From: Melioribacteraceae bacterium
Lineage (GTDB): Bacteria > Bacteroidota > Ignavibacteria > Ignavibacteriales > Melioribacteraceae
Assembly (NCBI GenBank): GCA_026417375.1
Contig: JAOADJ010000036.1
Span: forward strand, 186,001-250,000
DNA length: 64,000 nucleotides
Direction: 5' to 3'
The notes below the pieces were generated by a model, which saw only the letters and a list, made by a program, of their open reading frames with translations, was not told the DNA's origin and did not search any database. Position 1 is the stretch's first letter; each line of letters begins with the position of its first letter. The translations under genes were made by a program, and so were the position numbers. Positions 1 to 64,000 of the stretch are shown one piece after another.

Positions 1-1280
1 TTTATACCCATCGGAACTTCAACCAACCCACTATTTTTAATTTTACCAGAAAGTGCAAAAACTTTTGTTCCCTTACTATTTTTTGTACCTATTGATGAAA
101 ACCATTGTGAACCTTTATTTATAATAGAAGGAACGTTCGCAAAAGTTTCAACGTTATTAATTACAGATGGTTTTCCCCATAATCCAGAATCGCTTGGATA
201 AGGTGGACGAGGTCTTGGCATTCCACGTTTTCCTTCAATAGATGCTATCAATGCAGTTTCTTCTCCACAAACAAAAGCACCTGCACCTTTTTTAATTCTA
301 ATATCAAAATCAAAATCACTGTTTAATATATTTTTACCAAGTAAGCCATAATCACGGCATTTATTAATTGCATTTGTTAATCTTTCAATTGCTAATGGAT
401 ATTCAGCCCGGCAATAAATAAATCCCATTGAAGCACCAATAGCATAAGCACCAATTAACATTCCTTCAATTACACGGAAAGGATCACTTTCAAGAACGGA
501 GCGATCCATAAATGCACCCGGGTCACCTTCATCTGCGTTACAAATAATATATTTTTGATCAGCAACTTTCTTTTGAGCTATTTCCCATTTTAGTCCTGTA
601 AGAAATCCTCCACCACCTCTTCCCTTTAATCCACTTTCTTTGACTTCTTTTACTACATCTTCCGGACTCATTAATCTAATTGCTTTATCTAATCCTTTGA
701 ATCCTCCTGCAGCAATATATTCATCAATTGATGTTGGATTTATTATACCGCTATTTTCAAGAACTATTTTAAGTTGTCTTTTAAAGAATGGGGTTTCATT
801 TATGTTAGGAATTTTATCTGTTGATTTGCCAAAAGAGCCAAGCAACTTTTTATCATAAATATTGTTTTTGATAATATGAGTTTCAATTAAAGAAGGAACA
901 TCTTTAGGAGTAATTTCGCAATAAGAAATTCTATCTTTACCAGGAAGTTTTATATCAACTATTGGTTCTTTTGCACAAAATCCAATACAACCAGTTGGGA
1001 CAATTTCTGCTATAATGTTTTTTTGTTTTAACTCATTTTCAATTGCCTGCTTAACTTTATCAGCGCCAGATGCTAAACCACAAGTTCCCATTCCAATAAA
1101 AATAATCGGAACCTGGCTATTAACATATTTCAACTCATTATAAAGATTTAAATATTTTTCTTTACAATTTTCATTTTGGTGACAAAGTGGCCCTTCAAGT
1201 GAACAAGTTACAAATAAATCACAAGGGTTATCTTTTGAATGCCAACATTGGTCACAACATTTATCAATGTAAGTTTTCAT
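1..1280 (-). CDS. NADH-binding NuoF/HndC-like 51 kDa subunit with Cys-rich N-terminus (3' part missing, runs off window)
   Basis: Minus-strand reading from ATG at 1278-1280 gives MKTYIDKCCDQCWHSKDNPCDLF...GTCGLASGADKV...SGLKGRGGGGFLTGLKWE...NADEGDPGAFMDRS...GAGAFVCGEETALIASIEGKRGMPRPRPPYP...; the GRGGGGFxTGxKWE and NADEGDPGA motifs are typical of NuoF/HndC. ATGA overlap with the upstream nuoE-like stop. Confidence 0.9.
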   Translation of the reverse strand, partial: MKTYIDKCCDQCWHSKDNPCDLFVTCSLEGPLCHQNENCKEKYLNLYNELKYVNSQVPIIFIGMGTCGLASGADKVKQAIENELKQKNIIAEIVPTGCIGFCAKEPIVDIKLPGKDRISYCEITPKDVPSLIETHIIKNNIYDKKLLGSFGKSTDKIPNINETPFFKRQLKIVLENSGIINPTSIDEYIAAGGFKGLDKAIRLMSPEDVVKEVKESGLKGRGGGGFLTGLKWEIAQKKVADQKYIICNADEGDPGAFMDRSVLESDPFRVIEGMLIGAYAIGASMGFIYCRAEYPLAIERLTNAINKCRDYGLLGKNILNSDFDFDIRIKKGAGAFVCGEETALIASIEGKRGMPRPRPPYPSDSGLWGKPSVINNVETFANVPSIINKGSQWFSSIGTKNSKGTKVFALSGKIKNSGLVEVPMGI

Positions 1281-1762
1281 TCAACACCTACAGTTTGTTC
1301 AATTTTTGATTTTTCTTCTTTTTTATACTTACTTAAAATTTTTGGAATTTCTTTTACAGTAATTCTTCCATAATATTCTTCGTTAATATTAATAACAGGT
1401 GCAATGCTACAAGCACCAATACAAGCAACAGTTTCGAGTGTAAATAATTTATCTCGTGTCGTTTGACCAGCTTTTATACCTAATTCAGTTTCAAGTGCTG
1501 TTAAAATATTTGCAGAATTTTTAACGTGACAAGCTGTGCCACGACAAACACGAATAACATTTTTACCGAGTGGTGTTAATCTAAATTGATTATAAAATGT
1601 AGCAACTCCGTAAACAGTAACAAATGGAATTCCAACATATTCAGCAATTTGTTTTAATTGATCTTCTGGTAGATATCCAAATTCATCTTGAACATCCTGA
1701 AGTAAAGGTATTAAATAACTTCTGTCTCTTTCTGGGTACTTTGTCAAAATATGATTTTCCAT
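1277..1762 (-). CDS. NuoE/HndA-like 24 kDa [2Fe-2S] thioredoxin-fold subunit
   Basis: 161 aa; VCRGTACHVKNSANIL...ETVACIGACSIAPVININEEYYG motif of the NuoE family; coupled to the NuoF-like gene. Confidence 0.9.
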   Translation of the reverse strand: MENHILTKYPERDRSYLIPLLQDVQDEFGYLPEDQLKQIAEYVGIPFVTVYGVATFYNQFRLTPLGKNVIRVCRGTACHVKNSANILTALETELGIKAGQTTRDKLFTLETVACIGACSIAPVININEEYYGRITVKEIPKILSKYKKEEKSKIEQTVGVE

Positions 1763-1972
1763 CTTTTTCTCTTATTTGTTTCAAATGCTTATCTATAAAT
1801 TCATTTTTAATGCCAATAAAATCTCGATTTTTAGGTCTTTTTTAAGGGTTTTATTTTATACTTTTCTTATTGAATAGAAATTTTTTATTAATGATTATTA
1901 AAGTTAAGAGTGAAATTTATTGTGATTATATCAAAATAACCTATTTTTACTTATAAAATTTTCGGGTTTTTA

Positions 1973-2968
1973 ATGGAATTTGAAAACAACTTTTTGATAA
2001 AAAAGAAAGCAGCATGGATTTCTTTGGTTATTGGAATTTTTATGTTTGTTTTTAAGATAGTAGCTTTTTTAATTACTGATTCTACCGCTATATTTTCGGA
2101 TGCTGCTGAATCAGTTGTACATGTTGTTGCCACTGCGATGGCATTGTATAGCATATATTTAAGTGCAAAACCTGCTGATGAGGATCATCTTTATGGTCAT
2201 GGTAACATCGAATATTTCTCTGCTGGTGTTGAAGGATTTTTAATCATTCTTGCTGCTGTTACAATAATTTATTCATCTGCAAAAGATTTAATTTATGGTG
2301 TTGAAACTTCAAGTTTAGATGTTGGTACTTTAATTATAGCTGCTGCTAGTGTAATAAATCTTTTGCTAGGATTGTATTTAATTAATAAAGGTAAAAAAAC
2401 AAATTCATTAATCTTAATTGCTGATGGTAAACATGTTTTAACAGATTCAATTACAAGTTTTGGAGTTGTATTTGGTTTATTGATTGTGTTGATTACAGAT
2501 ATTAAAATTTTTGACCCAATTGTTGCAATTTTTGTTGCTGCTAATATTTTATTTACAGGTTATAAATTAGTTCGTGAATCAATTGGTGGATTGATGCACG
2601 AAACTGATAAAGAAATGTTAATGTTGATTTCAGATAAATTAAAAAGTATTAAAAAAGAATATTGGATTGATATTCACCATTTGAGATTTTGGAAATCCGG
2701 TGAAAAGGTATTTATAGATTTCCATTTAATTCTTCCCTTTTATTTAACTGTTAAAGAATCACATTTAGAAGAAGAATATATTGAAAAAAATCTTTTAGAG
2801 ATTTTACCAAATTCAGGTGTCAGAATTCACATGGATTATTGCAAACCAGAAGTTTGCAAATTTTGTAATTATACTTGCGATAAAAGAAGTGAAGAATTTA
2901 AAATAAATTTTGAATGGAATGAAAAAAGATTTTTAGGTGATCCGGTTTATTCAATTCCTCATGATTAA
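1973..2968 (+). CDS. Cation diffusion facilitator (CDF) transporter with Cys-rich C-terminus
   Basis: 331 aa; [51 protein letters not shown] motifs; C-terminal [13 protein letters not shown]. Confidence 0.88.
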
Positions 2969-3456
2969 CCGAAAAGATTTTTATCTTTTTCAATAACTTC
3001 TTTTTCCATTTTTAATTTGTATTCAAATAATTTTTTTTGAAGATTTTTATTATTTATAGCTAAAATTTGCAACGCTAAAAGAGCAGCGTTTTTTGCACCA
3101 TCTATTGCAACTGTTGCAACTGGAACACCGGCCGGCATTTGAACAATCGATAGTAACGAATCTAATCCTTTTAATATTTTTGTTTGAATTGGAACTCCAA
3201 TAACAGGTAAAGTAGTAAATGAAGCTGTCATTCCAGGTAAATGTGCTGAACCACCTGCTCCAGCTATAATAACTTTTATTCCTCTTTTACCAGCATTTTC
3301 AGCATATTCTTTCATTCTGTTTGGAGTTCGGTGTGCAGAAACAATTTTTGATTCAAATGGAATATTAAATTCCTTTAACACTTCAATTGCTTTTTCCATT
3401 ACAGGAAAATCCGAATCACTTCCCATTATTAAGCCTATTTCAGGTTTTTTGTTCAT
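2965..3456 (-). CDS. purE: N5-carboxyaminoimidazole ribonucleotide mutase
   Basis: 163 aa; [51 protein letters not shown]. Confidence 0.96.
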
Positions 3457-3465
3457 AAATAATTC

Positions 3466-4602
3466 CTAGTAAATTATTTTTTTTTCTAAAGATTTTGCTT
3501 GCTTTAATAATTCATTTTTGTTTTTACCAACTAATGTAATATGACCTAGTTTTCTCCCCTTTCTTGATTCTTCCTTCCCATAAATATGCACATGCGCGTT
3601 TTTATTTTTAAGAGCATCTTCAATGTTTTTGGGAAAATTTAATCCATTAGTTTTTCCTAATAAATTTATCATTACAGCACTTTTATCAACCATTTCTGTT
3701 GAACCAAGTGGCAAATCGAGAATGCTTCTAATATGATTTTCAAATTGAGAAGTTACACATGCTTCAATTGTGTAATGGCCAGTATTATGTGTTCTTGGTG
3801 CCATTTCATTAACTAATATTTTATTTTCTTTTGTCAGAAAAAATTCTATTCCAAATACACCAAAACCATTTACTGCTTTTACACATTTAATAGCAATTGA
3901 TTTTACTTTTTTAATTAATTCATTATTGAGAATTGCCGGAGCAATAACTAAATGACATATATTATTTTTTTGAATTGTCTCAACAACCGGATAAGTTTTT
4001 ATTTCTTTACTGTTTCTTACAACAATTATTGCAAGCTCTTTTTTAAAATCGATAAATTCTTCAGCATAAAGTTCTGAATGTCTTTTTGAAAGTTTTTCTA
4101 TTCCTTCTTTAAAGGATGATTCACTTTTAACTATAAAATTTCCATAACCATCATAACCCAATTTTCTAGATTTAATTACAAATTTTTTTCCTAAAATTTT
4201 TGTGTAATCGTCATATTCAGAATTGATATTTATCTTAATAAATTTTGCTACAGGTATTTTATTTTTCTTTAAAGTTTCTTTTTGAATAAATTTATCCTGA
4301 ATAAGCGAAATTGTTTTTGAGGAAGGAATTACTTTTTTGCCAAGTTGTTCTAAAAATTCTAATTGATGATAATCTACGAATTCATTTTCTAAAGTTATAA
4401 TTGAGGAAGAAAGTGAAAATTTTTTTAACAATTTATAATCATCAACCCAGCCAACAAATTCTTTATGAGTTAACTGTCCTGCTGGTGAATTAATTGTTTT
4501 TTCAAGAATTGCAATTTCATAGCCAAGTTTATAAGCCTGAAGAGCTGACATCCGGGCAAGTTGACCGCCACCTAAAATTCCTATTGTAACTTTTTCTGTC
4601 AT
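3466..4602 (-). CDS. purK: N5-carboxyaminoimidazole ribonucleotide synthase
   Basis: 378 aa ATP-grasp protein; IGILGGGQLARM start, NEMAPRTHNTGHYTIEAC; immediately upstream of purE. Confidence 0.95.
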   Translation of the reverse strand: MTEKVTIGILGGGQLARMSALQAYKLGYEIAILEKTINSPAGQLTHKEFVGWVDDYKLLKKFSLSSSIITLENEFVDYHQLEFLEQLGKKVIPSSKTISLIQDKFIQKETLKKNKIPVAKFIKININSEYDDYTKILGKKFVIKSRKLGYDGYGNFIVKSESSFKEGIEKLSKRHSELYAEEFIDFKKELAIIVVRNSKEIKTYPVVETIQKNNICHLVIAPAILNNELIKKVKSIAIKCVKAVNGFGVFGIEFFLTKENKILVNEMAPRTHNTGHYTIEACVTSQFENHIRSILDLPLGSTEMVDKSAVMINLLGKTNGLNFPKNIEDALKNKNAHVHIYGKEESRKGRKLGHITLVGKNKNELLKQAKSLEKKIIY

Positions 4603-4662
4603 TTTATCTAAAATTGTTTTATAAAAGATAAAATGAAGAAACGATATATCAAAAATTTGTTT

Positions 4663-5310
4663 TTATTTTCTGTTTATTGAACCAACACCAGAAATATTAG
4701 TTTTAACTTTTGCCGGATTACCATAATAATTTATTGAACCAACTCCAGAAACTGAAGCATTAATATTTTCTTTTGCAAAAACATTCGCAGATGCAGCACC
4801 ACTAACAGAAATCTCAACATCATTAGCCCGCAACTCTTTTGCTTCGATACTTCCAGCACCTGATAAATCTGCAATTAGTTTATCAACTTCTCCATTTAAG
4901 TTTAATGAACCAGCTCCACTTAAATTAACTTCAAACAATTCCTCTTTCAAATTATTTATTTGGACACTATTTGCACCAGAAACATCAACAAAATTTAAAC
5001 TTGGTGTTGTAATTAATATTTTAATTTCTCTTCTTGGAGATAAACCCTTTTTTGATTCAATTATTAAAGTTCCATCAATTATATCTGTTTTTATTAACGG
5101 CAAAAGATTTTCTTCAGCTTGAATTTTTAATGAGGGATTTTTTCCAACTTCTACTTTTACATTATAAATTCCACTTATTTCAAGTCTATCAAAACTTTCA
5201 ATTGTTCTTTTTTGAGTTGTAATTTTACCATTTCCACGAACACCCCAAAATGTACATCCATTAAAAAATAGAACTGTTAATAAAAAAAACATCATAATAT
5301 TCTTATTCAT
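4663..5310 (-). CDS. DUF2807 (GIN-type, beta-helical) putative lipoprotein
   Basis: 215 aa; signal peptide with lipobox-like FFNGC; repeated SGAGS/SGVGS motifs. Confidence 0.82.
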   Translation of the reverse strand: MNKNIMMFFLLTVLFFNGCTFWGVRGNGKITTQKRTIESFDRLEISGIYNVKVEVGKNPSLKIQAEENLLPLIKTDIIDGTLIIESKKGLSPRREIKILITTPSLNFVDVSGANSVQINNLKEELFEVNLSGAGSLNLNGEVDKLIADLSGAGSIEAKELRANDVEISVSGAASANVFAKENINASVSGVGSINYYGNPAKVKTNISGVGSINRK

Positions 5311-5431
5311 AATTACACCCGGTTTTTATAGTTTTAGACGAAAGAAATTATAAAAAGTTAGCTAATTATTTTTATAGTGAACTTAACTTCTTATTTTAAA
5401 CTACGAAAATAAAATAACAATTATAGTAATT

Positions 5432-8400
5432 ATGGGTTTCTTTACTGGCGATCAGGATTTAAACAAACTACAACAGGAAGCATTCGACCATTTATGGAAT
5501 GGACGTTTTCGAATTGCTTTACCAATTGCAGAAAAATTATTTTTATCAAGACCAGATGACAGCGACGCAGCAATTTGTTATGCCTGGGCTTTACTTGAAA
5601 ATGGAAATCCAATCAAAGCACTTGAACTTGCAAATCTTGCAGTTGAATTAAAAGGTGATTCTACAAAAGCAAGAGTTTACCGAGCTTATTTACTTTCACG
5701 TATGAGTATTTTTGAAGGAGCAATTGCAGATTTAGATATTGCCATTGAAAAAGAAAAAGATGAATTAGCATGGTCTTATTTAAATAAAGCACGCTCACTA
5801 GCTGGATTACAAAAATTTGATGATGCTAATCACTTATTAGATTTAGCTTTAATAATTGATGATTATAATCATAAAAATTGGAAAGAGCTAAAATATTTTT
5901 TAGAAAAAGCAAATGAAATTAAATCATTAGATATTAGTAAAGAAAAAGAAAAAATTCCTTCATTAATTGAATTATCAAATCAGGCAATAAAATCAAAAGA
6001 ATATTGGTTTTCTCTTTTTACCGCAAGAAAAATTTTGGAAGTTGAAGAAAATCCGAATGCAGAAATAATTGAACTAGAGTCAATGTTATATTTATTCCAA
6101 ATTAAACCTGCACTTAAAAAAGCAGAAAATATAAAATCGAAATTCTCCAATAATGATTTATTTAACAAAGTTTATAGTTTAATAAAAAAATTTAGTGAAC
6201 TTGAACAAGAAGATGATTATACTTTCGATAAAAAGAAAAAGAAAAACAAAACAAAGTTTACAACACAAATTGATGAATCGATTTCTTTCATTACTGAATC
6301 AAAATTTTATCCAAATGAATATGTAGATATTTTTTCAATAAAAATTTTTAATGTTGAAGAAGAACAAACTACTAATAATAGAATCTATTATTCACAATTT
6401 GATTTCAATACAAAAACATTTGGTGCCGAAGTTATTTTTAACAATTTATTTTATAATAAATCTGATAAAATTTTTGATGCAACAGCTATTTGGTATTTCA
6501 ATGATTTTGAAGTTTATAAAAACAATTTCAAAATAAATATTAAAAAAGAATGGGATTCTGTAATATTTGTTCAAACATTTAACAAATCAAAAATTGATTT
6601 CAAAAAAGGACAAGCTAAAGTTGAATTTTATATTAACAATTTCAAAGTAGGTGAAAAATATTTCATTATAAATAGCCAATCAATTCCGGAAGAAGAAAAA
6701 GTTACTTCAAATTCAATTTCGCAAGATGAAGAAAAGCCTAAAACTAAAACTTTTACAAAAAGAGAAGTAAGACCATTAAATGAATTAATTGATGAATTAA
6801 ATTCATTTACTGGTTTAAGTAGCATTAAAGAAGCAATAAAAAATTTCATTGCATACCTTGAATTTATTAAAGAAAGAAAAAAGCTTGGACTAAAAGCAGA
6901 TGAAAACATTTCAGTAAATGCTGTTTTTTTGGGAAATCCCGGAACAGGAAAAACAACAATAGCAAGAATGCTTGGAGATATTTTTTATGCGATGGGGATT
7001 TTACCAAGTGGTCATGTTGTTGAAGTTGATAGAGCTGCATTAGTTGGAGAATATGTTGGTCAAACTGCACAAAAGACTGAAAAAAAAATCAATGAAGCTA
7101 TTGGTGGAGTTTTATTTATTGATGAAGCATACACTTTGGTAAAACAAGGTGCTTCAAACGATTTCGGACAAGAAGCAATTGATATTTTACTTAAAAGAAT
7201 GGAAGATCGTAAAGGTGAATTTGTTGTAATTGTTGCAGGTTATCCAGATGAAATGAATTTATTCCTAAATTCAAATCCGGGCTTAAAATCAAGATTTACA
7301 CATACATTTGTTTTTGAAGATTATTCACCAGATGAATTGATTGAGATTTTTGAAAAAATGATTATCAAAGAGGATTATGTTATTACTGAAAATGCAAAAG
7401 AAATTTTAAAGAAAGAATTAATTAATATTTATAGAAAACGTGATAAATCATTTGGCAATGCTCGGTTAATAAAAAGACTATATGAAAATTGTAAAATCAA
7501 TTTAAGCAAAATTTGCTTGCAGCTAAAAGAAGAAGAAAGAACAAGAGAGGCTTTAACTACTTTTACCGAAGAAGTTATTTTACAAAGTTTTTCAAAAAGC
7601 AAAACAAAAGAAGTAAGAATTTCAATAAATGAAGAAATACTTTCTGAAGCTTTAAAGGAATTAGAAAATCTTGTTGGTTTAAAGAACATTAAAAAAGAAA
7701 TTGATAACATGGTAAAACTAGCAAGATATTTACATGAGCAAGGCGAAGATTTATCTAAAATATACTCCGAACATATTTTGTTTTTAGGAAATCCCGGAAC
7801 CGGAAAAACTTCAGTAGCTCGCATTTTTGGAAAAATATATTCAGCACTTGGAATTTTACCTAAAGGGCATTTAGTTGAAACAGACAGACAAGGTTTAGTT
7901 GCCGGATTTGTTGGGCAAACTGCAGAAAAAACTACTCGTATTATTGATTTAGCAATTGGTGGAATGTTATTTATTGATGAAGCTTATTCACTAATTAAAC
8001 CAAATGATTCTGGAAGCGATTTTGGTAAAGAAGCTATAGATATATTATTAAAAAGAATGGAAGATGATCGTGGTAAATTTATTGTAGTTGCTGCTGGTTA
8101 TACAGATGAAATGAATAAATTTATCTCTGCAAATCCCGGAATAAAATCAAGATTCAGTAAATCATTTATTTTTGAAGATTACACTCCTGCTGAATTATTG
8201 GAAATTGTTCATCGTTCGTTAAATAAAGAAAATAAAAAATTAAACACAGAAGCAGAAAAATTATTATTAAAACACTTTGAATTAATTTATAAAAACAGAG
8301 ACAAAAAATTTGGTAATGCAAGAATAGTTAGAAATATATTGGAAGCAATTAAACAAAAAACATTATTAAGATTAGCAGAAACACCATCAAATCAACGAAA

Positions 8401-9313
8401 TGATGAAAATATTTTGACAATTGAAACAGAAGACATTCAAGAAGTTCTAAGTCGTGAAGTTGAAGCAAAAAGTTATCAGGTAAAAGGAGATCCATTAAAA
8501 TTACAAGATGAAATTAATGAATTGAATAATCTTGTTGGACTTGAAAATGTAAAACAAGAAATTTTCAAACTCATAAGCTTTGCAAAAATTTCAAAACTTA
8601 AAAAAGAACAAGGTTTAGAATCACCAGAGAGAAATTTAAATTCCATTTTTATTGGCAATAATGGTGTTGGAAAAAGAACAATTGCAAAATTATTAGGAAA
8701 AATTCTTAAAGAACTTGGGACTTTAGAAAAAGGTCATGTTTTAGAAGTTGACAGAAAAGATTTTATTGCCAGCTATCAAGGTCAAACAGAAATTAATACA
8801 AACAAAATTCTTCAACAAGCTTTTGGTGGAATTTTATACATTAAAGATGCTACTTCTCTTTTCCAGAATGATGAATATTCTAAAGAAGCTGTCGATACTC
8901 TTTTAAAAGGCATTGAATATTACAAAGGAAAACTAATTTTAATTCTTGCCGATAAAAAATTTAACTTTGAAAAAATTATTAGTCATAATTCAAAATTGAA
9001 AAGTCTTTTACCAAACATTTTTTATTTTGAAGATTACTCACCAAGACAATTACTTGCAATTGCATTTTCATTAGCAGAAAAAAATGGATACATTCTTGAT
9101 GAAGGTGCTTTACAAGAATTAATGGATTTATTTATTGATATTTATAACACACGCGATCAGAATTTCGACAATGGTAATTTTGCAAAACATATTTTATTCA
9201 AAGCAATTACAAATCAAGAGGAAAGAATTTTTTCAATCTATGAAAAAGAAGATGTTGATCTAAAAACTATTACACTGGAAGATGTTGAAAAAATAAGAGA
9301 TACATTAAAATAA
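5432..9313 (+). CDS. TPR plus triple CbbX/SpoVK-type AAA+ ATPase
   Basis: 1293 aa; N-terminal TPR-like helices; Walker A GNPGTGKTT (domain 1), GNPGTGKTS (domain 2), degenerate GNNGVGKRT (domain 3); Walker B LFIDEAY in domains 1 and 2, LYIKDAT in domain 3. Confidence 0.9.
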   Translation: MGFFTGDQDLNKLQQEAFDHLWNGRFRIALPIAEKLFLSRPDDSDAAICYAWALLENGNPIKALELANLAVELKGDSTKARVYRAYLLSRMSIFEGAIADLDIAIEKEKDELAWSYLNKARSLAGLQKFDDANHLLDLALIIDDYNHKNWKELKYFLEKANEIKSLDISKEKEKIPSLIELSNQAIKSKEYWFSLFTARKILEVEENPNAEIIELESMLYLFQIKPALKKAENIKSKFSNNDLFNKVYSLIKKFSELEQEDDYTFDKKKKKNKTKFTTQIDESISFITESKFYPNEYVDIFSIKIFNVEEEQTTNNRIYYSQFDFNTKTFGAEVIFNNLFYNKSDKIFDATAIWYFNDFEVYKNNFKINIKKEWDSVIFVQTFNKSKIDFKKGQAKVEFYINNFKVGEKYFIINSQSIPEEEKVTSNSISQDEEKPKTKTFTKREVRPLNELIDELNSFTGLSSIKEAIKNFIAYLEFIKERKKLGLKADENISVNAVFLGNPGTGKTTIARMLGDIFYAMGILPSGHVVEVDRAALVGEYVGQTAQKTEKKINEAIGGVLFIDEAYTLVKQGASNDFGQEAIDILLKRMEDRKGEFVVIVAGYPDEMNLFLNSNPGLKSRFTHTFVFEDYSPDELIEIFEKMIIKEDYVITENAKEILKKELINIYRKRDKSFGNARLIKRLYENCKINLSKICLQLKEEERTREALTTFTEEVILQSFSKSKTKEVRISINEEILSEALKELENLVGLKNIKKEIDNMVKLARYLHEQGEDLSKIYSEHILFLGNPGTGKTSVARIFGKIYSALGILPKGHLVETDRQGLVAGFVGQTAEKTTRIIDLAIGGMLFIDEAYSLIKPNDSGSDFGKEAIDILLKRMEDDRGKFIVVAAGYTDEMNKFISANPGIKSRFSKSFIFEDYTPAELLEIVHRSLNKENKKLNTEAEKLLLKHFELIYKNRDKKFGNARIVRNILEAIKQKTLLRLAETPSNQRNDENILTIETEDIQEVLSREVEAKSYQVKGDPLKLQDEINELNNLVGLENVKQEIFKLISFAKISKLKKEQGLESPERNLNSIFIGNNGVGKRTIAKLLGKILKELGTLEKGHVLEVDRKDFIASYQGQTEINTNKILQQAFGGILYIKDATSLFQNDEYSKEAVDTLLKGIEYYKGKLILILADKKFNFEKIISHNSKLKSLLPNIFYFEDYSPRQLLAIAFSLAEKNGYILDEGALQELMDLFIDIYNTRDQNFDNGNFAKHILFKAITNQEERIFSIYEKEDVDLKTITLEDVEKIRDTLK

Positions 9314-9314
9314 T

Positions 9315-10103
9315 TTATTTTGATTGATATAAACTTTCTGAAATTTTTCCTGCTAATGTAATTGTTAATTTTCTTGATATTAATCTCGAAGAAACTGCCA
9401 GAATTTTATTATAAAAGCCATCAACAACACTTGGTTTCTTTCCTAAAGCTTTTAATGTAGTATCAACAACATTTCTGCTTGTTCTTGGAAAAGGTCCCAT
9501 AGTTGATTTAGCAACTAAATGAAATTCCGTTTCAGTTCCACCTGGATTAACTGTGACAACATCAATATTATGTTTTTTCAATTCATACCAAAGAGCATCA
9601 CCCAAATATGCATCAAAAGCTTTTGTTGCTGCATAAACTGCAGTTGTTGGTGTTGGTTGAAAAGCAACTATACTTCCTAGAAATATTAATGCACCTTTTT
9701 TTCTTTCAATCATTTTAGGAAGAATTTTGTGTGTCAAAATTACTGGTGCAATGCAATTAACCTTAACCATTTTCACATTATCATCAATATTAGACTCAAT
9801 AAAATCTTTTCTGTAACCAAAACCGGCATTATTAATTAAAATTCCTATTTCTTTATCGTTTATTTGATTTTCTATTTTTTCGTAAAAATTATTTTCAGAT
9901 AAATCAACTTCGATTGGTAAAACAATATTTTGAAATTTCGATTCAAGTTCATTTTTGAGTTTTAATAATCTATCGAAACGACGAGCAATTAAAATAACAT
10001 TCAACCCAAGTTCAGAAAATTTTCTAGCAAATTCTTCCCCAATTCCAGATGAAGCACCGGTTATTAAAACCCATTTGCCATATTTTTCAGAGAAGTTTAT
10101 CAT
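9315..10103 (-). CDS. Short-chain dehydrogenase/reductase
   Basis: 262 aa; GASSGIGEEFA, NNAGFGYR, YAATKAFDAYLGDAL (YxxxK). Confidence 0.92.
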   Translation of the reverse strand: MINFSEKYGKWVLITGASSGIGEEFARKFSELGLNVILIARRFDRLLKLKNELESKFQNIVLPIEVDLSENNFYEKIENQINDKEIGILINNAGFGYRKDFIESNIDDNVKMVKVNCIAPVILTHKILPKMIERKKGALIFLGSIVAFQPTPTTAVYAATKAFDAYLGDALWYELKKHNIDVVTVNPGGTETEFHLVAKSTMGPFPRTSRNVVDTTLKALGKKPSVVDGFYNKILAVSSRLISRKLTITLAGKISESLYQSK

Positions 10104-10651
10104 ATCATTTCACTCAATAATTCTTGACGAGGTTGAGGTATAACAACTTTATTAACTAATAAACCTTTATCTGCAATTAATTTGGCACCGGAATCAACAG
10201 CGCTTGTAACAGCAGCAACTTCACCGGTTAATGTGCAAAATGCTTTTCCACCTAATGCCATAGCTAAACGGATTTCAATAATTTTAACATTAGCTGCTTT
10301 AACTGCCGCATCAGCGCCCTCAATTAATGATGCTACAGAAAATGATTCAATAATTCCAAGAGCTTCAAGCATTTCGATATTTGAATGACCTGATAAAGCC
10401 GGGAAAATATCTTTATGAACATTAGGAATTACAAAAGTGTCTATAACTGCAAAATCTATTTGTTGAGCTGCTCTATCAACTGCTGCCTGAACTTCAGCTA
10501 CTTCTCCACCAATTAAAACCATGTATTTTCCACTGCAAATTGTTCTTGAAACAATTAATTGAACATTTGAAGTTTTTAACATTATATCAGCTGCTTGCAT
10601 TCCAGCTGCAATACTTGTTAATTCAATTAATCCAAGTGAATTCATTTCCAT
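10100..10651 (-). CDS. pduT: Tandem-BMC (BMC-T) microcompartment shell protein, PduT-like
   Basis: 183 aa, two BMC domains (SLGLIELTSIAAGMQAADIMLK...; ALGIIESFSVASLIEGADAAVK...); Cys in TICSGK aligns with the Fe-S-ligating Cys region of PduT. Confidence 0.87.
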   Translation of the reverse strand: MEMNSLGLIELTSIAAGMQAADIMLKTSNVQLIVSRTICSGKYMVLIGGEVAEVQAAVDRAAQQIDFAVIDTFVIPNVHKDIFPALSGHSNIEMLEALGIIESFSVASLIEGADAAVKAANVKIIEIRLAMALGGKAFCTLTGEVAAVTSAVDSGAKLIADKGLLVNKVVIPQPRQELLSEMI

Positions 10652-10660
10652 ATTAAACCT

Positions 10661-11974
10661 TTATGATGATATTTTAATATAATTTTCATTAATGTGAGTT
10701 ACTTTACCATTGATTGATGCATGAATATTTGCACCAAGTTTTCCCTCTTCAACTGAAGCAATTAAATCTCCTTTTGAAACTAAATCCCCTAATTTAACTT
10801 TTGGAATAGCAGGTGAACCAACATGTTGTTTCAAAAATATTTTTACTTCATTTGGATTTGGATAATTATTTATAAATGGTGTATGTTTTTCATACTTGAG
10901 TAAATCTAATTTTTTCATAAGTTGTTTCAGAGGTACTCTTCTTCCATCTTTCATTGGATGAACTTTAACTTCTTTTTTCTGTTGATATTTAATTCCCATT
11001 TTTCTTAGTTCAACTTTACCTTGATCGCATGCTTCTCGTGGATATAAATCTTCGGGACAAGAATAAAGAGAACATAAACCGCATGAGCAACATAAATCAG
11101 CATATTGATTCCAGACTGCTTCGCCAATTGTAGTAAATCCTAAAGATCGCATTACTTTGTGTGGCTGAACATCATAACCTAAAAGATATCGGGGACAAAA
11201 TTCAGTGCAATAACTACATTGGTCACATGCAGATTTACCAATTCTATTCATATCTTGTAACGGTCTAGAATTTCTTTTAATTAAATAGTGATCAATGGGA
11301 AGAATAATAATTCCGGCAGTTGTTTTGGTAACTACTTCATCTGAATCAAATGTTAACTTTCCCATTAAAATACCACTAACAAAAATTCCAAATTCTGAAG
11401 TAGTAACACCACCAACATGTTTAATTAAATCTTTGAAACTTGTTCCGATAGGTGTAAAAAATGAAGATGGATTTTTAACTAATCCGGTTACTGTAACAAA
11501 TTTTTCAGTTACAGGAATATCATTAATCGCGTTTGAAATATTAAAAAATGTTTCAACGTTATTAACAACACATCCAACATCAAGTGGTAAACCATGAGGT
11601 GGAATTAATCTTTTTGTAGCAGCATAAACTAATTCATATTCATCACCGCTTGGATAAAAATCACCAAGTTGTGTTATTTCTATTTTTCCGTTATTAATAT
11701 TTTTTTCAACTATTTCAATTGCTTTAGAATTTTTAGCTTTGATACCAAAGTAACTTTTTTTAGCTGAAGTTTGTTTTAACATAACTTCAACACCATTTAA
11801 AATTTCCGGTGCAAAGTTGCACATTAATTCATAATCTTTATGTATTAATGGTTCACATTCAGCTCCATTAACCAAAACAAATTCTACTTTTGATTTTGCT
11901 TTTATATGAGTTGGAAATCCGGCTCCTCCTGCTCCAACTACTCCAGCATTAAAAATTTTTTCTACAATATCCAT
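10661..11974 (-). CDS. pduS: PduS/RnfC-like Fe-S flavoprotein (cobalamin-reductase family)
   Basis: 437 aa; GAGGAGFPTHIK, NGAECEPLIHKDYEL, CDQCSYCTEFCPRYLLG and CCSCGLCSLYSCPEDLYPREAC ferredoxin-like motifs. Confidence 0.87.
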   Translation of the reverse strand: MDIVEKIFNAGVVGAGGAGFPTHIKAKSKVEFVLVNGAECEPLIHKDYELMCNFAPEILNGVEVMLKQTSAKKSYFGIKAKNSKAIEIVEKNINNGKIEITQLGDFYPSGDEYELVYAATKRLIPPHGLPLDVGCVVNNVETFFNISNAINDIPVTEKFVTVTGLVKNPSSFFTPIGTSFKDLIKHVGGVTTSEFGIFVSGILMGKLTFDSDEVVTKTTAGIIILPIDHYLIKRNSRPLQDMNRIGKSACDQCSYCTEFCPRYLLGYDVQPHKVMRSLGFTTIGEAVWNQYADLCCSCGLCSLYSCPEDLYPREACDQGKVELRKMGIKYQQKKEVKVHPMKDGRRVPLKQLMKKLDLLKYEKHTPFINNYPNPNEVKIFLKQHVGSPAIPKVKLGDLVSKGDLIASVEEGKLGANIHASINGKVTHINENYIKISS

Positions 11975-11976
11975 AA

Positions 11977-13209
11977 TTATTTTCTCTTTATTACAACAAT
12001 AGTTTTATCATCCTGATATTTACTTTCTGATGTACTGAATTTAATTACATCTTCAATAATTAATAAAGCAATTTCTTTTGGTGATTTTTCAAGATTATCT
12101 AAAAAAACTTTAGCTAATCTTTCTTCACCATAAAACTCAAATTTATCATTAGCTGATTCAACAACTCCATCAGTATAAATTAAAAGAATATCACCACTAT
12201 TAAAATTAACATGATCAGTTTCAAATTTAGCATTTGGGGCTGGACCTAAAAGCGGTCCAGTTGGATTTAAATAAATAATTTCATTACGATTTTTTTTATA
12301 AAACATTGGTGGATTATGACCTGCGTTTGCGAACAAGAATAAACCTTTTTTATCATCAGAAATTTCACCATAAAATAATGAAGCAAATTTATCATCACTA
12401 AAAATTTTGTTTACAAGTTGATTCATTTGGGACATCATTGGAGAAATTTTTATTTGAAAATTACTTGCCATTCTTAATGCACCTGAAATATACATTGCCT
12501 CGGCAGCAGCACCTAATCCTTTTGATGCAGCATCTCCAACAACAATTCCAATTCTATCTTCTGTTTCACCAATTTTTAAATAATCGTAAAAATCTCCACC
12601 AACTATTTGTGCTGGAATTGTTACACCAAATATTTCATATTGATAAAATTTATATTGATGTTCGGGAAGAATACTTCTCTGAATTTGTTTTGCTTTATCA
12701 ATATCTTCAATTAAATTTTTTTGTGATTGGTGCAAATATCTTTCATTTAGTTTTGATGTTAATACTGTTGCTACAATATTTAACGTATCACGTAAATCAT
12801 CTCCAATCATATCACTATTAACTGCTAATAAAAATTCATAATACCTTTTTTCACCAATCTTAATTTTTTTTCCAACACCCGAAGCCGAATATTTAAGTAT
12901 TCCTTTGCTAATTAATGTTTTATTAGTTTCTTCAGCTAATATTGTTCTTTCTGAACTTACTTTATCAAAAAATGGATAATCTCTCAGTGGAAGTAAAAAA
13001 TCTTCATTTATTTTTTGGACTTTACCTGTTTGAAACAAAAGTTTATAAGCTTTTTTCTTTGTATCAAGTTTCCAAATTCTTCCACCTGTTAATTTAATTT
13101 CTTCACTTTCAATTATTTGTTTTAAAACATCAATTAATAATTCGTTTTCAGAATTATAATCTTTCGATGCAATGTTTGCGATAGTTCGATATAATTTTTT
13201 TTGTTCCAT
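11977..13209 (-). CDS. RsbU/SpoIIE-type PP2C serine phosphatase with N-terminal sensory region
   Basis: 410 aa; AKQIQRSILPE, IVGGDFYDYLKIG, GDAASKGLGAAAEAMY, NAGHNPPMFY, YTDGVVESAN, DDKTIVVIKR. Confidence 0.92.
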   Translation of the reverse strand: MEQKKLYRTIANIASKDYNSENELLIDVLKQIIESEEIKLTGGRIWKLDTKKKAYKLLFQTGKVQKINEDFLLPLRDYPFFDKVSSERTILAEETNKTLISKGILKYSASGVGKKIKIGEKRYYEFLLAVNSDMIGDDLRDTLNIVATVLTSKLNERYLHQSQKNLIEDIDKAKQIQRSILPEHQYKFYQYEIFGVTIPAQIVGGDFYDYLKIGETEDRIGIVVGDAASKGLGAAAEAMYISGALRMASNFQIKISPMMSQMNQLVNKIFSDDKFASLFYGEISDDKKGLFLFANAGHNPPMFYKKNRNEIIYLNPTGPLLGPAPNAKFETDHVNFNSGDILLIYTDGVVESANDKFEFYGEERLAKVFLDNLEKSPKEIALLIIEDVIKFSTSESKYQDDKTIVVIKRK

Positions 13210-14474
13210 TATTCAGAATAATATTTAATAAATTTTAATAAAACTTCTTTACATACTTCGTTAAATTCATTTGAAGTAAATGAATTCATAATACTATTTG
13301 AAGTTGGTCTATACACTCCTTTTGCAACATAACCACCTCCTTCAAAAACTCCAATTTCATTTTTATATTTTTCATCATTAGGAGTTGGAACAGGTGTATC
13401 TTTTTTAACTAAATGTTTCCACTTAGTTTCAAAATTAACTAAGGTTGTAAGATTTGGCTCCCAGGGTTCAACATCAGGCGGATACATATCTTGATAAGTA
13501 TTATCATAACCATACTCATCCCCTAAACCAGCAAGACCATGACCAAGTTCGTGAATAAAAATTTGATTAGCCCTTTTATCATAAGCACTTGTCATTGAAT
13601 AAAAATTATAGATAGCACCACCACCATATTTTTCCGTGTTTACTAATATATAAATCTGATCGTAAGGGACATTTGCTGCAACATTTCTTACTTGATGAAA
13701 ATCGTTTGTCATTAAATATCTTTCACTATCAAATGTATAAAAATTTGAATTCAGTAAAGTTTGTTTCCAAATGTTTTGTCCAGGAATATCTGTTCCGCTT
13801 TCTGTTGATGGAGCTTCTACTCCCCAAACATTTATTTTATCTTTATTTTCTTTAAATGGTGAATATTCAAATAGATAAGTTGTAAATCTTTTACAATCAT
13901 CTTCAAATTTTTTCATTTCATCTTTTGAATAACCTTCGGGAATAAAAACAAGATCAAGTTTTTTTGATGATTCACCTGAATAATGCACTTTAAATGATTT
14001 ATATGGTGCAATTTTTTCTTTAACTATAAAATAATTTTGAGGATTTATTTCCATTTCAAATATTTTTTGAAATATATTTTTTTTATCACGTCTATCAATC
14101 TCTAATTTTATTTTTTCTTTTGGATAAGGAATTAAAACCGAACCTGAAAAACTTTTAGTAACGTTTTTGGATTCTTCTGTTGTTTGCCATTCCTGATACA
14201 AAGTTGAAAAACCTTTAGAATAAATTAGTTTGTTATCTTTAACTGAAAAAACTTTTAATAAGTAATAACCATAATTAAATGGGTCAATTAAATTTTTTGG
14301 GTTGCCACTCCATTCACCTTCTTCAATTAATCTATCAAAAGAAATTGTTTCATTAAATCTGTTACCTGTATGAAAAAAATCAAAACGCAAAGTTTTGTTT
14401 TCAAAATATTCATCAAATTTTATTTGAGCAAATAATGAAGATGTAAATAATAACGCAATAATTATTTTTTTCAT
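13209..14474 (-). CDS. Secreted M64-family (IgA peptidase-like) metallopeptidase
   Basis: 421 aa; signal peptide [17 protein letters not shown]; zinc site [33 protein letters not shown]. Confidence 0.87.
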
Positions 14475-15058
14475 TTTTTCACCTCAGGAATTTTTCTTGA
14501 ACCGGGTTTAATTAATTCTATACCTTGTTTGCATAATGGGCATTCTTCCGATAAGAATGAAACTACATCAAGTTTAACTGTACTAAATTGAGGAACTCCA
14601 AAATTAACTTTACCATTACTTCTATCAACAATAAATCCAACTCCGGAAACAATACCACCATTTTGTTTAACAATATCAATAATTTCGAAAACTGAACCAC
14701 CGGTAGTTACAACATCTTCACAAACTAAATATTTTTTTCCTTCTTCAATTTTGAATCCACGTCTTAATGTTAAATTTTTATCCTCACGTTCTGCAAAGAT
14801 AAATTTTTTATTAAGTTGACGGGCAACTTCTTGACCAACAACAATACCACCAATTGCCGGTGCAATAACAACATCGATTTCATAGTCTCTGAAGAAATCA
14901 GCAATATGTTCACAGATTATTTTATTGTATTCCGGATATTGTAAAACCAATGCACATTGAAAATATTGATTACTATGTCTTCCAGATGTTAATAAAAAAT
15001 GCCCATTTAAAAGGGCATTTGTTTCATAAAAAATTTCTAGAATATTTTGATTTTTCAT
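14471..15058 (-). CDS. pyrE: Orotate phosphoribosyltransferase
   Basis: 195 aa; [38 protein letters not shown] motif. Confidence 0.93.
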
Positions 15059-15336
15059 TAAAATAATTTCTCTATTTGTTTAACAAGTTCTATATCTTTG
15101 TTTGTAATTCCACCTTCACTATGAGTAGTAATTATTACTTTTATTTTATTCCAAGAATGAAGGAAAAAATCAGGATGATGATCCATCTTTTCTGCAATAA
15201 AGCCAATTTTAACCTGAAGTGAAATTGCATCTGAAAAATCTTTACATATAAATTCTTTTATTAAAGAATTGTTTTCAACATTCCATCCTTTAAGATTTTT
15301 TAATTCATCTTCTATTTCATTTTTTGATAGTAACAT
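15058..15336 (-). CDS. 4a-hydroxytetrahydrobiopterin dehydratase (PCD/DCoH)
   Basis: ORF track starts at a TTG (15348); ATG at 15336 gives [20 protein letters not shown]...[31 protein letters not shown], typical PCD. Confidence 0.9.
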
Positions 15337-15348
15337 AAAACTTATCAA

Positions 15349-17850
15349 TTATATTTTTTCTTCAGCATCTTTATGAATTTCTGTTTCTCTATCTTTACTA
15401 TTGATAAATGCAAGTTCATCTTTAGCAACATCATGAGTAACAATAATTTTATCACCTTCTTTGAAATTATTTAAAAGTAATTCTTCTGCAAGTGGATCTT
15501 CAATATATTTTTGAATAGCACGTTTCAAAGGTCTTGCTCCAAATTTAGGATCGAATCCTTTTTCAGCTATAAAATTCAAAGCCGATTCATCAAGTTCAAT
15601 TTCAATTTTATTTGTATTAAGATTTTTAATTAAATCCTTCATTTCAATTAAAGTTATTTTCTTAATATCATCTTTATCAAGACTTCTAAACACAATAGTT
15701 TCATCAATTCTGTTTAAGAATTCTGGATTAAATAATCTTTTCATAGCATCTTCAACTGTGTTTTTAAGTTTAGCATACAAATCTTCATCTGACTCACCAC
15801 CAAAGCCAAACCCACCAGTTGATTTAATATCTTTTGTTCCTACATTTGATGTCATAATTATAATTGTGTTTTTAAAATCAACTCTTCTTCCTAAACTATC
15901 TGTTAAAATTCCATCATCAAGAACTTGTAGTAAAAGATTAAATACATCCGGATGAGCTTTTTCAATTTCATCAAATAAAACTACAGAATAAGGTTTTCTT
16001 CTGACACGTTCTGTCAATTGACCACCTTCTTCATAACCAACATAACCGGGAGGTGCACCTACTAATCTTGACACTGCAAATTTTTCCATATATTCACTCA
16101 TATCAATCCTGATTAAAGCCTCTTCGCTATCAAATAAATAACGTGCTAATTCTTTTGCCAATTCAGTTTTACCTACTCCTGTTGGTCCTAAGAAAATAAA
16201 TGTTCCGATTGGTTTAGTTGGACTTTTCAATCCTGCTCTTGTTCTTCTGATTGCTTTAGTAAGTTTAATAACAGCTTCATCTTGTCCAACAATTCTTGAT
16301 TTAAGAGCATCTTCCATCTTCATTAATTTTTCTGACTCTGCCTGAACAACACGGGTTACCGGAATACCGGTCATCATAGAAACAACTGTTGCAATATCAT
16401 CTTCAGTTACATCATAAATAATGTCTTTAGTTTTTGCATCCCATTCTCTTTTAGCAATTTCAAGATCATTTTGTAAATTCTTTTCCAGATCGCGAAGACG
16501 GGCAGCTTCTTCAAAATCTTGCTGTTTAACAACCTGAATTTTTTGTTGTTTTACTTTTTCAATTTCTTCTTCAAGTTTCAAAATTTCTTCGGGAACAGTA
16601 AAATTTCCCATGTGAACACGAGAACCAGCTTCATCAATTACATCAATAGCTTTGTCCGGGAAATAACGATCTGTAATATATCTTTCACTCATTCTTACAG
16701 CATGTTCGATTGCTTCTTTAGAGTAACGAACATGATGATGTTGTTCATACTTAAATTTAATACTTTCAAGAATTTGAATAGTTTCTTCTGCAGATGGTGG
16801 ATCAACCATAACTTTTTGAAAACGTCGATCTAAAGCACCATCAGTTTCAATGTATTTTCTGTATTCATCTAAAGTTGTTGCACCGATACATTGAATATCA
16901 CCACGAGCTAAAGCAGGTTTAAACATATTAGAAGCATCAAGCGAACCTGAAGCTCCACCAGCACCAACAATTGTATGCAATTCATCTATAAATAAAATTA
17001 CATCATCGGCTTTTTCTAATTCTGTCATTAAAGCTTTCATTCTTTCTTCAAACTGACCACGATATTTTGTACCAGCAACTAAACCGGCTAAATCCAAAGT
17101 AACTATTCTTTTCTCTTGTAAAATTCTTGGTACTTTTTTCTGAACTATTCTTACCGCTAATCCTTCAGCTATCGCTGTTTTACCAACTCCGGGTTCACCA
17201 ATCAAAACAGGATTATTCTTTTTCCTTCTACTTAAAACTTGAGCAACTCTTTCAATTTCTTTTTCTCTTCCTATAACAGGATCAAGTTTGTCTTCAGTTG
17301 CAAGTTTAGTTAAATCTCTACCAAAGTTATCTAATACTGGTGTTTTTGTTTTTTCCGGTTTTTTAGTTGACTGAAATTGTTGAGGTTTAGAAAATGATTT
17401 ACTTCCACTTTCACGATTAGCAAGTATATCGTTTAGTTCTGCTCTTGCATTTTCGTATGTAACATTGAATTGATGTAAAATTTGAGTTGCTATATTATCT
17501 TCATCTCTTAATAATGAAAGTAAAATATGTTCTGTTCCTATTACATCTGATTTATAAATTTTTGATTCGATTTGAGTAATCTTTAAAACTTTTTCGGCTT
17601 GTTTTGTAAGTGGAATGTTGCCAATAGTCAAAGTTCCGCCAGAAGCACGAACAGTATCTTCAATTGCTTTTTTAAGTTTTACTAAATCAACATCAAGATT
17701 TCGTAAAATTCTTACAGCAACACCTTGACCTTCACGAATAATTCCAAGAAGAAGATGTTCGGTGCCAATATAATCATGCCCTAATCTTAAAGCTTCTTCA
17801 CGACTAAGTCTTATAACCTCTTGCACTCTTTCAGAAAAATTTCCTTCCAT
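15349..17850 (-). CDS. clpC: ATP-dependent Clp protease ATP-binding subunit ClpC
   Basis: 833 aa; Clp_N repeats, two AAA domains ([30 protein letters not shown]), UVR motif, C-terminal ClpB D2 small domain. Confidence 0.97.
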
Positions 17851-18006
17851 ATAAATTCCTTTTTTATCACTTTAACAAATAATTTCATTAAATAGTTGCT
17901 CAAATATAAACAGAGGTTTACCTCATATCAAGAAATTATAAAAAAGGTTTTTGTTTGATTAATCTTATTAATATTTTAGTAATAGAATTAATTATCAGGA
18001 GAAAAG

Positions 18007-19002
18007 ATGGAAGCTTTAACGGGATTATCTGTTGTTGTCATTTTTGCTGCAATATTTGTTTTATTCTTAATATTATATTTCGTTCCGATTGGTTTATTCA
18101 TAACCGCATATTTCTCTGGTGTAAAGGTAAAAATATTTCGCGATTTAATTGGAATGCGATTAAGAAAAGTTTCACCACAAATAATTGTAAGAAATTTAAT
18201 TAGTGCAACCAAAGCCGGAATTAATCTTACTACTTCAATGTTAGAAGCACATTATTTAGCTGGTGGAAATGTAACAAATGTTGTTAATGCATTAATTTCT
18301 GCCAATAAAGCAAATTTAGATTTAGGTTTTGAAAAAGCTTCTGCAATAGATTTAGCAGGTCGCGATGTTTTAGAAGCAGTGAAAATGTCTGTTAATCCAA
18401 AAGTTATTGAAACACCAATGGTTGCTGCAGTAGCCAAAGATGGAATTCAGCTTAAAGCAATTGCAAGAATTACAGTAAGAACAAATTTAGAAAGATTAGT
18501 TGGTGGTGCTGGAGAAGCAACAATATTAGCAAGAGTTGGCGAAGGAATTGTATCAACAATTGGTTCAAGTGATTCTCATAAGGAAGTTTTAGAAAACCCT
18601 GATAAAATTTCTAAGGTTGTATTATCAAAAGGACTGGACGCAGGAACAGCATATGAAATTCTTTCAATTGATATTGCTGATGTTGATGTAGGTTCAAACA
18701 TTGGTGCTATTTTACAAGCAAATCAAGCTGAAGCAGATTTAAAAGTAGCAAGAGCTAAAGCTGAAGAAAGAAGAGCTGCTGCTGTTGCTTTAGAACAGGA
18801 AATGAATGCAGAAGTTGCTCGTATGCGTGCTAAAGTTGTTGAAGCTGAATCTGAAGTTCCACGTGCTATTGCTGAAGCATTTAGAAATGGAAATCTTGGT
18901 GTTATGGATTATTATAATCTGAGAAATATTCAAGCAGATACTGAAATGAGAAATTCAATAGCAAAACCTGAAGATAAAAAAGAGCAAAATCCTAATGGAT
19001 GA
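18007..19002 (+). CDS. floA: Flotillin-like protein FloA
   Basis: 331 aa; N-terminal membrane helices; [32 protein letters not shown] and [26 protein letters not shown] typical of FloA/YqfA. Confidence 0.95.
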
Positions 19003-19489
19003 TATTATTAGAATAATAGTTTTTCTTTTCTTTGTTTGGAGTATTATTGGTGGTTTAACTTCAAATAAAAATAAAAAGAAAAAAACACCAGCTCAAAGAA
19101 TACCAAACAATTACAGAGGCAAAGTGAACAGACCTTTGCCTCCTACTTCGAAACCACCTGAAGAAATTTTGGAAGATTTGTTTGGTTTTAAAATTCCTAA
19201 GAGCGATGAACAATATGAATCGTATGAAAATAAAGATTTAGAAAAAGAAGTTGAAGATTTAGAATCTACTAAACAAACTATGACACAATGGAATATTGAT
19301 TATGATAAATTAACAGCACTTGAGAAAGAACAAAAAAATTTGACCGTTGATGTTTCAGATATTAATTATAGTCAAAAGAAAGTTTCTCCAACAAATGAAA
19401 TAGTAAACAAAATAAAAAACAAGTCATCTTTGAAAGATGCAATTATCATTTCTGAAATTCTTAACAAACCCAAAGCGCTTCGTCGTTAA
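18995..19489 (+). CDS. Hypothetical protein with N-terminal TM helix, low-complexity charged tail
   Basis: 164 aa; overlaps floA by 8 nt and the helicase gene by 1 nt. Confidence 0.75.
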
Positions 19490-21480
19490 TGGCAAAAAAA
19501 TATATACTTAAAAAAGATTCTTCGATTCAAGAAATTCAAAAAGTTGAAAAAAATTTTTTAATTAATTATCACAACGAATTAAACCCGGCACAATATGAAG
19601 CTGTATCTGCTGTTGAAGGTGCTTATTTAGTAATTGCAGGTGCAGGAAGTGGAAAAACCAGAACTTTAGTTTATCGTGTTGCAAGATTAATTGAATTGGG
19701 TTATGATCCATCATCAATTTTATTGTTAACATTTACAAGAAAAGCAGCAAAGGAAATGATGGATCGTGCATCAATTCTTTTAGATAACAGATGCTCTAAA
19801 ATTAATGGTGGAACTTTTCATTCTTTTGCAAATCTTACATTAAGAAAATATGCTAAAGCTGTTAACTTAGATAATGGATTTACAATTTTAGATCAAAGTG
19901 ATAGTGAAGATGTAATAAATCTTATTCGCTCTCAATTAAAAATTTCTCAACTCAAAAAAAGATTCCCGAATAAATCAACAATTTATAATGTAATAAGTTT
20001 AAGTGTTAACACAGGCAGAAGTATTGAAAGTATTCTTGAAGATGATTTACCACATTTTGTTGAATACACAAATAAAATAATTGACATTAACAAAGTTTAT
20101 CAATCATACAAAAGAAAAAATAATTTACTTGATTATGATGATTTACTTATTTATTTGAAATATTTTCTTTTCGAAAATTCAACTGCAACAAAATCATTTT
20201 TAAATACAATTAATTTTGTAATGGTTGATGAATATCAAGATACAAATAAAATACAAGCCGAAATAATTCAAGGTTTAGCACAAAGGAATAATAATGTAAT
20301 GGTTGTAGGTGATGATAGCCAATCAATTTATTCTTTTCGTGGAGCGAATTTCAAAAACATAATGGAATTTCCAAAACTATTTTCTAATGTAAAAATTATT
20401 AAACTGGAAGAAAATTATAGAAGCACACAAGAGATTTTGAATTTTGCTAACCACATAATTGAACAGGCTGTAGAAAAATATCCAAAATTTCTTTTTACAA
20501 AAAAAATTGGTGGCGAATTACCTGGTATAGTTTCAGCAGCAAATCAAAATATGCAATCACGTTTTATTACAGAAAGAATTTTAGAATTACGTGAAGAAGG
20601 TATTCCATTAAACGAAATAGCAGTTTTGTTTCGCTCTTCTTTTCATTCTTTCGATTTGGAAATTGAATTAAATAAAGCAAATATTCCATATCAAAAATTT
20701 GGTGGAATGAAATTTATTGAAACAGCTCACATCAAAGATGTACTTGCGTTTTTACGTATTGCTGCAAATCCAAACGATTTTGTTAGTTGGTATAGAGTGT
20801 TACTCCTTCACGATGGAATTGGTCCTAAAAAAGCACAACAAATTATTGATGCAATAAATCTTGGTAAATTTTCAATTTCTGTTCATCCAGAAAAAATGTT
20901 AACAAAAAATATTGATGACAGAATTTTTAATCTTTTCAATTTGTTACATGAAATAAATACAAAAAATATTTTACCATCGGACAAAGCAGAACTTGTTATT
21001 AATTATTATGAACCAATTTTTACAACTAAATATGATGATTACAATAAACGGAAAAAAGATTTAGAAATTTTTATCAACATTGCAGAAAAATATAAATCAT
21101 TAGAAAGTTTTTTAACTGATATGGCACTCGATCCACCTCAAGATAGTGTAACTGATGTAGAAGCAATTGATAAAGAAAAAGAAATATTAACTTTATCCAC
21201 AATTCATTCTGCAAAGGGATTAGAATGGCATACTGTTTTTATTATTCATGCTGCAGATGGATTTTTCCCTTCAAGTCAATCATTCGAAAAGTTAGAAACT
21301 CTGGAAGAAGAAAGAAGATTAATGTATGTAGCTTCAACAAGAGCAAAACAAAATTTATATGTTTGTTATCCTATGCAAATTTTTGATAGATATCAAGGAT
21401 TTACTTTTGCAAAACCATCAAGGTTTATCGAAGGAATTGATGAACAAATGGCTGAAGTTTGGTTATTAGAAGAAGAATAA
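19489..21480 (+). CDS. UvrD/PcrA-family ATP-dependent DNA helicase
   Basis: 663 aa; LNPAQYEAVSAVEGAYLVIAGAGSGKTRTL, VDEYQDTNKIQ, GDDSQSIYSFRGA, STIHSAKGLEWHTVFI, RRLMYVASTRAK. Confidence 0.95.
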   Translation: MAKKYILKKDSSIQEIQKVEKNFLINYHNELNPAQYEAVSAVEGAYLVIAGAGSGKTRTLVYRVARLIELGYDPSSILLLTFTRKAAKEMMDRASILLDNRCSKINGGTFHSFANLTLRKYAKAVNLDNGFTILDQSDSEDVINLIRSQLKISQLKKRFPNKSTIYNVISLSVNTGRSIESILEDDLPHFVEYTNKIIDINKVYQSYKRKNNLLDYDDLLIYLKYFLFENSTATKSFLNTINFVMVDEYQDTNKIQAEIIQGLAQRNNNVMVVGDDSQSIYSFRGANFKNIMEFPKLFSNVKIIKLEENYRSTQEILNFANHIIEQAVEKYPKFLFTKKIGGELPGIVSAANQNMQSRFITERILELREEGIPLNEIAVLFRSSFHSFDLEIELNKANIPYQKFGGMKFIETAHIKDVLAFLRIAANPNDFVSWYRVLLLHDGIGPKKAQQIIDAINLGKFSISVHPEKMLTKNIDDRIFNLFNLLHEINTKNILPSDKAELVINYYEPIFTTKYDDYNKRKKDLEIFINIAEKYKSLESFLTDMALDPPQDSVTDVEAIDKEKEILTLSTIHSAKGLEWHTVFIIHAADGFFPSSQSFEKLETLEEERRLMYVASTRAKQNLYVCYPMQIFDRYQGFTFAKPSRFIEGIDEQMAEVWLLEEE

Positions 21481-21481
21481 A

Positions 21482-21829
21482 TTATTTACCCGTTACATAT
21501 TTAATAACTTCTACTTTTTCCATTGTTATTAATCCGCCACATTTAGCAGTTTCAAAAAGTTCATGAAGAATTGGTAAAAATTTTTCAATCTTTTCAACTT
21601 CATCAACAATTTCAATAACAATTGGCATATCTTCAGAAAGTCTTAAAATTTTTGAAGTATGAATTCTACTATCTTTTCCAAAACCCATAACACCTTTATA
21701 AACCGTAGCTCCTGCAAGATGAAATTTTTTTGCTTCTTCAACAATAGTTTCATACAAAGTTTTATGACGAATTAAATCAGATTCGCCAATAAAAATTCTG
21801 ATTAACTTTGCTTCTCCTTTGATTTCCAT
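21482..21829 (-). CDS. DUF190 family (PII-like fold) protein
   Basis: 115 aa; AKLIRIFIGESDLIRHKTLYETIVEEAKKFHLAGATVYKGVMGFG. Confidence 0.9.
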   Translation of the reverse strand: MEIKGEAKLIRIFIGESDLIRHKTLYETIVEEAKKFHLAGATVYKGVMGFGKDSRIHTSKILRLSEDMPIVIEIVDEVEKIEKFLPILHELFETAKCGGLITMEKVEVIKYVTGK

Positions 21830-21841
21830 ATTAATTCCAAA

Positions 21842-22219
21842 TTATGAAATGAATTTTGAAATTTTATAAACAACAAATAAAACAATTAAGGTAAGTAACA
21901 CATTAGATAAAATATTAAGACTTGCAAATAAATATTCTCTTTCTTTAAGTAAGTTAATTGTCTCGAAAGAAAAAGTTGAAAATGTTGTAAGTCCACCACA
22001 AAATCCGACAGTTAATAATATTCTTAACTGAGGTGAAATTAATCTATTTTCATTAAAGTAAAACATTACTATTCCAATTATAAAACTACCAAGAACATTT
22101 ACTAATAAAGTTCCATATGGAAAATCTGCTGGCAAAATTTTATAAACAACGTTAGAAGCCCAATATCTTAATATACCGCCAAAACCAGCTCCAATAAAAA
22201 CAATAATATAATTATTCAT
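21842..22219 (-). CDS. crcB: Fluoride efflux channel CrcB/Fluc
   Basis: MNNYIIVFIGAGFGGILRYW...YGTLLVNVLGSFIIG...VGFCGGLTTFSTFSFE; internal ATG at 22219 preferred over 22243 (ORF-track start) because the latter lies in the upstream gene. Confidence 0.93.
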   Translation of the reverse strand: MNNYIIVFIGAGFGGILRYWASNVVYKILPADFPYGTLLVNVLGSFIIGIVMFYFNENRLISPQLRILLTVGFCGGLTTFSTFSFETINLLKEREYLFASLNILSNVLLTLIVLFVVYKISKFIS

Positions 22220-22233
22220 ATTACTCACTTTTT

Positions 22234-23157
22234 TTAATAGCATTTACTTTCGGTATTTGTATTTATCAAATTTACTTCTTCACAAACGCCACATTCAAAT
22301 TGTAAAGTTGTATGTGTAATTTGAAATTTTTCATTTAATTCTTGCTCAATCAAAAGTTGTATTTTTGATGTATCACTTACTTTCATATCATCAACTTCAA
22401 CATGTGCTTCAAAATGTGTTTCAGTATCATTTAATTTCCATAAATGAACATGATGAATATTTTTTACAAGCGGTATTGATTCAACAAAATTTTTAATTTC
22501 ATTTAAATCTGTTTCAGAAGTATTTGACATCATTAATATATCTACAGATTCTTTTACTATTTCATAAGTTTCTTTAAATATATAAATCGAAATTAAAATT
22601 GTTAATAATGGATCGATCCAATAAATCTTGTAAAAAATTATAAATATTGCACCAATTATAACAACAACACTTGATATTGTATCAACCAATAAATGCAAAT
22701 ATGCAGTTTTAATATTTAAATTATTGTGGCTATTTTTTTTCAAAAGTAATGTTGAAAACAAATTAGCAAACAATCCAATTGAAGCAACAATCAGCATAAT
22801 TTCTCCTGTAATTTGTACAGGTGAATAAAATCTATCAATTGCTTCTTTGATTAAAAAAATACTAATTACAATTAATGTGCTTGCGTTAATAATAGCAGCT
22901 AAAATTTCAGCTCTTTTCAGCCCGAAAGTGTATTTAAAAGTTTTTGGTTTTCTACTTAATTTTAATGCAAAATAACTAATGAAAATTGCAACACCATCGC
23001 TAAAATTGTGTAAAGCATCTGAAATTAAAGCTAAACTTCCTGAAATCATTCCCCCGATTATTTGTGAAACAGTAATAAGAAAATTTAAAATGATTACAAA
23101 GAATAACTTTTTTTCTGAATCTATTAAATCATGTTTATGTAAATGATCTTTCGACAT
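22234..23157 (-). CDS. CDF zinc/cation transporter (CzcD-like)
   Basis: 307 aa; His-rich N-terminus HLHKHD, SLALISDALHNFSDG, HLHLLVDTISSVVV-like second metal site, C-terminal HVHLWKLND. Confidence 0.93.
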   Translation of the reverse strand: MSKDHLHKHDLIDSEKKLFFVIILNFLITVSQIIGGMISGSLALISDALHNFSDGVAIFISYFALKLSRKPKTFKYTFGLKRAEILAAIINASTLIVISIFLIKEAIDRFYSPVQITGEIMLIVASIGLFANLFSTLLLKKNSHNNLNIKTAYLHLLVDTISSVVVIIGAIFIIFYKIYWIDPLLTILISIYIFKETYEIVKESVDILMMSNTSETDLNEIKNFVESIPLVKNIHHVHLWKLNDTETHFEAHVEVDDMKVSDTSKIQLLIEQELNEKFQITHTTLQFECGVCEEVNLINTNTESKCY

Positions 23158-23201
23158 TTTTATAACAATATATTTTTATGAACATCAAATAACTTAACTT
23201 T

Positions 23202-24245
23202 TTAAAAATATTTTTTCTTTAACCATAAAGAAACATTAACTAAACTAATTAGTACAGGAACTTCAACAAGAGGACCAATTACAGCAGCAAATGCTTCTCC
23301 ACTATTAATTCCAAAAACTGCAACAGCAACAGCAATTGCTAATTCAAAATTATTACTTGCAGCTGTAAATGACAATGTTGCTGATTTGGAATAACCGGCA
23401 TCAATTTTTTTTGCAAAATAAAATGATATGAAAAACATAATCACAAAATAAAGAAGTAATGGGATAGATATCCTGATTACATCTAAAGGAATTTTAACAA
23501 TATATTCCCCTTTTAATGAAAACATAACTATAATTGTGAATAAAAGAGCAATCAAAGTAATTGGACTAATCTTTGGAATAAATTTAGAATTATACCACTC
23601 TTTACCTTTGTATTTAATCAATGAAATTCTTGTTATTAAGCCAGCAATAAAAGGAATACCTAAGTAAATAAAAACACTTTCAGCAATTTGACTAATAGTA
23701 ATATCAACATTAAATGATTTTATTCCGAACCACTTTGGAAAAACTGATAAAAAAAGAAAAGCATAAATTGAAAAAAATAGTACTTGAAAAATAGAATTAA
23801 ATGCAACAAGTCCGGCAGCATATTCAGTATCACCTTGAGCTAATTCATTCCATACAATAACCATTGCAATACAACGAGCTAAACCAATTAAAATCAATCC
23901 TGCCATATAATCCGGATAATTATATAAGAATGAAATTGCAAGCAAAAACATTAAGATTGGTCCAATAATCCAATTTAAGAAAAGAGACAGGAATAATATT
24001 TTGAAGTTTTTAAATACATCAAATAATTCTTCATATTTAACTTTTGCAAGAGGTGGATACATCATTAAAATAAGTCCAATAGCAATAGGAATGTTCGTTG
24101 TACCACTTTGGAATTGATTCCAGAAGGCAACAATTTTTGGGAAAAAATATCCGGAGATAACACCCAAAAACATTGCAGTAAAAATCCATAGAGTCAAATA
24201 ACGGTCTAAAAAGGAAAGTTTTTTTGAGATAGAATTCATATGCAT
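23202..24245 (-). CDS. ACR3-family arsenite efflux permease
   Basis: 347 aa; [83 protein letters not shown]. Confidence 0.93.
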
Positions 24246-24422
24246 TTATATTTTTTTAGACAAAATATTTGATGTTAACTTATACAATAATTTATAATTA
24301 ATGAAATATAATATGATTTATTTAATGAATAAGTTAATAAGAAAGAAAAGGATAAAATTCTTCAGGAAGATTTTAAGTGATTAAAAAAGAGGAAAAAGTT
24401 TGAGATTATAAAATTTTATTTG

Positions 24423-24496
24423 TGGGCCCAGAAGGACTTGAACCTCCGACCCGCTGATTATGAGTCAGCTGCTCTAACCAACTGAGCTATGGGCCC
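24423..24496 (-). tRNA. tRNA with CAU anticodon; C4-G69/C5-G68 pairs favour tRNA-Ile2 (lysidine-modified) over elongator Met
   Basis: Minus strand GGGCCCATAGCTCAGTTGGTTAGAGCAGCTGACTCATAATCAGCGGGTCGGAGGTTCAAGTCCTTCTGGGCCCA, full cloverleaf, 7-bp acceptor GGGCCCA/TGGGCCC, anticodon loop CTCATAA; no encoded CCA. Confidence 0.95.
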
Positions 24497-24550
24497 ATCA
24501 AATCAAAATTTGCGTGCCAAAAATAGACTTTTATAAAAAGTTATGCAAAT

Positions 24551-25495
24551 CTATTTATATAATTTTTCAAAATATTTTATTGTTTCTTTCAATCCTTCAT
24601 CTAATTCATAACTTGGAGAAAAATTTAATTCATTTTTTGTTTCATCAATTGATGCTAAACTATGTTTTATATCTCCTAATCTCTCAGGTTGATATTCAAT
24701 TTCACTTTTTGAATTTAGTTCTTCAATTATTTTTTTGGCAATTTGATTTATTGTAATTGCATTGCCTCTTGCAACATTAAAAACCCCATTTGCTTTTTCG
24801 TTAGTTGCTGCAAGTACATTAGCTTTAACTACATCTTTTACATAAATAAAATCACGTGTTTGTTCACCATCTCCATATATTGTAATTTTTTCATTTCTTA
24901 AAGCTTTTGAAATAAAAATTGGTATAGCAGCAGCATATTGACTTTTTGGATCCTGACGCGGTCCGAAAACATTAAAATATCTTAATGAAACAGTTCCAAG
25001 ATTAAATTTTTGAAAATATTCTTGCAAAAGTTTTTCACCTTCTAATTTCGTTTCTGCATAAGGTGTTTTAGGTTCTGGTTTCATTGATATTCTTTTTGGT
25101 GATTCAGGATTATCACCATAAATTGCAGCAGAACTACTAAATACAACTTTTTTTACGTTATATTCTTTTGAAGCTTCTAAGATATTTATTGTACCTAAAA
25201 CATTTATTTCATAACACTCTTCTGGTTTCAAAACTGATTCAGGTACAGAAACTAATGCTGCAAGATGATGTATATAATCTGTATTTTTTAAAACATTAAA
25301 AACTAAATCTTTATCTGTAACACTTCCAAAATGAAAATTTACATCTGGGAATATTTTAACATTTTCTTCAAAACCAGATCTTAAATTATCTATAACGTGA
25401 ACTTCTGCATTTTGATTTAACCAATATTCAACAATGTGACTACCAATAAAGCCGGCTCCCCCAGTTACAACTATTTTAGTTTTCATTAAATTCAT
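24551..25495 (-). CDS. NAD-dependent nucleotide-sugar epimerase/dehydratase (GalE-like)
   Basis: 314 aa; VTGGAGFIGSHIVEYW, SSSAAIYGDNPESPK, PYAETKLEGEKL (YxxxK), RYFNVFGPRQDPKS. Confidence 0.92.
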   Translation of the reverse strand: MNLMKTKIVVTGGAGFIGSHIVEYWLNQNAEVHVIDNLRSGFEENVKIFPDVNFHFGSVTDKDLVFNVLKNTDYIHHLAALVSVPESVLKPEECYEINVLGTINILEASKEYNVKKVVFSSSAAIYGDNPESPKRISMKPEPKTPYAETKLEGEKLLQEYFQKFNLGTVSLRYFNVFGPRQDPKSQYAAAIPIFISKALRNEKITIYGDGEQTRDFIYVKDVVKANVLAATNEKANGVFNVARGNAITINQIAKKIIEELNSKSEIEYQPERLGDIKHSLASIDETKNELNFSPSYELDEGLKETIKYFEKLYK

Positions 25496-26339
25496 TCTCT
25501 AAATATTCTTGAACTATTTTAATATCATCTTTGCTCGTTAAATCCGGTACATGCTCTTTAAGGGGATAGCAATAAAGTGATTTTGGATTTTCATTAATCA
25601 TCATCTTAATTGAAGTCGGCAACTCTTTTTCATTTCGTTGACTTAATGGTGTAATTTTTAAGTAAGGCAATATCAAATCATAGCTGAACATAAAAATATT
25701 CATACTTACACCAATAACTCCATCACTTGAAGTTGCATTCTTTACCTGTTCTTCTGAAGGTTTTTCCAAAATATCAACTAAATAATTTTCATCATCCTTT
25801 AAAGTTACAGCAAAACTTGAAACACGAGATTTTTCAAATTTTAATCCTTCACGATTATAATCAATCAATGCATTCTTGTGTTCTGAATGAATTAATATGT
25901 TCATCGCATTTTGTGAATAAAGATTATCACTGTTTGTCATTAAAAATTTTTCGCCTTTCCAATCCTCTCTTGAAAGAAGAGCTTCCAATAACGCATCTGC
26001 TGTTCCAAGTGGCTTTTGTCTTCCTTCTGGAATTTTTTGATAAGCATAGGAAATTTTAATTTCTTTTAACCAATTTTCATTTATTATTGAATCATAATAT
26101 TCTTTAATTGAATTATCTTTTTCACTAATTACAATTGTTATATCGTTTATTCCGGTTTTCTTTGCATTCATAATCAAATAATCTAGAAATGGTCTTCCCT
26201 CTTTACCAATTCTTATCATTGATTTAGGTTTATTCTTAGCATCTGCTAAAGATGGATCGTTTAACAATTGTTCTTGTTCTAAAGATTTCTTCATTCTTGA
26301 AGAAACACCACCTGCGAGAATTACAAGTTTGTTAATCAT
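25476..26339 (-). CDS. NDP-sugar nucleotidyltransferase-like protein
   Basis: 287 aa; LVILAGGVSSRMKKS, FLMTNSDNLYS, overlaps flanking genes. Confidence 0.85.
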   Translation of the reverse strand: MINKLVILAGGVSSRMKKSLEQEQLLNDPSLADAKNKPKSMIRIGKEGRPFLDYLIMNAKKTGINDITIVISEKDNSIKEYYDSIINENWLKEIKISYAYQKIPEGRQKPLGTADALLEALLSREDWKGEKFLMTNSDNLYSQNAMNILIHSEHKNALIDYNREGLKFEKSRVSSFAVTLKDDENYLVDILEKPSEEQVKNATSSDGVIGVSMNIFMFSYDLILPYLKITPLSQRNEKELPTSIKMMINENPKSLYCYPLKEHVPDLTSKDDIKIVQEYLENEFNEN

Positions 26340-27408
26340 ATTCTGTTATTGTTCCTTTATCTGTTTTAATTAACCAAGTTCGATGTGTTATTTTTTTTAA
26401 TTCTTCAATTATTTTTTCAGAGTTTTTAGGTGCATATGCAAACATACAACCTCCGCCGCCACTACCATTTATTTTTGCACCTAATGCACCATGATTCAAA
26501 GCTATTTCAATCATTTTATCAATTTTATTTGTCGAGATTTGTAATACATCTTTTAATATTTTCTGATGTTCATTTAACAAATTTCCAATTCTAATTTTAT
26601 TAATTTCATTCGCTGTTAATACTTTTTCAGCTTCGAATGTAATATCTCTATTTCTTAAAGTTCCATTTAATAATTCAAATTGATCTTCACTTATTTCATA
26701 TTTATATCGTTCTAAATCTTCAATCGAAATTTTTTGCAAATCGAAATCATCAAATTTATTTTTTAATTTATTTACGGCATCAGTAACATTATTTTTTACG
26801 CGAGAAAGAATAAATTTTGTATCCTTTGGTTCTTCCGAATCAGCTAAAATAAAATCTCCCAATTCAGCATTAATTTTTTTTACCTTGATACATGGAGTAG
26901 TTTGGAGCCAGATTATATTTCCAATTGAAGTAGAATAATGATCCATCATTCCACCGGGTTCATTAAATTCTAAAACTTCCGATTCATAAGCTAAATATGC
27001 AATTTCTTCTGGTGTTAATTTTATTTTTTGATTTGATATTTTGATTAAAAAATTAAACCATGCTACTACTAATGCCGAAGAACTTGAAGTGCCACTATTT
27101 ATAGGAATATCTCCAAAAATTTCAATATCAAATCCTTGTGAAAATTCAAATCCTTTTCTTTTTAATACATTTATAGAACTTCTTAAGTAATCTTTTTCAT
27201 TTAAGTAATTGATATTTTCAGATAAATTTATTTCATCAGTTGAATTCAAATTATTGAATTTAATTTTTAAAATATTATCATTTCTTTCAGTAGCCTTAAT
27301 ATTAATTCTTTTATTAATAGCTGCAGCAATTACCGGCAAACCTAAATAATCTTGATGTTCCCCAAATAAACAAATTCTTCCAGGTGTTGAAATTTTTAAA
27401 ACACTCAA
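26332..27408 (-). CDS. GHMP-family sugar kinase (galactokinase-like)
   Basis: 358 aa; STPGRICLFGEHQDYLGLPVIAAAI, PINSGTSSSSALVVAW, AKINGSGGGGCMFAYAP. Confidence 0.88.
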   Translation of the reverse strand: MSVLKISTPGRICLFGEHQDYLGLPVIAAAINKRINIKATERNDNILKIKFNNLNSTDEINLSENINYLNEKDYLRSSINVLKRKGFEFSQGFDIEIFGDIPINSGTSSSSALVVAWFNFLIKISNQKIKLTPEEIAYLAYESEVLEFNEPGGMMDHYSTSIGNIIWLQTTPCIKVKKINAELGDFILADSEEPKDTKFILSRVKNNVTDAVNKLKNKFDDFDLQKISIEDLERYKYEISEDQFELLNGTLRNRDITFEAEKVLTANEINKIRIGNLLNEHQKILKDVLQISTNKIDKMIEIALNHGALGAKINGSGGGGCMFAYAPKNSEKIIEELKKITHRTWLIKTDKGTITEYD

Positions 27409-27525
27409 AAATCCCTCAGAATTTTTTTTGCAAATTTATGAAAATGAAATTGTAATAATAAAATTTTCTTTTATAAAACTTACAGTTTCTTTAAGTTACA
27501 AATAAAAAATATAATTGGTGAATTA

Positions 27526-29322
27526 ATGCAGTTACATTTAATTGATTGGATAATAGTAGTTGTTTCTTTAATTATTTGTTTTTTCCCGGCATTATTTTTT
27601 GCGAAAAGATCTAAAAAAAACACTTCAGAATTTTTTGCTTCTGGTCGTTCAGTTCCATGGTGGCTTGCAGGTTTTTCAATGGTTGCAACAACCTTTAGCA
27701 GCGATACTCCAAATTTAGTTACTGATATTGTTCGTAGAAATGGTGTAGCAGGAAATTGGGTTTGGTGGGCTTTTACTTTAACTGGTTTATTAACTGTTTT
27801 CTTTTATGCTAAACTTTGGAGAAGATCCGGAGTTTTAACCGATTTAGAATTTTATGAAGTTCGCTATTCCGGTAAAGCTGCAAGTTTTGTTCGTGGGTTT
27901 CGTTCAATTTATTTAGGTTTTTTCTTTAATGTTATGATTATGGCTACTGTAAATTTAGCTGCTTGCAAAATTGCAGGAATTTTATTTGGGTTTGAACGAT
28001 GGCAAACTTTATTATTTGTTGGATTACTTAACGTAATTTTTGCAACTCATTCTGGTTTGTGGGGAGTTTTGGTAATAGATTTTGTTCAATTCTTAATTAT
28101 GATGACATCAGTAATTGCTGCCGCTTATTTTGCTGTTTCTTTACCACAGGTTGGTGGACTTTCAGGTTTAGTTGAAAAAGTTACAAACTTAAGTCAAACA
28201 ACAGGAATTAATTATTTAAATTTTTTACCCGACTTTACAAACAACTGGGATATAGCAATTGCAATTTTTATAATGCCAATTGCAATTCAGTGGTGGTCTG
28301 TTTGGTATCCTGGTGCTGAACCGGGCGGCGGAAGTTATATTGCTCAAAGAATGTTAGCTTCTAAATCAGAAAAAGATTCTCTCGGAGCTGTTTTATTTTT
28401 TAATCTTGCACATTATGTTTTAAGACCCTGGCCATGGATTTTAGTTGCTCTTTCTTCTTTAATTGTTTTTCCAAATTTATCTGATATTCAAAAAGCTTTT
28501 CCACACTTGGATGCAAGTTTAATTAATCATGATATTGCATATCCCGCAATGCTTAAATTTTTACCAATTGGATATTTAGGTTTAATAATTGGTGGATTAA
28601 TTGCAGCTAATTCGTCAACTATTTTAACTCATTTGAATTGGGGAGCTTCATATTTAGTACATGATTTCTACAGAAGATTTATTAATTCTAATGCTGATGA
28701 AAAGCATTATGTTTTTGCCGGAAGAGTTGCAACTGTAATTCTGTTTATTTTTTCATCATTATTAGTTTTCTTTTTAGAGAGTGCAAAAGACGCTTTTGAT
28801 ATTATTCTTCAAATTGGTGCTGGGACTGGTTTATTATATTTACTTCGTTGGTATTGGTGGAGAATTAATGCTTGGAGTGAAGTTGCTGCAATGATAAGTT
28901 CATTTTTTATTTCAATTGTTTTTCTTGTATTAAATAAAAATGGAATTACTATCTCAACTCATTTAGCATTAATAATAACTGTTTTATTTACTTCAATTTG
29001 TTGGATAACTGTTTCATTATTAACTAAACCGACAGATGAAAAAGTTTTAATTGAATTCTACAAAAAAGTTAAACCAATTGGACCAGGTTGGAATTACATT
29101 AAAAATAAAATTTCAAATGATTCTATGAACGGAGAAATTTTCTCAGAAAACATTCCATTAAATTTGCTTGGATGGATAACCGGTACAATTACAATTTGGT
29201 CATCATTATTTACGATTGGAAATTTTCTATATGGAAGAATAGAAATGGGATTTATTTTACTAAGCATATTTATAATAAGTGGTTTGATTTTATTAAACGT
29301 AGTTAAAAAAGTTTGGATATAA
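27526..29322 (+). CDS. Sodium:solute symporter (SSF family)
   Basis: 598 aa multi-TM; FFASGRSVPWWLAGFSMVATTFSSDTPNLVTDIV, GGLIAANSSTILTHLNWGASYLVHDFYRR. Confidence 0.92.
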   Translation: MQLHLIDWIIVVVSLIICFFPALFFAKRSKKNTSEFFASGRSVPWWLAGFSMVATTFSSDTPNLVTDIVRRNGVAGNWVWWAFTLTGLLTVFFYAKLWRRSGVLTDLEFYEVRYSGKAASFVRGFRSIYLGFFFNVMIMATVNLAACKIAGILFGFERWQTLLFVGLLNVIFATHSGLWGVLVIDFVQFLIMMTSVIAAAYFAVSLPQVGGLSGLVEKVTNLSQTTGINYLNFLPDFTNNWDIAIAIFIMPIAIQWWSVWYPGAEPGGGSYIAQRMLASKSEKDSLGAVLFFNLAHYVLRPWPWILVALSSLIVFPNLSDIQKAFPHLDASLINHDIAYPAMLKFLPIGYLGLIIGGLIAANSSTILTHLNWGASYLVHDFYRRFINSNADEKHYVFAGRVATVILFIFSSLLVFFLESAKDAFDIILQIGAGTGLLYLLRWYWWRINAWSEVAAMISSFFISIVFLVLNKNGITISTHLALIITVLFTSICWITVSLLTKPTDEKVLIEFYKKVKPIGPGWNYIKNKISNDSMNGEIFSENIPLNLLGWITGTITIWSSLFTIGNFLYGRIEMGFILLSIFIISGLILLNVVKKVWI

Positions 29323-29324
29323 TA

Positions 29325-29357
29325 TTTGTCATCCTTCAATTAAGAAAGGATGACAAA
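29325..29357. terminator. Hairpin between convergent SSF symporter and yebC genes
   Basis: TTTGTCATCCTT - CAATTAAGA - AAGGATGACAAA, 12-bp perfect stem; no long U tract on either side. Confidence 0.55.
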
Positions 29358-29363
29358 ATAAAT

Positions 29364-30074
29364 TTATTGCATATTGTGATGAACCGCTTGAACATCATCA
29401 TCTTCTTCAAGCACTTCTAAAAGTTCATTAACTTCTTTTTGTTGTTCTTCTGTTAACTCTTTATATGTATTAGGAATATATTGAATTTCAGTTGCGTTAA
29501 TTTCAATGTTTCTTTCTTCTAAAGCTTTTTGCATTGTTCCAAAATCTTGGAAAGCTGTATAAATGTAAATGAATTCATCATCATGAGAAAGTTCATCTAG
29601 ACCAAAATCAATCATTTCCAGTTCGAATGATTCAATATCTGAAACAGCATTTTTAGAAATTTTTATTAATCCCTTTTTTTCAAACATAAAAGCAATTGAA
29701 CCAGCATTACCCAATGAACCTTCATGTTTTCTGAAATGATGACGTACATTTGCCACTGTTCTTGTAGGATTATCGGTTGCGGTTTCTACTAAAATTGCAA
29801 CTCCATGAGGACCAAATCCTTCATAAATTATTTCCTGGTAACCAGTTGTATCTTTTGAAGAAGCTCTTTTAATTGCAGCTTCAACCCGATCTTTTGGCAT
29901 GTTAACGCTTTTAGCATTTTGTATTGCAATTCTTAATTTTGAATTAGATTTTGGATCTGGTCCACCAGCTTTAACAGCAATTTCAATATCTTTTCTTACA
30001 CGATTAAATGCTTTGGACATTTTTGCATATCGTGCAAACATTTTGTGTTTTCTTGTTTCAAAAATTCTTCCCAT
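29364..30074 (-). CDS. YebC/PmpR family protein
   Basis: 236 aa; MGRIFETRKHKMFARYAKMSKAFNRVRKDI (variant start), IYEGFGPHGVAILVETATDNPTRTVANVRHHFRKHEGSLG. Confidence 0.95.
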   Translation of the reverse strand: MGRIFETRKHKMFARYAKMSKAFNRVRKDIEIAVKAGGPDPKSNSKLRIAIQNAKSVNMPKDRVEAAIKRASSKDTTGYQEIIYEGFGPHGVAILVETATDNPTRTVANVRHHFRKHEGSLGNAGSIAFMFEKKGLIKISKNAVSDIESFELEMIDFGLDELSHDDEFIYIYTAFQDFGTMQKALEERNIEINATEIQYIPNTYKELTEEQQKEVNELLEVLEEDDDVQAVHHNMQ

Positions 30075-30182
30075 ATCTTTTCCACTTTTTTAATTTTTAT
30101 ATACAAATTTATAAATAAGGTTTGAATATCTAAAATGAAATGATTTATTTTAGTTTATCAAAAGAAAAATTGTGGAGTTAAT

Positions 30183-31451
30183 GTGAGTGCAAAATTTAAT
30201 TTCAAAGATGAAATCCAAAAAATGAAAATTGGCTTTCATTCATCTTTTTGGGTTGCAAATGGAATGGAACTATTTGAACGCCTTGCATACTATGGACAAC
30301 AAATTGTATTTATGATTTATCTTAGAAATAATTTAGGATTTTCTGAATCTGAAGCTGGACAACTTTCTGGCATTTTTGGTGGATTAATTTATTTGCTCCC
30401 AATTATTGGTGGTTCTTTAGCAGATAAATGGGGATTTAAAAATGCTTTCAGTGTGGCATTTTCAATTTTAGGTTTAGGTTATTTTCTTATAGGTTCTGTT
30501 GGAATGAATCTTTTTGCCGATTTGTATGGAGCAACAGATAAGTATTTATTACTAATGCTATTTCTGATTTTTACAGCTTTCGGAGGTTCGTTCATTAAAC
30601 CATCAGTTTTGGGTTCTGTAGCTGTAGGATCAAGTAAAGATGTTAAATCATTAGGATTTGCAATTTATTATTGGCTTGTTAATGCTGGTGCAATGATAGG
30701 TCCAACAATCGCATATTTTGTAAGAGATTCTTATGGAAATCAGTTTGTTTATTTAGTTTCATCTATAAGTTGTTTTTTAATGTTAATTATTAACTTATTA
30801 TTTTATAAAGAGTTACAAACTGAAACATCAAAAAATAATAATTCATTTATAACTATTTTTTCAAATCTTATTGCTGTATTGAAAAACTTTAAATTCATGA
30901 TTTTTCTTGTAATTTATTCACTCTATTGGATAATTTTCTGGCAGGAATTTATAATTGTTCCATATTATATTACAGATTTTATTGACAAAAATGCTCCTTA
31001 CGAAATAATTCAATCTTGGGCGGGGGCTGGAGCAATTATTTTATTTCAAATTCCTTTAAATAGAATTACTAAAAATCTTACACCTCAAAATGCAATTTTA
31101 AGTGGCTTTGCAATTTCAAGCTTAATTTGGATAATTATTGGTATATATCCATCAATCCCAACAATTGTAGCTGGTATAATTGCATTTGCAATTGGTGAAA
31201 TGATACAAGCGCCAAGGTATTATGAATATATTTCCGAAATTGCTCCCAAAGGACAACAAGGTTTATATCAAGGTTATGCATTTTTACCTATTGCAATTGC
31301 AAGATTTGTAGGTGATCCCTTTGGTGGTTGGATTTATCAAACAGCAAAGGAAGCAAATTCTCCTGAATTAGTTTGGTATTCTATGATTGGTATTGGATTA
31401 TTAGCAACTTTATTGATGTATTTATATAATCGATTTTTAGCAAAAATGTAG
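30183..31451 (+). CDS. POT/PTR2-family MFS transporter
   Basis: 422 aa, GTG start; ELFERLAYYGQQ (ExxERxxYYG) motif, 12-TM-like pattern. Confidence 0.88.
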   Translation: MSAKFNFKDEIQKMKIGFHSSFWVANGMELFERLAYYGQQIVFMIYLRNNLGFSESEAGQLSGIFGGLIYLLPIIGGSLADKWGFKNAFSVAFSILGLGYFLIGSVGMNLFADLYGATDKYLLLMLFLIFTAFGGSFIKPSVLGSVAVGSSKDVKSLGFAIYYWLVNAGAMIGPTIAYFVRDSYGNQFVYLVSSISCFLMLIINLLFYKELQTETSKNNNSFITIFSNLIAVLKNFKFMIFLVIYSLYWIIFWQEFIIVPYYITDFIDKNAPYEIIQSWAGAGAIILFQIPLNRITKNLTPQNAILSGFAISSLIWIIIGIYPSIPTIVAGIIAFAIGEMIQAPRYYEYISEIAPKGQQGLYQGYAFLPIAIARFVGDPFGGWIYQTAKEANSPELVWYSMIGIGLLATLLMYLYNRFLAKM

Positions 31452-31483
31452 AACCAGCCTTTAGTGAAAATCCAAATTTTAAT

Positions 31484-31511
31484 AAAAAAACCGCATTAAT
31501 TGCGGTTTTTT
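31484..31511. terminator. Bidirectional intrinsic terminator
   Basis: AAAAAAACCGCA-TTAAT-TGCGGTTTTTT between convergent POT transporter and LacI-type regulator. Confidence 0.9.
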
Positions 31512-31539
31512 ATTTCTAAAAAAGTAAATTTCTGATTTT

Positions 31540-32571
31540 CTAATGTTTTCTAATACATGTACCTCTTAATACTAAATTTGTATCAAGTACAATTTGTTGC
31601 GGAGCAATCTCGTTATCTTCATCATCAATTTTTTTCATTATTAAATCAATTGCATGTTTACTTATCAAATCAGTGGGTTGATCAATACAACTAAGTGGTG
31701 GTGAAAGGAAATTTTGAACTTTGGCATTACCAAAACAAATAACGTCAATATCTTTTGGAATCTCTAATCCAACTTCTTTTGCTGCCATATAAATACCTAA
31801 TGCTACAGGATATGTTACAGCTAATATAAGTTCAGGTAAATTATTATTTTTGTATAATTTCATAAAGAATTCGTAACCTGAATTTTCACCATAACCGCCT
31901 TCAAAAATCCAATCAGGATTTATTTCAATACCAAAATTTTTCATCGCATCTTTAAATCCATTCATTCTGTCTCGACCAATATTAATATTTGTTACTCCAC
32001 CAAAATGAGCAATTTTTCTATATCCTAAATTATAAGCATGTTCAATTGCCTTATATGCTCCGTTGTAGTCATCAACTTTAACAATATTATAATTCTGAGC
32101 AGCTTCGGGGACACGATCTATAAAAACAATTGGAACTCCTCTTCTTTCAATTATTTCAAAAACTGACAAGTCTTTTGTTTCTTGTGTTACTGAAATAATA
32201 ATTCCATCTACCTTCATTGACAATAAAGTCAGTAAATGTTTTTTTTCTCTTTCAGCATTTTCTTGCGATACTGTCAAAATAGTTTCATAGTTTTGTTGAA
32301 ATGCTAAATCGTAAATTGATTCTATTATTGCTCCAAAAAAATGATGTGCAATTTTGGGAACAACTAAACCAAGCGTATTGGATTTTCTGGCTGAAAGATT
32401 TCTTGCCATTATATTTGGCATATAACCCATTTCTTCAGCAACTTTCTTAATTAATCTAGTTGTTTTAACTGAAATATCAGGATGGTTTCTCAAAGCTTTT
32501 GAAATTGTAACTACAGATAAATTTAATTTGTTTGCTATATCCTGTAAAGTTACAGCTTTTTCATTATCCAT
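31540..32571 (-). CDS. LacI/GalR-family transcriptional regulator
   Basis: 343 aa; VTLQDIANKLNLSVVTISKALRNHPDISVKTTRLIKKVAEEMGYMPN HTH plus periplasmic-binding fold. Confidence 0.95.
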   Translation of the reverse strand: MDNEKAVTLQDIANKLNLSVVTISKALRNHPDISVKTTRLIKKVAEEMGYMPNIMARNLSARKSNTLGLVVPKIAHHFFGAIIESIYDLAFQQNYETILTVSQENAEREKKHLLTLLSMKVDGIIISVTQETKDLSVFEIIERRGVPIVFIDRVPEAAQNYNIVKVDDYNGAYKAIEHAYNLGYRKIAHFGGVTNINIGRDRMNGFKDAMKNFGIEINPDWIFEGGYGENSGYEFFMKLYKNNNLPELILAVTYPVALGIYMAAKEVGLEIPKDIDVICFGNAKVQNFLSPPLSCIDQPTDLISKHAIDLIMKKIDDEDNEIAPQQIVLDTNLVLRGTCIRKH

Positions 32572-32620
32572 TTTTCACCATTTGACTTTATTGTTTACTT
32601 TATTGATATATAAATTAAAC

Positions 32621-32657
32621 AAAAAAATAGGGAATTAAAATAATTCCCTATTTTTTT
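32621..32657 (-). terminator. Intrinsic terminator downstream of the wbpA-like gene
   Basis: AAAAAAATAGGGAATTA-AAA-TAATTCCCTATTTTTTT, long A/T-flanked stem. Confidence 0.9.
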
Positions 32658-32665
32658 ATATAAAA

Positions 32666-33982
32666 TTATGCTTTTACTACATTTATAAATCCTCTTTTGG
32701 CAAAAGCATTTCTGGTATCAACTATAAGTTGAGCATTTTTGTAAATCATTTCATAATCAAAATTATCGTGATCTGTTGATAATAATACTGCATCATAACT
32801 TTTTATAGTTTCCGGGGTAAGGTCAACGGATTTCATTTCAAAATTATACTTTCTTGTTGCCGGTAAAACTTTCACATAATTATCACTATATTCAACATCA
32901 GCTAATCGACTTTGTAGAATTTCAATCAACTTTAATGATGGTGATTCACGCATATCATCAATATTTTTTTTATATGAAGCTCCAAGAATTAATATTTTAC
33001 TTCCTTTTAATGTTTTACCATTTTTATCTAATGCTTCGGATAATTTTTGTACAACATAATATGGTTGATAAGTATTAATTTCTCCTGCTAATTCAATAAA
33101 CTTAGTATTTACATCATATTCTCTTGCTTTCCAGGTCAAATAAAATGGATCGATAGGAATACAATGCCCACCTAAACCTGGTCCAGGATAAAAAGCTTGA
33201 AATCCGAATGGTTTTGTTTTTGCAGCTTCAATAACTTCCCAAATATCAATTTCCATTTTATCAAATACCATTTTTAATTCATTAACTAAAGCAATATTAA
33301 TTGAACGATAAATGTTTTCTAAGAGTTTTGTTGCTTCAGCTGCTCTTGGTGACGATACTGGTACTGTTTTTATAATGACCTGATCATATAATTTTTGTGC
33401 TATTTCCAAACATGATGGCGTTACTCCACCAACTACTTTTGGAATTGTTGATGTCGAAAAATCAGGATTGTTCGGATCTTCTCTTTCCGGACTGAATGCT
33501 AAAAAGAAATCTTCTCCAACTTTTAATCCTTTTGCTTCAAATAAAGGTTGTAATATTTCTTCTGTAGTTCCCGGATAAGTTGATGATTCCAATGAAATAA
33601 ATTGTCCCGCTCTAATATATTCTGCAACTTGTTCTCCAGATTTTTCAATAAATGTTAAATCAGGTTCTCGATGATGATCAAGTGGTGTTGGAACACAAAT
33701 AATTATTGCATCACATATGCTTAATTTAGAAAAATCTGTTGTTGCAATAAAATTTTTAGTTTGAACAGCTTGAAAAATTTTTTCTTCAGAAATATGCTTA
33801 ATATAACTTTTACAATTCATTAAAATGGGAATTTTCTTTTCATCAATATCAAATCCAATTGTGTTAAATCCTTTTAGTACAAATTCTAAAGCTAAAGGTA
33901 ATCCTACATAACCAAGACCAATAATTCCAACAGTTGCAGATTTGTCTTCAATTTTTTTGAGAAGATTTTCTTTGTAATTCAT
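32666..33982 (-). CDS. wbpA: Nucleotide-sugar dehydrogenase (UDP-GlcNAc 6-dehydrogenase, WbpA/WecC family)
   Basis: 438 aa; VGIIGLGYVGLPLALEF, PTPLDHHREPDLTFI, SSTYPGTTEE, FYPGPGLGGHCIPIDPFYL. Confidence 0.9.
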   Translation of the reverse strand: MNYKENLLKKIEDKSATVGIIGLGYVGLPLALEFVLKGFNTIGFDIDEKKIPILMNCKSYIKHISEEKIFQAVQTKNFIATTDFSKLSICDAIIICVPTPLDHHREPDLTFIEKSGEQVAEYIRAGQFISLESSTYPGTTEEILQPLFEAKGLKVGEDFFLAFSPEREDPNNPDFSTSTIPKVVGGVTPSCLEIAQKLYDQVIIKTVPVSSPRAAEATKLLENIYRSINIALVNELKMVFDKMEIDIWEVIEAAKTKPFGFQAFYPGPGLGGHCIPIDPFYLTWKAREYDVNTKFIELAGEINTYQPYYVVQKLSEALDKNGKTLKGSKILILGASYKKNIDDMRESPSLKLIEILQSRLADVEYSDNYVKVLPATRKYNFEMKSVDLTPETIKSYDAVLLSTDHDNFDYEMIYKNAQLIVDTRNAFAKRGFINVVKA

Positions 33983-33991
33983 TATGCCCTC

Positions 33992-35173
33992 TTAATTTTG
34001 TTGAATAAATTTTTCAATGCAATTTACAACATAATTTATTTGTTCAAAAGTTAATTCGGGATAAATTGGTAAAGCCAAAGAATTTTCAGCAGCAAAATTC
34101 GAATGTGGAAAATTTTCATCCTTTTCATTTAAGAAAGTAAAACACTCTTGTCTGTGAAAAGGAACCGGATAATAAACTTCGCAACCAATTTCCTTTTCTT
34201 TTAAGAAATTCCATAGTTGATCTCTTTTTTCAACTCTAATAACATATTGGTTATAAATGTGATAATTTTTTACATTTAATTCAAAATCTTTGTAAACAGG
34301 TTTTGGAATTAAAACTTTATTCTTTTCATTGAAATTAATAATTCCTTCTCTTTCAGATAATCCTTTGTTTATAAAAAGTTGAGAATAAAGTTTTGCATTT
34401 TCTCTTCTTTTTGCAGACCAACCATCAAGATGAGGAAGTTTTACTCTTAATACAGCAGCTTGTAAAGTATCTATTCTAAAATTTCCACCAATATACTTAT
34501 GATAATATTTTGGTTCCATTCCGTGCATTCTTAACATTTTTAATTTCTTATAAAAATTTTCATCATTTGTTGTTACAATTCCGGCATCACCAAAACCACC
34601 AAGATTTTTACTTGGGAAGAATGAAAAACAACCAATATCACCAATTGAACCGACAAATCTACCATCTTTATATTGAACTCCTATTGCCTGTGCTGCATCT
34701 TCAATTACAAACAAATTATATTTTTTTGCAATCGAAATAATTTCATCCATTTCAGCACTTTGACCAAAAAGATGAACCGGAATAACTGCTTTTGTTTTTT
34801 TAGTAATTTTTCTTTCAAAATCTTTTGGGTCAATATTAAAAGTAATTGGATCAATATCAGTAAAAACTGGTTTTGCATTTAAACGTGCAACAACACCAGC
34901 AGTTGCAAAAAAAGAATATGTCGGCACAATTATTTCATCATCTGGTTTTATATCCAAAGCCATTAACGCTATTAACAATGCATCTGTACCTGAACTGACA
35001 CCAACTGAAAATTTTACATTTAGGTAATTTGAAATTTCTTCTTCCAACTTTGCAACATCTGGTCCGTTAATAAAATATTGTGAATCAACTACTCTTTGAA
35101 TTGCTTCATCAATTTCATTTTTTAATAATTGATATTGTGGCTTTAAATCTAACAAAGGAACTTTCATTTGCAC
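33992..35173 (-). CDS. wbpE: DegT/DnrJ/EryC1/StrS sugar aminotransferase (WbpE/PorR-like)
   Basis: 393 aa; VPLLDLKPQYQLLKNEID, FSVGVSSGTDALLIALMAL, VIEDAAQAIGVQYKDGRFVGSIGDIGCFSFFPSKNLGGFGDAG. Confidence 0.9.
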   Translation of the reverse strand: MQMKVPLLDLKPQYQLLKNEIDEAIQRVVDSQYFINGPDVAKLEEEISNYLNVKFSVGVSSGTDALLIALMALDIKPDDEIIVPTYSFFATAGVVARLNAKPVFTDIDPITFNIDPKDFERKITKKTKAVIPVHLFGQSAEMDEIISIAKKYNLFVIEDAAQAIGVQYKDGRFVGSIGDIGCFSFFPSKNLGGFGDAGIVTTNDENFYKKLKMLRMHGMEPKYYHKYIGGNFRIDTLQAAVLRVKLPHLDGWSAKRRENAKLYSQLFINKGLSEREGIINFNEKNKVLIPKPVYKDFELNVKNYHIYNQYVIRVEKRDQLWNFLKEKEIGCEVYYPVPFHRQECFTFLNEKDENFPHSNFAAENSLALPIYPELTFEQINYVVNCIEKFIQQN

Positions 35174-35227
35174 CTCTTAATTGAAAAATATTTATGCAAA
35201 TTTATTGAAAAATTTTTTAATCATAAT

Positions 35228-35263
35228 AAAAAAGCTATTCCATTTTTTTGGGAATAGCTTTTT
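35228..35263 (-). terminator. Intrinsic terminator downstream of the large T9SS-type protein
   Basis: AAAAAAGCTATTCC - loop - GGAATAGCTTTTT. Confidence 0.88.
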
Positions 35264-35291
35264 ATAATTTGTGAAATCAATTATTAAAATA

Positions 35292-38200
35292 TTATTTCAT
35301 AAAAATCATCTTCCTTGTTTGAATGTATGAACCAGCTTTCAGTACATAAAAATAAACTCCACTTGATAAATATTTAGCATCAAATTTAATATTATAAACT
35401 CCCGGTCTTTGAAATTCATTAACCAATTTATAAACTTCTTTTCCAAGTATATCATATACTTTTAAGATTACATCACAAGAAATCGGAATTTGATATTTAA
35501 TTGTTGTTTCAGGATTAAATGGATTCGGGAAGTTTTGTTCCAATGAAAATTCAGTTGGAATTATTTTATCTTCTTTTTCAATATCAACTACTACATCATG
35601 AATCTTTGTAGGTGATTTTTGAGTATTTCCTACATTATCAGTAGCTAAAAGATAAATTTTATATGTATTATTATTTTGTACAGGAATTTTAATTGGAGAT
35701 TTATCACCAACAGCAGCAACAGAAAATGGACCATCAGCATTTGCTAAATATACAATAACGTTTTTTATTCCTGCTCCATTTCCATCATCTGCATTCCAAT
35801 AAACAGATAATTCATTACTTGATGATTTTACTATACTTGAAATATTTGATGTCGGTGAATCAAAATCTAAAGTGTTAATAGTTGTATTTGTAGATAAAGG
35901 TTTATTGATATCAAATGTTATGGTAGCTCTGTTTTTAATCACAGTTTTTGTCGGCAAATTTGATTTTAAATTAACTGTAAATTTTACCCAACCTTCTCCT
36001 TCTGGAGGTTTTGCGTTTGGTGGTAATTCAATTCCAACAAAATCCCATTTAAGAATATTACTATTTCTTGTTATTGTTGGTTTAGCTTGTGGGTGACTTG
36101 TTTCTAAAAATTTAACAGAGTTAATATCAAAAACATTTGTATCTAAAGTGTCTAAAATTACTATCTGATATGCAGGCGCAGTTGCTTCTTTTTTATTTTC
36201 AAAAAATATTGTGTAATTCATCGGTGATGTTGAAGCCATATATCCATTCTGACCAAAACCTGCTGGTCCCTCTTTAGCATTTGGATCCCATGATGTTACT
36301 TTTACTAATTCTTTTTCTTGTTTATCAAAATTTCCATTAACATAATCTTTCATTCCACGAACTGTGTTGCCTAAACAATCAAAAACATCTTTAGCTAAGT
36401 TAATTGGCCAAATTGCATAACCCGTAGTTTTTTTAATAACCTCTTCGGCTCCCTTTTTTGCAATTCCTTTTAGTCCATTTTCAACTGTTACAGCTTCCTT
36501 TAAACTATTTTTAATAACTTTTACAGAAGCATCAGTTAATGATTCATCGTGTCTTACAGGTCTCCACATTTCATAACAACCAGCAACAATTGTGTTTGAA
36601 ACATATTCTTCAACAATTGCTCCAACTGTCCATAATGCAATCGCAGTTAAAGTAATTGCTTCAGTTGATTTAAATGTAGTTCCAAGAGCGGATTTTACTA
36701 TAATGTCAAAACTTCTTACTTCTTTAGCAGCAAGTGGTTGTACTAATAAAATCACTTCATCTTTTTTATTGTCATAAACCAGAGAATCTATTGGTATCGT
36801 TTTAATTGAATCTGTTCCTATTTTTTTTGAATAAATAGCATCAAAATAAACACCTTGATTTGCATTTAATTTGATAAAAAATTTATCTGTTGGGAAATTA
36901 TTATTATTCCAATAAGAAATTGTGTATCGATTTGGTGGACCAACACGAACTTCTTTCCTTCCTGAAATTGAAACTGATATTGAAGGAACATTTGTAACAT
37001 TACCGGAGCTCAATATTATATCCCCAACCAAAGTAATTGGATTATTTGCTGTTCCGATTGTAATTTTTTTGTTAGTCAAATCTCTTTGTGTATTAATTGG
37101 GTTAGATATTTTTTTCCAACTAATACCATTGTCACTTGTAATATATGCTTCTAAAAAATTTGGATCTTGTCCGTTTAATACATTATCATCATAATATAAT
37201 TCAATTGTATAGCTATTTAATTTTTTATTTCCACTTAATTGCCAATATCTTGAAATTGATGAAGTCATTTTTGGGTGAATGAAATTACTAACAGTAACTA
37301 TCAGAGAATCTGATGTTGCTCTATCAATTACTTTAGGTTTTGCTTTCATAAAACTGTGATAATCAATTTCCCCATTAGAAAATATTCTGTACCTGTTTGT
37401 AATTTTTCCGTTGTTATTAACTGTTCCATTATTTTCTATCATTTTATAAACAATCAACTCTGCATTAGTATTTATATTAAGTGTTACATTGGTATTAATT
37501 AAAAATCTATTTCTGGTTTTAAGAAATTGGTCAATTGTGACATTAGCAAAACTTCCTCCTGATTTTTCTAAACTAATATTAGAATTTATTTCTCCAAAAA
37601 GTTTTAGATTATTGTTATTACTTTTAACAATAAGCCAGTTAATCTCAATTTTACCAAAGTTATAAACATTACCGAATGCTTGTATTTCAAGTCCGCCAAA
37701 CCGATTTTTAATTATTCCATTATTATAAATGTCACCATAAACATAAATTTTTCTTCCGGCGCAACATTCTTCCTGAACACATTTATCTTTTGCAATTCTT
37801 AAATTTTTATAAATAATATTTTCTCCAGTAAATAACATTGTATCTTTTCCTGTTAAAACAAATTCACCATCAAGGTTAGAACCAAATCTTCCTTTAACAT
37901 CAATTTCACCATTTGAAAATATTTTACCACCATTAAAAATTGAAGTTGAATTAACAAAATCCCTTTTTGATAATTTTGTTAGTTTATAAGAAAACATATT
38001 TAATTCATCATCAAATAGATTAAATGTTGTTGTAGAATCAATAACTAAATTTGAAGCTGCATTTATTTTACCATTAGGAACCTTTTCAATCCAAACACAA
38101 GAGTACTTTTGACTACCACTCATTGTTTGATTGTTATCTCCAATAAATCTAATTGCAGAACTAAATTCACCATTATTTATTACATTCCCTTTAATTTGAA

Positions 38201-39554
38201 CTATTAGACCTGCCCAACGATTTTTTATAATTCCATTGTTAGTTAGGTTTCCATTTATTGTTATTGTTCTACCAGCCGAAGGTTCATCTGAAATTATTTT
38301 ACCACTACCAATTGTTAAGTTTTGATTCACAATATTATCACCTGTAAAAAGTAATGGAGTTGTACCTACTAATGTTGGATTCCCATCTAAATGTGAACCA
38401 AATCTTCCACCAATTTCTAAAATACCATTTGATAAAACTGTACCACCTCGGATAATATTTCCGGAATTATCAATATCCTTTTTGGAAATTTTAGTTAACT
38501 TGAAATTTCCCATATTTAAAACATCATTATCTAAATAAAATGTTGTAGTGGAATCAATTGTTATATCAGAAGCAGCATTAATTTTTCCATTGGGATTTTT
38601 TTCAATCCAACCACAAGAATATTTTTGACTACCACTCATTGTTTGATTATCATTACCTATAAATCTCAGGTTTCCTGAATACTCACCATTATTAATTATA
38701 TTGCCTTTTACTTCAATGGTTAACCCTGCCCAACGATTTTTAATAATTCCATTATTTATAAGATTTCCATTTATAGTTATTGTTCTTCCAGCTGAAGGTT
38801 CATCTGAAATTATTTTGCCACTAGCAATAGTTAAATTTTGATTTATAATATTTCCACCTGTAAATAATAATGGAGTTGCTCCTACTAATGTTGGATTACC
38901 ATCTAAATTTGAACCAAATCTTCCACTAATATCTAATTCACCATTTGAAAAAACTGTTCCATAAATTATAATATCAGTTGCATTATCAATATTTTTTCTT
39001 GAATGTTTTGTCAATTTGAAACTACCCATATTTAAAATATCACCATTCAAATCAACAGTTGTTACAGAATCAATTTCAATATTACTTGCAGCTTGAATTG
39101 TACCGTTTGGTGATTTCGAAATATTGTAACAACTTATTTTCTTTGAACTGGTAATCTGTTGAGCACCAGAACCGCCAAATACAATTGCTCTATTAATCAA
39201 ATTACCATAATTAAATAAATTACCTCTTATATCTAAAGTTACTCCAGCATTTCCATTCCCTATTCTTATAGTACCATTATTTGTCAGGTTTCCATAAATA
39301 GTTAATGTTCTACCTGCTGAAGGTTCATCTTCAATAATTCCATTAGTATTAACTGTCAGGTTATTACATGACTGATTAGAAATTACAACAGGACCATTTA
39401 TTACAACATCATTATTTTGTCCTGGTACTACTCCACCTATCCATGTAGAAGCACTATTCCAATGACCACCATTAGTTGTTGAAGTTATTGTTTGTGAAAA
39501 GATAATTAATGGAGATAAAATGATTAGATTTAATATATACTTTAAAGTTTTCAT
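35292..39554 (-). CDS. Large secreted repeat protein with T9SS type A C-terminal sorting domain
   Basis: ATG at 39554 preceded by GGAGG (ORF track starts at 39599); signal peptide MKTLKYILNLIILSPLIIFSQ; C-terminus EFSLEQNFPNPFNPETTIKYQIP...YDILGKEVYKL...LSSGVYFYVLKAGSYIQTRKMIFMK. Confidence 0.9.
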   Translation of the reverse strand: MKTLKYILNLIILSPLIIFSQTITSTTNGGHWNSASTWIGGVVPGQNNDVVINGPVVISNQSCNNLTVNTNGIIEDEPSAGRTLTIYGNLTNNGTIRIGNGNAGVTLDIRGNLFNYGNLINRAIVFGGSGAQQITSSKKISCYNISKSPNGTIQAASNIEIDSVTTVDLNGDILNMGSFKLTKHSRKNIDNATDIIIYGTVFSNGELDISGRFGSNLDGNPTLVGATPLLFTGGNIINQNLTIASGKIISDEPSAGRTITINGNLINNGIIKNRWAGLTIEVKGNIINNGEYSGNLRFIGNDNQTMSGSQKYSCGWIEKNPNGKINAASDITIDSTTTFYLDNDVLNMGNFKLTKISKKDIDNSGNIIRGGTVLSNGILEIGGRFGSHLDGNPTLVGTTPLLFTGDNIVNQNLTIGSGKIISDEPSAGRTITINGNLTNNGIIKNRWAGLIVQIKGNVINNGEFSSAIRFIGDNNQTMSGSQKYSCVWIEKVPNGKINAASNLVIDSTTTFNLFDDELNMFSYKLTKLSKRDFVNSTSIFNGGKIFSNGEIDVKGRFGSNLDGEFVLTGKDTMLFTGENIIYKNLRIAKDKCVQEECCAGRKIYVYGDIYNNGIIKNRFGGLEIQAFGNVYNFGKIEINWLIVKSNNNNLKLFGEINSNISLEKSGGSFANVTIDQFLKTRNRFLINTNVTLNINTNAELIVYKMIENNGTVNNNGKITNRYRIFSNGEIDYHSFMKAKPKVIDRATSDSLIVTVSNFIHPKMTSSISRYWQLSGNKKLNSYTIELYYDDNVLNGQDPNFLEAYITSDNGISWKKISNPINTQRDLTNKKITIGTANNPITLVGDIILSSGNVTNVPSISVSISGRKEVRVGPPNRYTISYWNNNNFPTDKFFIKLNANQGVYFDAIYSKKIGTDSIKTIPIDSLVYDNKKDEVILLVQPLAAKEVRSFDIIVKSALGTTFKSTEAITLTAIALWTVGAIVEEYVSNTIVAGCYEMWRPVRHDESLTDASVKVIKNSLKEAVTVENGLKGIAKKGAEEVIKKTTGYAIWPINLAKDVFDCLGNTVRGMKDYVNGNFDKQEKELVKVTSWDPNAKEGPAGFGQNGYMASTSPMNYTIFFENKKEATAPAYQIVILDTLDTNVFDINSVKFLETSHPQAKPTITRNSNILKWDFVGIELPPNAKPPEGEGWVKFTVNLKSNLPTKTVIKNRATITFDINKPLSTNTTINTLDFDSPTSNISSIVKSSSNELSVYWNADDGNGAGIKNVIVYLANADGPFSVAAVGDKSPIKIPVQNNNTYKIYLLATDNVGNTQKSPTKIHDVVVDIEKEDKIIPTEFSLEQNFPNPFNPETTIKYQIPISCDVILKVYDILGKEVYKLVNEFQRPGVYNIKFDAKYLSSGVYFYVLKAGSYIQTRKMIFMK
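37700..39330 (-). repeat. Four tandem ~172-175 aa (516/516/525 bp) repeats inside the T9SS-type protein gene
   Basis: Ala codon of the (S/C)AGR anchor lies at 37758, 38274, 38790 and 39315; near-identical GRFGSxLDGNPTLVG.TPLLFTG..I.NQNLTI..GKIISDEPSAGRTITINGNLxNNGIIKNRWAGL in the central units. Confidence 0.9.
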
Positions 39555-39691
39555 AAATCCTCCAGCTTTTATTAAAGAACATAATTTATATTTTAACAAC
39601 TTCTAATAAACAGCATGAAAGGATATTAAGAATTAACTCGGTTTTAACTTAAGTATATTAAATAATATATCAAATTAATATTTGATAATTA

Positions 39692-40273
39692 TCACAGTTT
39701 TTTAACTGAACCATTTAGTAACATATATTTTTCCCCCGTTTTTTTGCAGATAGCATAGTTTTCGTTATTGAAAATTAATTTTTGACCTGCTTCACTAACC
39801 CAACCAATTATTTTTGCAGGATTACCAACTACTAAAGCATAATCAGGAATATCTTTTGTAACAACAGCCCCAGCTCCTATAAAAGCATACTTGCCAATTG
39901 AAACACCGCAAACAATAGTTGAATTTGCACCAAGAGTTGCACCTTCTTTGACAATTGTTTTAATGTAAAATTTACTACCAGATTGTGGGAATTTAGAACG
40001 TGGATCTTTTATGTTTGTAAATACTACGGAAGGACCACAAAAAACATAATCTTCTAAAATTACACCTTCATAAACAGAAACATTATTTTGTATTTTGACA
40101 TTATTACCAATGATAACATTATTTGCAATATTAACATTTTGTCCTAATACACAATTTTTACCGATCTTTGCCCCAGATTGAATGTGTGAAAAATGCCAAA
40201 TCTTTGTTCCTTCTCCTATTTCAACATTTTCATCAATGTAAGATGACTGATGAACAAAATATTTATTATTCAA
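39692..40273 (-). CDS. wbpD: Left-handed beta-helix N-acyltransferase (WbpD/WlbB-like)
   Basis: 193 aa; [60 protein letters not shown] hexapeptide repeats; FTNIKDPRS. Confidence 0.9.
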
Positions 40274-40283
40274 TTTATTTCCA

Positions 40284-41174
40284 TTATTTAGTTTTTAAAA
40301 ATTTAATTCTATTAACTAATTCAATTGATGGTCTAGCATCTTCAATTCCTAAACCGTTTCCATTTATAATTTCTTCATAAACTTTTGTGTGTAAATCCTG
40401 AAATCCTTCTGAAAATTCAATTTCTTCATTATCAATTATTAAACTTCTATAAGTTCTTTTATTTCCAGAAAAATTTTTTTTAAGTAAATCTTTTTCATCA
40501 ATTGACAAAAACCATTTTACAAATGCATTTTCAAATTCAATTTTTCCGGATGCTTTATTAATTTCATTTAAATTATTTTCGATAGAAATAACTTTACCGA
40601 ATAAAAATATCATTAAATCGAAAAGATGTATTCCAATGTTCATTATTAATCCACCAGATTTTGTATCATCACCTTTCCATGAATAAAAATACCAATTTCC
40701 TCTTGGAGTTATATAATTAAGTTCTACATTATATTTTTTGTTAAATGCTAATTGATTTTTGAGTTTCATTATTTGTGGGTGATATCTTAATTGCATTATT
40801 GTAAAAACTTTTTTACCTGTTTTTTCCTGCAACTTTTCAATTGAATCTAAATTATGCGGAAATAAAACTATTGGTTTTTCACAGATAGAATTTATTCCAT
40901 TGTTTAATGCTAAACGTATTTGTGTATCATGTAAATAATTTGGAGAACATATTGATAAAAATTCAATATCATTTCTTTTGGAAAGAAATCTTTCAAATCT
41001 TTCATACTGATAAAAATATTGTGAATTAGGAAAATAACTATCGAGAATTCCAACAGAATCATTAGGATCAAATGATGCAATTAAATTATTGTTAGTTTCT
41101 TTTATTGCTTTTAAATGCCTTGGAGCTATATAACCCCCAACACCAGTTATTGCAAAATTTAAATTTTCTTTCAT
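40284..41174 (-). CDS. wbpB: Gfo/Idh/MocA oxidoreductase (WbpB/WlbA-like UDP-GlcNAcA 3-dehydrogenase)
   Basis: 296 aa; [93 protein letters not shown]. Confidence 0.9.
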
Positions 41175-41182
41175 TTTATTAA

Positions 41183-44100
41183 CTATTCAACTTTAGCAAG
41201 TTTTCCAATTTTACTTATTACTTTATTATTTTTTTTAATAATTACTTTATAGAAATAAACTCCATTACCAATTTTATTTCCATCTTCATCTCTTCCATCC
41301 CAGTTTATTGTATTAAAATCATTTTTAAGAAAAGATGAATTTATTTTAATCTCTTTAATTTTTCTTCCAGCTATAGTATAAATTATTATTTTCAACTCAT
41401 CTGGTAGTGAAGTTAATTTAAATGTGAAGTCTGTTTTATCTTTCATTGGATTAGGATAATTAAAAACATTTAATACTTCCAATGAATTTTTTACTATAAA
41501 TTTTTTAATAATTCCACTTGAATCAATTAAATCGTTAGTAGCATTACGACCTACAACTTTTAAGATGTAATTTCCATCAACCAAAGTTGGTTGATAATTT
41601 ACAATTACTTTTGGATTTGAATTTGAGAAGTTAACAGATATTTGATTAGATAAGTATGAAATTCTTTTATTGTTTAAGAATATATCAATTTTGGAAGTAT
41701 CTTTAATTGGTACTAATGATTCATCATTTAATTTAATTTCAATTTTAGGATTTGATGAAACATAATCGCCATCGTAAATATCTACGCCATCAATAGTAAG
41801 AAATAGTTTTGCCGGTTTGTTATTTTTTTTGACATAGAAAGGAATTTTAAAGTTATTGTTATCTTCATAAATTTCTTTCACTTTATTTTCTTTATCAACA
41901 TAGATATTGAAATAATAGTCCCCATAATTTTTAGTTAGTAAATAATTAAATGAAATATTTTTTTTAGAATCTGCATGCAGAGAATCAATTAATTGTTCAA
42001 ATATTTTTTCTTTGTAATTTTTTGTTTCTATTTCGACAACTACATTAAAATTTTTTGCAGTTGTTTCACCAACATTGAAAATTTTTATTAATCCATTAAT
42101 ATTCTCACCAAGTTCAATTGAATCTTTTGATATTGAAACAGTTTGGTAATTTATTGCAAGTTCTGGTAAACAATTATAAGTAATTCTAATCGACTTAATA
42201 GTTGGTGAATTTAACAAAGAATCAGATATAAGCTCTGCCTGCAGCTTAATATAAGGAAATTTATTAGCATCAATTTTTGAAATATCAATGTCATTATTTT
42301 CAGTTGTAATAAGATTAAGAATCTTGCCATTATCATCTTTACCAATTATGTTAATATTTATTTTTGAATCATAATTCAATTTTTTATCTATTTCAATTCG
42401 TTTCCAAGAATCAACTGGTCCAATAAAATTTGTTTCAAACTTTCCTTGTTTTTGTTTTATAACAAAAGTTGTATCAACATAAATAAGTCCATCATAAGGA
42501 CCTTTTACAAATTCGATTACTTCTTTTGGATTAGCTCCTTTTTTACCAATTAATGCCCATGATCCTCTAAATTTTAGTTGATCAATTTTTGTACTTCCTA
42601 AAGTTTTAATTGCGTTTTTTAATTCAACAGTGATATTGTTAGCCGCATCATCACTTACTCCTAAAGCTACTATTTTTCCATAAGGAATTGAATTAATATA
42701 ATCACCAAGTTTTTTAACATTCGTAGGATTATTAAATAATTCATACCAGTTAGAGTAGTCTACATTGAAGGTTATAGGATCAAAAACAACTATTCCTATA
42801 CCAGCGAAATAAGAATTACTTAATAAATTAATTCCGTTTTTTGCAATAACACAAGTAGCTCCTGCTGACCAACCTGCAGATGTAATTGAAATATTTACTT
42901 TGCTGTCTTTGATTTTTATTCCATCACTTGCTAGATATGTATTATCATAAAATGTATTTGAAAATGAAATAGAATCATCATAAATAATATAATTCTTCTT
43001 AAACTTTTTAAATGATTTCGTTAGACTAAAATTACTATTAGGTAAATCAAGTTTATATCTTAACCAATATCTCTCTGAATTTATATCTGGAATTTTTATA
43101 AATGTCCTTAATGTATCTAGCATAATAATTTTTTCAGTTGTGTTTAAGAAATTAGGGTTCATTGATATTTGATATTTTAAAGATAATTTTTTTTCATTTG
43201 AGAATGTTGGATTTAATATTAGAATAGAATCTTCAACTGAATTTTCATTTTGAGTGATTAATAAATCTCTTACTTCAGTTGAATATACATTAATTTGATA
43301 AGTTAATTGGTTATCGTCTTCATAAATTTCATCAATTACATTTTTAGAGTCTAGCATTATCTTTATCTTATGATCACCAGGTTTGTTTTTAATATAAATC
43401 GAATAATCTAAGCTATCTAAATATTTTGGTAATGGGATTTTTTTGATAATTGTATTTTCTAATTTGTTCATGTAAATGTGTTCAAGAGAAATATCGATAC
43501 TATCATCTTTTGTTTGACCATAATTTTTAATAATTATTTTTAATGATAATGAATCTTTATTAGAAGTAGGATTAATGACATTTAACTTAATATCATTATT
43601 AGAGATAACTAAATTTGGTTTTGGTGGTATAGGAATTTTTATAATTGGATCACCAATTAATGTATTCGTCAATGAAAATATTTTTGTTGAATAATTGTTA
43701 CCAGCATTACTAAACATTTTTGCTTTTGCTTTTAATATTGCATTACCAACTTCAAAATTATTAGTAACCAATAAATTTTCGTAAAAATATTTTGGAACAG
43801 TATAAGCTGTGGAAGTAAAACCTAATGAAGAATTTCCGATGTAACCAATTGCTTGTCCATTTTTATTTAATATAAATCTTTCACCAAAACATGAAATATC
43901 TGGTTCAGCAAATTTATTAGTCGAACATCCGAAATCAGTAATTAAAGGATTTTTATTGTAATTATTTGTTAACTGGTCAACTTCATTTATACTATTATCC
44001 CAAGTTGATGTACCGCTGTGTCCTATATATGAAATAAATAAGCCACCTTTTCTAATTTTTGTTGAAATTTCGTCAGTAGAATAAGGACCAAAATCAGTTT

Positions 44101-46498
44101 GTGGGTTTGTAGTTTTATAAAAATGAGAATAAATACCAGCTATTGGAGGTGGTTCAATATAATTTTTAATAATGAAATCGTTGATACTTTTAAGATTATT
44201 TATTTGATTTATATCATTAGAAGGACCTCCGGAAAAAAATAAGTAACTTTTATTAAATTCATCGTATTTAGAAAACAAAATATTCTTTACTTTTGATAAA
44301 TAATTATTTAATTCGAAAATATTATTAATAGGTAATCTACCAATTTTTAACTGAGGTATTGTAATAATATTATCCCAAACTACATACCAATTGTCACTCA
44401 CAGGATAACCGTATGATGGAATATAATTTCTTCCTCCTTTTACTCCTGTAGCTTTATAGAAATAATCTTTATAATCATAATTTGCATCACCAATTAAAAT
44501 TGTGTATGAAGGTTTTGGAATTTTTCGTTTTTGAAAAGTAGTAAATAAAAATAATCGTATTGAACTTGGATCTGGGTAACCAAACGAGAATTCGTCGAAA
44601 ATATCTTCTACATTAAAAAGCTCCGTTTTAATATTATAAAGATTGGATATTTGATTTACGTATTCTTTGGCACTGTTTACAAAATTATTATGAGTGATTG
44701 CAATATAATCTACTTGTTCAGTTTTGTCTCGTAGATTTGCAAAATTTTTATAAGAAATAAATTTTGGTTTAAATAAATTATTTATAGATATGACAATATA
44801 TTTATCATTTGCTTTTACAGTATCAGAAAATATTAAATTATTATTATTGATAGAGTAATTACTTATAAGTTTAAAATTATCATGATATTTAATTATTACA
44901 TATTCTTGATTTTTAGTATTCTCTATTTTTATTGTTTTAACAGAAGATTTCACATCACTATAAATTTGAAACAAAAGCTTATCATTTTCCATTTTCAATT
45001 TACGAGGATATTCATACTCATACCAATCAACTGCAATAGTATTAATTGATGTTCCATTATTATAATTTTTAACCGATAAAATGTTATTAGTTGATTTTAA
45101 TAAATTTACATTTAATTTACCTTTCAATAAAACTTGATCATATCTATTAATTGAAATAGAATCTAATAAATAATTATTTACTCTTAATGTAAGATTATGT
45201 GCATTAATAATTTGATTAGAACCGCCACTTGAACCTTTAAAATAAAAATATGCTTCTTTGTTTGGTATCAAATCGATTGCATTGAAATTATAATTTCTTA
45301 CTGTCCCAGAATATAACCATTGAGATTGATGGAAGTACCATGTTTTATTTCCCAAATAATTAGGCATTTGATTTTGTAATTCATCATTATTTGCAAAGAA
45401 AAGAACTTGATTATCTTCAATATGGTTAAAAGATTTGTAATAGTTTATAGTATCGTTTGATATTAAAACACTATTTGACTTGGGGATTCTTAACCCATTA
45501 TTTTTACCCCATGTTAGAAAGAAATAAGTTGTGTCTGTGAAGCGATTCATAAATTCATTGTATTCTTCATTTTTTGAATTTGTTATTCTATAATCTTTTC
45601 GTGAGTAATTTTTTTTACCATAAAATATTAAGTAATCTGAATCAGAAAAATAATTTTCATCTTTTCCATAAAATAAAACAGGTACTTCTTTTCCAGATTC
45701 AAATAGTTGAAATGTTTTTGGAATGATTAATGAAGTATTAACACCTAGTGAATCTAAATCCTTCTTCCCTATTTTAAAAATTCCATCTTCATATGTCGCT
45801 ATTTTTACATATTGCATATTGTAATCGATCCAATTACCTGTTGAATCATTAAGAAAATTGTTTTTTGAATTTTCAAAGTGACTAAATCCTAAATTTTCAA
45901 TTATTGAAAAATCGTGTAAATCAATCTTTGGGTTTAAGGTTGCATTGTTTTCATAATTTTCATCAAAATGTATTTTTAATTTGACATTTTTTCTTTCAAT
46001 TATTGAAGCATCATTTGCATTGAAATAGTGTGTGTTAATTTTAATTATTATACAATAATTTCCTCTATACCAACCGTAACCAATAATATCATAAATTTTG
46101 TTATCAGAGATATTTTTGAAATTATTTTCTATATAATTTTCTTTTTCTATTAATGTTGAGTCATTAAATTTTTCTAAAATAGGATTTAATAAAGGAATGG
46201 ATTTTTCATTTTTAACCTCATCATAAGATAATACTGATATTTTTGGTTTAGAATAAGGAGGAATTGCGATTAGCATTACTTTAGAAGGTAATTTTATATT
46301 TTCTTCATTTGTAGGATTTGTATAATCATAATAATCTATAATTTTATATTGACCATATTCTTTAATATTAAAATTATATTTATCATTTAACACTGATATA
46401 ATAAAACCATTTTCAACTTTCTCAATTTTATTTTGTCCAATTATATATAAAGAAAAATTGAATGTAATAAATAATAAATAAATAAATTTATTATTCAT
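41183..46498 (-). CDS. C25 (gingipain/PorU-family) peptidase with ILEI/FAM3-like domain, CARDB-like repeats and T9SS/FlgD-like C-terminus
   Basis: 1771 aa; ILIGDANYDYKDYF, SYIGHSGTSTWDNS (His) and LITDFGCSTNKF (Cys) motifs; C-terminal VFNYPNPMKDKTDFTFKL...NTINWDGRDEDGNKIGNGVYFYKVI. Confidence 0.88.
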   Translation of the reverse strand: MNNKFIYLLFITFNFSLYIIGQNKIEKVENGFIISVLNDKYNFNIKEYGQYKIIDYYDYTNPTNEENIKLPSKVMLIAIPPYSKPKISVLSYDEVKNEKSIPLLNPILEKFNDSTLIEKENYIENNFKNISDNKIYDIIGYGWYRGNYCIIIKINTHYFNANDASIIERKNVKLKIHFDENYENNATLNPKIDLHDFSIIENLGFSHFENSKNNFLNDSTGNWIDYNMQYVKIATYEDGIFKIGKKDLDSLGVNTSLIIPKTFQLFESGKEVPVLFYGKDENYFSDSDYLIFYGKKNYSRKDYRITNSKNEEYNEFMNRFTDTTYFFLTWGKNNGLRIPKSNSVLISNDTINYYKSFNHIEDNQVLFFANNDELQNQMPNYLGNKTWYFHQSQWLYSGTVRNYNFNAIDLIPNKEAYFYFKGSSGGSNQIINAHNLTLRVNNYLLDSISINRYDQVLLKGKLNVNLLKSTNNILSVKNYNNGTSINTIAVDWYEYEYPRKLKMENDKLLFQIYSDVKSSVKTIKIENTKNQEYVIIKYHDNFKLISNYSINNNNLIFSDTVKANDKYIVISINNLFKPKFISYKNFANLRDKTEQVDYIAITHNNFVNSAKEYVNQISNLYNIKTELFNVEDIFDEFSFGYPDPSSIRLFLFTTFQKRKIPKPSYTILIGDANYDYKDYFYKATGVKGGRNYIPSYGYPVSDNWYVVWDNIITIPQLKIGRLPINNIFELNNYLSKVKNILFSKYDEFNKSYLFFSGGPSNDINQINNLKSINDFIIKNYIEPPPIAGIYSHFYKTTNPQTDFGPYSTDEISTKIRKGGLFISYIGHSGTSTWDNSINEVDQLTNNYNKNPLITDFGCSTNKFAEPDISCFGERFILNKNGQAIGYIGNSSLGFTSTAYTVPKYFYENLLVTNNFEVGNAILKAKAKMFSNAGNNYSTKIFSLTNTLIGDPIIKIPIPPKPNLVISNNDIKLNVINPTSNKDSLSLKIIIKNYGQTKDDSIDISLEHIYMNKLENTIIKKIPLPKYLDSLDYSIYIKNKPGDHKIKIMLDSKNVIDEIYEDDNQLTYQINVYSTEVRDLLITQNENSVEDSILILNPTFSNEKKLSLKYQISMNPNFLNTTEKIIMLDTLRTFIKIPDINSERYWLRYKLDLPNSNFSLTKSFKKFKKNYIIYDDSISFSNTFYDNTYLASDGIKIKDSKVNISITSAGWSAGATCVIAKNGINLLSNSYFAGIGIVVFDPITFNVDYSNWYELFNNPTNVKKLGDYINSIPYGKIVALGVSDDAANNITVELKNAIKTLGSTKIDQLKFRGSWALIGKKGANPKEVIEFVKGPYDGLIYVDTTFVIKQKQGKFETNFIGPVDSWKRIEIDKKLNYDSKININIIGKDDNGKILNLITTENNDIDISKIDANKFPYIKLQAELISDSLLNSPTIKSIRITYNCLPELAINYQTVSISKDSIELGENINGLIKIFNVGETTAKNFNVVVEIETKNYKEKIFEQLIDSLHADSKKNISFNYLLTKNYGDYYFNIYVDKENKVKEIYEDNNNFKIPFYVKKNNKPAKLFLTIDGVDIYDGDYVSSNPKIEIKLNDESLVPIKDTSKIDIFLNNKRISYLSNQISVNFSNSNPKVIVNYQPTLVDGNYILKVVGRNATNDLIDSSGIIKKFIVKNSLEVLNVFNYPNPMKDKTDFTFKLTSLPDELKIIIYTIAGRKIKEIKINSSFLKNDFNTINWDGRDEDGNKIGNGVYFYKVIIKKNNKVISKIGKLAKVE

Positions 46499-46499
46499 G

Positions 46500-47246
46500 T
46501 TAACGACCTGTCCTTGAATTGAAAAACTTATATTTTATGATTCTAAAAATAAACATAGGAATACCAATAAAATACCTTTTCCAGAGACGTCGAGGTTCAT
46601 GAAGTAATCTGACAATCCATTCCAGTCCAATCGATTGGACAAATTTGAAACCTCTTTTTTTTATTCCGGCAAAAACTTTAATTCCTTCACCAACTGCAAT
46701 AATTACTTTAGTATTTAATTTATCTTTGTTTTTAATAATCCATTCTTCTTGTTTTGGTGAACCTAATCCAACAATCAGAATATCTGGATTTGATTTATTT
46801 ATTTGATTAAGCAAATCTTCTAAATAATAATTAAATCCATTACAACTTCCAGCTATTTTTAAATGCGGTTGCACTTTAGGAATTCTACTCAGAGTCTCAT
46901 CAGTATCACCAAAGAAAAAAAATGACCAATTATTTATTAATGATTCTTTTATTAGATCAATATAAAAGTCGGAACCTGTAATTCTTTTCTTAAAACCATT
47001 TTTATTATATAAAAACTTTGAAGCTAAAAAGACACCAATGCCATCGGGATGAATAATATCATACTTATTTAATACCTCTGCAAATTTTATATCCTTTAAT
47101 GCTAAGTTAATTGTATTGATATTTGCATACGAAATTATAATTTGTTTTAATTCTGTTAAAGCATTCATTATCAAATTAATGATTTCATTATAATCAACGT
47201 TACATATTTTTATTATCTGAATATCTATTTTATTAAAATTTATCAT
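46500..47246 (-). CDS. WecG/TagA/CpsF-family glycosyltransferase
   Basis: 248 aa; HPDGIGVFLASKFL, RITGSDFYIDLI, ILIVGLGSPKQEEWIIKN, GLEWIVRLLHEPRRLWKRYFIG. Confidence 0.93.
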   Translation of the reverse strand: MINFNKIDIQIIKICNVDYNEIINLIMNALTELKQIIISYANINTINLALKDIKFAEVLNKYDIIHPDGIGVFLASKFLYNKNGFKKRITGSDFYIDLIKESLINNWSFFFFGDTDETLSRIPKVQPHLKIAGSCNGFNYYLEDLLNQINKSNPDILIVGLGSPKQEEWIIKNKDKLNTKVIIAVGEGIKVFAGIKKRGFKFVQSIGLEWIVRLLHEPRRLWKRYFIGIPMFIFRIIKYKFFNSRTGR

Positions 47247-48327
47247 TTAGACTTAAATATAAATTTTGGTACTTAAATATGAAGTTTTTAACAGTATAAT
47301 ATTTTGAAATTTTACAATACAAATTTTCTGCTAATTGATTAGCAAAATTTTTATTATTAATAATTATTTGGATTTTATTTTTCAAATCATCAGAATTTCC
47401 TGATTCAAAAAGCAACCCATCTTTTTCATTTTCAATTAACTCTGGAATGCCATCAACATTACTACCAATTAATGGCTTTTTCATTAGTCCAGCTTCAATC
47501 ATAACAAGTGGAAATGGATCAATTCTAGATGGAAGCACAAACACTTCAATAAGTTGATAATAATTAAAAACATCTTTTTGTGAATTTATCAATTTCGAAT
47601 TTAATTTATTTTGTGCGATAAACTCTTTGATTTTATATTCATCTTTTCCATTACCAATTAATAATAAAAATAAATCCTTATGAACTTTACTTAAATTAAG
47701 AAATGCTTCCAATAAAATATCAATTCCCTTTTCTTTAAAATCTAAACGACCAAAAAATCCTATAACAAATTTGTTCGTAGGAATTTCAAGCATTCTCAAC
47801 AATTCAGTTTTTGTTTTGGTGAACACGACTTCCGTCGGATCAACACAATTGTAAATAACTTTTATTTTATATCCATCAATATTATAGTTTTTAATCAAAT
47901 GAATTTTAATAGTATTACTACAAGCAATCAATAAATCAGATTTATAACTGATTAACTTATAATCATAAACTTTACTATGAACCGAAGTAACAGTTTTAAT
48001 TTTGAGCAACCGTGAAATTAAAAAAGCAAGTAGACCAAAATAACGATGATGCGAATGAATGATATTGATTTGGTTTTGTTTGCAAAATGAATAAATTTTA
48101 ATACAATGTATTACAAAACCGAAGACTGAATTATTGTGTTTTTTTAGAATAATAGGTTTAATATTTATTGATTCAAATCTGGAAAACCCATCGCCACCAA
48201 AGCACAAAATATGATGTTTGAATTGTGATGGAGTATTTTTAGCAATCAGGTAAATTGTTTTAGAAACCCCACATGAAAGATTTATGTTAGTTTGAAGATG
48301 AAGAATATTTATTTCTTTCTCACTCAC
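47233..48327 (-). CDS. Glycosyltransferase family 4
   Basis: 364 aa; IIHSHHRYFGLLAF, VIGFFGRLDFKEKGIDILLEAF, PSRIDPFPLVMIEAGLMKKPLIGSNVDGIPELI. Confidence 0.9.
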   Translation of the reverse strand: MSEKEINILHLQTNINLSCGVSKTIYLIAKNTPSQFKHHILCFGGDGFSRFESINIKPIILKKHNNSVFGFVIHCIKIYSFCKQNQINIIHSHHRYFGLLAFLISRLLKIKTVTSVHSKVYDYKLISYKSDLLIACSNTIKIHLIKNYNIDGYKIKVIYNCVDPTEVVFTKTKTELLRMLEIPTNKFVIGFFGRLDFKEKGIDILLEAFLNLSKVHKDLFLLLIGNGKDEYKIKEFIAQNKLNSKLINSQKDVFNYYQLIEVFVLPSRIDPFPLVMIEAGLMKKPLIGSNVDGIPELIENEKDGLLFESGNSDDLKNKIQIIINNKNFANQLAENLYCKISKYYTVKNFIFKYQNLYLSLNDKF

Positions 48328-49285
48328 TTATAATACCCAAGATTTTATTGAACTCTTTTTGAATATTATTCTTGTTCAACAATCTTTCAATCTGATATTC
48401 AAGTCTTAATCTTATACGTTTATCTTTCAAGTAATCAATAAATTTTTCAGGTAAATAAGAAAGAAGAAAAATAATTAAAAGTTTTATACTCCATTTTTTT
48501 AGCCTAGCATCAATCCAATATTTTCTAGCTTTGTTTTTCTCACCATAAAAAAATTCGCGCCAACCTTTTAATATTAATTGCTCATTTGACGAAGTTATAC
48601 CAAAGAGTTCATCCAATTTATCAAAGTATGGTTTTTGAATTTCATAAATCAAATGTTTCTTTTTCATAGTCTCAGTTGTACTTAAAGAATTTTTTCTTAG
48701 ACGTTGAAAGTAAAGAACTTCGGGTACAATTATAATATTACTTTTATTAAGGATTTTAAGCCACAAATCGTAATCTTCAAATGCGGACAATTCAGTGTTA
48801 AAACCTCCATTATCAAGAATAAAATTTCTGTCAAATAATACTGAGAGTCCCAAATGTCCATGTAATGCTATTTTTCTTTTAATAATATTTAAATCGTTTT
48901 GAATTATTAATTGATATAAAATTTTATTTCTATTGAAAAATGCTGAATTGGTAAAAACTAAATCATTTTTATTTTTATAAAGTAAAAGCTGCTTTTGAAT
49001 TTTTTGATGGTGAATAATATCATCAGCATCACAAAAAGAAATGAAATCATATTTCGCTTCTTTTAATCCAAGATTTAAAGCAGCACTTCTTCCAATATGA
49101 TTTGATTTAATGAATCTAATTCTCTTATCATCAAATCTTTTAACAACTTGCTCACTTTTATCTGTAGAGCCGTCATCAATAATCAGTAATTCAAAATCTT
49201 TATAAGTCTGTTTTAACACGCTATTGATTGCCTGTGAAATATATTCGCCGCAGTTGTAAGTTGTCATTAAAACTGTTATGCTCAT
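48320..49285 (-). CDS. Glycosyltransferase family 2
   Basis: 321 aa; SITVLMTTYNCGEYISQAINSVLKQTYKDFELLIIDDGSTDKSE, FCDADDIIHHQKIQKQL. Confidence 0.93.
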   Translation of the reverse strand: MSITVLMTTYNCGEYISQAINSVLKQTYKDFELLIIDDGSTDKSEQVVKRFDDKRIRFIKSNHIGRSAALNLGLKEAKYDFISFCDADDIIHHQKIQKQLLLYKNKNDLVFTNSAFFNRNKILYQLIIQNDLNIIKRKIALHGHLGLSVLFDRNFILDNGGFNTELSAFEDYDLWLKILNKSNIIIVPEVLYFQRLRKNSLSTTETMKKKHLIYEIQKPYFDKLDELFGITSSNEQLILKGWREFFYGEKNKARKYWIDARLKKWSIKLLIIFLLSYLPEKFIDYLKDKRIRLRLEYQIERLLNKNNIQKEFNKILGIISE

Positions 49286-50340
49286 TTCAAAATTTCTTTA
49301 TAGAATGAGATTGTATTCCTAACCATATTATTTATATTGAACTCCTTACTAGCATCCTGATAACCACTCTCAATTATTTCATTCATATCCTTAAAATTTT
49401 CTACAGCAAAATTTAATTTACTGGCTAAATCATTAGGATCATTTTCATCAAAAATTAGGCAATTAATTTTGTCTTTCAGAATGGAATCGTGTCCCAAAAA
49501 ATTTGAACTTAATATCAGGTTTTTATTTAATGCCGCTTCAATAATTGTCATTGGAAAACCTTCCGACTTACTTGCAGTCACAAAAATATTCGTCATTACC
49601 AATTGAGTATTTAAATCTTTTACTTCACCAATAAAATTTATACTTACGTTTAATTTTGCTAGAAGCTTTTTTAATTCAAATTCATAATCACCTTTACCAG
49701 CAATTAAAAATTCTGCTTTTGTTAAAGTTTCTTTTTTTAATTTACTAATTGCTTCAATAAAAATATCAAAGCCCTTTTCTGGAATTAACCTTCCCGCTGA
49801 GATGATCTTTAATGTTTGATTGATTGGTTTAATTAAATTTGTAGGGACAGGAATTCCACTTCTTATAAGCCTTACATTTTTTGACTGTTTGTTTTTTTGG
49901 TTTATCAGATAATAATAAATATGCTCATTAACGGTAATAAAGTATTCCGAAGGATAATGATTAAGTCTTCCAACAGATTCTATAATTCCGTGAACTGTTT
50001 GTAAAGTTTTTACCTTAATAAAATAGCTGACAAGTTTTGCAATATTAGAAGCATAATGGTTATGTGAGTGAATTATTTGGTATTTATACTTAATTAATAA
50101 TTTGAATAAAAATAAAAACGCTTTTATAAAATTTTTTGCAGATCTATTTTCATGCTTAACTGCAGGGTTAATAATAACTTCTTTACATAAATCTTTATAA
50201 ATATCCACAGCATCTCCACCAGCGCAAAGAATTGTGAACTCAACATCATTTCTCTTTTTCGCTTCTGATAAGAAATACAATAAGTGTTTTGAAACACCGC
50301 AGGTAGTAAGAAGTTCGTTAGTGATAATTAATGTTTTCAA
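49282..50340 (-). CDS. Glycosyltransferase family 4
   Basis: 352 aa; IIHSHNHYASNIA, ISAGRLIPEKGFDIFIEAI, TASKSEGFPMTIIEAALNKN. Confidence 0.9.
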   Translation of the reverse strand: MKTLIITNELLTTCGVSKHLLYFLSEAKKRNDVEFTILCAGGDAVDIYKDLCKEVIINPAVKHENRSAKNFIKAFLFLFKLLIKYKYQIIHSHNHYASNIAKLVSYFIKVKTLQTVHGIIESVGRLNHYPSEYFITVNEHIYYYLINQKNKQSKNVRLIRSGIPVPTNLIKPINQTLKIISAGRLIPEKGFDIFIEAISKLKKETLTKAEFLIAGKGDYEFELKKLLAKLNVSINFIGEVKDLNTQLVMTNIFVTASKSEGFPMTIIEAALNKNLILSSNFLGHDSILKDKINCLIFDENDPNDLASKLNFAVENFKDMNEIIESGYQDASKEFNINNMVRNTISFYKEILK

Positions 50341-50374
50341 AGGATAATAAATTATATTTTTATAAATTAAACAT

Positions 50375-51595
50375 TTAATTTAAGTATATTTTAAAGTACT
50401 CAGTAACCATTTGTCTAGTGGAATAGTTTTGTTCCAATAGATTATGATCTGTCTTTATCGCTTGATTACAAACATGAATAATTGATTTGGCGATCCCCAT
50501 TTGACTAAGTTCTTTAATGAACAAACCATTCACCCCATCTTTTATAATCTCTCTATTTCCACCTTCATTTGATACTAACACTTTAATTCCGCTTGCTAAT
50601 GCTTCAAGCACCACTAGATCAAATATTACTCTTTCAGATGCCTGGATAAAAATATCAAGAGATTTCATTAATCTTATTACATCATCATTCGAAATCATTC
50701 CTAAAAATTTTACTTGTTCACTTAAAAGATTTGCGTTAATTAGTGATTTATAATCTTCTGTAAGGTAACCTTCCCCAATGTTTACTAGAAGTGCTCTGAT
50801 ATTAAATTCATCACGTAATGATTTAATAGAACGAATTATTAAATCTATATTCTTTGGTTTAACATGCTGAGCAACATTAAGTAGTGTTATATCATATTTA
50901 TTTTTTTGAATATTATATTTTTCTAAAACATTATTTACCTCAATATTCCTGATCTTCTCTAAATCAATCCCATTGCAAATAATTTTAATCCTCTCCGACT
51001 TAGTATCGTTAAAATTGACATCTTTTAGAAAAATTTCTTTAGCAGCATTACTAGGAAATGTTATTAAATCAAAATTTAAAAATGCATCCATTTCCCTTTT
51101 GCTTAACTCGAGCATAAAATCCTTAAAGTAATTTGATTTTACATTACATTCCTTCATTTCACTAACCTGCATTCCTTTTGAGTGTATCGTCAATATTTTT
51201 TTCGGTTTTTTAAGATTAAGGAAATAATATGCCGAAAGTGAATCGTGCGAATGAATAATATCAAAGTCTCTAAACTTATCTGTATAATTATAAAAATATT
51301 TATCTTTTTTATGGTAATGGTATTTTAAATAGAAATCGCTTGTAACTATATCTCTATATAAATTTATTTTATCATATAATTTATAACCTAAATTTCTTTT
51401 AGCATAAATGTTTTTATTTTGATTCAAATCCAATTCTTCCCCAGACGAATATTTTTTGAACATATCATATGAAAGGAAATACGGTTCATATTTAGTATAA
51501 TCAAGATTCTTTAGTAAATCATATATAATCCGGTTCGGTCCGCCGATCGAAGGATTTGGAAAACCAGTAAAAGATGTGAATAAGATTTTTTTCAT
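50375..51595 (-). CDS. Glycosyltransferase family 4
   Basis: 406 aa; NPSIGGPNRIIYDLLKNL, FDIIHSHDSLSAYYFL, QASERVIFDLVVLEALASGIKVLVSNEGGNREII. Confidence 0.9.
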   Translation of the reverse strand: MKKILFTSFTGFPNPSIGGPNRIIYDLLKNLDYTKYEPYFLSYDMFKKYSSGEELDLNQNKNIYAKRNLGYKLYDKINLYRDIVTSDFYLKYHYHKKDKYFYNYTDKFRDFDIIHSHDSLSAYYFLNLKKPKKILTIHSKGMQVSEMKECNVKSNYFKDFMLELSKREMDAFLNFDLITFPSNAAKEIFLKDVNFNDTKSERIKIICNGIDLEKIRNIEVNNVLEKYNIQKNKYDITLLNVAQHVKPKNIDLIIRSIKSLRDEFNIRALLVNIGEGYLTEDYKSLINANLLSEQVKFLGMISNDDVIRLMKSLDIFIQASERVIFDLVVLEALASGIKVLVSNEGGNREIIKDGVNGLFIKELSQMGIAKSIIHVCNQAIKTDHNLLEQNYSTRQMVTEYFKIYLN

Positions 51596-51596
51596 T

Positions 51597-52685
51597 TTAG
51601 AATCTCTTCAATATAGTAAGCGAATTCGCTACCACTTGATCCATATTATAATACTGATATTCAGCTAATCTTCCACAAAAAATAACATTGGATAATTTTT
51701 CGGATTCCATTTTATATAAATGATATTGATGTTTATTCTCTTCATTTGGGATTGGATAAAAAGGCTCGCCATCAAAGATTGGATATTCATAACTTAATGA
51801 AGTTGATTTAGATTTTTGAAACGTTAAATGTTTGTATTCACTTACACGTGTATAATTTTTTGTATTATCCACGTAGTTATAAACTGCAGTTTTTTGTTTA
51901 AATTCGATTAGAAAAATCTTAAACTCAAACCTGATCGATCGATAAGGAAGTTTGCCAAATTTATAATCAAAAAAGTAATCTATGGGACCTGTGTAAATTA
52001 ATTTATCATAATTAACATCATTAATAATTTTTTTGAAATCTGTATTCAAAATAATCTCAATGTTTTTATGCTTTAACATCCTTTCGAACATTTTAGTATA
52101 ACCATCTTTTGGCATAAACTGATATTTATCAGTAAAATAACGACAATCATCATTTGTTCTAATTGGAATTCTTCCACATACACTTGGTGATAATTCTTTA
52201 GGCTCTAAATTCCATTGTTTTTTTGTATAATATTTATAAAATTTTTCAAACAAATCATATCCAACTTGATTTACTATAATATCTTCAGAATTTAAAATTG
52301 GATAACGATTTTCTTTTTTACTCTCAAAATATTTCTTTGCATCTTCTTCAGTAAAATCTTTATTATATAATTTTGATAATGTAATTCTATTTATTGGAAT
52401 TGGATAAAGTTCATTATTATGAAAAGCTAAAACTTTATGTTCATAAGGAATCCATTCTGTAAATTGTGAAAGATAATCAAATACTTCTTTGCTATTTGTA
52501 TGAAAAATATGTGGACCATATTTATGAATTAAAATTCCATATTCATCATATTCATCATATGCGTTTCCTCCGATATGATTCCTTTTCTCTACTATTAATA
52601 TTTTTTTATTCATTTGTGATGCTAATCTTTCTGCAAGAACAGAACCAGCAAAACCGGCACCTACAATTAAGTAATCATATTTCAT
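51597..52685 (-). CDS. glf: UDP-galactopyranose mutase
   Basis: 362 aa; DYLIVGAGFAGSVLAERLA, HIGGNAYDEYDEYGILIHKYGPHIFHTN, YTKKQWNLEPKELSPSVCGRIPIRTNDDCRYF. Confidence 0.96.
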   Translation of the reverse strand: MKYDYLIVGAGFAGSVLAERLASQMNKKILIVEKRNHIGGNAYDEYDEYGILIHKYGPHIFHTNSKEVFDYLSQFTEWIPYEHKVLAFHNNELYPIPINRITLSKLYNKDFTEEDAKKYFESKKENRYPILNSEDIIVNQVGYDLFEKFYKYYTKKQWNLEPKELSPSVCGRIPIRTNDDCRYFTDKYQFMPKDGYTKMFERMLKHKNIEIILNTDFKKIINDVNYDKLIYTGPIDYFFDYKFGKLPYRSIRFEFKIFLIEFKQKTAVYNYVDNTKNYTRVSEYKHLTFQKSKSTSLSYEYPIFDGEPFYPIPNEENKHQYHLYKMESEKLSNVIFCGRLAEYQYYNMDQVVANSLTILKRF

Positions 52686-53931
52686 TACTGAAAAAACCTT
52701 TCTTCCTTAAAAATATTATAATTGAAGATGTTACAAATAATTCTGTAAATAAAACTGAAATTGCTGTACCAATTTCTTGAAATATTGGAACTAATAAAAT
52801 TGTTGTAAATAAATTTATAATTGCAGCAAATGAAATAATGTATGAAAATTGTTTTTTCATATTAATGTTTAACATCGTCTGAATACCAAATAAATTACTT
52901 AAATAAATTATAAATGGTAAAAAAGAAATTATTTTCAAAACAATTACTGTTCTTTGATTACTATAACCTAATAAAATATTTACTAAATCATTTGATGTTA
53001 TATAAAGTAATAATGAAATAATAAAACTAAATAATCCAACATATATAAAAGATTTTAAAATAAATCTTTTACCATTTTGAAATGAATTTGCAAATAAATA
53101 TGAAGCTCTGGGATACATTGATTGTGTAAGTGGATATAACAAATTTTGAAAAGCTTGTCGTATCTTATCTGCAACCGTAAAATAACCAACAACTGTATTC
53201 GATGTAAACAATCCTAAAATAAATGTATTGGAAATGGTGTAAATAGAAATTGCACACGTTGAAAGAAATACTATTGTTGAATCGTTAAATATTTTCTTGA
53301 TAAGTTTTAAATCTGGTAAGAATATTTTAAAACTATATTTAATGAACATCATAGTAAATAAAGTAAACCCAACTATAATTGAATTAAAACTATTCAAATA
53401 AGCTATTCTTAAATAATCATTGCTATTGCGTACAAAATAAAATATTGTAAACAACCAAAATATTTTCATAATAAAAGAAATTAAAACTATAATTTTTGAT
53501 TTTTCAATCCCTTGATAAAACCAAATTGGTAAAAATATATTTCCTATTACAGTGAAATAAGTAATTATATAAAGCAATTTATAATTTTTTATAAACGACA
53601 AATAATTGATTAAAATAAAAAATAAAATTGTTGATACTATAAAAAGAATTATTTTGATTATATAAATAGAACAAATAATTTCGTTTAATGTTCTCTTGTT
53701 ATCTCTATTGGTTGAAATTAATCTAACAGCTGAAATATTAAAACCATAATCAATAAATAAAATAAAATATCCAACGAAAGCACTTGAAAAATTTATTAAT
53801 CCAAACTTTTCAACACCAACTAGATTTATTATATAAGGAAATGTAATAAATGGAATAAAGTAATTTAGAAACTGAAGCAATGAAAATGATAATATATTTT
53901 CAATAAGTAACTTTTTTGATTTTTCAATCAT
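52675..53931 (-). CDS. wzx: Wzx-type oligosaccharide flippase
   Basis: 418 aa multi-TM; FPYIINLVGVEKFGLINFSSAFVGYFILFIDYGFNISAVRLIS, TVVGYFTVADKIRQAFQNLLYPLTQSMYPRAS. Confidence 0.9.
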   Translation of the reverse strand: MIEKSKKLLIENILSFSLLQFLNYFIPFITFPYIINLVGVEKFGLINFSSAFVGYFILFIDYGFNISAVRLISTNRDNKRTLNEIICSIYIIKIILFIVSTILFFILINYLSFIKNYKLLYIITYFTVIGNIFLPIWFYQGIEKSKIIVLISFIMKIFWLFTIFYFVRNSNDYLRIAYLNSFNSIIVGFTLFTMMFIKYSFKIFLPDLKLIKKIFNDSTIVFLSTCAISIYTISNTFILGLFTSNTVVGYFTVADKIRQAFQNLLYPLTQSMYPRASYLFANSFQNGKRFILKSFIYVGLFSFIISLLLYITSNDLVNILLGYSNQRTVIVLKIISFLPFIIYLSNLFGIQTMLNINMKKQFSYIISFAAIINLFTTILLVPIFQEIGTAISVLFTELFVTSSIIIFLRKKGFFSNEI

Positions 53932-54050
53932 AAATTATTCTATAATTAACTTTAAAATAAAAATTATTTCATTCATTAATAATTAAAATTACATTCTAAA
54001 TAAAATTATAATTAAATTAAGTCTAAGATTTGAGGGTATTTTTTAACAAC

Positions 54051-54782
54051 ATGGACATTAAATATTCAGTAATTATTCCAACTTTAAATGAAGAAAAACT
54101 TCTTCCAAATTTACTTCAACAATTTTCCAATGAATTAAGAAAAAAATACAAAATTGAAATAATTGTAGCTGATAGTGGAAGCAAAGATAAAACAATTGAA
54201 ATTGCAAAAGAGAAATGTGATAAAGTGATTGAGAAAAATGGTGCCGATATAAAAAATATATCGTTTGGAAGATACATCGGTGCTAAAAATTCAACTGGTG
54301 AAATATTAATTTTTTTAAATGCTGATGTATTATTTGATGACATAAATTACTTTTTCGAATATCTAGAAAATAATTTTGTTAAATCTATTTATGTTGCGTG
54401 TACTTGCAAAATAAAAGTCTTTCCAAATGAAGAAAAATTTATTGATAAAATTTTTTCTGCATTTATTAATTGTTATGTTCATGCATTAAATTCAATAGGT
54501 ATAGGAATGATGCGAGGTGAATGTCAGATAATTAGAAAAAGTGTTTATGAAAATGTTGGGGGCTACAATATTAATTTATATGCTGGTGAAGATTTTGAAA
54601 TATCCACTCGTATTAGAAAAAAAGGAAAAATTTTATTCGCTAAAAATTTAATTATTTATGAATCACCAAGAAGGTATCATAGTTGGGGTTATATTAAAAT
54701 TTTGTTTTCCTGGTTTTTAAATAGTATTTCATCATGGTTCTTAAAAAAATCATTCAATAAAAAATGGGAAGAAATCAGATAA
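54051..54782 (+). CDS. Glycosyltransferase family 2
   Basis: ORF track starts at TTG 54030; ATG at 54051 gives MDIKYSVIIPTLNEEKLLPNLLQQF...ADSGSKDKTIEIA. Confidence 0.88.
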   Translation: MDIKYSVIIPTLNEEKLLPNLLQQFSNELRKKYKIEIIVADSGSKDKTIEIAKEKCDKVIEKNGADIKNISFGRYIGAKNSTGEILIFLNADVLFDDINYFFEYLENNFVKSIYVACTCKIKVFPNEEKFIDKIFSAFINCYVHALNSIGIGMMRGECQIIRKSVYENVGGYNINLYAGEDFEISTRIRKKGKILFAKNLIIYESPRRYHSWGYIKILFSWFLNSISSWFLKKSFNKKWEEIR

Positions 54783-55628
54783 ATGTTTTTTAATAAAACA
54801 AAAATGATTTTTAATAAATCAGTCTTTTATTCTTTTTTAATATTTATTTTTCTAAACACATTTTTATTTTCACAGATTAAATTATTACCAGGGAAAAATA
54901 TTTTTCAACCAATTACTGCCAACTATAACGAATCGCGAATTGGATTGGCATATTATCCTAAAACTGGTTACTTCAAAGTTGATGCTGGCAAATCTTTCGA
55001 TTTAATAACTTACAAATCCAATTTAAAGTATTATTCATTTGGTACAGAATTTTTTATGCATGGTTTAGGATTAAATATTAAAGAGAAAAGATTACCAATA
55101 GATGCAGCCGATGGTTATTTTGGTGTAAATTTTAATTATAAAGATTCCCTTAAATTTTTTAATGTTCGTTTAAGAGTACTACATAATAGTGCACACTTCG
55201 TTGATGGTCATATAGAAAGAAAAATTAATTATCAACCAAAAGAAAATTATGTGAATGATTTTTTTGATTTTACATTTCAAAAATATTTAACAAATAATTT
55301 TTATTTGTATTCAATTATTAACTACCCGATTATTATTCATCCTAAAGAATTGCATAAGTTAAATTTATCATTTGGGTTTGAATTGCTTGAAAATATATTC
55401 AACAATTTTTGGAATAATGAAAATAAAATTTTCTTTGCCTATCAATTCAATTTATTACCAATACCAAAATATATCGGAAGTAATCACATTATGACCGGAA
55501 TTAATTTTGGAAATGAAAAAACAAATCAGTTAAAAATTTATTTTTCATTTTATAATGGTGAGAAATTGTTCAAGCAATATTATGGTATAAAAGTTTCGGA
55601 ATATTCTTTCGGATTTTATATTGAATAG
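54783..55628 (+). CDS. Hypothetical secreted/outer-membrane beta-rich protein
   Basis: 281 aa; N-terminal hydrophobic signal segment, alternating aromatic beta-strand pattern, C-terminal aromatic FGFYIE; directly abuts the GT2 gene. Confidence 0.75.
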   Translation: MFFNKTKMIFNKSVFYSFLIFIFLNTFLFSQIKLLPGKNIFQPITANYNESRIGLAYYPKTGYFKVDAGKSFDLITYKSNLKYYSFGTEFFMHGLGLNIKEKRLPIDAADGYFGVNFNYKDSLKFFNVRLRVLHNSAHFVDGHIERKINYQPKENYVNDFFDFTFQKYLTNNFYLYSIINYPIIIHPKELHKLNLSFGFELLENIFNNFWNNENKIFFAYQFNLLPIPKYIGSNHIMTGINFGNEKTNQLKIYFSFYNGEKLFKQYYGIKVSEYSFGFYIE

Positions 55629-55651
55629 AATTAATCACTAAAATTTATTTT

Positions 55652-56260
55652 TCATTTTTGCTTTGCTATTTCTTTTAACAACATTAAAACTAACTTAGCT
55701 CTATTTTCTAAATCCTGAATTGATGAATTATTATCAATTACAAAATCGACTTTATCTTTTTTATTTTCATCCGGAATTTGAAATAACATTCTTTTTTTAA
55801 CTTCATCTTCAGTTAATTTACTTCGTTCAATTGTTCTTGAAATTCTTAATTTTTCATCTGAATAAACTAAAATTATGAAATCGAAATGATCTTCAAGTTC
55901 GGATTCAAAAAGCAAAGGAATTTCAACAAAAACAATATTATGTTGTTGAAAAAGTTTCACTGTTAATTCGTTTATTTTTTCAACTACAATTGGATGAACA
56001 ATAGCATTTATTTTATCAACATTTTCATCATTATTAAAAATAATTTCTGATAAATATTTTGTATTTAACTTTCCATTATTATATGAATTATCTCCAAATT
56101 CATGCTTAATTAATTTTACAACATCAACATCATTTTGCATTAAATCTTTTGCAATTTCATCAGAAAAAAGAACAGGAAAACCTTCATTCAAAAAATAATT
56201 TGAAACTAAAGATTTTCCTGCACCAATTCCGCCAGTTATAGCAACTTTAATTTTATTCAT
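55652..56260 (-). CDS. coaE: Dephospho-CoA kinase
   Basis: 202 aa; KVAITGGIGAGKSLVSNYF, VFVEIPLLFESELEDHFDFIILVYSDEKLRISRTIER. Confidence 0.95.
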   Translation of the reverse strand: MNKIKVAITGGIGAGKSLVSNYFLNEGFPVLFSDEIAKDLMQNDVDVVKLIKHEFGDNSYNNGKLNTKYLSEIIFNNDENVDKINAIVHPIVVEKINELTVKLFQQHNIVFVEIPLLFESELEDHFDFIILVYSDEKLRISRTIERSKLTEDEVKKRMLFQIPDENKKDKVDFVIDNNSSIQDLENRAKLVLMLLKEIAKQK

Positions 56261-56274
56261 TTTGAAATTATTTT

Positions 56275-57843
56275 TTACTTCGCATAAGCAATTTTTCTCA
56301 ACTCACGAATAACAGTAACTTTAATTTGTCCCGGATATTCCATTTCTTCCTGAATTTTACTTGCAATATCATTTGCTAAACGATCTGCGAAAACATCATC
56401 AACTTTATCAGGTTCAACAATTACACGAACTTCACGACCAGCTTGAATAGCATAGGTTTTCGCTACACCTTCAAAAGTTTTAGCAATGTTTTCTAAATTT
56501 TCAAGACGTTTAACATAACTTTCAAGTGGTTCTCTTCTTGCACCTGGTCTTGCTCCACTAATTGCATCTGCTGCCTGGACTAATGCTGCAATTGGATGTT
56601 CCATTTCTATATCTTCATGATGAGAACCAACTGCATTTACAACTATCGGATGTTCATTATATTTTTTAGTTAAATCATAACCTAAAAGTGCATGAGGACC
56701 TTCAACATTTTTGTCAATTGTTTTTCCGATATCATGCATTAAACCAGCACGACGAGCAAGGTTTGTATCAAAACCTAATTCTGCAGCCATAATGCCTGTT
56801 AAATATGCAACTTCAATACTATGTTGTAATAAATTTTGTCCATAGCTTGAACGATATTTCATTTTTCCAATGTGTTTAACAAGTTCAATATGAACACCAT
56901 GTAAACCAAGTTGAATAACAGTATTCTCACCTTCTTTTAGAATTTCTTCATCAAGCTCTTGCTGAACTTTTGCAACAACTTCTTCAATTCTTGCTGGGTG
57001 AATTCTTCCATCAGCAATTAATCTTTCAAGAGAAATTCTTGCAACTTCTCTTCTAAATTGGTCAAAAGCAGAAAGTATAACAGCTTCGGGAGTATCGTCA
57101 ACAATTACATCAACTCCTGTTACTGCTTCGAATGCACGAATATTTCTACCTTCGCGACCAATAATTCTTCCTTTCATTTCATCATTTTGAATTTGTACAA
57201 CTGAAACAGTTGATTCAACCGAATGATCGACTGCTGTTCTTTGAATAGCTTGAACAATAATTCTTTGTGCTTCTTTTTTTGCTTCAACTTTTGCCTGGTC
57301 ACGAATATCCTTAACCATTTGTGCTGCATCAGTTTTTGCTTTGTTGATAATATTTTCCATCAACATTTTTTTAGCTTCATCAGAAGTTAAACCGGCAATT
57401 TTTTCCAAACGAGTGTTTTGTTCCGCAATTAATTCACTTAGTTCTGTTTGCTTTTTTTCAATTTCAAGTTTTTGTTGAGTTAAAGTTTTTTCAAGAGTTT
57501 TTAATTCTTTTTCTTTTTGAGTTACAACTTCATATCGTTTATCAAGATTTTCTTCGCGAGCTTCAAGCTGCTTTTCATGATTTTGAAGTTTTTGTTTTTT
57601 TGTATTTACATCATTATCAAACTCTTGTTTTTTCTTTAACCATTCATCTTTAACTTCGAGAAGTTTTTCTTTTTTAATGTGTTTAGCTTCTTTTTCAGCT
57701 TCTTCGATAATTGCTTTAGCTTTTTCTTTTGCTGCAACAATACTATTTTTTCCTGTTTTAGAATTAAGAAACCAACCTAAAACAAAAGAAATAATAATAA
57801 GAACAACTGAAACAGAAATAACGATAATCATATTCATATCCAT
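56275..57843 (-). CDS. rny: Ribonuclease Y
   Basis: 522 aa; N-terminal TM, coiled coil, KH (MKGRIIGREGRNIRAFEAVTGVDVIVDDTPEAVILSAFDQFRREVAR), HD domain GLMHDIGKTID. Confidence 0.97.
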   Translation of the reverse strand: MDMNMIIVISVSVVLIIISFVLGWFLNSKTGKNSIVAAKEKAKAIIEEAEKEAKHIKKEKLLEVKDEWLKKKQEFDNDVNTKKQKLQNHEKQLEAREENLDKRYEVVTQKEKELKTLEKTLTQQKLEIEKKQTELSELIAEQNTRLEKIAGLTSDEAKKMLMENIINKAKTDAAQMVKDIRDQAKVEAKKEAQRIIVQAIQRTAVDHSVESTVSVVQIQNDEMKGRIIGREGRNIRAFEAVTGVDVIVDDTPEAVILSAFDQFRREVARISLERLIADGRIHPARIEEVVAKVQQELDEEILKEGENTVIQLGLHGVHIELVKHIGKMKYRSSYGQNLLQHSIEVAYLTGIMAAELGFDTNLARRAGLMHDIGKTIDKNVEGPHALLGYDLTKKYNEHPIVVNAVGSHHEDIEMEHPIAALVQAADAISGARPGARREPLESYVKRLENLENIAKTFEGVAKTYAIQAGREVRVIVEPDKVDDVFADRLANDIASKIQEEMEYPGQIKVTVIRELRKIAYAK

Positions 57844-57899
57844 TTATCAATAACCTCCATAAAAGAAAATTAAAGTGCACAGACTGGTTCATTATCACT

Positions 57900-58055
57900 A
57901 AAGAACTATATTTACCTATCAGTGTGGGAAATTGCCCGACGCTTTTTAACGTCCACTGTCCCAAGTAAAAACTTGAGAATCCGCAAAGCGGATTGAGGCC
58001 TGTAATACACGCCGCGAGTCAATAACCCTTAGGTTATATAATTTGTTAGTTCTTT
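57900..58055 (-). ncRNA. ssrS: Structured ncRNA between zapA and rny, probable 6S RNA
   Basis: Long-range closing helix AGAACTA...ACCTA / TAGGT...TAGTTCT (58053-58047, 58034-58030 with 57918-57914, 57908-57902); internal hairpins AATCCGC-TTT-GCGGATT and CAAGT-TTTT-ACTTG, and CAGTG...CACTG; locally GC-enriched; 3' of zapA. Exact ends uncertain. Confidence 0.6.
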
Positions 58056-58083
58056 TTGTATAATTTACCAGCTGTGCTGTAAA

Positions 58084-58383
58084 TTATAATTGGTTGGAAG
58101 TTAATTTTGATTCGCTTAATAGAAGCTTAATTTTTTTTACTTTATCTGTTGCTTGTATGCTAAATTCACGAAATCTATTTTTCTCAACGAATAAGTCATA
58201 TGCTATGTTTAATGCTGCAATTATTGCAATAGTATCTTTTGGTTGATCTGGTAATTCGTCTCTTGTTTCTTCCATTATTGAATTTACATACTCTGCTAAT
58301 TCAACAGCTATTTCTTGATTTTCAACAAGTAGTGAATATTCTTTATCAAATATTTTTACTTTAAGCTTCTTTTTTTCGTTCAT
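58084..58383 (-). CDS. zapA: Cell division protein ZapA
   Basis: MNEKKKLKVKIFDKEYSLLVENQEIAVELAEYVNSIMEE...DTIAIIAALNIAYDLF; ATG at 58383 preferred over 58401. Confidence 0.9.
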   Translation of the reverse strand: MNEKKKLKVKIFDKEYSLLVENQEIAVELAEYVNSIMEETRDELPDQPKDTIAIIAALNIAYDLFVEKNRFREFSIQATDKVKKIKLLLSESKLTSNQL

Positions 58384-58406
58384 TTTCCAACCGTTGAACA
58401 TTTTTT

Positions 58407-58718
58407 TTAAGAACGTAAATGATAGTCAATTTTAGCTATCAGTTCTGTTATTTTTTTTTTTACTGCTTCCCTATCTTCAAAATTAAAACTTTCACCAAAA
58501 AGTTCCTCATTACTAATAAAAGTCTTACTTAATTTTGATTCAATTTCTGCTAATTTTTTTTTGAGTTCTGTGTTTTCTCTTTCAAGTAATGTTATTCTGT
58601 TACTGAGTCCTTGATTTTTTTCTTCTAACTCATCAGCTTTTTGGACGAAAATATATATTTGTTTTTCTAATGAATTTAATTCATCCAAAAAAATATCATA
58701 TTTAGAAGTTTCAGACAA
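58407..58718 (-). CDS. Short coiled-coil protein, ZapB-like
   Basis: 103 aa; heptad-rich LEEKNQGLSNRITLLERENTELKKKLAEIESKL; directly upstream of zapA. Confidence 0.75.
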   Translation of the reverse strand: MSETSKYDIFLDELNSLEKQIYIFVQKADELEEKNQGLSNRITLLERENTELKKKLAEIESKLSKTFISNEELFGESFNFEDREAVKKKITELIAKIDYHLRS

Positions 58719-61121
58719 TCAAGCTCCTCTTAATTGTGCATTTAATTTTGTTTCTATTAAGTTAATTAAAAACCTAAAATCTTTTTCAACCTCTTCTTCG
58801 GTTAAAGTTCTGTTGTAATCAAAATACTCTAACTGAAATGCAAGGCTTTTCTTACCTTTACCTAAACTTTCACTTTGGAAAATATCAAATAAGTTAACAT
58901 TATGCAATAGTTTAGAGCCAGATTCTTTAATTAATTTAATAACTGTTTCTGATTCAATTTTTTCATCTAAAATGAATGCAAAATCTCTGTAAATTTTTGG
59001 AAACTTTAGTAATTCAACAAATCCTTTTTGTGGAATTTCAATATTTTTAATTTTATCTAAGTTAAGTTCTAATACAAATACTTCCTGATTTATATCAAAT
59101 TGGTTTAATATTTTGTTTGAAAGTTTACTTAACAACCCAATTTCATCTTTATCAATTTTTAATTTGACAGAATATTCATAATAATTTTTAATGTTTTCAT
59201 TTTTTTCAATTCTAAAACTGATGTTTGGAATCAGCTTGTTTAATGAAACTGAAGTTAAACCTTTTAAATCATAAAAATCGAAGTCTCTTTCCTTTTCATA
59301 CCAAACATCACGTGACACTTTTCCAGTAACTGCTGCAATTAGATATTCATTTTCTTCAAAATCTTCAAAAGAATTTATTTGATAATTTTTTTGATTGAAA
59401 ATTTTTCCAATTTCGAACAACATTAAGTCTTTTTCATTTACTTTCAAGTTATTTGATATAGTTTGCAAAATTCCCGGAATTAATGAAGGCCTAATGTGAG
59501 ACATTTCGCTACTTTGTGGATTCAATACAGCAATTGGATTCCCGAATTCTTTTGCAATATTTTCTGACAACATTGAATTTGTTATTATTTCATAAAATCC
59601 TAATGCATTAAATACATTTCTTGTTTTATCTGTAAAATCTGAATTATCAACTTTTTCTTCTAATGTAATTGATATTTTATTTATTTCAGGAATTTTATTA
59701 TATCCATAAATACGTGCAACTTCTTCTATAATGTCAATTTCTCTTTCAATATCATTTCTATAAGATGGAATTTTTAATTCTAATTTATCTTCATTTTTAT
59801 TTATGATTTCAAAACCAAGATTTAATAAAATATTTTCAACTTCTTTGTTTTCAATTTCGTAACCAAGAATTTTTTTGATACGACTAAACCTGACAAATGT
59901 ATTTTTCTCTTGAATAATTTTTGGATAAGCATCAATCTCTCCGTTAGCTACTTCTCCGCCAGCAGTTTCTTGTATAAGTTGAGCAGCTCTTTTTGCAGCC
60001 CATACAGTTATGTTGTAATCTGTTCCTCTTTCAAAACGATATGAAGCATCAGTAGAAAGAGCTAAGCGTTTTGCAGTTTTTCTGATTGATGATGGATTGA
60101 AATAAGCACTTTCTATTAATATATTTTTTGTCTCAAAAGTTACTTCAGAATTTTCTCCGCCCATTACTCCAGCAATTGCAACCGGTCTTTCAGCATCACA
60201 TATCATTAAGTCGGTTGATTTTAAGATTCTTTCTTTTGAATCCAACGTTACAAACTTTTCATTTTCATTTGCATTTCTAACCACAATTTTCTTCTGAGCA
60301 AGTTTATCTAAATCAAATGCGTGAAGTGGTTGACCTATTTCATATAAAATGTAATTAGTAACATCAACAACGTTATTTATTGGTCTTAATCCAACATTTT
60401 TTAATTTTCTTTTTAACCAATCTGGAGATTCTTTAATTGTTACATTGGTAACAACTTTTCCAACGTATCGTGGACAATTAACATTATCAATTATTTCGAC
60501 TTTTGCTAATTCTTCCGATTTAACTTTTGTTTCATTTATTTTTATTTCTGGAAACTTTAATGGACGATTAAAAATTGCTGACAAATCCCTTGCAACACCG
60601 ATATGGCTTAAAGCATCTGAACGGTTTGGAGTAATATTGATTTCCATTATAATATCGTTTAAACTCATAGCGTCAGAAAAAGAAATTCCTTCTTGTAATG
60701 ATTCTTCTAAAACCATTATTCCATCATGATTATCACTTATTCCTAATTCTTTTTCTGAACAAATCATACCTTCAGAAACTTCTCCACGAATTTTAGCTTT
60801 TTCAATTTTGAATTTTCCATTAGGAATAATTGCTCCAACTTTAGCGAATGGTACTTTTTGTCCTGCAGCAACATTTGGAGCACCACAAACAACATTGAAA
60901 TCATTTTTTCCATCAGTAACTAAACATAAAGAAAGTTTATTGGCATTTGGATGTTTTTTACTTTCCTTTACAAAACCAACAATTATATTTTGATATATTT
61001 TGTTTTGGTCAATTACATCTTCAACTTCTAATCCAGCATAAGTAATTTTTTCAATAATTTCTTCGATAGAAATGCCAGTTAAGTCAATATAATCTTTCAA
61101 CCAGTTTAAAGAGATTTTCAC
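58719..61121 (-). CDS. pheT: Phenylalanyl-tRNA synthetase beta subunit
   Basis: 800 aa; MKISLNWLKDYIDLTGISIEEI, tRNA-binding domain, B3/B4, C-terminal FDX-ACB. Confidence 0.97.
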   Translation of the reverse strand: MKISLNWLKDYIDLTGISIEEIIEKITYAGLEVEDVIDQNKIYQNIIVGFVKESKKHPNANKLSLCLVTDGKNDFNVVCGAPNVAAGQKVPFAKVGAIIPNGKFKIEKAKIRGEVSEGMICSEKELGISDNHDGIMVLEESLQEGISFSDAMSLNDIIMEINITPNRSDALSHIGVARDLSAIFNRPLKFPEIKINETKVKSEELAKVEIIDNVNCPRYVGKVVTNVTIKESPDWLKRKLKNVGLRPINNVVDVTNYILYEIGQPLHAFDLDKLAQKKIVVRNANENEKFVTLDSKERILKSTDLMICDAERPVAIAGVMGGENSEVTFETKNILIESAYFNPSSIRKTAKRLALSTDASYRFERGTDYNITVWAAKRAAQLIQETAGGEVANGEIDAYPKIIQEKNTFVRFSRIKKILGYEIENKEVENILLNLGFEIINKNEDKLELKIPSYRNDIEREIDIIEEVARIYGYNKIPEINKISITLEEKVDNSDFTDKTRNVFNALGFYEIITNSMLSENIAKEFGNPIAVLNPQSSEMSHIRPSLIPGILQTISNNLKVNEKDLMLFEIGKIFNQKNYQINSFEDFEENEYLIAAVTGKVSRDVWYEKERDFDFYDLKGLTSVSLNKLIPNISFRIEKNENIKNYYEYSVKLKIDKDEIGLLSKLSNKILNQFDINQEVFVLELNLDKIKNIEIPQKGFVELLKFPKIYRDFAFILDEKIESETVIKLIKESGSKLLHNVNLFDIFQSESLGKGKKSLAFQLEYFDYNRTLTEEEVEKDFRFLINLIETKLNAQLRGA

Positions 61122-61145
61122 TTTTACACCTTGAAGTTTTAAAAA

Positions 61146-62135
61146 TTAAAATTGGGTTAAAAATCTTTTATCGTTGTCAAATAAAATTCTAATATCATCA
61201 ATTCCATATTTTCTCATAGATGTTCTTTCAATTCCCATTCCGAAAGCATAACCAACATATTTTTCAGGATCAATTCCAACATTAGATAAAACATTAGGAT
61301 CAACCATACCACAACCTAAAATTTCCATCCATCTTCCTTCTTTTCCTTTTGGTTCCCACCAAATATCCATTTCGGCACTTGGTTCTGTAAATGGGAAAAA
61401 GCTTGGACGAAATCTGTATTTAACATCTTGACCAAAAAATTGTTTTACGAATGCAACTAAAGTTCCTTTTAATTCAGCAAATGTTACATCTGTATCAACA
61501 TATAAACCTTCAACTTGATGAAAAAGACAATAACTTTTAGCACTAACTGCTTCATTTCTAAAAACTTTACCCGGCATAATTGCACGTAAAGGTGGTTTCT
61601 TTGATTGCATTAATCTTATTTGCACAGGAGATGTATGAGTTCTTAAAAGAAATTTATTTGTAATAAAAAAAGTATCTTGCATATCTCGAGCCGGATGATC
61701 ATCTGGAAAGTTGAGTGCTTCAAAATTGTTATAATCACTTTCAATTTCAGGACCCTCATACACAGAAAATCCTAATCCTTTGAAAATGTTTTTAATTTCA
61801 TCAAGGGTTTGAGTTATAATATGTTTACTACCAATTTCTTTTTTTCTACCGGGAAGAGTTAAATCAATAAATTTTTCTGAAATTAATTTTTCACTTTCAA
61901 GTTTATTTTTTAATTCATCAAATAAAGAATGTGTATATTTTTTTAATTCATTGATTGCTTTTCCAACAATAGGTTTATCTTCTTTCGGAACATCTTTGAG
62001 TGAATCAATTATTTGCGTAACAATTCCCTTCCGACTTAAATATTTAATCCGGAACTCTTCAAGTGAAGATAAATCATTTACTTTTTTAATATCTTCATCA
62101 AAATTTTTTTTTATTAATTCAATTTTTTCAAGCAT
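61146..62135 (-). CDS. pheS: Phenylalanyl-tRNA synthetase alpha subunit
   Basis: 329 aa; LRTHTSPVQIRLM, FRNEAVSAKSYCLFHQVEGLYVD, GFAFGMGIER-type motif (GYAFGMGIERTSM). Confidence 0.97.
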   Translation of the reverse strand: MLEKIELIKKNFDEDIKKVNDLSSLEEFRIKYLSRKGIVTQIIDSLKDVPKEDKPIVGKAINELKKYTHSLFDELKNKLESEKLISEKFIDLTLPGRKKEIGSKHIITQTLDEIKNIFKGLGFSVYEGPEIESDYNNFEALNFPDDHPARDMQDTFFITNKFLLRTHTSPVQIRLMQSKKPPLRAIMPGKVFRNEAVSAKSYCLFHQVEGLYVDTDVTFAELKGTLVAFVKQFFGQDVKYRFRPSFFPFTEPSAEMDIWWEPKGKEGRWMEILGCGMVDPNVLSNVGIDPEKYVGYAFGMGIERTSMRKYGIDDIRILFDNDKRFLTQF

Positions 62136-62203
62136 ATATTATTCCGACAATTTAAAAAAATTCCCTTCCAAAATTTAAAATAAAATTTCAGAAGGGAAAT
62201 AAA

Positions 62204-62551
62204 TTAGTTAGTAACAAATTTAACTATTTCGGCGAAAGCTTGAGGATTTTCAACTGCTAAGCTAGCAAGTAGCTTACGATTAATTGCAACACCTTTTTTG
62301 TTTAATGCATCAATTAATCGTGAATAAGTTGTACCATTAGCTCTTGCAGCAGCATTAATACGAACAATCCACAAACTTCTATATTCACGTTTTTTAAGTT
62401 TGCGATCTCTGTAAGCATGAACTAATCCTTTTTCCACGTGGGTTTTAGCAACTGTCCAAACATTGCCACGGGCACCCCAGTAGCCCTTCGCCATTTTTAG
62501 TATTTTCTTACGTCTTGCTTTTGAAGCGACGTGATTTACTGAACGAGGCAT
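62204..62551 (-). CDS. rplT: 50S ribosomal protein L20
   Basis: 115 aa; [30 protein letters not shown]. Confidence 0.98.
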
Positions 62552-62563
62552 TTTTCTTTTCTC

Positions 62564-62758
62564 CTATTGTTGTAACATTCTTGATACTTTTTTCTCATCG
62601 GCTTTAGCTACAATCACACCTTTTCTTAAGTTTCTTTTTCTTTTACGTGATTTTGTAGTTAGAATGTGTGATTTATAAGCCTTGTTTCTTTTGAACTTTC
62701 CGGAGCCTAATTTTCTGAATGTTTTTGAAGCTCCACGATTACTTTTCATTTTTGGCAT
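62564..62758 (-). CDS. rpmI: 50S ribosomal protein L35
   Basis: 64 aa; [45 protein letters not shown]. Confidence 0.98.
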
Positions 62759-62770
62759 TGTTCACCCTAT

Positions 62771-63298
62771 CTATTTTTTCTTTTTACCTTTTAATGGTGC
62801 TAATATAGCATGCATTGAACGACCTTCAAACTTTGGCTCTTGTTCAACTTTTGCAACTTCACTTAATCTTTCAATAAATTTTTTTAAGAGATTTTCACCC
62901 AATTCTGTAAATGCTAATTCTCTTCCTTTAAAAATAACGGAGACCTTAACCTTATCACCTTGTTGAATAAAATTAACTGCATGTCTTGCTTTAAAATCAA
63001 AATCGTGTGTATCTGTATTTGGATGAAGCCTGATTTCTTTTAATACACTTACAACCTGATTTTTCTTTTGTAATTTTTCTTTTTTCTGAATTTCGTATGT
63101 GAATTTTCCGAAATCAATTATTTTACAAACTGGTGGATTTGCTTGCGGTGCAATCTCTACTAAATCGAGACCAGCTTCTTCAGCTTTTTTTAATGCTTCT
63201 TTTATAGAAACAATTCCAATTTGTTCTCCGTTAGTGCCAATCAATCTTACTTCGCTTGCTTTTATATCTTGATTAACACGATTATTAATTTGAGTGAT
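62771..63298 (-). CDS. infC: Translation initiation factor IF-3, probable AUC start
   Basis: Open frame upstream of the TTG at 63244 encodes ITQINNRVNQDIKASEVRLIGTNGEQIG, the conserved IF-3 N-terminus; GAGAGG Shine-Dalgarno-like sequence 6 nt before ATC at 63298-63296; no ATG in the extension. Confidence 0.9.
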   Translation of the reverse strand: MTQINNRVNQDIKASEVRLIGTNGEQIGIVSIKEALKKAEEAGLDLVEIAPQANPPVCKIIDFGKFTYEIQKKEKLQKKNQVVSVLKEIRLHPNTDTHDFDFKARHAVNFIQQGDKVKVSVIFKGRELAFTELGENLLKKFIERLSEVAKVEQEPKFEGRSMHAILAPLKGKKKK

Positions 63299-63313
63299 AA
63301 AATACCTCTCTAA

Positions 63314-64000
63314 TTAGTTATTAATTTTGTTATTTATTTCTTCTTTTATTTTTGAAATAAATTCTTCTATATCAACTTTTCCTTGATCACCAATTTTATG
63401 TTTTCTTATTGAAACAGAATTTGTTTCAACTTCTTTTTCACCAACTATAAGCATGTAAGGAACTTTTTTTGTTTCCCAATCACGAATTTTATAACCAATC
63501 TTTTCATTTCTTTCATCAAGTTCAACAATAATATCATTTTCTTTTAATTTATCACTAACTTTTTTTGCATAGTTCAAAAATACTTGAGAAACAGGTATAA
63601 CTGCAACTTGAACAGGTGCAACCAAAGTTGAAAATGCACCGCCATAATGTTCAATTAAAACACCGAAAAATCTTTCTAAAGAACCAAGTAAAGCTCTGTG
63701 AACCATAAAAGGTCTATGTTCTTTTCCATCTTCGCCAATGTAATGCATATCAAAACGTTCTGGCAAATTAAAATCGAATTGTATTGTGCTCATTTGCCAT
63801 TCTCGATTTAAAGCATCTTTAATTTTAATGTCAATTTTTGGACCGTAAAAAGCTCCACCACCTTCATCAATTTCATATTTTATATTTTCTTTATCACAAG
63901 CTTTTTTTAATGATTCGGTTGCTTTTTCCCAAAGAGAATCTTCACCAACAGCTTTTTCTGGTTTTGTAGCAATATAATACTTTAATTGTTCGAAACCGAA
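63314..64000 (-). CDS. thrS: Threonyl-tRNA synthetase, C-terminal part (5' end outside window)
   Basis: Continuous frame to the window edge: [111 protein letters not shown]. Confidence 0.96.

Follow-up and report, generated by a model that had tools for sequence, protein, structure and literature searches.

Our analysis reveals that residues 1205 to 1345 (approximately; 42464..42886) of a 1771-aa protein form a true ILEI/FAM3/POMGnT1-stem domain of the ILEI/GG superfamily. The open reading frame (41183-46498), found in the window, i.e., the whole 64,000-nucleotide stretch of DNA that was analysed, encodes the ILEI peptide quoted in the initial annotation; it lies on the minus strand, as do all the window features described below. 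Judged by its sequence, the protein is more than a generic C25 peptidase, namely a second T9SS sortase paralogue, of the PorU2-like kind. The initial annotation had placed a FAM3/ILEI pattern inside a bacterial C25 peptidase protein. The former assignment is borne out by both profile and fold, and the latter holds (PF01364, E 2e-56) in the refined form just given. The neighbouring polysaccharide-making genes, taken together with the FAM3/POMGnT1 fold, suggest that the enzyme grips a polysaccharide while attaching proteins to it. We propose, by analogy with known systems, a PorU2-like sortase dedicated to its locus, whose ILEI domain would hold the acceptor glycan, and we give this reading an even chance of being right.

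The Pfam ILEI model (PF15711) matched residues 1233-1322 (42533-42802) with 79.3 bits against a cut-off of 27 (E 3.1e-22), covering profile positions 2-90 of 90. A single-sequence search of the PDB with the segment returned FAM3B (1.4e-8), FAM3C (6e-8), FAM3A (1e-4), TMEM2 (2e-4), and POMGnT1 (3e-4). With a profile of 31 relatives, these values improved to 3e-22 for FAM3C, 4e-22 for FAM3B, 1.4e-19 for POMGnT1, 4e-18 for FAM3A, and 2.5e-15 for TMEM2, the next match following only at E 0.026. The AlphaFold2 model of the domain was of moderate confidence (mean pLDDT 66, pTM 0.72). It gave 21 Foldseek matches at E<=0.001 (5e-8 to 8e-5), all of them POMGnT1, FAM3, or TMEM2, and the best were to the POMGnT1 stem (PDB 5ggj). 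Another fold for this segment is ruled out, as no non-ILEI Foldseek match fell under E 0.5, and no rival beta-sandwich family emerged from the comparison. By genome search, the domain is single-copy in the host. The protein itself is not a FAM3 cytokine, i.e., a small stand-alone secreted protein, since the domain sits inside a long C25 chain. A GG domain common to phage tail fibres and FAM3 has been described previously (PMC3742443), and phage proteins gave weak matches to ILEI in our searches.

When the whole chain was compared with NCBIfam, PorU2 was the best family (391 bits), followed by PorU (288 bits). The curated cut-offs are 450 bits for PorU2 (NF052324) and 420 bits for a full-length match to PorU (NF033707), so that the protein lies under both; since the PorU2 cut-off is not reached, though this family scores best, we call the protein PorU2-like only. 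The C25 catalytic domain (residues 598-954; 43637..44707) matched PF01364 with 192 bits against a cut-off of 23. Within it, His827 (44018..44020) and Cys858 (43925..43927) align with the active-site positions held by His and Cys in PorU and gingipain R, and both are invariant in 55/55 aligned proteins; the catalytic role of the aligned His is established. CARDB was matched by Pfam in two stretches, the best at residues 1445-1550. At the C-terminus is a T9SS sorting domain (residues 1688-1771; 41186..41437), recognized by TIGR04183 with 35 bits against a cut-off of 23 in a genome search that returned 69 matches. Pfam places FlgD_ig at residues 1688-1752, and the region aligns with the C-terminus of PorU from Porphyromonas gingivalis (6za2). 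The protein is predicted to be located outside the cell. The AlphaFold model of its C-terminal half was of low confidence (pLDDT 60, pTM 0.35) and was left out of the argument.

The host is an Ignavibacteriota genome near Stygiobacter electus, with 88% identity over the segment, and it holds two C25 proteins. The other one is a canonical PorU (986-987 bits), encoded by a separate gene elsewhere with a PorV-family gene adjoining it. One PorZ is present on the same contig, again elsewhere. The window protein is collinear with 15 canonical PorU proteins at both ends, and the ILEI domain lies, together with CARDB, inside an extra stretch of about 550 residues (~1001-1550; 41849..43498). Alignment occupancy in these insert columns is 0-0.34 in the 15 canonical PorU proteins vs 0.8-1.0 on both flanks, and profile search found no ILEI in canonical PorU proteins. 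A tree sets canonical PorU apart from the rest with a support of 0.98; as a monophyletic clade, the ILEI group received a support of only 0.285. Besides these two, a third group of PorU-like paralogues (L140-L145, ~1900 aa) has a repetitive segment of ~250 residues in the ILEI slot. This segment is propeller-like as judged by eye only, contains no ILEI detectable by profiles, and gave no match to PDB sequences. A DegT aminotransferase gene lies near most of these paralogues, L140 having a GlmS-like gene as well.

The initial annotation had also pointed to a neighbouring polysaccharide locus, and here the comparison goes further: the association is conserved and not a local coincidence. Directly upstream of the sortase gene lies a WecG/TagA/CpsF glycosyltransferase gene (46500..47246), the sole copy in the genome; genes for four glycosyltransferases, a UDP-galactopyranose mutase, and a Wzx-type flippase (47233..53931) are upstream as well. 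Directly downstream are a WbpD-like acetyltransferase and a WbpB-like dehydrogenase (39692..41174), and beyond them a WbpA-like dehydrogenase and a WbpE-like aminotransferase (32666..35173), all four named by Pfam families only. Between the WbpE-like and WbpD-like genes, within the polysaccharide locus, a 1435-aa T9SS cargo protein with DUF7619 and a sorting domain is encoded (35292..39599). Among 51 homologous loci, WecG was found within 7.5 kb in 33 and a related glycosyltransferase in 37; 0/14 canonical PorU loci had any reference glycan gene. WecG is present in 27 of the 30 ILEI-bearing genomes of the order, usually as a single copy, and lies <8 kb from the ILEI match in 25 of the 27 genomes having both. 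Genomes of the order without an ILEI match had WecG in 2 of 10 cases (Fisher p 8e-5 for the co-occurrence, without correction for relatedness), and one of these two (G386) carries a contig-truncated PorU2-like gene beside WecG. In several loci, proteins with T9SS signals are encoded close to the sortase gene. A link to the Wbp linking sugar was dropped as main evidence, because WbpB and WbpD directly beside the sortase gene recur only in L004 and L048.

The PorU of P. gingivalis cleaves the C-terminal domain of its cargo and attaches the cargo to A-LPS, which is bound by PorZ and presented by it to PorU (PMC8545088); the Wbp/Vim pathway supplies the linking sugar (PMC7468200). From these analogies, we infer the sortase activity, the acceptor, and the sugar binding of the present protein. 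The PorU2-like surface sortase would be exported via its own C-terminal domain. Cys858 and His827 would then cleave cargo proteins at their C-terminal signal, as in P. gingivalis PorU, and the new C-terminus would be joined to an amino-sugar in the polysaccharide that the WecG/Wzx locus produces, in the way PorU uses A-LPS. Within the insert, the ILEI domain may bind a HexNAc-type sugar, as the POMGnT1 stem does, and could thereby present the acceptor glycan to the active site, for which P. gingivalis employs the separate PorZ. Fold and synteny favor such a glycan-binding role.

The weakest point of this proposal is the sugar site. The columns that we take to be those of R129, D179, and R207 of POMGnT1 were assigned by profile alignment to 5ggj and by counting residues along the human sequence. 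On the alignment of relatives and the 5ggj profile alignment, D1283 (42650..42652) and R1311 (42566..42568) are the counterparts of D179 and R207, and at A1232 (42803..42805), the counterpart of R129, the sugar contact is lost. Thus, the window protein keeps two of the three contacts (Ala, Asp, Arg). In POMGnT1, it is R129, D179, and R207 that the stem uses to bind beta-GlcNAc, and GlcNAc is among the sugars bound by FAM3A and FAM3C (PMC9802357). With the triad incomplete here and the full R-D-R set present in 16 of 55 relatives, we do not class the domain as a POMGnT1-type lectin site.

This incompleteness, in the window copy and in most relatives, fits another reading, in which the protein would still be a PorU2-like sortase and its ILEI domain would act as a spacer or as a docking site for PorV-type barrels, cargo, or the attachment complex. 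The domain would then bind no glycan, and the link to the polysaccharide would run via the sortase substrate only. PorV2 directly upstream of the sortase gene in two distant relatives (L080 and L085), and a conserved, barrel-like, secreted protein of ~450 aa encoded after it in about a dozen loci, agree with this reading. Against it stand the sugars bound by the POMGnT1 stem, FAM3A, and FAM3C (PMC9802357) and the retention of the D179 equivalent in 35/55 and of the R207 equivalent in 39/55 relatives. We consider it possible but rather unlikely. Beside the window gene, no PorV2 was found among the annotated neighbors, and that stretch of the genome gave no PorV-family match.

The C25 fold, the same dyad as in gingipain R, and a T9SS signal would also be expected if the protein were a gingipain-like peptidase, secreted to break down glycoproteins outside the cell, with ILEI as an accessory domain for substrate binding. 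However, the C25 profile built from the relatives found P. gingivalis PorU (6za2) as its best PDB match (9e-35, gingipain R 5e-24), the chain follows PorU at both ends, and a conserved place beside polysaccharide synthesis genes is unexpected for a digestive enzyme; this explanation appears improbable. Even less credible is a protein that is no longer a sortase and instead acts directly on the glycan, in polysaccharide assembly or modification, because, despite the glycosyltransferase and flippase genes adjoining in most loci of the order, the catalytic His and Cys are maintained without exception, and the protein is predicted to be extracellular, whereas such enzymes work in the cytoplasm or in the inner membrane.

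C25 proteins with an ILEI domain are widespread. In a phylum-wide sample of 396 genomes, ILEI was present in 101, with few exceptions in open frames of ~1500-1950 aa; chance or a one-off fusion is ruled out, as the architecture recurs across the phylum. All of the 50-odd fetched ILEI loci encode C25 proteins except L039 (L039:10845-12602), where a 585-aa protein combines ILEI with a phosphatidylserine decarboxylase-like domain. PorU2-model matches at 300-450 bits had ILEI within 2.6 kb in 61 of 63 cases. Most of the highest-scoring PorU2 proteins were missed by the Pfam ILEI model; a custom profile detected diverged ILEI (E<1e-3) in PorU2-sized frames of many genomes with high-scoring PorU2 and gave no match at all in some high-scoring PorU2 families. 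C25-ILEI genes are duplicated in tandem in L066:7215-18091 and L082:7395-17996, and a single 2399-aa frame in L038 has two ILEI matches. The ~450-aa secreted protein encoded after the C25-ILEI gene (L041:5944-7299 and homologues) belongs to no Pfam family and is called barrel-like from its C-terminal Phe and repeated strands.

ILEI outside animals, the Pfam model matching here, and the names PorU2 and PorV2 given by NCBI were already known. In the literature, covered in part, we found no report joining ILEI with PorU2 or noting the WecG association, no paper naming 'PorU2', and none that links FAM3 with Bacteroidetes and domain architecture. A broader generalization can be offered tentatively, as something possible rather than probable. 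Besides PorU, the Bacteroidota may have sortase paralogues with an exchangeable glycan-recognition module in the slot after the catalytic domain (ILEI, or the repetitive propeller-like segment in the third group, some members of which lie beside amino-sugar genes), each paralogue serving one polysaccharide locus of its own. A single chain would then combine the functions of PorU and PorZ, and the sugar-binding domain of animal FAM3/POMGnT1 would have a bacterial counterpart in protein-to-glycan conjugation. If so, ILEI/FAM3-type domains, poorly understood in animals, would gain a concrete and widespread bacterial setting, namely the holding of a surface glycan for a sortase. Furthermore, many Bacteroidota would possess two or more T9SS attachment systems with a separate polysaccharide for each, and the gene pair of sortase and WecG/TagA would offer a handle on them.

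Among known systems, PorU2 (NF052324), a putative T9SS sortase with the partner PorV2 (NF052325), gives the highest score of any family with the N-terminal part and the catalytic part of our protein. The two are further alike in the PorV2 genes adjoining the sortase in the two distant relatives and in the diverged ILEI of many strong PorU2 proteins. In contrast, the window protein stays under the PorU2 cut-off, has no PorV2 neighbor, and belongs to a polysaccharide locus, with WecG beside it. P. gingivalis PorU (6za2) shares the C25 domain with its His/Cys dyad, the C-terminal domain, and the collinear ends, but has neither the insert nor ILEI. The POMGnT1 stem (5ggj) has the same fold and, among the sugar contacts, the Asp and the second Arg in common with the window copy; it differs in the residue that is Ala here and in being part of a glycosyltransferase instead of a sortase. 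FAM3A/B/C (PANDER/ILEI) and the GG domain of TMEM2 correspond in fold and sequence profile, the FAM3 proteins being small, stand-alone, and secreted in animals, unlike a domain within a large bacterial enzyme. Finally, PorZ of P. gingivalis would share with the ILEI domain the proposed job of presenting a glycan to the sortase, although it does so as a separate protein built of two beta-propellers.
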